39,482 bases of DNA. It comes from Aneurinibacillus terranovensis DSM 18919 (GTDB lineage Bacteria; Bacillota; Bacilli; Aneurinibacillales; Aneurinibacillaceae). Positions within the stretch are counted from its first letter, which is position 1. Each line of letters opens with the position of its first letter. Both the position numbers and the translations under genes were made by a program. The notes under the pieces were generated by a model. That model was given only the letters and a program-made list of their open reading frames with translations. It was not told where the DNA came from and did not search any database. The DNA lies in contig NZ_AUMJ01000056.1 in assembly GCF_000430625.1 (NCBI RefSeq), positions 1 to 39,482 on the forward strand, in the 5' to 3' direction. This document shows, piece after piece, positions 1 through 39,482 of this stretch.

Positions 1-87
1 TCGACACCCTTGCCATAAGCTAATGGTTACTACTGCCTTCACCATTCGGGACTTGAACCCTATAGATAATGCCCATGCCGGGCGCAC
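1..87 (-). mobile_element. Group II intron (bacterial class C type), 5' end only
   Basis: Read on the minus strand from 87, the sequence begins GTGCGCCCGGCATGGGC, which matches the conserved 5' end of bacterial group II introns. It continues with the domain I stretch GGGTTCAAGTCCCGAA and CGCAAGGGTGTCG-like sequence (here GGCAAGGGTGTCGA). The element runs off the left edge, so the reverse transcriptase/maturase ORF and domain V/VI are not visible. Its 5' boundary lies directly after the T-tract of an intrinsic terminator, the preferred insertion context of class IIC introns. Recognition is from remembered consensus, not alignment. Confidence 0.75.
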
Positions 88-122
88 CAAAAAGGCGGGA
101 AAGCCGAATAGTTGGCTCTCCC
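88..122 (-). terminator. Intrinsic terminator of the amidase gene; intron insertion site
   Basis: On the minus strand a 9-bp stem (114-122 with 97-105, one G-T pair) and an 8-nt loop are followed by GCCTTTTTG, and then the group II intron starts. It lies 69 bp downstream of the amidase stop codon at 191 and is the natural terminator of that gene. Confidence 0.85.
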
Positions 123-190
123 TCTATCATTTACCATGTCATCACACAATTATTACAGTTATTATAATTATTTATAGTATTTCAGTATCA

Positions 191-973
191 CTAGAGTCGA
201 TACAGGTGGGGTTTGCGGTCTTTAAACACGGGCATGCGTTCACGAATCGGCGCTACCTTTTCCGGTTCAATATCTGCGTATAATATCTGAGGGTTATCGC
301 CCGCTTCCGCAATGACTTCTCCCCACGGATCGATGACAAGAGAATGCCCTTGAAAAACGTCATGTTCATTGCGGCCGGATATATTGGCCGCTACCACGTA
401 CAACTGATTTTCAATCGCTCTCGCTCTCAGAAGAGTTCGCCAGTGTTCCAGCCGCTGTACCGGCCACTCGGCGGGCACGAAAATAACGCAAGCCCCTTCC
501 AGTGCATATGTTCTGGCGAGTTCGGGAAATCTCAAATCATAGCAGATGATCGTTGCCGCTTCGAAATTGCCCATATTGTAAGTGGAAAATTCCTCTCCGG
601 GGATGAGAAACCGATCTTCGTCCATTAAACCGATCAAATGCAATTTACTATATACATTTTCAATCTTTCCCTCAGGGTTAAAGGTGATCGACGTATTACA
701 AGTACCCGCACTGTACTGAACAGGAAAAGATCCTCCAACAATCCATATCTTATGCTCCAATGCTTTTTGCGCAAGATAATCAACGGTTGCTCCCTGCATC
801 TGTTCTGTATGATCATTCAGCCTGGGAAAATCATAGCCGCTGGTCCACATTTCGGGCAGCACAACCACCTGTGCGCCATTCTCTGCGGCCTCATCAATCA
901 TTTCTCCCGCCGCTTTCCTGTTGTGTTCACGGTCCCCCTGTACGACATTCATCTGGCACACAGCAATTTTCAT
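191..973 (-). CDS. Carbon-nitrogen hydrolase (nitrilase superfamily, omega-amidase/MtnU-like)
   Basis: This 260-residue protein is a typical single-domain nitrilase-superfamily amidase. These cytosolic enzymes hydrolyse C-N bonds of small amides through a Glu-Lys-Cys triad. The triad is visible as E41 (VVLPEMW), K110 (YSKLHL) and C144 (IICYDLRFPE). The last motif is characteristic of the omega-amidase/Nit2 and MtnU-YkrU group, which deaminates alpha-ketoglutaramate or ketoglutaramate-like products of methionine salvage; the exact substrate cannot be read from sequence. The ATG at 973 is preceded by a good GGAGG. The gene is divergent from lgt and is closed by the terminator at 88-122. No other methionine-salvage genes are in view. 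Confidence 0.9.
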   Translation of the reverse strand: MKIAVCQMNVVQGDREHNRKAAGEMIDEAAENGAQVVVLPEMWTSGYDFPRLNDHTEQMQGATVDYLAQKALEHKIWIVGGSFPVQYSAGTCNTSITFNPEGKIENVYSKLHLIGLMDEDRFLIPGEEFSTYNMGNFEAATIICYDLRFPELARTYALEGACVIFVPAEWPVQRLEHWRTLLRARAIENQLYVVAANISGRNEHDVFQGHSLVIDPWGEVIAEAGDNPQILYADIEPEKVAPIRERMPVFKDRKPHLYRL

Positions 974-1003
974 ATGTTTTCCTCCGATCGATCGTTTACA
1001 TTT

Positions 1004-1032
1004 ATTATGGTTTGACCAATAAATAATATCAA
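1004..1032 (-). promoter_or_regulatory. SigA-type promoter of the amidase gene
   Basis: On the minus strand there is a -35 TTGATA (1027-1032), a 17-bp spacer and a -10 CATAAT (1004-1009), about 30 bp upstream of the amidase start codon. This is a visual match to the vegetative consensus only. Confidence 0.6.
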
Positions 1033-1133
1033 CTGTAAGTTTTTTTTCAAGATCGCTTGAAGAAAATGCCGTTTCACTTTAAAGTTGAAGAAGTGGATGA
1101 CCAACTACATTTGTAGACAAAGGAGTTTTCATT

Positions 1134-1931
1134 TTGCATCAATACATAGCCTATATCGGCTCTTTCCCTATTCGATCGTATAGTCTTTTGTTTGCCCTCG
1201 CGTTTGCGCTTGGAGTCGGTGTTACCTATACGCTAGCCAAACTGCTGAAAAAAGAAGAACTTGGGGAACACCTGCTCAATCTTGCCGCTCCCATGTTTTT
1301 CGGCGCCATTATCGGTTCGCGTTTCTGGGCGGTCTTTTTGTTCGACTGGGATTATTATTCGAAACATCCCGGAGAAATAATCGCTATATGGCATGGCGGT
1401 CTATCCATTCAGGGTGGAATCGTCGGCGCGATTATCGTCGGTATCTGGTACGTGCGGAAACATGGTCTTTCATTCTGGGAACTGGCTGATTTATGCGCAC
1501 CGGGTCTCATTCTCGGGCAGAGCATTGGCCGGGACGCGAATTTTATGAATGGAGACGCGTTCGGCGATCCGACAGGCAGCAATTTTGGCATTCTTTATCC
1601 GGAGGGAACGAATGCAAGAGCAACGTTTGGAGACCAGCCCCTCTGGCCTGCCGAGGTATGGGAAGGACAAATGGATGTCATTATCTTCGCCATATTGTTT
1701 ATGCTGCTGCAAAAGCGTCTAAAACGCGGGTATCTTTTTCTTATCTATAATATTTTGTATAGCGCCGGCCGGTTTGTCCTGGAAATGCTCCGGGGGGATT
1801 CGCCAAGGTTTTTATTTAATTGGACCACCGCTCAATGGACGGCCGTGATCGTCATCATTCTCAGCGTTATCATTGGCGTTTACCTTCACTTTACTCAACC
1901 GAAAGAAGAAAAAGGCCCAAACCCTGCTTAA
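1134..1931 (+). CDS. lgt: Prolipoprotein diacylglyceryl transferase
   Basis: Lgt is a polytopic membrane enzyme that transfers diacylglycerol from phosphatidylglycerol to the lipobox cysteine of prolipoproteins, the first step of lipoprotein maturation. The 265-residue protein has the normal family length and several membrane segments. It carries the HGGLSIQGG motif (88-96) and the Lgt signature IGRDANFMNGDAFG (131-144) with the essential Arg-133; the usual Glu of the signature is Asp here. The start is a TTG at 1134, preceded by AAAGGAG with 8-nt spacing; no in-frame ATG lies nearby. Lipoproteins encoded later in the window (MORN protein, 69-residue lipoprotein) would be substrates of this enzyme. 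Confidence 0.97.
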   Translation: MHQYIAYIGSFPIRSYSLLFALAFALGVGVTYTLAKLLKKEELGEHLLNLAAPMFFGAIIGSRFWAVFLFDWDYYSKHPGEIIAIWHGGLSIQGGIVGAIIVGIWYVRKHGLSFWELADLCAPGLILGQSIGRDANFMNGDAFGDPTGSNFGILYPEGTNARATFGDQPLWPAEVWEGQMDVIIFAILFMLLQKRLKRGYLFLIYNILYSAGRFVLEMLRGDSPRFLFNWTTAQWTAVIVIILSVIIGVYLHFTQPKEEKGPNPA

Positions 1932-1950
1932 TGATCTTTCATAAACGATA

Positions 1951-1990
1951 AAAATGCAGCCAACTCTTTGTGAGAGATCGGCTGCATTTT
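1951..1990. terminator. Bidirectional intrinsic terminator between lgt and the sigma operon
   Basis: An 11-bp perfect stem, AAAATGCAGCC (1951-1961) and GGCTGCATTTT (1980-1990), has A-rich and T-rich flanks. It can terminate lgt (plus) and the convergent ECF sigma operon (minus, ending at 2017). Confidence 0.9.
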
Positions 1991-2016
1991 TATTTAGATC
2001 CTTTTCTTACTTTTTC

Positions 2017-2856
2017 TTACTTGCCGGATTTTCTCCCCTTTCTTTTATCCTGAAGCCATCCCACCATCAAACCAAATGAAATCCACACTAAAACAAGCAA
2101 AACTACAGTCCCAAGAAAAGGAACATTAACCGCTGCGGTAATAACAAGAGCTCCGCTCAATACCTTTAAGAGGGGATGACTGGTACGAACCGGCACCATT
2201 TCTCCGATGACGACACTGGATGCTGCGGTTCCCAAAAAGAAAAACGGTAGGGATAGGAGGAGTAAAATCAGGAATATAGGAATGCCGATGACTGTAACGG
2301 ATAATAAAATGGCAATCCCAGCGAACAATAAGCTCGTAACAAAACCGACCTTTATGAGCTGTCGAGGCTCCGTTTGAATGTGACGAACCATCGGATCGAT
2401 GCGCTCCTTCAGAAGAAAAGCCGTTAATGTCGGAACAAACAGCATCAGCAGGCTGAATATAAATTGCAATAACCAGACACCAAGAAGGGCGGCTAGAACA
2501 AGAAGGGCATTGTGTTCGGTAGGATTGTCTAAGGCAACGTTGACAACGTTGTCATTCAGAATGGCACCTGGTTCCTGGTTGATTTTTCCGCCCATCACAA
2601 ACACAAACCCATGAATGTGGGCTGATTTCTTAATATCCAGATTTCCGTTGAATACGATCACGACATCCCTGACCGTCCCCCCTACGGTCGCGTCTCCCCC
2701 GACGACGACTACATTTTCAACAGTCTCCCCTACCGCTATCACTGTATTCTGGTGCATAAAGAAATTTTGCGTGGAGGCAGCAGACGCTGTGGGAGCGGGC
2801 AGCAGGAGGAGAAAGGCACTGGTTAATAGCAGCAAGATATAATGGCACAATTTCAT
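2017..2856 (-). CDS. Bactofilin-like polymer-forming membrane protein in an ECF sigma operon
   Basis: The 279-residue product has an N-terminal signal peptide (about 1-26, ending ASA). A short beta-helical, bactofilin-like segment follows (about 38-110) with repeating GG/GxV turns such as GETVENVVVVGGDATVGG. The C-terminal half has three or four hydrophobic segments (about 117-145, 168-215, 235-265) and a basic tail. It is annotated in related genomes as a polymer-forming cytoskeletal protein. It is the third gene of the operon, 15 bp behind the anti-sigma gene, with RBS AAAGGAGGAG. It may act with the anti-sigma factor as an envelope sensor; this is inference from position, and the molecular role is unknown. 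Confidence 0.7.
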   Translation of the reverse strand: MKLCHYILLLLTSAFLLLLPAPTASAASTQNFFMHQNTVIAVGETVENVVVVGGDATVGGTVRDVVIVFNGNLDIKKSAHIHGFVFVMGGKINQEPGAILNDNVVNVALDNPTEHNALLVLAALLGVWLLQFIFSLLMLFVPTLTAFLLKERIDPMVRHIQTEPRQLIKVGFVTSLLFAGIAILLSVTVIGIPIFLILLLLSLPFFFLGTAASSVVIGEMVPVRTSHPLLKVLSGALVITAAVNVPFLGTVVLLVLVWISFGLMVGWLQDKRKGRKSGK

Positions 2857-2871
2857 CGTTTCTCTCCTCCT

Positions 2872-3375
2872 TTAGCCTGTTATTTTAGTGGTCAATAAAT
2901 GACGCAGGGACCATCCCGATAAAAGAATAACAAATAACGCAAGCACAGAAATTCCCTCAACCAAATAAGGAATCACTTTAACAAGGACGCCTATCACGTG
3001 AAATAATCCAAATAAGATAGAAAACATCGAAGAGAACATTCCCCCTCGTAATGCCAAAAACAGAAGAAACACCGCAGAAAAAAGAAATACAGGCAACAAG
3101 TATGTCCGATACCCTGCTTCCGTATTTTTACGGGTAACCTCCCTTTCCCTGCCTTCTTTTAAACCGATGGAGGTCATTACCTTTCCTTCCAAATCACCTG
3201 ATATTTCAACTGAAGCATACGTTTGAAAAAGTTGCCCTCGCAGCGAATACAGGTCATCCCGTATATTCTGACAATAGGCACATTGCTGGAGATGGCGGTC
3301 AACCTCCAGATACTCGCTTGCCGTAAGTTCATTATCTATATAAGCGGAAAGCTGTTCTTCTACATGAGTACTCAA
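2872..3375 (-). CDS. Zinc-finger anti-sigma factor (RsiW-like)
   Basis: This 167-residue protein carries the ZAS zinc-binding motif H28-x3-C32-x2-C35 (HLQQCAYC) near the N-terminus. His-4 is a possible extra ligand. Hydrophobic segments lie at about 93-112, 118-133 and 141-157. Such proteins hold an ECF sigma factor inactive at the membrane until regulated proteolysis or a signal releases it. It starts at a TTG (3375) with the strong RBS GGAAGGGGG and lies 16 bp behind the ECF sigma gene, its predicted partner. Unlike B. subtilis RsiW, where a bactofilin-like repeat follows the membrane segment in the same protein, that module is here encoded by the next gene. Confidence 0.88.
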   Translation of the reverse strand: MSTHVEEQLSAYIDNELTASEYLEVDRHLQQCAYCQNIRDDLYSLRGQLFQTYASVEISGDLEGKVMTSIGLKEGREREVTRKNTEAGYRTYLLPVFLFSAVFLLFLALRGGMFSSMFSILFGLFHVIGVLVKVIPYLVEGISVLALFVILLSGWSLRHLLTTKITG

Positions 3376-3391
3376 TGTTGTTCCCCCTTCC

Positions 3392-3925
3392 TTACTTCGT
3401 CCATTCCTTCCTCAGCGACAAGCGTGCCGAGGAAATTCTTGATTTTACCGTCCCAACCGGTATGTCCAAAATACGGGCGATCTCGTCATAAGAAAAGCCC
3501 TGGATGTCACGTAAAACAAGTACGGTTCGGTGGTCTAACGAAATATTTTGCATCGCTTCTTCGATCGTAAGCTGAAGCTGTTTCTGCTCCATCGTTCCCC
3601 TGGAAGAAGGAGTCGGAATATATTCTTCGAGATTATCGGCCAGCAGGCTTGCTTCCTTCTTCTTTTTCTGAACACGCGTATAACAGAGATTAGAAACAAT
3701 TCTTGTTAGCCACGAAGAAAAGGCAAATTCACTCTCTAAGGATTTTAAGGAAAAATAGACTTTTACAAAGGCCTCCTGCGCCACATCTTCTGCCTCCATT
3801 CGATCCTGTAACATGGCATAGGCGTGTCGAAACACCTGCCCTTTGTACCGTTGGATGAGTTGTGTGAACGCTTCTTTATCTCCCCGCTTCGCTTTGCGTA
3901 TCATTTCATAAAGTTCCTGCTCCAC
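3392..3925 (-). CDS. RNA polymerase ECF-type sigma factor
   Basis: The 177-residue protein has the two-domain ECF layout. Region 2 lies at about 20-90, with ALAYAMLQDRMEAEDVAQEAF-like helices (here HAYAMLQDRMEAEDVAQEAF). Region 4 lies at about 118-173, with the helix-turn-helix FSYDEIARILDIPVGTVKSR. It would direct RNA polymerase to a small stress regulon and probably its own operon, together with the anti-sigma and bactofilin-like genes downstream. The start is a GTG at 3925, preceded by GGGGTGAG. No convincing ECF promoter with the usual AAC-N16-CG spacing was found upstream, though AAC and CG elements 13 bp apart are present. Which ECF subgroup it belongs to cannot be settled by eye. Confidence 0.93.
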   Translation of the reverse strand: MEQELYEMIRKAKRGDKEAFTQLIQRYKGQVFRHAYAMLQDRMEAEDVAQEAFVKVYFSLKSLESEFAFSSWLTRIVSNLCYTRVQKKKKEASLLADNLEEYIPTPSSRGTMEQKQLQLTIEEAMQNISLDHRTVLVLRDIQGFSYDEIARILDIPVGTVKSRISSARLSLRKEWTK

Positions 3926-4170
3926 ACATTCTCACCCCATTCGATACAACCCTTCCGTTACATTTATTCATTTGCTAAGAACACTGTTGTATTCATGGCT
4001 AATTTGGATTTGGACGATTTACATAAAAAGACTGCAGCATTTCTCTAAAAGTTCGATTTGCAGGCAGAAAAATCTCAAGAGAATCAACCTTGTAAAAAAC
4101 GAATTCTTTATAAACAACTATACTACCGGTAATGTTTTTTTCCAAACGCTCCCCCGGTTATGCGTTCATC
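3926..4170. other. Intergenic region upstream of the ECF sigma gene
   Basis: No gene is seen in this stretch. It contains the presumed ECF promoter region next to 3925 on the minus strand; the rest is AT-rich and featureless to the eye. The sigK terminator and an 11-bp tandem repeat follow to the right. Confidence 0.5.
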
Positions 4171-4200
4171 AACAAAAGCGCCGTAGACAGAACCGGCGCT
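4171..4200 (-). terminator. Intrinsic terminator of sigK
   Basis: A 7-bp stem AGCGCCG/CGGCGCT (4177-4183 with 4194-4200) is followed on the minus strand by TTTTGTT. It lies about 85 bp behind the sigK stop codon, past the tandem repeat. Confidence 0.8.
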
Positions 4201-4249
4201 CTTGCTTTTGTCTTGCTTTTGTCTTGCTTTTGTCTTGCTCTTGCTTTTG
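4201..4249. repeat. 11-bp direct tandem repeat
   Basis: The unit CTTGCTTTTGT occurs three times head to tail (4201-4211, 4212-4222, 4223-4233). A degenerate copy CTTGCTCTTGCTTTTG follows. It lies in the sigK 3' untranslated region between the stop codon and the terminator. Confidence 0.9.
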
Positions 4250-4285
4250 ATTTCTGCATAGTAAAACAAGTGAGGTCAAAACTTA

Positions 4286-4648
4286 TCAGGTAACCCGCTG
4301 CCCCTGACGGTAAAATTCATGTAGCAATTTCATAAGTGCCCGTTTCTCGATTCGCGATACATACGAACGGGAGATGCCAAGCTCTTTCGCGATTTCCCGC
4401 TGAGTCCGCTCTTCTTCATTATCCAGCCCGAAGCGGCCGATAATCACTTCCTTCTCCCGCTTATCAAGAACATGAATGTGTTTATAAATCTTCGTTTTCT
4501 CCAGTTTTAATTGGACTTGATCCTCTACTTCATTCGCTTCCGTTCCCAATATATCCAGCAGACTGATTTCGTTTCCCTCTTTATCCGTACCAATCGGATC
4601 GTGTAACGAAACATCTTTTTTCGTCTTTTTTAGAGAACGAAGATGCAT
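4286..4648 (-). CDS. spoIIIC: RNA polymerase sigma-K, C-terminal half (SpoIIIC-type), split by a prophage
   Basis: The 120 residues match the C-terminal half of the mother-cell sporulation factor sigma-K. They begin [20 protein letters not shown], continue through [13 protein letters not shown], and end in the region 4 helix-turn-helix [20 protein letters not shown] (83-102). The reading frame stays open upstream as EIL (4649-4657), which also fits SigK. Upstream of that it leaves the family sequence, because the prophage junction lies there. Without regions 1-2 the fragment cannot act as a sigma factor; a complete sigK would form only after excision joins it to the N-terminal half, which lies outside the window. 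The ATG at 4648 is nominal and there is no proper RBS. Confidence 0.93.
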
Positions 4649-4680
4649 TAAGATCTCGATTCTAAAGTCAATAGAGGTGC
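4649..4680 (-). other. Prophage attachment junction within sigK (att half-site)
   Basis: Reading on the minus strand, the sequence is prophage-like up to about 4661 and becomes sigK-like from GAGATCTTAATGCAT (4657-4643). The equivalent of the B. subtilis skin core AATGA lies in the Glu-Asn-Glu codons of SigK, and here the corresponding bases read ATCGAG. The crossover is therefore placed at about 4655-4661, some 20-25 bp from the recombinase stop codon. The exact dinucleotide cannot be fixed without the other junction. Confidence 0.75.
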
Positions 4681-6189
4681 TTAATACGTAAAAATCTCGA
4701 TATGGTCTTCGTATACAATGATCTCTCGCACTAGCTGACGAATAAGCTGCTGTTTATCTTCAAATGTTAATTCATCCGAATTCTTAGATAGATAATATTC
4801 AGCCGCCTCAGTCAACAACCCGTGATTGAATTGAGCCTCTTTCGCATCTTTCATTCTAGCCTTCAGTTCATCCAATTGTTTCGTTGCGATTTCTTCCTTT
4901 TCTTTTAAAGATCGCATGGTTTCCCGAACCTCTTCTTCGCCAATCTCCATACCAGAAGCAAAGAGAGAAAGAATTTTTTTCCGGCCTTCCTTCGCCTTCT
5001 CAATTTCCTTTTCTAAACGTTCAAGTTCAATCTGTTCATAAGGAATTTCTTCCCTGACATTTTCCGCCTCAGCTGCCGCAGCGATCTCGTTCGGCTGCTC
5101 TAACCAGGAGCGAATCGTTTCCCACACCTCAGCCTCGATATTCTGGGCTTTGACTTTCCGACCGCATCCCTTTTGTTTAGCTCCAGCTGTATTTTTCATG
5201 TCTGTATATTCAAACTCGTATTTTCCCCAGTTTTTCGATCGACGCCCTGTCATTGTATTCCCACAATCCGAACAACGAAGCAATCCACTCAACAGATATT
5301 GATGAACCCCTTTCTTCGTCCACCTTCTTCGGGAATCTTGCAACAGCTTCTGCGCGTATTCAAATTTTTCACGTTCGATAATTGGTGGGCATTCTATCAG
5401 TATCCATTCCTCGCGCGGACGTTCCTTCATTGATACTCGTTCATCCGGGCTTTTATGTTTATTTCCAAGCATCCCTTCCGTGTTCCAGCGATTCTGATAG
5501 AACTCTCCGATATAAGCGGTGTTCATCAGTATCTGTCTTACCACTTGGCGATGCCACACGCTCGCTCCCCGTTTGGTTGGGATTCCTTTATCCGTAAGAT
5601 GGATAGCAATACCGTTAATCCCTTTTACCATACTATTCGGTTTTGTAAAAAGGTCAAAGATCAATCGTACGACAGCTGCCTCCTCCTCATTTACTATGAT
5701 TTGTGCTGTTTCCTTATCGTATCCATATCCATAAATTTTAAAGTCTCGCAACACACGCCCCTGTCTTGCTTTTTCGCGTCGGCCACGTGTCATCCGTTCG
5801 TTAATTTTGGCTTTTTCAAATTCTGCGATGGCACCACGCATACTATAGAAAAGTTGACCTTCCGGTGTGCGGGCGTACTCACCATTCACGAACACAAGTT
5901 CCACGCCACGTTTATCAAATTCATCGGTGACAAGCAGCTGGTTCATCAGTTTCCTTGATAGTCGGTCCGGATCCAGACAGACGATTTTAGTAATGAGACC
6001 GTCTCGAACATCCTGGCGTAAGCGCGACAAAGCCGGACGATCTAAAAACTCACCCGAAATTCCTTCATCTATATATTCCTTGCACTCAGTCGTTCCAGCC
6101 TTCTTCCGACACTCCCTGATTTGATCCTTCAGACCGAATCCGTGTTTGGCCTGTTCCTCTGTGCTTACCCGCGCATAAATTCCGACCAC
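4681..6189 (-). CDS. spoIVCA: Large serine recombinase (SpoIVCA-type) for sigK element excision
   Basis: This 502-residue site-specific recombinase has an N-terminal resolvase domain with catalytic Ser-9 (YARVSTEEQ) and an arginine motif [10 protein letters not shown] recombinase DNA-binding domain follows (about 150-260), then a zinc ribbon (C306-x2-C309 ... C342) and a long charged coiled coil (about 380-465), all typical of phage serine integrases. The start is the GTG at 6189 with RBS CAGGAGGG 9 nt upstream; the open frame extends to 6294, but that extension is not resolvase-like. It ends about 25 bp from the sigK junction and reads in the same direction as sigK. Its expected role is excision of the element in the mother cell, and integration for the phage. 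Timing control is not visible. Confidence 0.93.
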
Positions 6190-6277
6190 GAAGCTTTTCC
6201 CTCCTGTATTTCTCTTTGAGATAAATATAGCAGTCAAGCATTCGCTTGTCAGTAGAATTGCCCCTGATAAATTTGAC

Positions 6278-6320
6278 ATGCATCTGCGTTTCACCTCGCT
6301 AATGGAAGGTATGCAGATGC
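6278..6320. repeat. Inverted repeat upstream of the recombinase
   Basis: GCATCTGC (6280-6287) and GCAGATGC (6313-6320) form an 8-bp inverted repeat centred about 110 bp upstream of the recombinase start. It could be an operator or a recombinase-related site; the function is unknown. Confidence 0.5.
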
Positions 6321-6360
6321 CGCTTGGACTAATGCATAATTAGCACGTGCTCATCGATTT

Positions 6361-6627
6361 TTATGACATGAAGATGAAGGGATAAAATATCCCGTCATCC
6401 GTTGTAAGCATAACTTCCAACACTTCTATCGCACTCGGCTTCGTCGGGTCGCGCCGGCCGAATAAGACCCTTCTTCTCCAACCGATTGAGGTGCCCGTGT
6501 ACCGTTGAACTGGACGACAGGCCGATCGCCTTACCAATCTCTCGGATCGCGGGAGGATAACCCTTGCCCTTGACCTCTTGTTTGATGTATTCCAGAATAG
6601 CAAGCCGTCTGCTAAAAGTTTCTTCAT
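6361..6627 (-). pseudogene. LexA-like DNA-binding domain gene, frameshifted twice
   Basis: The DNA encodes an almost perfect LexA N-terminal winged helix, but in two frames. An ATG at 6627 with RBS GAGGGG gives MKKL. The frame then needs a -1 shift at the CTTTTAGC run to read [34 protein letters not shown] and [18 protein letters not shown] +1 shift near CGGCCGGCGCG returns it to [13 protein letters not shown] and a stop at 6361. There is no peptidase domain, as in short phage LexA-like regulators. As written, the translated frame between the two shifts is nonsense, so the gene looks broken; paired sequencing errors are the alternative. Two SOS boxes sit in its promoter. Confidence 0.8.
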
Positions 6628-6647
6628 CCCATTACCCCTCAAAATAG

Positions 6648-6689
6648 GAACAAACATTCTTGTTTTAAATTATACAGGAACATTAGTTC
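6648..6689 (-). promoter_or_regulatory. SOS-box promoter of the lexA-like gene
   Basis: A perfect Bacillus LexA box GAAC-ATTA-GTTC (6678-6689) and a one-mismatch box GAAC-AAAC-ATTC (6648-6659) lie 30 bp apart, about three helical turns. They flank a minus-strand -10 TATAAT (6669-6674). The layout fits LexA or self repression of the frameshifted gene downstream. The -35 is poor. Confidence 0.75.
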
Positions 6690-6828
6690 TTATTATATTC
6701 TGCACGCTCTTTTCTCCCCTTCTCTTGCATAAAATAACCTCCTCCAAGCAATATATCTCCGGAACTGAGGAACCCAGTAACTCATTTCCTGTGGTACAGA
6801 TATACGATGGAACGGAAGAAGTTATGCA

Positions 6829-6866
6829 AAAAGAAAAGCCTGGATAATAGATATCTAGGCTTTTCT
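6829..6866 (-). terminator. Terminator of the two-gene cassette
   Basis: A 10-bp perfect stem AGAAAAGCCT/AGGCTTTTCT (6832-6841 with 6857-6866) is followed on the minus strand by TTTT. It lies 10 bp behind the stop codon of the TIM-barrel-like gene. Confidence 0.85.
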
Positions 6867-6875
6867 ATAAACAAA

Positions 6876-8057
6876 CTATATTATTGCTGCGTCAATTGCA
6901 TCGCGCCATCTGATGAGATGTGCCGGTCGAATTTGTATATCTTGATCATAAATTTGTCTAGCTATTGCTATTGCTGCATCCAGTCTTCCCTTTAAAAGCT
7001 CTAGTCTTTGTTCATCATTCATTCCCTTTAGAGCTTCTAATTCTTCATAACGTTTTTCTAAAAAATAATATCTCGCTCTATCATTCCAACTATAAGCAAC
7101 TTGGTGATAAAATGTAGAGTTTTGATGACTGGTTAAACCATTTATATTTTGATTACTATATATAAGCTGAGCTCGATCCTGCGGGAATTTCATAGATACT
7201 TCTGGTATATAAATAAATCTTTCACGCCTGGAATCCTCATCTCTGCCTTCGAGTTCAAGGGTAAAGTTTTGTTCATTAAAGGATTCTAACCAGCAAATTC
7301 CTGCGCTAAATCCCGATGAACCAAATGCACTTGCAAAAATGCCCATTCCATCTATAAATCCGTTAATAACAGGTTTTCTAAACTCGGACAACTCTTTAGT
7401 AAACGCTAAGAATGCCGCCAACTCTGGAGCACCACTTATTCTATCTGCTAGTCCTTCTGCTAAAATATAATAACCATCAACATTAAGGCCACGATAGTCT
7501 TGTATAATCTTTTGTCGACTCGATTCGTTTGTAAGCTCAGCGATGCTAATACAAATTGTAGCGTAGATAGGTTCCTCGAATCCCATTTCTTCTTTAATTT
7601 CAATTGATTTTTGTGCAAGCTGTAAATTAACATCATACCATGGAGAGTTTACTGTTTTAGCTACGAAGTAAGGGGAGAGCAAGATATTTGCTTCTAATTC
7701 TACCTGAGTACTTAAAACGTTTGTAACGAATTCCTCTACAAAGCCCCCTGCATGTTCATGTGTAAAATCATCAGGGATTAAAGGATCTATCTCAGGGCAA
7801 TAATTAAGCTTCTTATATGTAGCTTTTTCAATACATAGTCTGTGTTCTAACTTAGCGGTATTCGGATCAACCATCAGAAATTTTATACCGCCAGCATTCC
7901 GTTTTTCCTTAACCTTCCCCCACACCTTGTAAAAATTCGTTGCTAAATTCGCGTCCATTATTACACCGTCAAATTCCGGATAGTTATTTATATACTTGAA
8001 CTCATTATTTAACATTCTGGCAATAAAGACCGGTCGCTCAAACCCTGGCAAGTTCAT
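6876..8057 (-). CDS. TIM-barrel-like protein of unknown function, second gene of the cassette
   Basis: I do not recognise this 393-residue protein with confidence. The alternation of short hydrophobic strands ending in acidic or polar residues suggests a TIM barrel: FDGVIMDA, IKFLMVDP, PIYATICISI, VDGYYILAEG, KPVINGFIDGMG and SAGICWLESF. It resembles TGT-like or glycosidase-like barrels, but no CxCxxC zinc site is present. The C-terminal 80 residues are helical. There is no signal peptide or membrane segment. It overlaps the upstream nuclease gene by 20 bp and shares its promoter and terminator, so the two are probably co-translated and functionally linked. The DNA is visibly more AT-rich than the tail genes, suggesting separate acquisition. 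Confidence 0.7.
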   Translation of the reverse strand: MNLPGFERPVFIARMLNNEFKYINNYPEFDGVIMDANLATNFYKVWGKVKEKRNAGGIKFLMVDPNTAKLEHRLCIEKATYKKLNYCPEIDPLIPDDFTHEHAGGFVEEFVTNVLSTQVELEANILLSPYFVAKTVNSPWYDVNLQLAQKSIEIKEEMGFEEPIYATICISIAELTNESSRQKIIQDYRGLNVDGYYILAEGLADRISGAPELAAFLAFTKELSEFRKPVINGFIDGMGIFASAFGSSGFSAGICWLESFNEQNFTLELEGRDEDSRRERFIYIPEVSMKFPQDRAQLIYSNQNINGLTSHQNSTFYHQVAYSWNDRARYYFLEKRYEELEALKGMNDEQRLELLKGRLDAAIAIARQIYDQDIQIRPAHLIRWRDAIDAAII

Positions 8058-8757
8058 TTATATTTTCCCCTTCCCCTATAAACATCTCAATATTAGGGCG
8101 CATTCTTCTCCATATAGCCTCATGTGCGAGAAATTTTATATTTTCGTTTAATGGTTTACGATATCTTGACTTCCAAATAATTTTAGCGGAATCTGTTTTC
8201 ATATCTACAGTTATAAGACCAATATTATTTCTCTTTAAACGTTCACATTCGACACGATGCCCATATTCTTTAAGTAAAGCGACATACGTTCGATTTGCAT
8301 AACTTTGATAACGTTTAGCTTGTTGAGTAGCCGCGATCCATGCTTCTTTTTTTGCTTCTACAGCGATGACTTCGGATGCTAAAGGAACAATGTTGTTAAT
8401 CTTACGATAAGTATTACCTTCCGTCTCAACAATGAAATGACCTTCAATTAATTTATTAATAAGATTTCTTTTTAAGTAGGGCGTAGAGTAAGAAAAGCGC
8501 TTCTTAATTTTTTTAAGCTGTGTTCCTTTGTTATCCTCAGTAATAAAACGAAGCAATTCCGCAAGAACCTCATTTTTAATACTGTCGTATTGATTATTTC
8601 TAATCCGTTGGATAACTTTGTCTAGATTTATTTTTACTGCAACAACGTCCGCAACACCGTGTCCAGCTCCACCTACAGATACTTCTGTAAAGGTAAAGTA
8701 GCCCATGTCACTGAAGTATTTTTCGATTATAGGAATCATATCGGCTTCCTGGACCAT
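8038..8757 (-). CDS. Predicted PD-(D/E)XK nuclease-like protein with internal winged helix, first gene of the cassette
   Basis: The 239-residue protein has the elements of a restriction-endonuclease fold: GVADVVAV with D37, then EVIAVEAKK with the E134-x-K136 pair, then a helix WIAATQQAKRYQSYA and strand TYVALL. Between the two halves (about 55-120) lies an insert resembling a winged helix, with QLKKIKKRF and YLKRNLINKLIEGHFIVE. The family is not recognised by name. The start is the ATG at 8757, because GGGAGGGGTG lies directly upstream and a promoter lies at 8778-8805; the frame opens earlier at 8841, but that would place the promoter inside the gene. Expected substrate is DNA, by fold only. 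It is the first gene of a two-gene operon. Confidence 0.7.
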   Translation of the reverse strand: MVQEADMIPIIEKYFSDMGYFTFTEVSVGGAGHGVADVVAVKINLDKVIQRIRNNQYDSIKNEVLAELLRFITEDNKGTQLKKIKKRFSYSTPYLKRNLINKLIEGHFIVETEGNTYRKINNIVPLASEVIAVEAKKEAWIAATQQAKRYQSYANRTYVALLKEYGHRVECERLKRNNIGLITVDMKTDSAKIIWKSRYRKPLNENIKFLAHEAIWRRMRPNIEMFIGEGENINELARV

Positions 8758-8777
8758 TTCACACCCCTCCCGACAAC

Positions 8778-8805
8778 ATAATAAACGAGCACTCATGGTT
8801 GTCAA
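8778..8805 (-). promoter_or_regulatory. Strong SigA-type promoter of the nuclease/TIM-barrel cassette
   Basis: On the minus strand a perfect -35 TTGACA (8800-8805), a 16-bp spacer and -10 TATTAT (8778-8783) lie about 20 bp before the start codon. It implies expression independent of the phage late operon, including in the lysogen. Confidence 0.75.
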
Positions 8806-8850
8806 TAGTTTAATTCTCCGCTGGGAAAATAATACCTTCATGTTAAAAAC

Positions 8851-8880
8851 AAAAAACCCACCAACCTAGCGCCGATGGGC
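8851..8880 (-). terminator. Terminator after the 42-residue membrane peptide gene
   Basis: Stem CCCATC/GGTGGG (8874-8879 with 8857-8862) is followed on the minus strand by TTTTTTG. It separates the small upstream gene from the nuclease cassette. Confidence 0.75.
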
Positions 8881-8899
8881 TTTTGCAGAAAAAATATCT

Positions 8900-9028
8900 T
8901 CAAAAACTAATTGAAAACAGTAAAACTAACAGCGTAATAATTAGTGGAATAAGGAATGCTCGTAACTCAACAACTTCATTTCCGATAACTATACAAACCA
9001 AAATACCAAAAGCAACAATTTCATCCAT
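8900..9028 (-). CDS. Small hydrophobic membrane peptide (42 aa)
   Basis: An ATG at 9028 with AGAGGAT upstream opens a 42-codon frame. Two hydrophobic stretches, VAFGILVCIVIG and AFLIPLIITLLVLLFSIS, are separated by the short charged segment NEVVELR. It lies between the terminator of the LLH holin gene and its own terminator, so it is a separate transcript or a read-through product. Position next to the lysis module suggests a lysis accessory or inhibitor, but a toxin peptide is equally possible. No homology is recognised. Confidence 0.6.
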   Translation of the reverse strand: MDEIVAFGILVCIVIGNEVVELRAFLIPLIITLLVLLFSISF

Positions 9029-9091
9029 AATCGATTCTATCCTCTTTTCATATATTTTTTGTTGTTTCTATTCTCTTTTGATCTGTACGAC

Positions 9092-9129
9092 AAAAAAAGA
9101 CCGCCACCCGATAAAGGGCAGCGGTCTTT
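9092..9129 (-). terminator. Terminator of the late/lysis operon
   Basis: A 9-bp stem AAAGACCGC/GCGGTCTTT (9096-9104 with 9121-9129) is followed by TTTT on the minus strand. It closes the long late transcript right behind the LLH-type holin gene. Confidence 0.9.
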
Positions 9130-9135
9130 CATCAT

Positions 9136-9684
9136 TTAAGGCGTTGGAACTGAAGGAATTGACTGTGATTGCGCAGTTTCTTGGGCCGGGGCAGTGGTGT
9201 CCGTAGTCGGGGCTGCCGGCACGTATGCGGTTGGAGCGACATCTGTAACTGCCGTCTGAACCACCGGCGTGCCCACCAACTGATTCACCTGGTCTTTCCC
9301 GCGCAGCACATATTTCTCCACCATTTGTGCCACAATACCTTCAATTGGGCCCAACAACTGTGCCGCTTCATCTTTGAGTGGCCCGAGGTTTTTCAGTACG
9401 TCCTCGATAACCGCCTGCTTGATAGCTTCGGCTGTTTCCGGAGTGAAAAGATTGTGCTGTTTCAAACCAATGACCACCCGGCTATTTGCATCCTGAACAG
9501 CCGTTTCCGTCAAGCGTTCAATGGTGTCGATGATAGGATTCACCTTTGCTGCGATGCTCGGCGTCGTGTGTTTGGAAACAGCATCCTCAAGTTTTTTAGC
9601 CGCGCTACGCAAAAGTACGCCGCCGATTCCGAGAATTAGTGCAGCCAGAATGGTTTGAGTGAGTGAGTAGATTTGATCGTACAT
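9136..9684 (-). CDS. Phage holin, LLH family
   Basis: This 182-residue protein has one N-terminal membrane segment (about 9-27, QTILAALILGIGGVLL), a helical domain (about 30-125) and a low-complexity Ala/Pro/Thr/Gln tail (about 140-182). That layout matches the LLH-type (superfamily 6) phage holins, which sit in the membrane and help release the endolysin. The RBS is GGGGGA before the ATG at 9684. It is the last gene of the late operon, 2 bp after the endolysin-like gene, and is followed by a strong terminator. With a second, multi-span holin just upstream, the prophage carries two holin-type proteins. Confidence 0.8.
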   Translation of the reverse strand: MYDQIYSLTQTILAALILGIGGVLLRSAAKKLEDAVSKHTTPSIAAKVNPIIDTIERLTETAVQDANSRVVIGLKQHNLFTPETAEAIKQAVIEDVLKNLGPLKDEAAQLLGPIEGIVAQMVEKYVLRGKDQVNQLVGTPVVQTAVTDVAPTAYVPAAPTTDTTAPAQETAQSQSIPSVPTP

Positions 9685-9686
9685 AA

Positions 9687-10586
9687 TTATTTTCCCCCTT
9701 TGATCAAGTCATAGAAATTGTTCATTGTAGCCGCTAAAATTTCGATTGTCACTGGCTCTCCAGGCTTGTGGTCATCTTTGAAAACCTTGTTTGCTTTCGC
9801 TTGAGCAATAGCTGTTACTCGCCAATCTTCGGTTTGATTTGGTGCTGCAGGTTTCGGCCTGGCCAATATATTCGCCTGGATAGCGTTCAATTGTGCCAGC
9901 GTAGCCTGCTGCCAGTCCCACCAGCTGACGTGGGAGAGCCCGGCCTTTTTGGATAGTTGGATAAATGCTGCCATGTCTCCCGGCTGTGCCCCGGCATACG
10001 CCTGTCCGCTAGGCGCGATAGGCTTTCCATATTTTTTGTATGAAGCAATCGATGCATTGAACGCTACAGCCACGTTCCAGCCCATCTCCGCCCAGTAAAT
10101 CTGTGGCATCATCACATCCACAAACTTGTTGTATTCAGTGAATGGGACCTCCGGATGGTAGTCGGCAATGGCGAAGGAGGAAAGGCCAATCAGTACATTC
10201 GGATGCTTTGCCCTCAGCATTTGGCCGAACTGCGCCACCCGGGACGCTTTGCCTTTCACGTCAATCTCCGCATCCAAGACAATCCAATCCGCACCCGCTT
10301 CAATGGCCTGGCAGCAGGCGTCAACTTCCCCTGCCACGTCCGTGAGATATTGATATATCCAGCCGCCTACGATGATTCCGGCTGCTTTGAAGGGGCCGAC
10401 AAGCCGTTTAAACTGCGCCATATATGCCTGACTGTTCGGGTCCCCCACCAGGCTGCCGTTTGCAAACTTGATGAGCACCCCGTGTATGCCCCTAGCCTTC
10501 GCTTCTGCAATCATTTGCTGCACGTTACCCCCATGAATTTTGTCTGCTTGCCAGATCCACATGTGTGTGCCGTCGTAAATGTTCAT
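9687..10586 (-). CDS. Glycoside-hydrolase-like (GH25-type barrel) endolysin
   Basis: The 299-residue protein opens with a barrel strand YDGTHMWIWQADKIHGG and contains GVLIKFANG, GWIYQYL, DWIVLDAEID and VDVMMPQIYW. These are the strands of a lysozyme-like/GH25-related TIM barrel, with the acidic pair DAE (about 117-119) as likely catalytic residues. A helical tail (about 250-299, TEDWRVTAIAQAKANKVF) may bind the wall. There is no signal peptide, as expected for an endolysin exported by a holin. It sits between two holin genes, which supports a role in host wall lysis. The exact bond cleaved is not certain. Confidence 0.75.
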   Translation of the reverse strand: MNIYDGTHMWIWQADKIHGGNVQQMIAEAKARGIHGVLIKFANGSLVGDPNSQAYMAQFKRLVGPFKAAGIIVGGWIYQYLTDVAGEVDACCQAIEAGADWIVLDAEIDVKGKASRVAQFGQMLRAKHPNVLIGLSSFAIADYHPEVPFTEYNKFVDVMMPQIYWAEMGWNVAVAFNASIASYKKYGKPIAPSGQAYAGAQPGDMAAFIQLSKKAGLSHVSWWDWQQATLAQLNAIQANILARPKPAAPNQTEDWRVTAIAQAKANKVFKDDHKPGEPVTIEILAATMNNFYDLIKGGK

Positions 10587-10604
10587 TGTTTTGTCTTCCT
10601 CCTC

Positions 10605-11033
10605 TTACGCCCCGCGTTTCCGCTTAGGCTTTGTTTCGTCTTCGGCGCGATTCTTGATTTGAATTAATGCATTCTTTAATGCAGCCGGAAATGGTAGCCC
10701 GGCCCGGGCGATATTTTCTGCGAGTGAAAGCCCTTCATTGGCGATATAAAACCATATGGCGGTATTCCGGAGTAGCCCGGGCGAATTCAGGGCAATGTCT
10801 AACTTGTGTGCCACCGTGACCACAGTTAAAATCAAAAATTTCTTCCCAATCCCTCGAAATCCGGTCGAACTTGATAATCGTTTCTCTATCCAGGCCGCGT
10901 AAAATCCGGTCACATAATCAATCACAATCATGTAGACCAACACATCCAGAAGTGGTGGCCACCCGCCGAAAAAATATGTGAGGACTGCCCCTATACCGCC
11001 AGTAATCCATTTGAAAATTGTCTCTTTTTCCAT
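10605..11033 (-). CDS. Phage holin, toxin-secretion/lysis family (Phage_holin_4)
   Basis: Starting at the ATG at 11033 (RBS GGGGTGAGGGAG), the product is 142 residues, the usual length of the Cph1/TcdE-type holins. It shows hydrophobic helices at about 8-24 (TGGIGAVLTYFFGG), 28-45 (LLDVLVYMIVIDYVTGFYAAW) and 62-80, followed by the family-typical segment NEGLSLAENIARAGLPFP and a basic tail KPKRKRGA. The frame runs upstream to 11282 but that part overlaps the preceding gene and its terminator, so it is not used. It opens the holin-endolysin-holin lysis cassette. Confidence 0.88.
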   Translation of the reverse strand: MEKETIFKWITGGIGAVLTYFFGGWPPLLDVLVYMIVIDYVTGFYAAWIEKRLSSSTGFRGIGKKFLILTVVTVAHKLDIALNSPGLLRNTAIWFYIANEGLSLAENIARAGLPFPAALKNALIQIKNRAEDETKPKRKRGA

Positions 11034-11072
11034 CCCCTCAACTCCCTCACCCCCTTTTGGGGAATATAAAAA

Positions 11073-11091
11073 GGAGCCACAGTGTGACTCC
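11073..11091 (-). terminator. Hairpin terminator between hydrolase and lysis genes
   Basis: Stem GGAGTCAC/GTGGCTCC is followed on the minus strand by TTTTTAT. It begins directly after the stop codon of the cysteine hydrolase gene, so it may lower expression of the lysis cassette relative to the tail genes. Confidence 0.75.
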
Positions 11092-11553
11092 TCATGAAAC
11101 CTTCTGCAATTCAATCGACTTCGCCAGCTCCCCTGGCGTACACGAAAAAGCTGCAAGGTATATCCCTGTGGCAGCAAACATCCGAGCCGCCGTTTCAGAG
11201 CAATCAAACCGACTAGGATCGTTCCGGATCCTCCGGCCAAACAAAAGATGCAGACCGTTCGTAATGACCTGCACCCTGTCATATGGCGTATTCAACTTGC
11301 TGTGTAGAAAAGCATCCATCGCGTCCATTTGAGAGAAGGTCAGCTCTCCCCGGTACCGAAACACGTCATATTCGTCCGGCGTATAGTGCATGTGTTTCAC
11401 CTGCAAGGGAACACGCCAGTCTGTTTCCGCGATGTGCCACTCATCCAACACGATAGCAACGTGGCTGTATTGCGAATGCGTCACGTCCTCAATCGTCTGG
11501 CTCACCAACGATTTTCCACGAACAAAAAGGAGGTCATAGCGTTTTAGTTTCAT
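11092..11553 (-). CDS. YiiX/NlpC-P60-like permuted cysteine hydrolase
   Basis: The 153-residue protein matches permuted papain-like (YiiX/YebB-type) hydrolases. The N-terminal motif YDLLFVRG is followed by SHVAIV with the candidate catalytic His-31. The candidate nucleophile Cys-118 appears later in RFDCSE. Such enzymes cleave amide or thioester bonds, often in peptidoglycan or lipids. It lies between tail-fibre and lysis genes in the late operon, so it could be a virion or lysis-associated wall hydrolase. There is no signal peptide. Start ATG 11553 has RBS GTAGGAGGT. Confidence 0.75.
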   Translation of the reverse strand: MKLKRYDLLFVRGKSLVSQTIEDVTHSQYSHVAIVLDEWHIAETDWRVPLQVKHMHYTPDEYDVFRYRGELTFSQMDAMDAFLHSKLNTPYDRVQVITNGLHLLFGRRIRNDPSRFDCSETAARMFAATGIYLAAFSCTPGELAKSIELQKVS

Positions 11554-11565
11554 ACGCTCGACCTC

Positions 11566-12189
11566 CTACGGGGTTGTTGGTGCTGTCGTTTGCAGGTTCG
11601 AAAAGTCAATGGCGATCGATTCAACCTTTTCCGGCGAATCCGTTGTATCAGCTTTAATTTGTTCCTCAATACTCCTGAAACGAGCAAGATACGCCAACTC
11701 CATATCACGAAGGTCAGACGCAAGCTGCTTGAATTGCATCTCATCAAGATTGACAATACTTCCATCTGCCGCTCGCCACGGCACTGGCCACTTGGCGATA
11801 CCGTTCGCGTTCATGAGTAATTGCTTTTGCATCTCTGCCCAAGCTTCCTGTGTCGCAGAGTACAGGATAGGAGTACCCGATGCGGAAGAGGTAAATGGCA
11901 TAGCGAGAGCTGTGTAATAAGCGTTGGTTAGCTCGGTGAGTTTCGCGTCTTTTTCGCGTTGTAAGAGGACAGTGTCCGCATCAGGTTTGCGTGTCAGCAT
12001 CCCGTTTGACACTACGTACAGGTCTGCGTTAGCAAACGCATCCTTTACTGCAGCATCTGCATCATCCTCTGAAAATGGCCCGAGGACAGCGCATCCATCG
12101 GGAATGTTTGTCCATTCTTCGGCTGAACCAAGATAAGGTGCGCCGTAGATTTCCCCTGTTGATTTTGTATATAAAAACCAATAATTCAT
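11566..12189 (-). CDS. Tail-fibre-associated protein (DUF4376/XkdW-like)
   Basis: This 207-residue protein starts MNYWFLYTKSTGEIYGAPYL. It ends with a helical domain (about 85-185) containing REKDAKLTELTNAYYTALA, typical of small proteins that follow tail-fibre genes in Gram-positive prophages. The C-terminus is a short Thr/Pro tail. It is 15 bp behind the tail fibre gene, with RBS AAAGGAGGG. Likely a tail-fibre assembly or tip protein; the exact role is inferred from position. Confidence 0.7.
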   Translation of the reverse strand: MNYWFLYTKSTGEIYGAPYLGSAEEWTNIPDGCAVLGPFSEDDADAAVKDAFANADLYVVSNGMLTRKPDADTVLLQREKDAKLTELTNAYYTALAMPFTSSASGTPILYSATQEAWAEMQKQLLMNANGIAKWPVPWRAADGSIVNLDEMQFKQLASDLRDMELAYLARFRSIEEQIKADTTDSPEKVESIAIDFSNLQTTAPTTP

Positions 12190-12204
12190 CGTTCATCCCT
12201 CCTT

Positions 12205-15165
12205 TTATGAGCCTATGGCAAGCCATTGGAAGTACGTGTTTTGCGCAACAGTTGAACCAATAGTAACAGAGAACTGAGTTGTTGTAGGATTGTAAGCTGC
12301 TATCCACATTTTATCTGATCCGCTAACAGTAGATGCAAGGCTAGCAAAAACAATGGGAGCAGATGTATAAATAGTCGGGAATGTGATGGTAGTAGACACT
12401 ACTCCATTTGCTACAGTAGTAATAACACCTCCTCCACTCTGAATCTTATACCCGCCGGATAAAATTTGGGCAATGTTGTTCATCTGCTGCCATGTAATTG
12501 CGCCCGTTCCCGGTGGTGCAGTATATATGCTTGGAGGGTATCCGTCATACCTTGTAACTAGAGCTTGTGCGGACTTACTTGTATCATAGCGATACCAGTT
12601 ACCTGATACCGAGTCATAATAGCAATTTGATGTTAACCAAGTAGTACCAATCCCACCTATACGCATGTCTCCGACCGTAGAAACTAAATTTACCCCACCA
12701 GAAAAAGGTAGGCCGGTAGGTGATAAGTTTTCAATAAATGCACCTTTCCCAATCGAAACCTTGTCAGGAAGTGTTCCCGGATAGTTCCTCATCCCTCCCC
12801 AATCCTGCGCCGCATACAACGCCTGTACCTGTTCGGATGTCGGGATTACATCTGTGATAATCGGGAAGTCGATGGTTCCGTTACATTGATTTCCTCCTGT
12901 CGTTTGTAAGCCTATATATACTTTTTGTGCATCAGTAATAGTTTCGCTATTTACTAAGGAAACTTGTTGCAAAGTTCCTCCGTTTATGGCGTACCAAAGG
13001 TACATATTCCCCGCTACAGGGTCGTCAAGCCATGCGACAAAAAGGGTATCTCCTGCATCAAATACTATCGGTGGCGTTTCTAAGTTCTTTTGCGTGCTTC
13101 CTTTTGGGTACTTAGCAAAACGAATAACGCCACTAGGCTGCATATATTGAATCCACCTTCGCTGGCTTGATACAGCTAAATCTGCTTCGGAATACAGCAC
13201 TCTTATCCCATCGGTACTTATGAATGTGGAACTTGCTTGTTCAGGTTTCCACACCAACGCCCCAAAATATCGGCTAGGCAACGGACTTCCAAGCGCATAA
13301 CTCAACGAATCCGCCTGTCGTGTCGCACTGGATGTGGTGCTGTCGTTGCGGACATAGGTCGTGGCATAGGCTTTTTGTTCGATTTGAGCCGCATCAAATA
13401 TAAAGGTTCCTGCATCATGTACCCTAAATTGAAAAAATACATACGGATTAGACGACAAGGTTGATGGTGATACCGCCTGTTTACTGTACCTAGTAACTTG
13501 TGTTGTTCCACTTATGGGTGTCGTATTAGAAGGACTCGTATTATTTCCGAAGTCTATATGAATATCTGCTCCACCAGAACCGACACCATTGGTGGAGATA
13601 AAACCGGAAAAAGTATATGTTGTAGAAGTAGAATATCCAGTTCCTTGATTGAATAATTCCCCGTTAATTCCGCTCGCCACTCCAACCGCACTTACACTAT
13701 AATTCCCACTAATCGGATTCGTGCCTGTCAATCCCCATGCGACTCGGCTATCACCGCCAATATTCCACCCATCTGCAAAAGGAGCCGTAACCTGTGCGCT
13801 TTTAATTACAACGCCTGTGTCTCCACCAACGCCAATGAGAAAACCTCCTGTAAGCGAAGTATCTGTAGCTGTGAGGGTTTGAAGAAGCGTTCCATTCGTT
13901 CCGGTTCCGCTGTAGAGTTTGGCTGTGAGTCCACCGCTTGGTGTGATGGATAATGTAATGGTATAGGTTGTGGATGCAGAAATGGTTTGAGCGACGGATG
14001 TTAATGTTGTATATCCTCCGGATATAAGTTTTTCGATATAAAAACTATTTGCAGTACACGTGGCGTAATAACCATTGTTTAGGTTTACTGTTAAACCTAA
14101 ATGAGCAAGAACAGTTCCACCACTAGCAGGAGTTGTAAAAGTAGCCTGTACTGTTTGTGTTAAAGCTGTTCCATTACTACCTGTTAATGGCTTCCATGCA
14201 CTATTACCTGCGGTTATAAGCGATGCACTCGCCCCACTCGTAGCCCCGCTCGCCCCAAAGGTGAAACTCCCCGCTTGTACTGTCCAAGAAGCCGCTGTAC
14301 TTCCGCTATAACTCGTCAACGGATCACTGAATACCGTAGCCGTACCCGTGACCGTTTCAAAGTCGCTGTTGTAGACAAGGTTCGTTGTCGCTTCCTCAAT
14401 AAACGCACCCTGCCCAAACTTGCCCATTTCTGTGCGTAGGACGTTGTACGGAACCGGTGAAAGATCCTTTTTCGTTGCATTCGATGCACGGCTGAATGAC
14501 TGTCTGGATGGGTCGAGTAGGTTCGGGAAGCCGTTCGCAACCGTCAACGTTCCATCCTGTGCAATACGTGTGCCCGCTCCTGCTTTCACTCCGCCGATGT
14601 TATTTCCGGATGGTGGGGCGAGAGATACCGTTTCCTGGTTGGTTCCCGGTGTGGTTTGGATGCCGGCTCCGGGCTGGACGTAGGTACCGTTTTTGATTGC
14701 GGTATAGGCAGGGTCGGTATTGGCTACTTTCTGTGCCAATGCATTTGTAATAGTCGCAGCAAAATTCGCATCATCCCCAAGTGCATCCGCGAGTTCTTTG
14801 AGTGTATCCAGCGCACCGGGGGCACCGGCGATTAGATCGGCGATAGCCTGCCGCACTGTATCCAGCCGTGCAATGTCATCATCCGCGACCGGCGCAGCAA
14901 CCTTTGCCCGGCCGTTTGCGTCACGGACCATCAAAGAGTCTGGGGTAACACCAGGGGTGGCCTCATCCAGTGCACTGTTGGCTGATTCTATGCCATCCTC
15001 CATATGGTTCATCCGCTCCGCTGTCACTCGCGTTCCGGATTGCACAGCTTCAAACAGCAGTCGGCCAGTTTGCGGGTCCACTTTCTGTTTTCCTGTCGTT
15101 GGATCGATTATCGGCTTCGATAAATCTATGATTTCATCCAACCACTGTTGTTTTGTGTATGGCAT
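12205..15165 (-). CDS. Tail fibre/receptor-binding protein
   Basis: The 986-residue protein begins with a helical attachment region (about 1-90, LDEIIDLSKP and RVTAERMNHMEDGIE). A short collagen-free shaft follows (about 90-220). Next comes a long Gly/Ser/Thr-rich beta region (about 230-800) with LamG-like jelly-roll features (EEATTNLVYNSDFE, VTAPFADGWNIGGDSR, FSGFIST). The C-terminal domain (about 830-986) ends WLAIGS and resembles a trimeric tip or H-type lectin, with FPTIYTSAPIVFASL. It would bind the host surface. It lies at the end of the baseplate gene cluster. Codon use and repetitive sequence hint at mosaic exchange. Confidence 0.85.
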   Translation of the reverse strand: MPYTKQQWLDEIIDLSKPIIDPTTGKQKVDPQTGRLLFEAVQSGTRVTAERMNHMEDGIESANSALDEATPGVTPDSLMVRDANGRAKVAAPVADDDIARLDTVRQAIADLIAGAPGALDTLKELADALGDDANFAATITNALAQKVANTDPAYTAIKNGTYVQPGAGIQTTPGTNQETVSLAPPSGNNIGGVKAGAGTRIAQDGTLTVANGFPNLLDPSRQSFSRASNATKKDLSPVPYNVLRTEMGKFGQGAFIEEATTNLVYNSDFETVTGTATVFSDPLTSYSGSTAASWTVQAGSFTFGASGATSGASASLITAGNSAWKPLTGSNGTALTQTVQATFTTPASGGTVLAHLGLTVNLNNGYYATCTANSFYIEKLISGGYTTLTSVAQTISASTTYTITLSITPSGGLTAKLYSGTGTNGTLLQTLTATDTSLTGGFLIGVGGDTGVVIKSAQVTAPFADGWNIGGDSRVAWGLTGTNPISGNYSVSAVGVASGINGELFNQGTGYSTSTTYTFSGFISTNGVGSGGADIHIDFGNNTSPSNTTPISGTTQVTRYSKQAVSPSTLSSNPYVFFQFRVHDAGTFIFDAAQIEQKAYATTYVRNDSTTSSATRQADSLSYALGSPLPSRYFGALVWKPEQASSTFISTDGIRVLYSEADLAVSSQRRWIQYMQPSGVIRFAKYPKGSTQKNLETPPIVFDAGDTLFVAWLDDPVAGNMYLWYAINGGTLQQVSLVNSETITDAQKVYIGLQTTGGNQCNGTIDFPIITDVIPTSEQVQALYAAQDWGGMRNYPGTLPDKVSIGKGAFIENLSPTGLPFSGGVNLVSTVGDMRIGGIGTTWLTSNCYYDSVSGNWYRYDTSKSAQALVTRYDGYPPSIYTAPPGTGAITWQQMNNIAQILSGGYKIQSGGGVITTVANGVVSTTITFPTIYTSAPIVFASLASTVSGSDKMWIAAYNPTTTQFSVTIGSTVAQNTYFQWLAIGS

Positions 15166-15476
15166 TATGACACCTCCAATCGTACCGGTATTTCAAAACA
15201 AATGAAAAAACCCACATCGTTTTTGGTCACGTTGAGGGTTTGAGTAGCTAATATATTTCCAGATGTATCCAATAATGAAGCTCCGAGGATGTTCTTTCCT
15301 ACCTGTTCGTGTTCATCGAGATAGATATATTTGCGAACCGATTGGTTTTCGATGACGGTGTTAAAAATCGGGTACTGGACTTGTGTGCCTTCTACATTGA
15401 CAAGCCCATGGTCTACCAGATTGTCAATATACTGACAGACATCATCAAGCAGAATGGGTTGTATAATTTGAGTCAT
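15165..15476 (-). CDS. Small baseplate/fibre connector protein, unknown
   Basis: The 103-residue product has no recognised family. It is beta-rich with an ordered core (QYPIFNTVIENQSVRKYIYL, VGFFICFEIPVRL) and lies exactly between the gpI-like and tail-fibre genes. It overlaps gpI by 4 bp and touches the fibre gene, so it is translationally coupled to both. In PBSX-like phages this position is held by small fibre-connector proteins. Confidence 0.65.
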   Translation of the reverse strand: MTQIIQPILLDDVCQYIDNLVDHGLVNVEGTQVQYPIFNTVIENQSVRKYIYLDEHEQVGKNILGASLLDTSGNILATQTLNVTKNDVGFFICFEIPVRLEVS

Positions 15477-16042
15477 GATTCACCCTCCGTATAAAAAAGC
15501 CCGCATACAGGGAAATCCACAACTTGAGAGTAGGCGTTTTGTTGTAGTGTAATCGCTTCGGCTATCGTATGACTTGAATAGGTATGCCGAATATGGGCCC
15601 GCTTGTTCCGAACCACGTAATCTTCTGCCAGCGCCAAATTAATAGCAGCACCAGTCTCCTGATACTGATACTCCACTGCGTAATTCGGGATATCCGGTAC
15701 AATCGTGACCGGTGTTCCAAGAAGCAGGCTCAACCCTTCTTCGAAAACTTCTTTGCGGATAGTGCCTCCACGCTCTCTCATTCGTGCGATTAGACGGTTC
15801 TGACGGTCCTGCAGGGGTAAAGAAGCATCAATTGTAAGTCCGTACATTGATTCAAGTGTCGGAAGTAAATCCTCCGCTGTAGCAGGATTGGCTTCTTTCT
15901 GTACCTTCTCCACAAAACTATAGAGATAGTCCAGAACATTACCAAGGCCTCCAAAAAGCCGTTCGTTCCCTGCATCTTTTCTATCCAGCCATCGATGCGG
16001 AAATGTATTGTATAAAAAGTCCTTAAACCCCATAGTTTTCAC
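15473..16042 (-). CDS. Baseplate protein, gpI/YmfQ-like (DUF2313)
   Basis: The 189-residue protein has the compact helical N-terminus (FLYNTFPHRWLDR, LDYLYSFVEKVQKEANPATA, DLLPTLESMYGL) of YmfQ/XkdT-neighbour proteins. These connect the baseplate wedge to the tail fibre. It follows gpJ by one base and precedes the fibre genes, the usual order in Mu- and PBSX-like tails. Confidence 0.8.
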   Translation of the reverse strand: MKTMGFKDFLYNTFPHRWLDRKDAGNERLFGGLGNVLDYLYSFVEKVQKEANPATAEDLLPTLESMYGLTIDASLPLQDRQNRLIARMRERGGTIRKEVFEEGLSLLLGTPVTIVPDIPNYAVEYQYQETGAAINLALAEDYVVRNKRAHIRHTYSSHTIAEAITLQQNAYSQVVDFPVCGLFYTEGES

Positions 16043-16043
16043 C

Positions 16044-17165
16044 TCATGAAACAGAAATCGTACCAGGAACGGCCATTTCTGACGTATCGATCGTTATGTC
16101 ATCGGTTGGATTCTCAATTTTGAAGCTTACAAGTAGAGGGTTCTTATTCGGATCTGCCGGGTCATATGCAAACTTTGTGATGGCAATGAGATCGTAGAAA
16201 AGCATCTTCTTGTCCACATTTACCTGCTTACGGATGAAAGTCTCAATAGCAGATTGAACAATCGGGCCACCTGTTTCCAATGTGTATCCAGACCGCCATA
16301 CACAATTGATTATGCTTACGTCAATCGAATGTGTAGTTGTCCCTTTGACCAGTACCCCTCCCGGCATGATTTCCGCCGGCGTTTTTGTATCTATGAATGC
16401 CTGGCACGACGCAATAAGGTCAGGTCCAGCAGGTCCATCTGCGGCTGAGATAATAATATCGATCGTTCCGTTACCACGTGCGAGGGGAATGACCGTTGCC
16501 GATGCTACACCCGGCACACTTTCGGCCCATATTTTATAATCTGGGGCGGTTCCTCCGCGTTCCGGGGTTTGTGTGCGCTCAAGTATGCGGGACCGATAAG
16601 TCTCGATATCCTCTTCATCGGCCGCCGGCTCAATACAAACTGAATCTGTCACATAGTCGAATCCCGCCTGTGCAATCAGAGTAATACTCCCTGGGGGAAC
16701 GTTGCCAGAAACACCGGGGGTGGTGCATATAACTTTTACACCCGTTACGTTATCGGATCCAGCGGATATTTTTAAATTTTGCCCGGGAATGACAGTGAAT
16801 TGGAGAGGTGGGTCATCATTCACGGGAGTCGTAGTGACCAAAAAGTCATCCGGTACGGGTGTATCAACATCTACAATGGAGCTCTTCCAGAGAGTCACTG
16901 TATGGATGCTATAGGTTGCTTCTTTTATAGGAAGTCCTATGGTATACCCAAATTCCTTCAATTTATCTTCATCTGTTGCCGTAGCAGGAGTTAAATTGTC
17001 ATAAACTAACTTCAATACACCAACCAGAAGCATGATCGCCTGAGCCATTCCGATGATGAGGAACTTGGTAAAATACTGGTTGGCTATATCATCAATCCGC
17101 TTGTCAGGACCTACAAGATTATCAACAAGTACTTGAATGACATCATCTTTTGTAGGCCATGTCAT
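16044..17165 (-). CDS. Baseplate J-like protein (gpJ/XkdT)
   Basis: This 373-residue protein is a clear baseplate wedge protein: a helical N-terminus (1-60), the domain TPVPDDFLVTTTPVN, and the family stretch DEEDIETYRSRILERTQTPERGGT (split here: DEEDIETYRSRIL, ERTQTPERGGTAPDY). VPGVASATVIPLARGNGTID follows. In contractile tails it forms the wedge with gp25 and gpI. It overlaps the gp25-like gene by 4 bp (ATGA). Confidence 0.92.
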   Translation of the reverse strand: MTWPTKDDVIQVLVDNLVGPDKRIDDIANQYFTKFLIIGMAQAIMLLVGVLKLVYDNLTPATATDEDKLKEFGYTIGLPIKEATYSIHTVTLWKSSIVDVDTPVPDDFLVTTTPVNDDPPLQFTVIPGQNLKISAGSDNVTGVKVICTTPGVSGNVPPGSITLIAQAGFDYVTDSVCIEPAADEEDIETYRSRILERTQTPERGGTAPDYKIWAESVPGVASATVIPLARGNGTIDIIISAADGPAGPDLIASCQAFIDTKTPAEIMPGGVLVKGTTTHSIDVSIINCVWRSGYTLETGGPIVQSAIETFIRKQVNVDKKMLFYDLIAITKFAYDPADPNKNPLLVSFKIENPTDDITIDTSEMAVPGTISVS

Positions 17166-17566
17166 ACTCCACCACCTGCTTGTATATTAATTTCTTTGAT
17201 TTCCCCTTGAACAACGAATTTAGCATATAGCATTTTTGTTTGTACTCCATCTACTTCCTGCAGGTAGAATTCAACGTCCTCCACCGTGTCAATCCAGGGC
17301 GGACCACCGTTGTCAGTCCCGATTTTCATCAGCCCTTCCCGTGCTGCCGCTTCTATCTCTGCTTTCATCTGTGCAGTGAAAGGTTTGCCTGCGGTAAAAC
17401 CTACTGTTTCACCATAGTCCGGAAAATCGACAGATTCCCCTAAGTCAGCGAGAAACCGAAGATATGCCTGTTGAACAACGTTATCCGTGTCGCTCACCGT
17501 AACAATATCGTCTCCATTCCAGCGTATCGCCCCGTTTACTACCAGAACATCGGAACCAAAGTTCAT
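17162..17566 (-). CDS. Baseplate wedge protein gp25/XkdS-like (DUF2634)
   Basis: Starting at the ATG at 17566, which overlaps the stop codon of the spike gene as ATGA, the product is 134 residues. It contains the gp25-type pattern VVQQAYLRFLADLGESV, DFPDYGETVG and a helix KAEIEAAAREGLM. It caps the tail sheath at the baseplate. The longer frame from 17581 overlaps the previous gene and lacks a better RBS. Confidence 0.85.
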   Translation of the reverse strand: MNFGSDVLVVNGAIRWNGDDIVTVSDTDNVVQQAYLRFLADLGESVDFPDYGETVGFTAGKPFTAQMKAEIEAAAREGLMKIGTDNGGPPWIDTVEDVEFYLQEVDGVQTKMLYAKFVVQGEIKEINIQAGGGV

Positions 17567-17994
17567 AGGCATTTCCCCCACTCATCATTCTCTATCGTCG
17601 TGAGCAATGGTTCTTCATCCGGATCCATTTCGCCGTCATCTAAGGGACCTAGGATAACATAGGTATGACCACCATTCAGTTGAATCGCCCCTGCTATAAC
17701 CTCCATATTCACCTTATAACCCCACTTGGGTATGTGCGGACTATGCTTATCGTGTCGATGTTGGTTCCCTCCATGTACAGGATCTACTTCACCATCTGGG
17801 TCTGGGTGGTGATTATGAGTGAGATGTGGAGGAATTGGATAAAAGGTGTCTTTCATCACCCGGCACCATCCTGATTCAATGTCATAGGGTTGCACTTGTA
17901 TTTTTACCATGCGTCTATCCTCATCAACGGCGGTTATGACGCCATATACAAAGGCTGATTGTGGCAACATATCTTGAATCCTTTGTTCATTCAT
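17563..17994 (-). CDS. Baseplate spike/gpV-like protein with a His-rich segment
   Basis: The 143-residue protein has an OB-like N-terminal half (FVYGVITAVDEDRRMVKIQV) as in the gpV/XkdR-type spike and hub-associated proteins. A striking segment at residues 57-87 holds nine histidines (57, 60, 62, 63, 74, 79, 81, 84, 87) with Asp and Pro. A short beta end (VIAGAIQLNGGHTYVILG) follows. Contractile-phage spikes often bind iron at their tip through histidines, so metal binding is plausible. It overlaps the hub gene by 4 bp. Confidence 0.8.
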   Translation of the reverse strand: MNEQRIQDMLPQSAFVYGVITAVDEDRRMVKIQVQPYDIESGWCRVMKDTFYPIPPHLTHNHHPDPDGEVDPVHGGNQHRHDKHSPHIPKWGYKVNMEVIAGAIQLNGGHTYVILGPLDDGEMDPDEEPLLTTIENDEWGKCL

Positions 17995-19169
17995 CCGAAC
18001 TGTCCCCCTTCCTCCAGTGGTAGATTTGTGAAGCTAATCTCGCAGCTTAATCCATTGTCTTTATCACCGCTTATCACAATTTTAGGAGCAAAGTAAATCT
18101 GCGATAAACCCTGCCCTACGCCATACATCGCGATCCTCCGATCATTTGATAGTTCCGGGAACCAATCAGTATGAAAACTACCGTACACCTGTTGGCGTGA
18201 TAATTCTTTTAGTAGATTCCGTGCTTTCCGCTGCGCTTGATCCCTTGTAAGCCCCGGATAATAGTAGCGGAGAGTATATTTATTGCCTGATGAAGTCTTG
18301 AAACTTGCTTTCTCCACAATCCGGTGGCCGCCGCTTGTCGGCGTTTTCGGTTTAGTAGATGGTTTGTGTTTCTTTGGATTCTTCGGTATCTTGGCAGGTG
18401 TAGGCGCCCAAGATATAACCTCCACAATCAGGTTTCGAGCTGCATTAGGCGCCCGCTCGATTCTGAATGGCGTGGCTATGTTATAGCCCCACGTAAAGGG
18501 AATCGGATCCTTTAAATAACCCGGCAATTTCTCCCTCGGCCCGAAGAACCACTCCTTGCCTTTTACACGAGTCGTAAATCCCTCCTGCTGTGCAAGATAT
18601 AAATCATAGTCCCAATGTGAGACTTCACGCTGTACATTAACATGGTCCTCATTTTCATAGCTGCCAATGAGTGTGGTAGTCTCAACCGGCACCACTGGGA
18701 TTAAACCATGTTGTTTGGCCAATTGCCGATGCGCAGCGGTTGCCGTTAGATTCTGAAATTTTACTGATTCTTTGAAATCATAAGGGCCTGCAGCAAGCGA
18801 TCGTCCATGTATTGTGACCATTTCACCCATGGATTCGTCAAAGTTCCATTCTGGGTAATCCATTTTACCTTCTATCAATTCAACGAGATTGCCTTCACCT
18901 GCGAACCCCGCTGCTATCTTCACATCCGCACTCCCAAAAACAAGTGCAGACGATGCGGAAGGACCGCTGAAAAGCAAGGGATTCTCCGGTTTGTCTGTGA
19001 CTTCCCAAGGTAGTTCTACGGAGAATGAATCGACACCGCCTAGGCCGTTGAGTTCCACACTGAATTTTGTCCAATGCGGTGTTTTTTTGCCGTTGATAGT
19101 TATATCTACTACTGGCGTACCAACAGGCCGAAATAGCCCTTTCTTTTTTAACAACGTATTGTTTAGCAT
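17991..19169 (-). CDS. Tail hub/late-control protein (gpD/XkdQ-like)
   Basis: This protein of about 392 residues has the gpD/gp27 hub layout: beta-rich ITINGKKTPHWTKFSVELNG, VELIEGKMDYPEWNFDESMG and the shift region TATAAHRQLAKQHGLIP. A Lys/Pro-rich linker at about 268-290 (KIPKNPKKHKPSTKPKTP) separates the C-terminal domain. The start is taken as the ATG at 19169, which overlaps the upstream stop as TAATG, six codons inside the longest frame. It forms the central hub beneath the tail tube, together with the spike protein. Confidence 0.88.
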   Translation of the reverse strand: MLNNTLLKKKGLFRPVGTPVVDITINGKKTPHWTKFSVELNGLGGVDSFSVELPWEVTDKPENPLLFSGPSASSALVFGSADVKIAAGFAGEGNLVELIEGKMDYPEWNFDESMGEMVTIHGRSLAAGPYDFKESVKFQNLTATAAHRQLAKQHGLIPVVPVETTTLIGSYENEDHVNVQREVSHWDYDLYLAQQEGFTTRVKGKEWFFGPREKLPGYLKDPIPFTWGYNIATPFRIERAPNAARNLIVEVISWAPTPAKIPKNPKKHKPSTKPKTPTSGGHRIVEKASFKTSSGNKYTLRYYYPGLTRDQAQRKARNLLKELSRQQVYGSFHTDWFPELSNDRRIAMYGVGQGLSQIYFAPKIVISGDKDNGLSCEISFTNLPLEEGGQFG

Positions 19170-19768
19170 TACAGTGTCAACACCCACCCTGGCCGGATAT
19201 CATGCGGCCCATAAATTAAAACTTTTCGATTTTTGCTATATATCTCCGGCCATCGATCCGGATCTCCCAGCATAATACCTGCAATCTTAGATAAGGTGTC
19301 CCGCGGTTTAACTGTATAGGTTTTCGGCTTCACTGTTTTAACTGCCACCGTTTGCCCTGTCGCGGAAACAGCCGATTTGTTAGCCGCTGCTGTCACTGCG
19401 TCCGGCTTTTTCGTAGCTGTCTGACTGGAAACGACCCGCATTAGTGTAATAGAAAAAGGAATCCTCTGCTCCGTTTTGAAATCAGGCAGGAATTCCTCAA
19501 TCATCACAGGTATATCGAATTTTGATGTTTTAAATCTCACGGGCTTTCCCGTCGTTCGCATCAGACCTATATACATCATCCGGTTGTATGCTTCTTTACC
19601 GAGGAATGTGCCACTCCATGTGATCGGCCGATAGTCAGGGCCAAGATTTTGTATCGATATCTCTCCACCCGGGAACCATCGTTTAGCAAGAATTTGCTTC
19701 CCGCCAAGCTGAGATAAGTCAGGTTTTTCAAATTCTTTCAATTGCATACCGCCAAGCCAAATGTCCAT
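19169..19768 (-). CDS. LysM-containing baseplate protein (XkdP-like)
   Basis: The 199-residue protein has a tail-specific N-terminal domain (1-120, with GWSGTFLGKEAYNRM-like content, here TWSGTFLGKEAYNRMMYIG). A linker rich in Ala/Thr/Lys follows, then a C-terminal LysM domain (about 149-199, TYTVKPRDTLSKIA and the PGW motif). LysM binds peptidoglycan or mediates assembly contact between tube and hub. It is directly behind the tape measure gene, as xkdP is behind xkdO in PBSX. Confidence 0.88.
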   Translation of the reverse strand: MDIWLGGMQLKEFEKPDLSQLGGKQILAKRWFPGGEISIQNLGPDYRPITWSGTFLGKEAYNRMMYIGLMRTTGKPVRFKTSKFDIPVMIEEFLPDFKTEQRIPFSITLMRVVSSQTATKKPDAVTAAANKSAVSATGQTVAVKTVKPKTYTVKPRDTLSKIAGIMLGDPDRWPEIYSKNRKVLIYGPHDIRPGWVLTL

Positions 19769-19769
19769 G

Positions 19770-22700
19770 TTACACCCCCGGGATCAGGCTGATAGGCCTT
19801 GTTAGGCTGTTTCGTTTGTCTTTTCGATTAAGTTTCTGTTCAACCATATTCGCCACCCGTTGAGCCAGCGCATTTGCATCCTCGCCTGGTTGTTGGTAGA
19901 TGTGGAAATGCATATCTCCATGAACCGTCGTTCCCCCAGCGGCCGCACCCACCATCGGATGATTAACAGCTATTCCTGGCCTTACCTGCATACTGTTGGC
20001 CGCCATATTCGATGCGTTACGCAAAACAGGTATTTTTCCAATCATCCCTTTTGCGATTGCACTCACAAGGTTTGAACCCCAAATAGATTGGTCTATGGCA
20101 AGCGGTCCTTCTTTTGTCGGTGATTGTACGCCTAGGTTTGCATGAGCGGCTGCGGCCACCTGTTGAGCAGCTGTACGGACAGCATCCGCTTTAGCGGCCA
20201 ATCCTCGCGCAAAGCTTGAACCGAGATTCGAGCCAAAGTTCTCCATAACTTGTGGTTGCGGCAAAACAGACATGATGATATTTTTAAATCCTGAAATTGC
20301 GGCGACTACTTGCGATGCCGCAGAACTTATCCCGTGAGCGAAATTGATTCCTGCATTTTTCCCAGCAGCCAGCATAAACGTTTGGAGTTCAATGACTTGC
20401 TTTCTGGCAGGCGCTTGGTCAAGTGTCGAAGGAATAGTCAAAGGCTTTATTTGTTCCGTATTGAAAGCTTGTGGTTGCTTTGTCAACTGGTCCATATTCA
20501 AATTCGCAGGCACCTGAATCGGTGGCACGTTTTTCCCCGAAGCCATCTGCTGCAATTGCTGAGAGATTTGATTTTGATTAAGTTGTGCATCTACTTTCAC
20601 AGCCGGTTGTTTTCCCATTGGATTTTCATTCGTTTTTGGAAGAATTACATTAGCCATTAATGTAGGCATTTGCACTTTTTGTGGTAGTGTTTGAGCCTGC
20701 GTTTGCAATTGAGTCATATCAATTCCTGCCGGTATCTGAACAGGCGGCATGCCCATTGCTTGAGAACCAAGCTTGGTAATATCCGACATGAAACTACTTG
20801 TATCGGCTTTAACAGGAACGTCCACCTGTTTTTTATCATCCGCAATGCCAAAGAAATCTTTTACTGCTTGTTTTGCTTTGTCCCAGTATTTTGCGATAGT
20901 AAGCGGAATACCGACAATAGGCATAAATATATTAAGAACAAGAAGTGCCCATCCATTAATGTTTTGCGCGAAGTTTTTCAGCGATGTCCACCAGTCGTTC
21001 CATTTGTAAATCACCAGTGCAACAACTCCGATAAGAGCCACAACAAGCATAATAACCGCGCCTATTGGATTAGCATCCAGCGCCACATTTAAGAGCCATT
21101 GAGCGCCTGTCCAAGCAAGCACTCCAAGTCGTATCGTCCACATTAGGGGTGCCAAAATAGCAGCCGCCGCGTATTGTAGCCACGTGGCTGATGTAGCGGT
21201 ACCGGTTGCAATCGCATATATGGTTTGTGCTGCGGTGACGGCTAACATAACGCTTCGGTACGCTCCCATGATAAATGCTGTGGTACCAGTGATTATATTC
21301 AATGCGATTGTACGAAGGATATTTAGAGAAGTGGCTGCAGCTAATTGAATCATTTGAGCAGCGGCTACAATAATTGCAGGTGTGTAGGCAACTGTAAAAA
21401 TAACTGCTAAACCCTTTACTACCCATCCATATTCGTCCCAAAGATTTTTCACAGTGTCCCAATTTTTATATATGAGATACGCTAGGCCGGCTAGTGCAAG
21501 TCCAACGCCGATATATGTGAATGTTGTGGCCATGACCCCGGTAACTGTAAGTCCGGCTACCTCCATAGCCAAGGATAATGCCCCGAAAGCTGCTGAAGTT
21601 ACCAATACAATTCCGGTTAAAAGCATAAATCCAGAAATTACAGCGCCGCTTATTATTAGTCTTTTCGTTAAATCAGGATGAGAATCAAGGTAATCGGATA
21701 ACGAAGAAAATTTATCAGCAAAAGCAGTAAGAACTTGTGTTGCTACATCTAATAATGGCGTTCCAAATGATGTCTTTACACTATCCCACGCCTCTTGCAT
21801 ACGCTGTAGTGAAGCAGAATATGTTGCATTGGCCTCTGCGGCACGTTCTGTAATAGTTAGCGAGTTTTTCATTAATTCTTTAATTTCTGCCATACTACCT
21901 GTACCGCCACTTTCAATTGCTCCAAAAAACCGACCACCCTGATCTCCTAACCAAGTATTTAAAAAATCTTGTTTTTGGAGTGCACCCATACCTTTTATCG
22001 AACCATCAATTGTATTAATAATCTGCTGCATAGGAAGAAGATGTCCGGTTTTATCTTTAAAATCGTTTACAGAAAGACCTACAGATTCCATTTGTTTTAG
22101 ACCTGGACCAGTAGGAGATACTAATCGGTTTAAAAAAGCGTCCATCCCTGTGCCAGCTGTACTTTGGTCAATACCCCTAGTATTCGCTGAGGCAAGGGCT
22201 AAAATTACATCGTCATAACTTAATCCTAACCTCTTGGCCGTTCCGCCCGCATATTTAAATCCTATCGATATATCCTGAGCGGTCGCGGCTGAAGCACCAT
22301 CAGCCATAACAATTTTGTTTGCTAAGTCTTTTGTTCTGCTCCCATCAAGTTGGTACGAGGCTACAATTTTAGATAGTTGTTCTGCAGTGTCTAGAGGAGT
22401 TTGTTGAGTGATTTGAGCCATATATAACGCAGATTCTCCAACGCCATCTAGTATATTCTTTAGTGATATACCATTTTTCTGTAGAGTATCAAAGGTTTGG
22501 ATGGCATCTGTTCTTCCGAAAATAGTTTTTGCACCAAGGTCCTTTGCCAAGCCATCAACTTGTTTTTTAATAAAGTCTAATGCATCTGTTTTTGTGTTAA
22601 ATTTGATATCCACACCTTTAGTTTTAGCGATTTCTTGCGCCTGTCCTATAACGTTTTTTACAGATTCGATATTTGCGTTGGGTTTAATGGCTTGGCCAAA

Positions 22701-22973
22701 AGCGTTAACTTCAAAAGATTTCATTGAATCCTGCAATTTTGAAGCTGATTCAAGCGAAGAATCAATTGCTTTTGTAAGTGTTGTAAATCCTGCTACGCCA
22801 GCTGCGATAAATCCAGCTCCTGTCCATGCTAAAGTTTCAAAACTTTTCATTCTGGTAAGGACATCGTCAGTTGCGTTTTCAAGCAAATGAAAATGACCAA
22901 TTATACTTTGGACACCTGATGTAACTTGATCGGATAACGTAATTGCGATAGCTAAATCGAGAATTGAACTCAT
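19770..22973 (-). CDS. Tail tape measure protein
   Basis: At 1067 residues it is the longest product in the window and has the expected tape-measure build. An N-terminal TP901-type domain (about 60-420) contains TAGTGMDAFLNRLVSP and QWLGDQGG-like motifs (NTWLGDQGGRFFG). A cluster of hydrophobic segments (about 440-660) follows, then a disordered Gln/Pro-rich stretch (about 720-850) and a helical C-terminus. It sets tail length and may help cross the membrane during DNA entry. By family rule about 1.5 angstrom of tail per residue gives near 160 nm. The gene is separated from its usual neighbour, the tail chaperone, by the cargo island. Confidence 0.95.
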   Translation of the reverse strand: MSSILDLAIAITLSDQVTSGVQSIIGHFHLLENATDDVLTRMKSFETLAWTGAGFIAAGVAGFTTLTKAIDSSLESASKLQDSMKSFEVNAFGQAIKPNANIESVKNVIGQAQEIAKTKGVDIKFNTKTDALDFIKKQVDGLAKDLGAKTIFGRTDAIQTFDTLQKNGISLKNILDGVGESALYMAQITQQTPLDTAEQLSKIVASYQLDGSRTKDLANKIVMADGASAATAQDISIGFKYAGGTAKRLGLSYDDVILALASANTRGIDQSTAGTGMDAFLNRLVSPTGPGLKQMESVGLSVNDFKDKTGHLLPMQQIINTIDGSIKGMGALQKQDFLNTWLGDQGGRFFGAIESGGTGSMAEIKELMKNSLTITERAAEANATYSASLQRMQEAWDSVKTSFGTPLLDVATQVLTAFADKFSSLSDYLDSHPDLTKRLIISGAVISGFMLLTGIVLVTSAAFGALSLAMEVAGLTVTGVMATTFTYIGVGLALAGLAYLIYKNWDTVKNLWDEYGWVVKGLAVIFTVAYTPAIIVAAAQMIQLAAATSLNILRTIALNIITGTTAFIMGAYRSVMLAVTAAQTIYAIATGTATSATWLQYAAAAILAPLMWTIRLGVLAWTGAQWLLNVALDANPIGAVIMLVVALIGVVALVIYKWNDWWTSLKNFAQNINGWALLVLNIFMPIVGIPLTIAKYWDKAKQAVKDFFGIADDKKQVDVPVKADTSSFMSDITKLGSQAMGMPPVQIPAGIDMTQLQTQAQTLPQKVQMPTLMANVILPKTNENPMGKQPAVKVDAQLNQNQISQQLQQMASGKNVPPIQVPANLNMDQLTKQPQAFNTEQIKPLTIPSTLDQAPARKQVIELQTFMLAAGKNAGINFAHGISSAASQVVAAISGFKNIIMSVLPQPQVMENFGSNLGSSFARGLAAKADAVRTAAQQVAAAAHANLGVQSPTKEGPLAIDQSIWGSNLVSAIAKGMIGKIPVLRNASNMAANSMQVRPGIAVNHPMVGAAAGGTTVHGDMHFHIYQQPGEDANALAQRVANMVEQKLNRKDKRNSLTRPISLIPGV

Positions 22974-22989
22974 AGATTCACCACCTCGT

Positions 22990-23025
22990 GCAGCAAAATA
23001 AAAACACCCTTGTCAAGGGTGTGCT
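22990..23025 (-). terminator. Terminator behind the MORN lipoprotein gene
   Basis: Stem ACACCCTT/AAGGGTGT with a short loop is followed by TTTTATTTT on the minus strand. It lies between the MORN lipoprotein stop (23048) and the tape measure start (22973), so transcription of the tape measure must read through it or start nearby. Confidence 0.75.
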
Positions 23026-23047
23026 GTGTAATAATACTTTTCTTGAT

Positions 23048-23761
23048 TTACTGTAAACCAAATTGAGTTTTATTTAGTAACTTGTTGTTTTGAAATGTAA
23101 AATTAGCATTAGCCCCAAGAGTTCCTTCTCCATTATACATATAGATAACGGTATAATAAGGATCGTTTACCGAACCTGTTTCGGAAAGTTTCTGCCCTTC
23201 TCCGCCAATAATTTTTTTAACTTGTTCATACGTCATACCATTTTTTATGGTATCAAATTCGCTTTTCGTAATTGAAACAATGGAATTTGTTTGTGACTGT
23301 TCGTTAGTTTGTTGGTTAAGAAGTACAGGCATTCCATTTTGAACTTCGTATTCGTTCACTAATTGTCCATTTTGGTCGTAAATTTTACCTCTACCGTACA
23401 TACTCCCATCCTTGAATTCGCCTTCAAATACAACACCGGAGTTTTGATTATAAGCCTTTCCATGTCCGTCTGGTTTTTCGTTTTTAAATTCGCCTTCGTA
23501 CAATAACTTTCCGTTTTGGTACGATTTACCGTTAATTATCTTTCCATTTTCAAACAACCCCTCATACGAGATATCACCATTTGGCAATACTACTTTCCCG
23601 TACCCTTGTGGGATGTTATTTTGAACTTGACCAACGTACTTAGCCCCATTACCGTTTTGCACAGGTAATTCTTTTACTGTATTTCCTGTAGCAGGTTGGT
23701 TATCATTGGATGGCGCGCAACCAGCTAGTACAATAAAAATCAATAACATAATTTTTTTCAT
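23048..23761 (-). CDS. MORN-repeat lipoprotein with C-terminal BamE/DUF3862-like domain
   Basis: The 237-residue protein has a lipoprotein signal (lipobox VLAGC, Cys-15). Several MORN repeats follow (about 40-140), with the YxGxxxNxxxxGxGxxxxxNG pattern, for example YVGQVQNNIPQGYGKVVLPN and YEGEFKNEKPDGHGKAY. Its C-terminal domain (about 165-237; FDTIKNGMTYEQVKKIIGGE and a YMYNG strand) matches the small SmpA/BamE-like fold of DUF3862. It would be exported, lipidated by Lgt, and held on the outer membrane face. Such a fusion is cargo, not virion structure. RBS AAAGGAGGGGG. A superinfection-exclusion or surface-fitness role is only inference. Confidence 0.85.
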   Translation of the reverse strand: MKKIMLLIFIVLAGCAPSNDNQPATGNTVKELPVQNGNGAKYVGQVQNNIPQGYGKVVLPNGDISYEGLFENGKIINGKSYQNGKLLYEGEFKNEKPDGHGKAYNQNSGVVFEGEFKDGSMYGRGKIYDQNGQLVNEYEVQNGMPVLLNQQTNEQSQTNSIVSITKSEFDTIKNGMTYEQVKKIIGGEGQKLSETGSVNDPYYTVIYMYNGEGTLGANANFTFQNNKLLNKTQFGLQ

Positions 23762-23843
23762 ATGTCCCCCTCCTTTCTACATCTTACACCACCTCTTTTA
23801 TTGTGTAGTAAATTTCCATTCGACAAACTTTGACAAACAAAAC

Positions 23844-23862
23844 ACCCTCTTGAAAGGGTGCT
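23844..23862 (-). terminator. Minus-strand hairpin terminator upstream of the toxin gene
   Basis: CACCCT/AGGGTG hairpin (about 23844-23860) is followed on the minus strand by TTTTGTTT. It could end a minus-strand RNA coming from the toxin-antitoxin region and insulate the MORN lipoprotein gene. Confidence 0.6.
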
Positions 23863-23891
23863 GGTATGTTATAATCTTCCTGTACAATAGA
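23858..23891 (+). promoter_or_regulatory. Toxin promoter with motif shared with the antitoxin promoter
   Basis: GTGCTGGTA (23858-23866), then 14 bp, then TGTACAATAGA (23881-23891), containing an extended -10 TG-TACAAT. The same two blocks recur inverted at 24108-24140. A TATAAT at 23870-23875 is an alternative -10. The -35 is not canonical, so an activator or a phage-specific factor is possible. Confidence 0.6.
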
Positions 23892-23944
23892 TACGGCTCC
23901 TCAAGGGTGGTCGGCTCACTCCCGTTGAAAGGGGGTGACGCCTT

Positions 23945-24028
23945 ATGACAGTATTCGAAGCAACTTATTTGATGATTGCATTTGCAACATTAATCGTAGC
24001 TATACTGTCATTTACACAAAAGAAATAG
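23945..24028 (+). CDS. Type I holin-like toxin peptide (27 aa)
   Basis: A 27-residue ORF, MTVFEATYLMIAFATLIVAI plus LSFTQKK, is preceded by a strong SD GAAAGGGGGTGA 6-8 nt upstream. The short N-terminal MTVFEA, one hydrophobic helix and a QKK end match the 'putative holin-like toxin' family related to BsrG, BsrE and TxpA. Those peptides insert into or disrupt the membrane when their antisense RNA is lost. It is transcribed opposite to the surrounding tail genes and has its own terminator. In B. subtilis the skin element also carries txpA/ratA. It is too short for normal gene calling. Confidence 0.85.
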   Translation: MTVFEATYLMIAFATLIVAILSFTQKK

Positions 24029-24104
24029 ACCTCCCTTGAGCCTGGAAAGTTGAAGGGTAGGTCTATTTTCTGTGAAATACAACTATGAGCCGTCCCTCTT
24101 GGGA
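24018..24104 (-). ncRNA. Predicted antisense antitoxin RNA of the type I module
   Basis: A minus-strand promoter at 24111-24140 (TACAAT -10 and the GTGCTGGTA block) would start an RNA near 24104. It is complementary to the 3' part of the toxin mRNA. An 11-bp hairpin (24027-24037 with 24053-24064, one bulge) followed by ATTTCTTTTG on the minus strand could end it near 24018; read-through would go to 23844. Ends are approximate. Confidence 0.55.
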
Positions 24105-24107
24105 ACG

Positions 24108-24140
24108 TCTATTGTACATGACCGTAAGTGTTACCAGCAC
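24108..24140 (-). promoter_or_regulatory. Antitoxin RNA promoter, mirrored copy of the toxin promoter motif
   Basis: On the minus strand GTGCTGGTA (24132-24140), 13 bp, then TGTACAATAGA (24108-24118), the same two blocks as in front of the toxin. This gives convergent promoters about 220 bp apart. Confidence 0.6.
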
Positions 24141-24155
24141 TTGCGGTCTTTTTTT
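24120..24155 (+). terminator. Terminator of the toxin mRNA
   Basis: An 11-bp stem GACCGTAAGTG/CACTTGCGGTC (24120-24130 with 24138-24148, one G-T pair) is followed by TTTTTTT. It overlaps the antitoxin promoter on the other strand. Confidence 0.88.
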
Positions 24156-24169
24156 ATCTTACTCATTTG

Positions 24170-24189
24170 ATACGGTATATATACCGTAT
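24170..24189. promoter_or_regulatory. 20-bp perfect palindrome, possible operator
   Basis: ATACGGTATATATACCGTAT is a perfect 10+10 palindrome without spacer. It lies just behind the toxin terminator and upstream of the antitoxin promoter. A perfect palindrome of this length is typical of a dimeric repressor operator; no cognate regulator is seen nearby. Confidence 0.6.
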
Positions 24190-24298
24190 TTGCAATACAT
24201 TATACCACAAATTCTTCATCAATTATTTTTACATTTATATTTTTTCTTTTAATAAAAAGCAAAAATAAATGATAGCCTTGTACAATTGCTTTTTTGGA

Positions 24299-24318
24299 GG
24301 GCTTAATTTTAAAAGCCC
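24299..24318. repeat. Hairpin behind the secreted stalk-domain gene
   Basis: GGGCTT/AAGCCC with an AT-rich centre (24299-24304 with 24313-24318). It lies about 30 bp behind the stop codon at 24350 but has no T-tract in the minus direction, so terminator function is uncertain. The stretch 24190-24298 is AT-rich without a gene. Confidence 0.45.
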
Positions 24319-24349
24319 AACTCAAAATGAGAAAGGCATTTTTAATTGA

Positions 24350-24922
24350 CTACGGAACAAAATTTCCCGGTATATCCACATTCGAATAATCTACAGTTTG
24401 AACATCCGACTGATCTTGTGGCTGTTCCTCTGATTGGTTTTGTGCATCTTCTTCTACGGCTTGTTCATCAGCATCTGGCGGATAAATGACTAGTGTGTTA
24501 TCACCATCCATATTAACTCCGCAATCTACGGAAGCACCAAGTTGTGTTGCTTCTATGTAGAAAGATCCGTTTACCAACACAGACGGTGTAACTCCAGGAT
24601 ACTGGATGCCGTTTTTTATTACGCTGTCATCATTTCGCGAGAAAATAGCCGAAATTCCGTTCCCTGTTACGCTCATCATCTGTGAAGGCGAATCCCATTT
24701 TGCATCGTACCCAAGTGCATTAAAAACCTCCCTGGCAGGAAGCAAAAGAAATTCATTATATTTAACTGGTTTGTGTTTCAATACGATTTCTTCACCGTTG
24801 TACATCACCTTAATATCAACTGGCTGATAAGGAGAATTTACAGTCAGTTGTTTAGCAAAAACAATACTGCTACTTAATGAAAATACTATCATGCAAAGAA
24901 TTAACGATATAAATTTTTTCAT
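24350..24922 (-). CDS. Secreted copper amine oxidase N-terminal-like (stalk) domain protein
   Basis: The 190-residue product has a Sec signal peptide (1-23, cleavage after VFA). A domain of the copper-amine-oxidase-N/stalk type follows (about 35-150), with VMYNGEEIVL, FLLLPAREVFNALGYDAKWD and VNGSFYIEATQLGASV. An acidic Glu/Gln/Asp tail (about 152-182) ends in DIPGNFVP. Such domains occur in Bacillales cell-surface proteins; none of the catalytic amine oxidase part is present. It belongs to the cargo island in the tail module. RBS GTAGGAGGGG. Function unknown. Confidence 0.8.
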   Translation of the reverse strand: MKKFISLILCMIVFSLSSSIVFAKQLTVNSPYQPVDIKVMYNGEEIVLKHKPVKYNEFLLLPAREVFNALGYDAKWDSPSQMMSVTGNGISAIFSRNDDSVIKNGIQYPGVTPSVLVNGSFYIEATQLGASVDCGVNMDGDNTLVIYPPDADEQAVEEDAQNQSEEQPQDQSDVQTVDYSNVDIPGNFVP

Positions 24923-25000
24923 AGATATCCCCTCCTACTCCTACTATACAGGAAAATTTATGAAAGAATTTATATTTTTTTGACAGAACACCTCCATTTT

Positions 25001-25473
25001 TCAAGAAGTGTTCTGTCGTTCGTTCCATTCATTCACAATAATAATAGCTGCATTGACCTCTACATCAGTCATCTGCAGTGTTGCTTCAAACGAAACTCCC
25101 GCACCGGATGCAAGTGTTAGTTCGATACGGTTGCGGAACCAGGCGGTGTTTGCAAGTTTTTTGCTGCTTCATCCAATTTTTCTTTCGCTTCTTTAGGCAG
25201 CGCTTCTTTTTCAAGCTCCGTCCATTCTTCATAAGTAAAATGGTCCATGACGCCATATACGCCTGCTAAGTCACTTGGCGTTACAATTGCTTCGCCATCT
25301 ACCGACGCTAACCCGACGACAGTTTGAATAGCGACGGTAGAAAGGATACCGCCGATATTTTGTCCGCCCTCTTTGATACATATTGCAAGAAGTGCTCGCT
25401 CAATAAAATGATGCTGTCCGCGTTTTTCACGCATTACGACTTTCTTTCCGGTTGATAAAGTAATTTCAGCCAT
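25001..25473 (-). CDS. Tail assembly chaperone, frameshifted long form (gpGT-like)
   Basis: A -1 shift at the slippery heptamer A AAA AAC (25162-25156) extends the 118-residue chaperone into the next frame. This adds 51 residues after Asn-106, starting LANTAWFRNRIELTLASG and ending NEWNERQNTS, with a stop at 25001. The total is 157 residues. Tail chaperones of many long-tailed phages make this second product and it loads onto the tape measure protein. The AWFRN motif at the start of the extension is typical for such T-domains. A 10-bp hairpin (24982-24991 with 25008-25017) overlaps the stop. Confidence 0.85.
25117..25473 (-). CDS. Tail assembly chaperone, short form (gpG-like)
   Basis: The 0-frame product has 118 residues. 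It contains an N-terminal beta segment (EITLSTGKKVVMREKRGQHH) and helical parts (HFIERALLAICIK, FTYEEWTELEKEALP). It follows the tail tube gene by 12 bp, RBS AAGGAGG, the standard place of gpG. The frameshifted long form shares residues 1-106. The tape measure gene normally follows immediately but is here displaced by about 2 kb. Confidence 0.88.
   Translation of the reverse strand: MAEITLSTGKKVVMREKRGQHHFIERALLAICIKEGGQNIGGILSTVAIQTVVGLASVDGEAIVTPSDLAGVYGVMDHFTYEEWTELEKEALPKEAKEKLDEAAKNLQTPPGSATVSN
25156..25162 (-). promoter_or_regulatory. Programmed -1 frameshift site A AAA AAC
   Basis: In frame GCA AAA AAC the canonical X XXY YYZ heptamer allows both tRNAs to re-pair after a -1 slip. It lies 13 codons before the 0-frame stop of the tail chaperone. 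The -1 frame is open from here to 25001 and encodes a T-domain-like sequence. Confidence 0.88.
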
Positions 25474-25485
25474 GGTTTGTCCTCC

Positions 25486-25920
25486 TTATAGTGGAATCCG
25501 GCGCGGTGAGTGCCAGTTGATAGAGTTGGTAATCGGCTTGTTGTTACCGTCAGCTGATTTTTTAAATCCGTCAAAGGTTACATTGTTATACTTATACTTG
25601 CGAATCGTCCCATCCCTGTACGTTTCAGACGTGAAAATGATGTATGATAACGTATCACCTGTTTGATCCTGATATTGTTGTTTGGCGTCTGCAATATCAT
25701 CCATAGCAGTGCTGGTTTGTTGGCCCTCAATAGTGCCTTTCCAACCCATTTGAATGACTTCGCGGTACTCATCCTCTTCCCCGATTGGATATTTCTTTTC
25801 TTCCTGTGTGATTTCTTCTACGGACCATTTCAGTATTTCAGGCGCTTTCGCTACCACATTACCAGAAGAGTCTGCTAGTCCAATCACAAGTTTTTTACCG
25901 AGCATACCATTTTCGGCCAT
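25486..25920 (-). CDS. Tail tube protein (XkdM-like)
   Basis: The 144-residue protein has the tube-protein pattern of PBSX-like myophages: GKKLVIGLADSSGNVV, YREVIQMGWKGTIEGQQ, DTLSYIIFTSETYRDGTIR and a terminal KPITNSINWH. It assembles as stacked hexamers inside the sheath. It sits 3 bp behind the sheath gene with RBS GAGGTG. Confidence 0.9.
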   Translation of the reverse strand: MAENGMLGKKLVIGLADSSGNVVAKAPEILKWSVEEITQEEKKYPIGEEDEYREVIQMGWKGTIEGQQTSTAMDDIADAKQQYQDQTGDTLSYIIFTSETYRDGTIRKYKYNNVTFDGFKKSADGNNKPITNSINWHSPRRIPL

Positions 25921-25923
25921 TCT

Positions 25924-27438
25924 CTACACCTCCACATTCGTCCCGCCTCGGAAGTTGAGTAATGTCCACTCGGCGGTATTGTAATATTTCGCACTGACAT
26001 CATCGACGAACTGGTCAATTTGCGCAGCAGCATCATTAAACGAAATGGAATAGTCCTCTATGACGTTGTCGTTTTTGAGTCCATCCAAGTACGTCCGTAG
26101 TTTAATCTCAGCGTCACCCTTCATTTTCTTGGTCATCGCCTTACCCTGCCATGGGGCTGCCACACCGAACAATGCTTTTTCAATCCAAGAACTTAATCTT
26201 CGTTTATTCACTTTGCGGTTTTCATTGTCAGAGATCACATTGCCCTCCACATCTTTCACCGCAAGTGTATAGTCATTCGACATGCGATAAGCCATCGAAC
26301 CGTCACCTTTGGCGCTTGGTTTCAGTTCGAACGCTCCGATTTGGTTGTTATATAGCGTGGTTGCCATATCAAAATCCACTTCTGTTTCAGCCCCGGCAAT
26401 CCAACTGCACTCTACAGCAAGGCCACTGTCCTCAATATTTCCGATCGCGTGCACGATTGCTGCCACACAAGCCCCGGAAGCATATTGTCCTGTAGTTGAT
26501 TTGTACCGACCGAAGTTCATATGCATGAAGTCCGTATCAAATAATTGCCGATAGGTTGCAGCTGCATCCACCATTTTTGCGGTACTTGTACCGCAGTAGG
26601 TCATGATGTTGTGCTTCTCGCCATATTGACGGAGAGCATCGTCCGCTGTTTGGCCACTAAAATCAATGTAGGATACATCTGTAAGGATAGAAGCAGGAGA
26701 ACCTTCGAATAGTTTCAGGCCTGTGCGTGCACCTGATCCCGGGTCAGACGTGCCAATGTAGTCGGTCGCTGTAACAGGAGCTCCATCTGAGCCACCTGCA
26801 AGCTGTGTCTGGGCAAGAACCGCCGGGCGTGCATCATCAAACGAAGAAGCGTTCGACTTAAGATCCTCCACAACAAAATGAGCGCTGGCATTGTTTACAA
26901 TCGTAACAACATAGCGCTCATTCGTAGGATCCATACTTAAATTGTCGTATGTTTCTTTACCGCCGATGTCAGAGATTAGTATCAGTTTAAAAGTGCCGGT
27001 ATTTGTTCCTTCCTGAACCTCTGATGTGAAGATGTTGGCGTATTTGCCCGGACCGGCTTTTGGTTTAATTTTCAGCGTGTCAGCCGGGGTTGCCTGGCGG
27101 TCTTTCAATGTCAGGCTTGCTGTAGCGAAACCACTCCCAATCACCCGGCCAAAAATCACATTTTTCACACGAGCATGATCTAAATGGTCAAGCAGTTGGT
27201 TTCCTTTTGGACTGAATGTTTTCAAACCAAATATAATTTCAGCAGCCTCCGCCACTGTCATGGTAGGGGTTTCTACGATATGCACATATTGATCAACAGG
27301 CCCTCGGTCAAACTCCCCGATGAAGCCAAGAACAAACGGAGACGCTAGCACTGCAGCACCCTGCGGCGCAGCCAATTCATTCACATAGACATTCGGTGGC
27401 AAACCGTTAAGGTTTTTGAGTCCTCGTACTACTGGCAT
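25924..27438 (-). CDS. Tail sheath protein (XkdK-like)
   Basis: From the ATG at 27438 (RBS AAGGAGG, 7 nt) the protein is 504 residues. The open frame to 27528 overlaps the preceding gene and is not used. The N-terminus MPVVRGLKNLNGLPPNVYVN with FVLGFIGEFDRGPV, the middle ASGACVAAIVHAIGNIEDSG and the C-terminal INKRRLSSWIEKALFGV-like part (here KVNKRRLSSWIEKALFGV) fit the sheath family. It forms the contractile outer tail layer, so the phage is a myovirus. Confidence 0.93.
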   Translation of the reverse strand: MPVVRGLKNLNGLPPNVYVNELAAPQGAAVLASPFVLGFIGEFDRGPVDQYVHIVETPTMTVAEAAEIIFGLKTFSPKGNQLLDHLDHARVKNVIFGRVIGSGFATASLTLKDRQATPADTLKIKPKAGPGKYANIFTSEVQEGTNTGTFKLILISDIGGKETYDNLSMDPTNERYVVTIVNNASAHFVVEDLKSNASSFDDARPAVLAQTQLAGGSDGAPVTATDYIGTSDPGSGARTGLKLFEGSPASILTDVSYIDFSGQTADDALRQYGEKHNIMTYCGTSTAKMVDAAATYRQLFDTDFMHMNFGRYKSTTGQYASGACVAAIVHAIGNIEDSGLAVECSWIAGAETEVDFDMATTLYNNQIGAFELKPSAKGDGSMAYRMSNDYTLAVKDVEGNVISDNENRKVNKRRLSSWIEKALFGVAAPWQGKAMTKKMKGDAEIKLRTYLDGLKNDNVIEDYSISFNDAAAQIDQFVDDVSAKYYNTAEWTLLNFRGGTNVEV

Positions 27439-27449
27439 GTTATACCTCC

Positions 27450-27980
27450 TTATCCCCTGATTTGGGGTTTGAATTTTGAAATGTCCACCGCATTTACTAT
27501 TTCTTCCGTAATCAACTTCCCACGACATCTATACGTTGCGTCAACCTGATACACATCAGGCTCACCACGCGGCGGAAGCGGCGGAGCCGTCAAAAATATT
27601 TGCATGAGCTTTTCCCATCTGTCGTTTGGAATGGGAATTTCATTTACCTGTTCGATGTACGACATAAAAGCGGTCGATAGTTGCTGGGCAACGCCTGGAC
27701 GAACCGCAAAAAAAGAAACTTGTATCAAGTAGTCAAACCTGACCGATTCCGTCCCTACGGTAAACGTGCCATCCTGATTATCGATGATGCCATGCGGTTC
27801 GTATTCCCGCATGAGTGCCTTCTCCGCTGTGCCGCTTACGTATTGAATATGGGCAGCCGGCAGTATTTTTTGAAATTCAGATGGATTCGGCATTTCATCC
27901 CTTACGACAAAACTATCACCATGAACATGCAGAATGGCAGCCTGGATGGATTGATAGGCTAGCGTCAGCGGGTCCCTCAT
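27450..27980 (-). CDS. Tail completion/terminator protein
   Basis: The 176-residue protein lies between the gp10-like neck gene and the sheath gene. That is where tail terminator or completion proteins are found in PBSX-like phages. It has mixed alpha/beta content with VRFDYLIQVSFFAVRPGV and YQVDATYRCRGKLI near the end. It starts at an ATGA overlap with the gp10-like gene. The call is from position and size, moderate certainty. Confidence 0.65.
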   Translation of the reverse strand: MRDPLTLAYQSIQAAILHVHGDSFVVRDEMPNPSEFQKILPAAHIQYVSGTAEKALMREYEPHGIIDNQDGTFTVGTESVRFDYLIQVSFFAVRPGVAQQLSTAFMSYIEQVNEIPIPNDRWEKLMQIFLTAPPLPPRGEPDVYQVDATYRCRGKLITEEIVNAVDISKFKPQIRG

Positions 27981-28534
27981 CTTCCAAACCGCCTCAATTC
28001 TTCTACAATAGCCTGGGCCACCGCATCTTTAATCTGTTCCTTGGATTCTTCAAGGGAAGGTCGCAAGAAAGGACGAGCCGGGACGTGAACTCTGTGTCCT
28101 CTCCCGGCCATTCCCCCAAACTCATGGATTTTTGCGTAATCAGCAGTGCTACTCCCGTTCTCACCACTGCCGGCCGCAACCCCGACATAAGCAACCCCCT
28201 GGTCCAGTTCGCTGAAATCGGTGGTAATCGCCTGCTTTAAGTGTCCTTTGTCAACAAGTGGCGAATCGTCGTTGCCGCCAGTCCCCCATGAACCGTGTTC
28301 TCTGAGGTACCTTCTCCCCGCCCGTGTTAGCCGTCCTGCCTGCGTTTTCGACATATGCTTCTTGCGTACGGTTTCAGGCTTAAGAGCGGGCCAACCAGGT
28401 TGGTAGGTGCCAAGTTTTAATTTGGCTCGCTTCATCACAATCACGGCGCCTTTTTTGAGTCCCTTCTTCATGGCGTTGTCTATTCCATCTGGGATTTCTC
28501 CAAGAGCACGGAACAATTCTTCAAATCCCGCCAT
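27977..28534 (-). CDS. HK97 gp10-like head-tail joining/virion morphogenesis protein
   Basis: Starting at the ATG at 28534 (TAATG overlap with the upstream stop), the product is 185 residues. A basic helical N-terminus is followed by LKQAITTDFSELDQGVAYVG and the typical end YAKIHEFGG ... VPARPFLRPSLEES. These match HK97-gp10/phage virion morphogenesis proteins at the head-tail interface. The longer frame from 28558 adds eight residues overlapping the previous gene. Confidence 0.88.
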   Translation of the reverse strand: MAGFEELFRALGEIPDGIDNAMKKGLKKGAVIVMKRAKLKLGTYQPGWPALKPETVRKKHMSKTQAGRLTRAGRRYLREHGSWGTGGNDDSPLVDKGHLKQAITTDFSELDQGVAYVGVAAGSGENGSSTADYAKIHEFGGMAGRGHRVHVPARPFLRPSLEESKEQIKDAVAQAIVEELRRFGR

Positions 28535-28941
28535 TATTTCACCAGCTTTCCTCGGCATTCCTTGATAATCAGGTTTCCTGCCAATGTAGCAGGAGCCGCC
28601 AGGGTGACTGTATACCTTTTTCCCTGATAGACCAGAATTCCCCCTTCTTTCACTCGCTCTTTATCAGGAGTCATTTCATCCTCAATCACGATAAAATCAA
28701 GGATTTCGTTTGGATTGTCGCCTAATTCCATTGGAAAAACCATTTCGTCATGAGCGGTGACCACAATCTTGATCGGGATTTGCTCAGAAACCGGTTGTCC
28801 AGTATCAGTGATGGATAATTGGTTCCGATTAGAAACACCGGTTGCAGGATGCTCCAAAGTAGCATCCGTCTCATATCCTTTTTGGCGAATATGCTTATCG
28901 ATGATTTTACGGACCTTATACGACAGTTTGACAGCGTCCAT
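28534..28941 (-). CDS. Head closure/neck protein, unknown family
   Basis: A 135-residue beta-rich protein with VSEQIPIKIVVTAHDEMVF and GGILVYQGKRYTVTLAAPAT. It occupies the stopper (head-closure) position between the adaptor and gp10-like genes. It is coupled to both neighbours by TAATG overlaps. Function is inferred from order. Confidence 0.65.
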   Translation of the reverse strand: MDAVKLSYKVRKIIDKHIRQKGYETDATLEHPATGVSNRNQLSITDTGQPVSEQIPIKIVVTAHDEMVFPMELGDNPNEILDFIVIEDEMTPDKERVKEGGILVYQGKRYTVTLAAPATLAGNLIIKECRGKLVK

Positions 28942-29474
28942 TATGTTCCACCACCCAAAGGTCGAGTTACACGATTGATATAGCTGTTCTTTCTTCGTTC
29001 TGCTGCTTTGTTCAGCTCGTCAAAGTTATCAAATTTGATGTCAAGCCCCTTTCCAAGCTTAAGCCCGCTGATTTCAGCGCCTTCGCTCACCACGGCCTCA
29101 TAATGTTTCCACATGATGAAATCGAAGAGGATGCTGATGTCGCGGTCCGGAATGGTTTGTAATACATGGTCTCCGAGATATACAAATGGTACAGTAACAG
29201 GAGAAAGAACAGGTTGCTCCAAATAGAGAGCGTTGCTAAGAACCTCATAATCCTCTAATCCGCTTACCCATGTCTGGCAATCAGCAGGTAATGGGAACAC
29301 TGTTGAACCTGGAACCAATGTAAGATTGGCCTTAATACGGCGCGGCCGGTACTTGGAATAGTCGCCGACCGCTTCCTCTAAACGCGACAGTAATTCATCA
29401 TCACTGTTTAAATATGGTTTAACTGCATCACCGATTTCACTCCGTAGCTTCTGTAGGATTACCACTTGTTCCAT
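28941..29474 (-). CDS. Head-tail adaptor/connector protein
   Basis: The 177-residue protein has helical start EQVVILQKLRSEIGDAVKPY and a core with LPADCQTWVSGLEDYEVLSN, ISILFDFIMWKHYEAVVSE, and ends RRKNSYINRVTRPLGG. This resembles connector proteins of the gp15/gp6 class that bind the portal. It overlaps the small upstream gene by 38 bp and has RBS GGAGA. Confidence 0.7.
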   Translation of the reverse strand: MEQVVILQKLRSEIGDAVKPYLNSDDELLSRLEEAVGDYSKYRPRRIKANLTLVPGSTVFPLPADCQTWVSGLEDYEVLSNALYLEQPVLSPVTVPFVYLGDHVLQTIPDRDISILFDFIMWKHYEAVVSEGAEISGLKLGKGLDIKFDNFDELNKAAERRKNSYINRVTRPLGGGT

Positions 29475-29646
29475 CGGCGTTATTCTCCGTTACATCTTCT
29501 GTTTTTTTCGCCCTTTTAGACGAAGAAGAGGCAGATCGTTTTTTCTCAACGACCGCCTCTTTTATTGGTTCATAGACATGTCCGGGATGAATGATGACTC
29601 CGCTAACCGGATGAATCATAAAACTTTTAGAAGTATTAAGCTCCAT
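29437..29646 (-). CDS. Small hypothetical protein behind the capsid gene
   Basis: A 69-residue product with an ordered first half (FMIHPVSGVIIHPGHVYEP) and a disordered charged tail (VEKKRSASSSSKRAKKTEDV). RBS TAGGAGGT precedes the ATG at 29646, ten bases behind the capsid gene. Small proteins here can be head decoration or completion factors; no family recognised. Confidence 0.65.
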   Translation of the reverse strand: MELNTSKSFMIHPVSGVIIHPGHVYEPIKEAVVEKKRSASSSSKRAKKTEDVTENNADGTSGNPTEATE

Positions 29647-29656
29647 AATCTACCTC

Positions 29657-32626
29657 CTAGCTGTTGTAAAACTTAATTGTACGGTATGGCGGGTTATACG
29701 TATTACCGTATTTATCAATGACCTGCGGCGTAGAAATGGCAACCTGTTCCGTAGCAAAGTACTGTTTTGCAGAAGTAATCTGCGATGTAGCCGGGTCGAT
29801 GTAAGGGAACGGTCCCTCCATTTGCATCGGCGAACCAATTCCGAAGCGAGTAGCGTTCATTTTCCCTAACAGCATACGGCGGTCACCTGCGGCCCACGGC
29901 GCGTTAATCTCCCCAAGCTGTAACCCATTACGAGTCGCAAAGTACATATCACCTTTCAACAGATTCGTGCCGTCCGGACTCGCATATTTGTAGAACAATT
30001 CCGCTTTCTTAATGGCCACCATGGCGTTCAAAGAGCCAATCGCAAAATCAGGGGTTACATACCTCGGTGCAGAACCCATATATGCCTTTTCCGTATCTAA
30101 TTGCTCAAGCAATAGATTGTAGTATTTAGAAGCGTCGACACCATTTGGAACGGTCAAATTAAAGTAGCTTACGTTGGTGGCATACGAGTAAGACATTTTT
30201 GGTAACTTGTCCGTGTTATTTACGCCAGATGCGGTTGTAAAGTACACTTTCCCAGATTCAAAATCGACCGCATAATCCCCGTTATTAATCACACCTTTTA
30301 CAAAATCCCATGTCCCGCGCTTTAATGTGGTAGTTCCCACGACGGCCGTTATTTGGTTCACCTGCGCGGTTTGCTTACGACCGTGTTCATCCAACCATTG
30401 CTTGGTACGCGGACGTACGATAGGCGGGCGTTGTGCTTGAAGAGCACCGGATGTTTGACCGCAGAGCAAATCGACAACCCAAGCTGCATTTGATGTCGAT
30501 GGAATTCCGTTTTGCCCAGGCGTAACAGTTTTAATTTCAGCTGCGGCTACCGCTTCATTATCTACCTCTACAGCTCCGTATTCATCAGAAACACATAGCA
30601 TTTCAAGCGACAGCTTTTGGTCAATGACTCGCTGGAAGCGCATATTTACATTCGCGAGATTTCGAGCGACGATGTCGTAATTGAACGGCCCATTCATTAG
30701 CTCCACTTGAGCTTCCTTAGAAATAATCGTTGCCCGTTTCAACCATTCGGCCCCAAATTCAAGCAGGAAGGTTTCAACGCCTTCGGAAGGGATACCATCA
30801 TATTCACCCACTACGAAATCGTCCTGCGTATACAGGTCCTCTGATTGGAACTCAACTGGAATTCTGTAGGTGGTCCCGCTAAATGGTTCCGCCATAACGA
30901 GCTGCAGGAATTTTAAGTCCTGGAACACCTGACGCATAAAAGCTAGGCTAACGATAGGAACCTGCGCCAAATCACCAGTTGAGGTCGCGGCGCTGTCCGT
31001 AATCACACCATCTTGAATAGCCACAGCAGAGTCATTTAAGGTCTGCATCATTTTGCGGTACTCTTCATGGTTTTCACGGTCCATCTTTTTCATGATGCGG
31101 TCAACAATTTCGTTGTTTCCTTCACGCAGTTTTTTATCAACCCGGAAGTTTTTATCGATGGCACGGAAGCGATCGTCAAAGGCATCCTGTAGTTTATCAA
31201 CGATAGGCTCCCATGGTTGTACTTCGCCGACAACTTGAATAGATGTATCCAGAATGGCAGCTTTTCCTCCGGCCGGCTTAATACCCAAGCCTTTCAATTT
31301 TTCAGTCACCGCTACTGAATCGATAAAAGCCTTTTCTTTCTCTACGAAAGACTCCACTTCTGCAGCATCTGTGATTTCAGCGCCCTTTGCGATCAGTGCT
31401 TCCTTCACTTTCCCGTCATACGGGAGAGCGTTCACTGCATCCGTCAAAGCTTTCTGTGCTTCTGCTTTCTTCTTAGCAACTGCTTCCTGTTCTTCCCGCT
31501 GTTTTTTCTCATTGCGGAGTTGTTCCAACTCGTCGGTAATTGCAGTGACTTGGTCTGCTTTTTCCTTTAATACAATGGCCTGGTCACATAAAGCCATATC
31601 TTTATGACCGACATTTGCTGCTTTCCACTCTCTTAATTGTTGCACTGACATCGTCAAAAAGTTCACTGAGTCATCCCCCTTATTTATGGAATCAAGTATT
31701 TCGCTCACAACTGAATCCGTTAATTCCTCCGGATTCGTAAAGGCTTCCGGTTCCGCCGGGTTTAAAACAACATCCCAAGTGAAAAGGTTGAGTTGTTTTG
31801 CTACGCCGACGGTCTTTCCGTTTACAGTCGTACCGACGATATCTCCCGTCATGCGATTGCTAAACCCAATCGGAAGCCCAGCATCAAGCATCGCCTTCAC
31901 TTGGCGGCCCATTTCCGTATCCAGCGGACGGTACTCCGCCCACACCACACCCGTCGCATCAATATAAGCATCGCGGAACTTTACCGCTTGATTAGGTACC
32001 GCTGATTCAAATCGTATTTGTCCATTGGCAGCGCGGTAGCTTCGCGGATGAGGATGTTCGCCTGCATATGGAAAGCCCGCCTGCTTAATGGCATCCAAAG
32101 CAGGTTGGTACACAGCACGCGGGTATAGCCGGGAGTTATCATTGATAGCATCTACGCGGCTCACCGGCTGCTTATACCATCCGGAAGGCTTATTGGCTCC
32201 ATCGGTGATGACTACGGCCTTTGAAAGACAAATATCCTTCATTTCGCCTACACCATCCGTTATCACAGCAAATCTAGGCTCAATAGAATCCGTAGTTACC
32301 TGTACTTTGAAACCAATCTCGCCTGTTTTCTCTTCCGCCTCTTCCTCTTCTTCCCGTGCAGCTGATTCTATTGACCAAGAACCGAAGTCTTTACTTGCTC
32401 TAACATCAATCGCTTCGTAATAGATTCGACGGTCCATTTCAGTAAGCGGTTCGTTCGCCAACCGTTTCTTGATGGCAAGCAATTCAATCGCAGAACCAGC
32501 TTGAATGATTTCTTTCATGGTTGGATCGTCAGATAACTCATCATTAACCGTTTTGTTGCCATTGTTTGGCGTAAAGCCAATGCCGGCAAAAAACTGAAGG
32601 TTTATTTTTAACCCGTTTGTTTTCAC
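29657..32626 (-). CDS. Fused prohead protease, scaffold and major capsid protein
   Basis: From the GTG at 32626 (RBS AAAGGAGGAGC) the protein is 989 residues and starts VKTNGLKINLQFFAG, a common phage capsid-gene leader. Residues about 100-320 form a prohead-protease-like domain with candidate catalytic His-191 (GEHPHP) and Ser-256 (PIGFSNRMTG). Residues about 350-470 form a Lys/Glu/Ala-rich coiled coil, likely scaffold. About 510-989 is an HK97-type major capsid protein (FLQLVMAEPFSGTTYRIPVE, EWLKRATIISKEAQVELM). These are usually two or three separate genes. Self-cleavage of the fusion would release the capsid domain. The longer frame from 32686 lacks a good RBS. Confidence 0.88.
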   Translation of the reverse strand: MKTNGLKINLQFFAGIGFTPNNGNKTVNDELSDDPTMKEIIQAGSAIELLAIKKRLANEPLTEMDRRIYYEAIDVRASKDFGSWSIESAAREEEEEAEEKTGEIGFKVQVTTDSIEPRFAVITDGVGEMKDICLSKAVVITDGANKPSGWYKQPVSRVDAINDNSRLYPRAVYQPALDAIKQAGFPYAGEHPHPRSYRAANGQIRFESAVPNQAVKFRDAYIDATGVVWAEYRPLDTEMGRQVKAMLDAGLPIGFSNRMTGDIVGTTVNGKTVGVAKQLNLFTWDVVLNPAEPEAFTNPEELTDSVVSEILDSINKGDDSVNFLTMSVQQLREWKAANVGHKDMALCDQAIVLKEKADQVTAITDELEQLRNEKKQREEQEAVAKKKAEAQKALTDAVNALPYDGKVKEALIAKGAEITDAAEVESFVEKEKAFIDSVAVTEKLKGLGIKPAGGKAAILDTSIQVVGEVQPWEPIVDKLQDAFDDRFRAIDKNFRVDKKLREGNNEIVDRIMKKMDRENHEEYRKMMQTLNDSAVAIQDGVITDSAATSTGDLAQVPIVSLAFMRQVFQDLKFLQLVMAEPFSGTTYRIPVEFQSEDLYTQDDFVVGEYDGIPSEGVETFLLEFGAEWLKRATIISKEAQVELMNGPFNYDIVARNLANVNMRFQRVIDQKLSLEMLCVSDEYGAVEVDNEAVAAAEIKTVTPGQNGIPSTSNAAWVVDLLCGQTSGALQAQRPPIVRPRTKQWLDEHGRKQTAQVNQITAVVGTTTLKRGTWDFVKGVINNGDYAVDFESGKVYFTTASGVNNTDKLPKMSYSYATNVSYFNLTVPNGVDASKYYNLLLEQLDTEKAYMGSAPRYVTPDFAIGSLNAMVAIKKAELFYKYASPDGTNLLKGDMYFATRNGLQLGEINAPWAAGDRRMLLGKMNATRFGIGSPMQMEGPFPYIDPATSQITSAKQYFATEQVAISTPQVIDKYGNTYNPPYRTIKFYNS

Positions 32627-32707
32627 ATTGCTCCTCCTTTCATCAATTTGAGAAAATAAAAAAGTGATGCTCACATACTGCACCACCGCCTTTCTAAAAA
32701 ATCATTC

Positions 32708-32917
32708 TCAGTTTTGATACGTATCCCAAATGCTATATGGTCGCGTAAAAATAGAGAATGGGTCTGAGTTGAAGGCTCTGGATGGTCCGGTGTCATTCCA
32801 CGCTTCCTTTTCCGCTTTTTCTTCCGCAGTCTCTTTCTTCACGTCAGGTGCTTTGTTTATAGTTGCCCCACAACCGCATAAAGATAGCAATAAGAAAAAG
32901 GCAATTATTTTTCTCAC
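32708..32917 (-). CDS. Small prophage lipoprotein (69 aa)
   Basis: The GTG at 32917, right behind GGAAGGAGG, starts a 69-residue product with a lipoprotein signal (IIAFFLLLSLCGCG; likely lipid-modified second Cys). A charged Lys/Glu segment and an aromatic tail follow (FSIFTRPYSIWDTYQN). It lies between the portal and capsid genes, an unusual place for a lipoprotein. A superinfection-exclusion lipoprotein is one possibility, but nothing in the sequence proves it. Confidence 0.75.
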   Translation of the reverse strand: MRKIIAFFLLLSLCGCGATINKAPDVKKETAEEKAEKEAWNDTGPSRAFNSDPFSIFTRPYSIWDTYQN

Positions 32918-33139
32918 TGTTAACCTCCTTCCTAGCATAATAAAAGCCATTATTTTGTGAATGACTTAAGTAGCAAACAAGCGAAATTCGAAGAAAAATA
33001 AAGATCGTAAAACGCGATGAATAACCTATTTTTAAATTATTTCCCGAACTGTTAATTGCGGCTCATGCCTGAAAATCGTCGTATTTGGACATTTGAAAAG
33101 CAGATAGTTTACCATAATGTAAATTATCGGACACACAAG

Positions 33140-35416
33140 TTATTCTGCCGGCAAAAATGAACATCGGCAGCGCGGATGAGCCGGCATATCCGGATGGTCA
33201 TCCATTGAATAAACATCCCCGTTGCGGCTCCGGCATACCGGACAAGTGCGCTGGTCCAGAACTGCATGCCATTCTACTTTCGTAAACCCCGCATCCTGAT
33301 AGATACGTTTCTGCATCCTGGTGTAAGCCCATGATAATTCCGTTCGGGCAATCATTTCCGCTCGCACAGGGTCAACGATGATTGGCTGGATTTGCTTCAT
33401 GAGCTCTTTCCAGCCAAGGTTATCCTCGAATCCTTCCGCTAGGGTATCCCGTAACATCGCCTGCGTTGTGCTCTTTATCCCAACAATACGAGTGGATGAT
33501 TCATTCAGTAGATCATCGTAAATATCATCCCGAACGATTCGCATTTTAAGGCTCATTTCGTGGTCTGCTGCGGGGTCTTTTGATTTCCCCTGGTTAAAGT
33601 CCATCACAAGTTGTACCGCCCGATCTGCGCCCAGTAATCCAGCCTCTGTCATATTCTTTACAATACCAACCCGGTACGTGCTTTCATTTTCATCCCAGGC
33701 GTCGTCAAGAATTGATAGAATCTCATCCGCCGAGAAGTCAAGAATGACAGAATCAGTGATAGCGCCGTAATACTCCGTCATTTTTTTATAGATAGAACGA
33801 AAAAAACGAAGGACTGTCTCCTTCGCCTTGTCTTCAATCGTTTGAAATTCTGTCCGGTCTTCTAAAACAACATCGACCACCGGCTGATTATCGCGCTTTT
33901 CTGCCGCCTGGTTGCCCACTGCATTAAGTTTACTGGTTCCTGGTATTCTCACGGTATGTGCGGCGGCCGCTTGCTGAATTTGGCCTACTTGTGCCGCTTT
34001 CCTTGCCTCTTCTTCCTCAACCAACTTAGCCATTTCCACCGGGTCTTCAATATCATACGACTCGGCGATTACCTGGATAGCTTTTTGACGGGTAATAAGT
34101 TTCTCGCCGCCATTCGCACCCAGAGCAATTTGTACACGGTCAACGATTTCATTTTCCGTCTCTGCGGTTTTCTGCGACCAAACAATGTCATATTCAACAG
34201 CATCCGGATTGATCCCGTCCAATAGTAGCTGCAAGTCTATAAGGTCGCGCAACCCGGAAAAATAACCGGCATCTCCATATTCCAGCGTGTCGGTTAGGTC
34301 GTTAAGTGTCTTAAGATAGGCTGGGTACTGTACTTTAAGGATGTCTCGGTTAATCTCTTTCCCGCCGGTTACAATCGTTTTAGGAATACCAAGGTTGAGC
34401 CAGAGCAAATCATCAAAGTATTTAATGTCGTCCATCTCTGATAGATTGGCATCGCCCTGTAATGATTTAACCTCCGCCGTTCCTACAAAGTCAGAAAGCA
34501 GATGGGCGTTTCTCGTAGGTCTGCCGTTTTTATCGATGAGTCCAACATCACGTTTATATTGAATAACATCTTGCTCTTTAGCATCATCAGGCATCTTATG
34601 GTTGAACTTTAGTACGCTCCTAAATTCCCGCCGGATGGCAGCTGCTTTCTCCATCCTCTCAAGAATTTTATGCGTTTTCCGTGCGGAAGCATAATGAGAA
34701 GTTCCATAAGGAAGTGTTTCTTCCATCAGCCAGCGAACGTGATTCATCTGGTATAGCGCGAAGTCTGTACGACTTACACTTGGCGGACCGATTTCCATTA
34801 GCGTGTTGATTTGAGTGCGCGGGTCAATCTGCGAAAAGGCCCGCTCGATATCTGGAAATTCCCCGAATTCATCCGAGTTCCGCTTGATTGTGAGTGCAGG
34901 AGCCCGCCTGATATCAAGAACCAGACCAGCTGACAGGTCAACAATGGGATTTAAGAATAAATCCCCATCCCTGGGCAACGCACGCAAGTAGTTTTCAGCT
35001 TTTGCGGAAAGTTTCGTTCGTTTAAGGAAATCATCAATCACCTGCTGCGCGATATTCGAACCTGCAGTTAAACGATTGAGTGATTTCCCACGACGCTTAA
35101 GCAGCTTCCTATGCTCTTCACTGCCCTGTACAACGACTTTAAAGCCACCCCTTGCAGCATCTGCCGCTACCCTCTTATTGGTCATGGCAAACCGCAAATC
35201 GTTCTTACACAGCTCCTGTACGTCTCTTATAATGCTTATCCGGTCCACTGCAACCTGAAATTGGTCAAACACATATAATGAATGTGATTCCGCATAGGAA
35301 GCCATGGGTATTTCGTCTTTTCCCGGTCTATCCTGATTGGATTCAGGTAGCGTTGATTGCTTACGACCGAAAAAGTCCAATACCCGAGTTTTTAAAGCTG
35401 ACATCCTTCCTGCCAT
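33140..35416 (-). CDS. Portal protein fused to SPP1 gp7/MuF-like minor head protein
   Basis: The 758-residue protein combines two proteins normally encoded separately. Residues 1-480 look like a portal protein: KTRVLDFFGRKQ, MEETLPYGTSHYASARKTHKI, DLLWLNLGIPKTIVTGGKEI and TDTLEYGDAGYFSG. Residues about 540-758 are a MuF/gp7 head-morphogenesis domain, ending with VRAEMIARTELSWAYTRMQK, HAVLDQRTCPVCRSRNG and PAHPRCRCSFLPAE. That CxxC ... HPRCRC end is the family hallmark. The portal forms the DNA entry ring; the MuF part is packaged and ejected with the DNA in some phages. It is 15 bp behind TerL. Confidence 0.9.
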   Translation of the reverse strand: MAGRMSALKTRVLDFFGRKQSTLPESNQDRPGKDEIPMASYAESHSLYVFDQFQVAVDRISIIRDVQELCKNDLRFAMTNKRVAADAARGGFKVVVQGSEEHRKLLKRRGKSLNRLTAGSNIAQQVIDDFLKRTKLSAKAENYLRALPRDGDLFLNPIVDLSAGLVLDIRRAPALTIKRNSDEFGEFPDIERAFSQIDPRTQINTLMEIGPPSVSRTDFALYQMNHVRWLMEETLPYGTSHYASARKTHKILERMEKAAAIRREFRSVLKFNHKMPDDAKEQDVIQYKRDVGLIDKNGRPTRNAHLLSDFVGTAEVKSLQGDANLSEMDDIKYFDDLLWLNLGIPKTIVTGGKEINRDILKVQYPAYLKTLNDLTDTLEYGDAGYFSGLRDLIDLQLLLDGINPDAVEYDIVWSQKTAETENEIVDRVQIALGANGGEKLITRQKAIQVIAESYDIEDPVEMAKLVEEEEARKAAQVGQIQQAAAAHTVRIPGTSKLNAVGNQAAEKRDNQPVVDVVLEDRTEFQTIEDKAKETVLRFFRSIYKKMTEYYGAITDSVILDFSADEILSILDDAWDENESTYRVGIVKNMTEAGLLGADRAVQLVMDFNQGKSKDPAADHEMSLKMRIVRDDIYDDLLNESSTRIVGIKSTTQAMLRDTLAEGFEDNLGWKELMKQIQPIIVDPVRAEMIARTELSWAYTRMQKRIYQDAGFTKVEWHAVLDQRTCPVCRSRNGDVYSMDDHPDMPAHPRCRCSFLPAE

Positions 35417-35431
35417 AGTATCACCTCCAAT

Positions 35432-36916
35432 CTATAAGCCTAAAATATCATCAGGATTTATTTCTATTGCGGAACCTAAAATAACAGGAGCATCCATCAT
35501 CTCCACCAGCCCGGTCGTAGCATCCGGAGCATCATCATGCTTGTTCTTCCCTTCCTTCTGATACTCCGTCATGGCCTTGTAATACTCCGGCCATCGGGTT
35601 TTCCAATCAATTGGGAAATATATATGCTCCATGACATACACGCTATTAGAAAGGATTCTGGCCTGCTTATTCTTGCTCTGGTGGAACCACTGCACGTTGA
35701 CCTTACGAGTGTTGTGTCGTTCCCATATGAGCCGTTCCACGTTGCGAGCAAAGGAGCGACCGCCGTTGTTTGACTCTATCTTTGCGGTGACTACGTTGTT
35801 ACGGACCAGAATAGCTGCTGTCTGTGGTTCTGTAATCTCCATGCCCTCTTTGGTATAGAGAACATCCAGCATATATAGTTCGCCCTGGTACACACCGGCA
35901 ATCGGGGCGCACAGGTAATCCTCCCCGGTGTCTGCGGTATCCACGTAGGCGATAATCTTTTCAAACAACAAATTACCGTCACTATCTCTCGGCAACTCTT
36001 CATACGTCTTAAACGACTTGTACAGCCTGCCTTTCATGTCAACGGGCTTTTGGTAATAGTTCGCGTTAAGTATCGCCTCGTCCATCGTTTTCTTAAAGCT
36101 TTCCAGTCGCTTCTTGCTCAACAGGTCAGGACACAGCATGTTTCCTTCCTCATCCTCTACGGGCATCAGTAACACATACCATTCATCAGCTTCTGGACCA
36201 TCTAGTATCCGACCACACAGGTCTTTCTTGCTCCACCGTGTCATGTTGATGATTTTAATAGAGTGTTCCTTCTGCTCTTGCCGGGAAAGAAACGTACCCG
36301 TATACCATTGCCACTGTTTATCCAATGCCAGCTCGTTAAAGGCTTCCTCTGCGTTCTTCACAGGGTCGTCTACGATAAGAATGTTACCGCCGCGCCCTGT
36401 TACTGAACCGCCGATACCAGCGCCTTTATAACTGAAGAATTGTCCTTCCAACGCCCATTGTCGAAAGGAGGCATTCCCATCCGCTATCTTCACACCCGGG
36501 AAAATGTCACTAAAGACAATCTCATGGGGGAAAGCTTTTTCTTCGCTTATCCCATCCCGGGTAAACCGAGAAAAGTCCGTAGCCAGTGACTCGTTATAGG
36601 AAGCTGTAATGATTCGGTTTGTTTGGTTCTGCCCGAATACCCACTCACAAAATAAAATAAGCGTCCGGCTTTTCCCGTGACGCGGTGGAAGGTTCATCAT
36701 TAAGTTTTCGTACGACTCACCGTTTGGTTTCAATAGCGTGCCCCTGTATAACGATTCAAGCGTATGGCAAATGGTTTTCAGATGATGGCGATGCTCTTTG
36801 TAAAATTCAGGAGCACGAACCTTACAATATTCCCAAAACGAATCACGCGCTGCTTCAATCTTCTTCTCGCGAATGCGGCGGAGTTTTTCCTCTTTTAGCT
36901 GTCTAATCGTTGTCAT
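35432..36916 (-). CDS. Terminase large subunit
   Basis: This 494-residue motor protein has an ATPase with Walker A PPRHGKSRT (77-85) and Walker B ILIVDD (179-184). The coupling motif is NMTRWSKKD (about 226-234). A C-terminal RNase-H-like nuclease domain follows, with AYVDTADTGEDY (about 327) and KHDDAPDATTGLVEM near the end. It cuts and packages phage DNA together with the small subunit, whose gene overlaps it by 14 bp. The full catalytic set suggests a functional packaging motor. Confidence 0.95.
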   Translation of the reverse strand: MTTIRQLKEEKLRRIREKKIEAARDSFWEYCKVRAPEFYKEHRHHLKTICHTLESLYRGTLLKPNGESYENLMMNLPPRHGKSRTLILFCEWVFGQNQTNRIITASYNESLATDFSRFTRDGISEEKAFPHEIVFSDIFPGVKIADGNASFRQWALEGQFFSYKGAGIGGSVTGRGGNILIVDDPVKNAEEAFNELALDKQWQWYTGTFLSRQEQKEHSIKIINMTRWSKKDLCGRILDGPEADEWYVLLMPVEDEEGNMLCPDLLSKKRLESFKKTMDEAILNANYYQKPVDMKGRLYKSFKTYEELPRDSDGNLLFEKIIAYVDTADTGEDYLCAPIAGVYQGELYMLDVLYTKEGMEITEPQTAAILVRNNVVTAKIESNNGGRSFARNVERLIWERHNTRKVNVQWFHQSKNKQARILSNSVYVMEHIYFPIDWKTRWPEYYKAMTEYQKEGKNKHDDAPDATTGLVEMMDAPVILGSAIEINPDDILGL

Positions 36917-37436
36917 ATTGCTTCAGCACCTTATCCAGTTCCTCGTCGGTAAGATAACTGAGGTCAACGTTTTTATTTATGATTGCACCAGAATGCTCAA
37001 TCTGTTCTTTGAACATCCCTAGATGCTTGCCAAGTAATTCAAGGGCCTTCATCTTGTCATTCAACTTGATTTCCTTCTTAATGCCACCTTTAGGCAGCAT
37101 CGTTTCCGTAATCGATTGGATGACCGAACCATCAACCTCGCTGCTGTCTTTCAGGGTGATTCTGTCTCCATCCCACTCCACATAATCCTTTAGGTCCGAG
37201 AATGCAATCTTGGCTAACTGCTCCACAATGCGATCCTGAGAAACTCCTGTCCGTCTCGAACGCTCTGCCATGGCCTTGGCGATTGCATCTGAAACTGAAG
37301 TTTTCTGAAGGAGCTGATACCCTTGCTGTTCAGCTGTCCTCACACTAAATCCAGCCCGTATGGCTGCCTGGGTAGCGTTTAGGTCAATCAGATACTCATC
37401 AACAAACCTCTGCTGTTTAGGAGTTAATTTCGCCAT
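36903..37436 (-). CDS. Terminase small subunit
   Basis: The 177-residue protein begins MAKLTPKQQRFVDEYLIDLN and ATQAAIRAGFSVRTAEQQGY, the classic N-terminal HTH of the terminase small subunit (Terminase_2 family). A helical oligomerisation part follows, with KEIKLNDKMKALELLGKHLG and an acidic end. It recognises the packaging site, probably within or close to this gene. It is the first gene of the late operon; RBS GGAGGTGGGTGATG. Confidence 0.95.
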   Translation of the reverse strand: MAKLTPKQQRFVDEYLIDLNATQAAIRAGFSVRTAEQQGYQLLQKTSVSDAIAKAMAERSRRTGVSQDRIVEQLAKIAFSDLKDYVEWDGDRITLKDSSEVDGSVIQSITETMLPKGGIKKEIKLNDKMKALELLGKHLGMFKEQIEHSGAIINKNVDLSYLTDEELDKVLKQYDND

Positions 37437-37471
37437 CTACATCATCACCCACCTCCAAAGTTCATATAAAA

Positions 37472-37494
37472 GAAAAAGCCACTCTCAGAGCGGT
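37472..37494 (-). terminator. Terminator hairpin in the terS leader
   Basis: Stem CCGCTC/GAGTGG (37488-37493 with 37479-37484) is followed on the minus strand by CTTTTTC. It lies 35 bp upstream of terS and below a weak candidate promoter. No minus-strand gene ends here, so it may be an attenuator of the late operon. Confidence 0.7.
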
Positions 37495-37507
37495 TAAATT
37501 TCTTTCT

Positions 37508-37536
37508 ATTTTGGTAAATTTTACTATTAACTTCAA
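37508..37536 (-). promoter_or_regulatory. Weak candidate late-operon promoter
   Basis: TTGAAG (37531-37536), 17-bp spacer, CAAAAT (37508-37513) on the minus strand, upstream of the leader terminator and terS. The match to the SigA consensus is poor; the phage late activator may be needed. Confidence 0.4.
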
Positions 37537-37632
37537 TTTAATCTCCATTATTTCATCACCATTAATCAATTCACAATAGAAGGATTACTTCTCTTTTTGT
37601 AGAAATTTGTAAAAGAATGGAGGTGAAAATGA

Positions 37633-37995
37633 ATGTCGGAGACTACTTTTTATAATAAACGCGGTGAGCCTATAGCTTACACTCAAGACGGCGAACATAT
37701 TTACTTGTTTAATGGTAAGCCTGTAGCGTATCTATACCAAAACTCCGTTTATACTTATTCCGGTAAACATTTGGGTGTCTATGAAAATGGATGGATACGC
37801 GATAATAATGGGCAATGTGTTTTCTTTACAAGTGAAGCTACAGGTGGACCAATGAAGCCCATGAAACAAATGAAACCTATGAAAAATCTTAAACAACTTA
37901 AACCCTTAAAATCATTAAAGCAAATCAAACCCGCTCGCGCGATGAATTCATCTCAATGGTCTGAGCTATCATCTGGAATCTTCTTTGATGTATAA
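37633..37995 (+). CDS. 4-fold beta-flower protein with Lys/Pro-rich repeat tail
   Basis: The 120-residue protein starts with the repeated pattern of the 4-fold beta-flower family: YNKRGEPIAYTQDGEHIYL, FNGKPVAYLYQNSVYTYSGK, GVYENGWIRDNNGQCVFF (1-65). A repetitive stretch of MKPMK, QLKPLK and QIKP units follows (about 73-101), very basic and likely nucleic-acid or surface binding, and an ordered end SELSSGIFFDV. It has a strong RBS GGAGGTGAAAA and reads opposite to the late operon, so it is expressed separately, possibly in the lysogen. The cellular role of the family is unknown. Confidence 0.8.
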   Translation: MSETTFYNKRGEPIAYTQDGEHIYLFNGKPVAYLYQNSVYTYSGKHLGVYENGWIRDNNGQCVFFTSEATGGPMKPMKQMKPMKNLKQLKPLKSLKQIKPARAMNSSQWSELSSGIFFDV

Positions 37996-38156
37996 AACAA
38001 AAGGGCCGTTCCGATAGGAATGGCCTCTTCGCAATCCTTACTTGTGTCCAGTTTACCGAGTACACATTTTAACCCGTAAAAATGTCCAGAATGTAATGCA
38101 AAAAGGTCTGCTCTCAGCTTCTCTCTCACGAAACTATACTTGATGTTCTGGGTCAC
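37953..38156 (-). CDS. Possible small protein, doubtful
   Basis: A 67-codon frame with a GTG start opposes the 3' end of the beta-flower gene. Its codons look plausible but there is no well-placed RBS (GAGGTGA is about 20 nt away), and a terminator-like hairpin lies inside it. Kept only as a weak candidate. Confidence 0.3.
   Translation of the reverse strand: MTQNIKYSFVREKLRADLFALHSGHFYGLKCVLGKLDTSKDCEEAIPIGTALLFYTSKKIPDDSSDH
38004..38028. terminator. Hairpin behind the beta-flower gene
   Basis: GGCCGTTCC/GGAATGGCC (9-bp stem, one G-T pair in the plus strand, loop GATA) lies 10 bp behind the stop codon at 37995. The T-tract exists only in the minus direction (CTTTTGTTTT), where the stem has one A-C mismatch. 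It is probably a terminator for one or both strands. Confidence 0.6.
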
Positions 38157-38215
38157 GCTGTCTGATCACTACATATCACCTCATCTCCTAACTGATGTAA
38201 TAGGTATGTAAAATA

Positions 38216-38238
38216 AAAAGCACCCCGAAGGATGCTTC
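38216..38238 (-). terminator. UUCG-tetraloop terminator
   Basis: On the minus strand AAGCATCC-TTCG-GGGTGCTT forms an 8-bp stem (one G-T) with a very stable tetraloop, followed by TTTATTTT. It closes the gene at 38245-38502. Confidence 0.85.
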
Positions 38239-38244
38239 CAAGAA

Positions 38245-38502
38245 TCAGTTTTTAGGTTTTCTGGGAACAAGATTTTTCAATACTTCAGGATCGTAGTTTA
38301 CCTCTTGACTTTTTTCCTTCTTTAAATACACAACAACAATATTCACAAGTCGTGAAGGGTCGTTTTCAATTGTTTTAAGCCCTAAATCCTGAACATCTAC
38401 ACTAATGACTTCATCATCTCGAAGTTCTGATAAAAAATCATTTGCTCTTTTTTTAGCGTCAGTCAATTCTCCGTAGAAAATATCAATTTGTTTAAATGTC
38501 AT
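38245..38502 (-). CDS. Small hypothetical protein (85 aa), Cse60-like size and pattern
   Basis: The ATG at 38502 follows GGGGGAGGTG closely, so the open frame further upstream (to 38556) is not used. The 85-residue product has an alpha/beta pattern: FKQIDIFYGEL, KKRANDFLSELRDDEVISV, VQDLGLKTI, VNIVVVYLKKEKS. It is reminiscent of small Bacillales proteins such as Cse60, which are nucleic-acid or stress related, but this is a weak impression. It has its own terminator, so it is a single-gene transcript in the accessory end of the prophage. Confidence 0.7.
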   Translation of the reverse strand: MTFKQIDIFYGELTDAKKRANDFLSELRDDEVISVDVQDLGLKTIENDPSRLVNIVVVYLKKEKSQEVNYDPEVLKNLVPRKPKN

Positions 38503-38556
38503 ATTCCTCACCTCCCCCTGCCTAACTATTCGACAAAAGGAGATATTTTCCTGCAA

Positions 38557-38670
38557 AATTTAGCCCGCCGCTCGCCACTCAATCTAATTAAGCAGCCAAC
38601 GCCGGACTAAAGCCCAGCGTGCACTTTGTATCGGATAACATAACGTGACAATCCGTTCCCCGTATTTTTT
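38557..38670. other. Short intergenic stretch
   Basis: Nothing recognisable is seen between the two small minus-strand genes, apart from presumed promoter sequence for the gene at 38502. Confidence 0.4.
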
Positions 38671-38922
38671 TTACTTCACAGCCTCATACAATGCCTTCAA
38701 CTCCGGATACTGGTCCAGACTCACACCCGGTCTTTTCGCATCATCCACGTGCACGACTCCATCTTCTGTGATAAGACTTTCGCCTTTCGCATCAATCTCA
38801 TATCCGCCGCGATGCGGAACGTCAGTCGTCACGATTTTACCGTTGACACTAAATTCTTTCGCTGTTGCCTCATCATCAACAATATGTAGCGTGCCGCTTT
38901 GACTCATATATGCATATGCCAT
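38671..38922 (-). CDS. Small hypothetical prophage protein (83 aa)
   Basis: The product starts MAYAYMSQSGTLHIVDDEAT and contains a beta pattern (EFSVNGKIVTTDVPHRGGYE, SLITEDGVVHVDD) ending in the helix LDQYPELKALYEAVK. RBS AGGTGAAGAAAG precedes the ATG at 38922. No family is recognised. The regular alternation suggests a compact beta-barrel-like fold. Confidence 0.7.
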   Translation of the reverse strand: MAYAYMSQSGTLHIVDDEATAKEFSVNGKIVTTDVPHRGGYEIDAKGESLITEDGVVHVDDAKRPGVSLDQYPELKALYEAVK

Positions 38923-39058
38923 CTTTCTTCACCTGCCTTTCTGTTTTTGCGCCCTGCCTCCCACCATGCAATACAGACGCATTCTCCCGCCCTTTGCAGC
39001 CATACCCCGCTTCACGTCCGGACCGCAGTCGCCGCCACCCGCCTGGCAGCACCCCAAC

Positions 39059-39086
39059 AAAAAAGCCTTCTTTTGAAGGCTTTTTT
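39059..39086. terminator. Bidirectional intrinsic terminator
   Basis: A perfect 12-bp stem AAAAAAGCCTTC/GAAGGCTTTTTT with a TTTT loop. It separates the minus-strand gene group from the plus-strand peptide gene. The flank 38923-39058 is relatively GC-rich and shows no gene. Confidence 0.9.
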
Positions 39087-39110
39087 GTTTTTATAAATTG
39101 ATCACACACG

Positions 39111-39141
39111 TACCTGTGATAGTTTCACTGCCTATCAGGTA
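39111..39141. promoter_or_regulatory. Imperfect inverted repeat upstream of the 43-aa peptide gene
   Basis: TACCTGTGATAG (39111-39122) and CTATCAGGTA (39132-39141) pair over 10 bp with a 2-nt bulge. It could be an operator or an mRNA hairpin; a regulator is not known. Confidence 0.45.
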
Positions 39142-39240
39142 GGTATACGTTTCTTTTTATATCTAAAGGATATTGGTTTATTCATACTGATAGATTCTCA
39201 CATATATTAGACAAGAATAAACAAAAGGAGGTGATCAAGA

Positions 39241-39372
39241 ATGGATTTCTTTAGAGAAGAAGCTCGTGTTGGTACAATTCTCGTCCTGTTTATCCTGTTA
39301 GTTGTTATCGCTTGTTCTATTTGTGAACGTGAAAGACCTTATATGGGAGCACCTACTGGCGGAACCTATTGA
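39241..39372 (+). CDS. YjcZ-like small membrane peptide (43 aa)
   Basis: A perfect RBS AAAGGAGGTGATCAAG precedes the ATG at 39241. The 43-residue product has a charged start MDFFREEARVG, one membrane helix TILVLFILLVVIACSI and a short tail ending in MGAPTGGTY. The VLFILLVV core resembles the YjcZ family of sporulation-associated small peptides. A CATATATTA sequence upstream (about 39202-39210) resembles a -10 of late mother-cell sigma factors. It has a dedicated terminator. Confidence 0.7.
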   Translation: MDFFREEARVGTILVLFILLVVIACSICERERPYMGAPTGGTY

Positions 39373-39396
39373 TTATGATCTATGCTTCTAAGAAAA

Positions 39397-39425
39397 ACCG
39401 GGCAAAAACCGCCCGGTCCTTTTTT
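39397..39425 (+). terminator. Terminator of the YjcZ-like gene
   Basis: A 7-bp GC-rich stem ACCGGGC/GCCCGGT (39397-39403 with 39411-39417) is followed by CCTTTTTTG. Positions beyond 39426 hold no visible gene before the window ends. Confidence 0.88.
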
Positions 39426-39482
39426 GTTTAGAGAATATCCGATAGTCTGTACTTTATGCCATGTACTCCCTCATAATATTCC

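Follow-up and report, generated by a model that had tools for sequence, protein, structure and literature searches.

Two overlapping genes lie between the lysis genes and the large serine recombinase of a prophage in Aneurinibacillus terranovensis DSM 18919. What proteins do they encode, do the two belong together, and are they carried for the phage itself or as cargo against other phages? We pursued these questions in a stretch of 39,482 nucleotides of this genome, called the window in the following, and at related loci in other genomes.

Organization of the cassette

The cassette and its putative expression signals comprise the following features:

6832..6866, minus strand: intrinsic terminator of the cassette, a 14-pair hairpin followed by CTTTTT (-17.2 kcal/mol)
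6876..8057, minus strand: gene 2, 393 aa, predicted tRNA-guanine transglycosylase (TGT) fold, a (beta-alpha)8 barrel (AlphaFold2 model and structure searches)
8038..8757, minus strand: gene 1, 239 aa, PD-(D/E)XK nuclease-like (conserved residues and AlphaFold2 model)
8764..8771, minus strand: putative ribosome-binding site GGGAGGGG, 6 nt 5' of ATG 8757 (from sequence)
8778..8805, minus strand: sigma-A-type promoter, TTGACA-16-TATTAT, 11/12 consensus match
8852..8884, minus strand: second terminator, 5' of the cassette, dividing it from the lysis side
9130-9095: lysis-side terminator

The sequence-only reading had described a two-gene operon with a 20-bp overlap that follows the lysis operon terminator, has its own promoter and terminator and is more AT-rich than its flanks. 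Both open reading frames were found at this place on the minus strand (6876-8057, 393 aa, and 8038-8841, 267 aa), with 20 bases in common. For gene 1 the most probable start is the internal ATG 8757 (239 aa), which is preceded by GGGAGGGG; the upstream in-frame ATG at 8841 is a less likely start. The residue numbers D37, E134 and K136 given in that reading correspond exactly to a count from ATG 8757. Of the promoter, which had been called perfect, the -35 element TTGACA is indeed so, but the promoter as a whole matches at 11 of 12 positions only. An equally good match arises by chance within 150 bp of composition-matched sequence with p ~0.003. The cassette's own terminator (hairpin at 6866-6832) was recovered, and so was the position behind the lysis operon, with terminators at 9130-9095 and 8884-8852. 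Between these two lies a short hydrophobic, membrane-peptide-like open reading frame of ~42 aa (8900-9028, minus strand).

The GC content of the cassette is 36.2% vs 45.1% in the remaining prophage, in agreement with the claimed AT-richness; 10 of 659 sliding windows had a GC content as low. The cassette is not the sole AT-rich stretch, since another GC dip occurs at ~22-25 kb of the window. This stretch (22000-25000, 36-39% GC) holds two open reading frames that are possibly other cargo, a lipoprotein-like one in which G-x-G-K-type motifs recur (23048-23761) and a secreted one (24350-24922). A small open reading frame at 37633-37995 is found on the plus strand, opposite to the structural genes, with short repeats inside and a tail rich in K, P and M.

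The prophage and its cargo slot

Next to the cassette the prophage borders on an interrupted sporulation gene of the spore-forming host:

4286..4648, minus strand: C-terminal part of sigK (SigK residues 113-231), interrupted by the prophage
4681..6294, minus strand: large serine recombinase of the prophage

The remaining SigK residues (2-71 and 64-119) are encoded on another contig, C47, at 26287-26454 and 31269-31478 (L045, L046, L087). These parts are split by a second element of ~4.8 kb with its own serine recombinase (C47:26432-28069), such that sigK is apparently in three parts. A relative of the prophage recombinase with 74% identity adjoins a sigK fragment in the IMG/VR contig L097. There, within 3839-9608, a middle sigK fragment (5448-5693) lies between two serine recombinases. 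This like layout shows that the double interruption of sigK is not unique. In one related, recombinase-bearing viral contig (L101, 6460-7616) the slot before the recombinase contains genes resembling a Panacea-type toxin-antitoxin pair. Altogether, the recombinase-bearing relatives L097, L099-L101 and L103 have other genes in this slot and no homologue of the cassette. That relatives hold other genes there is consistent with a cargo slot beside the recombinase, without proving it. Phage integration in sigK as such is already known (PMC13141910).

Gene 1 is a predicted PD-(D/E)XK nuclease with an inserted winged helix

Gene 1 had been credited with PD-(D/E)XK-like residues (D37, E134-x-K136) and an internal winged-helix-like insert, a proposal that a structure prediction without a nuclease core would have refuted. 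Counted from ATG 8757 these residues are right. D37, E134, K136 and Q146 are invariant when distant relatives are aligned, as is E25, and E25, D37, E134, K136, W140 and Q146 are conserved among relatives from Bacillota, Bacteroidota and a haloarchaeon. The AlphaFold2 model, built from five sequences (pLDDT 77), contains the nuclease core and has 3dnx as its best solved fold (Foldseek E 7e-5; VIA Z 15.3 over 135 residues, rmsd 4.4), followed in VIA by PaqCI (10.8) and XisH-type proteins (~10). Both criteria of the PD-(D/E)XK superfamily, a restriction-endonuclease-like core fold and an active-site D...ExK on the core strands, are thus met by gene 1 and its model. We conclude from the models that gene 1 has the predicted core fold of a PD-(D/E)XK nuclease; its nuclease activity is inferred.

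8380..8631, minus strand: winged-helix domain, residues 43-126 (helices in the model; many winged-helix chains align)

In the model this insert separates the D37 strand from the E-x-K strand. Many winged-helix proteins align to residues 43-126, which supports a winged helix inserted between the two active-site halves, as had been suspected. Gene 1 shares its core with MmcB-like, XisH-type and PaqCI nucleases but differs from them by the winged helix inside the core and by a dedicated TGT-like partner.

Family libraries contributed little: gene 1 belongs to no Pfam or PADLOC family and gave one sub-threshold score only in NCBIfam. Searching PHROGs with the cassette proteins yielded weak matches only, among which phrog_12193 for gene 1 pointed to phage relatives. 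Two nuclease-only relatives were identified by tblastn, gp1.5 of SPO1-like phages (L094, 3004-3690), in which the extra domain comes after the core, and ORF84 of the haloarchaeal phage PhiCh1 (L095, 2593-3357). These relatives, together with 3dnx, a member of the MmcB-like DNA-repair family, would fit a DNA repair or lysogeny function of the phage itself instead of defence. Most copies of the module described below, however, lie outside phages, and several are within restriction-modification (R-M) or Abi loci, such that we give this explanation little credence.

Gene 2 adopts a predicted TGT fold without the TGT nucleophile

For gene 2 a TIM-barrel-like protein of unrecognised family had been proposed. 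The barrel was retained, but the family proved recognisable as a TGT fold whose nucleophile is missing. A TGT was suspected before any fold search from a CxCxxC...H motif near the C-terminus of gene 2 relatives. In the AlphaFold2 model (pLDDT 64, pTM 0.72) eight barrel strands are present. Upon searching the PDB with Foldseek, the best 27 matches were all TGTs (7owz_C, E 1.5e-6), and with VIA all 50 matches listed were, led by the archaeosine TGT 1iq8 (Z 19.6, 295 residues, rmsd 3.9). The TGT fold is hence supported by a model of moderate confidence. Gene 2 has no family in Pfam, NCBIfam or PADLOC, with no Pfam match up to E 10 and hence none to PF01702. A profile comparison of the gene 2 family with bacterial TGT (hhalign) gave E 0.055-0.11, which is not significant. 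Since sequence profiles fail to join the two, the kinship rests on one model and on the CxCxxC...H motif of the relatives.

Bacterial TGT uses Asp102 and Asp280 as active residues, and in the eukaryotic enzyme QTRT2 is a non-catalytic subunit (PMC6165067). The corresponding positions in gene 2 are:

7866..7868, minus strand: codon of D64 (equivalent of TGT Asp102, end of strand 3; DP motif, register from model strand 3)
7296..7298, minus strand: codon of I254 (position of the TGT nucleophile Asp280; from alignment, end of model strand 8)
7062..7151, minus strand: zinc-motif region, CxCxxC...H in most relatives, ligands lost in the window copy

D64 is invariant in 14 of 14 aligned relatives. 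At the Asp280 position an Asp was found in none of the 14, which carry I, T, L, A, M, W, N, H or V instead; this register was set by model strands and shared motif anchors, not by superposed coordinates. CxCxxC is intact in eight of the 14 aligned relatives and incomplete or lost in the others. The window copy lacks the zinc site CxCxxC...H and, with these ligands gone, may be further diverged. As inferred from the alignment, the lack of an Asp at the Asp280 position and the loss of zinc ligands in the window copy make canonical base exchange by gene 2 unlikely. Compared to the TGT superfamily (bacterial TGT, arcTGT, QTRT1/QTRT2), the family shares the predicted (beta-alpha)8 barrel, the Asp102 equivalent and, in many relatives, CxCxxC...H, but it has no Asp280, no significant profile match to TGT or PF01702, a nuclease partner and frequent kinase fusions.

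These residues bear on whether the cassette could be an R-M system like Dpd, in which the TGT-like protein would swap guanine for 7-deazaguanine in DNA and the nuclease would cut unmodified DNA. TGT paralogues (DpdA) do so in Dpd and in phages (PMC6884629), R-M neighbours are common at the module loci (see below), and in both cases a TGT-fold protein stands in a putative restriction context. All 14 relatives lack the nucleophile, though, the zinc site is gone from the window copy as well, and the module consists of two or three genes only. Near the inspected copies we saw no gene for preQ0 synthesis, DpdB or DpdC: when reading translated open reading frames within ~8-10 kb, where that much sequence existed, no preQ0 pathway or DpdB/C/D-type genes appeared, but no profile search of all loci was made. 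A Dpd-like function is therefore very unlikely.

The pair recurs as a mobile module, usually with a kinase

We also asked whether the two genes occur together elsewhere, as homologues that are never adjacent would have refuted a joint function. The first gene 2 relative, from a distant member of the Bacillota (L004, 24% identity), had a gene 1 relative directly after it (E 7e-6). In 399 Bacilli genomes a nuclease profile gave 9 matches that extended beyond the winged helix with E below 1e-16; most matches covered the winged helix alone and were not counted. A TGT-like neighbour adjoined all nine full-length nucleases. Seven of these partners were found independently by a TGT-like profile and two by a neighbourhood HMM (E 1.9e-58 and 5.6e-13). 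Overall the pair is adjacent at 13 of 14 distinct loci, so that the refuting outcome did not occur. The exception is a Gordonia plasmid (L007, 5887-7095), where the TGT-like protein has no detectable nuclease neighbour.

The module is present in two Bacteroidota genomes (L020, L085), on a Priestia plasmid (L006), where the kinase described below is fused to the TGT-like domain and the gene 1 relative is convergent, and on a plasmid of the haloarchaeon Natribaculum breve (L093) in the order nuclease-kinase-TGT-like. A second prophage pair was found at L089 and also as an IMG/VR contig (L105). With the window proteins or the L089 TGT-like protein as queries, tblastn found no match in phages, and a sequence search of the cassette proteins against the PDB returned nothing useful. 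One further candidate (genome G1078, L086) was rejected, since the protein is unrelated and its weak match due to chance.

A Ser/Thr kinase accompanies the pair at 10 of 14 loci, fused to the TGT-like protein in six and as a separate gene in four. Its match was first taken as spurious, which was wrong: the kinase/TGT-like fusion is real. It is absent from the window, from the second prophage and from the vicinity of the Gordonia copy, and at L004 its status is undecidable because the contig end cuts the locus. No kinase motif turned up when the window and contig C47, likely the rest of the prophage, were scanned. Both kinase-less pairs (window; L089/L105) are prophage-borne. The module kinases score on the PADLOC profiles of the defence kinases PD-T4-6, Stk2 and MADS mad6, but the match is limited to the generic kinase domain. 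The cassette thus belongs to a conserved mobile module, of which it is the variant that lacks the kinase and resides in a prophage.

An overlapping gene pair under its own promoter that travels on plasmids and prophages could also be a toxin-antitoxin or addiction cassette that stabilises the prophage, with a toxic nuclease neutralised by the co-translated TGT-like protein. Against this stand the size of the partner, its invariant Asp and its fusions to kinases; moreover, such cassettes do not usually consist of three parts that recur across domains of life. We consider this quite unlikely.

Defence genes next to the module

Neighbours recognised by PADLOC occur at eight of the 14 loci, including one weak TIR match. 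In genome G1054 (L085) the module sits within a type I R-M operon, in the order hsdM, kinase-TGT-like, nuclease, PD-Lambda-3_A-like gene, hsdS, hsdR; this copy is the strongest single item of defence context. The PD-Lambda-3_A-like gene (11609-12100), between module and hsdS, is possibly a further piece of cargo. The other neighbours are an EcoRII-type restriction endonuclease with a C5 methylase (L080), a type III R-M system (L019), ThsB (L088), a type IIG R-M system (L007), AbiEi/AbiEii (L090), a type IIG-like enzyme (L093) and the weak TIR match (L089). A Mom-like DNA modification gene was seen at L089 (6346-6954), near the kinase-less pair of the second prophage. For the window proteins themselves PADLOC 2.0 defence models gave no family. 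As no background rate of defence neighbours was measured, the eight loci support but do not prove a defence role. Judged from gene context, the R-M, AbiE and ThsB neighbours strengthen the defence reading, which is still an inference.

The hsdM-hsdS type of slot is occupied elsewhere by prrC, and PrrC guards type I R-M systems. The copy between hsdM and hsdS thus invites a PrrC-like abortive mechanism, in which, once an infection has knocked out another defence, the nuclease would cut the tRNA that the TGT-like protein holds at its anticodon loop, or else the host genome. Binding to the anticodon stem-loop is known for TGTs (PMC6165067). DNA is, however, the usual substrate of PD-(D/E)XK enzymes, and the inserted winged helix suggests binding of double-stranded DNA, which leaves tRNA targeting unlikely.

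Discussion

Defence systems frequently use kinases and PD-(D/E)XK nucleases. The cassette is probably an undescribed immune module, where defence is inferred and no phage-resistance data exist. Our favoured reading, held with modest confidence, is an anti-phage module against other phages in which a TGT-like recognition or sensor subunit controls the nuclease. The pair would be carried as prophage cargo, and both proteins would join in one complex. The TGT-like protein may serve as a non-catalytic subunit that recognises or senses a nucleic-acid feature, comparable to a possible role of QTRT2 in the eukaryotic TGT dimer (PMC6165067). Its binding could release or direct the nuclease, which would cut invader DNA or, in an abortive response, host nucleic acid. 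Where present, the kinase may act as a phosphorylation trigger or brake; prophage copies may work without it or borrow a host kinase. Support for these inferred steps falls from anti-phage prophage cargo over one complex and the recognition or sensor subunit to the release or direction of the nuclease.

TGT homologues also occur in BREX-related capture (BRC) loci (PMC12839542), and both cases feature a TGT homologue within a defence-type operon. BRC loci contain PglZ, a BrxC-like ATPase, HerA and STAND components, however, all of which the cassette lacks. Within open-access PMC text we found no description of the nuclease/TGT-like/kinase trio; with the search limited in this way, an earlier description elsewhere is possible. 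The module can be regarded as a multi-gene, nuclease-based candidate immune module, and it could even be a system of an entirely new category. A bolder version, a new bacterial and archaeal immune system in which a dead transglycosylase-fold sensor licenses a winged-helix nuclease, usually under kinase control, and prophages use a kinase-free form against rival phages, remains tentative and rather doubtful.

If the favoured reading were true, it would bring to light a recurrent immune module that escapes present family libraries and ranges over two or more bacterial phyla as well as haloarchaea. The TGT fold, its nucleophile gone, would have been reused as a nuclease partner. One could then test whether this fold recognises tRNA, phage DNA or modified bases, and for what reason the kinase, but not the pair, is dispensed with in prophages.
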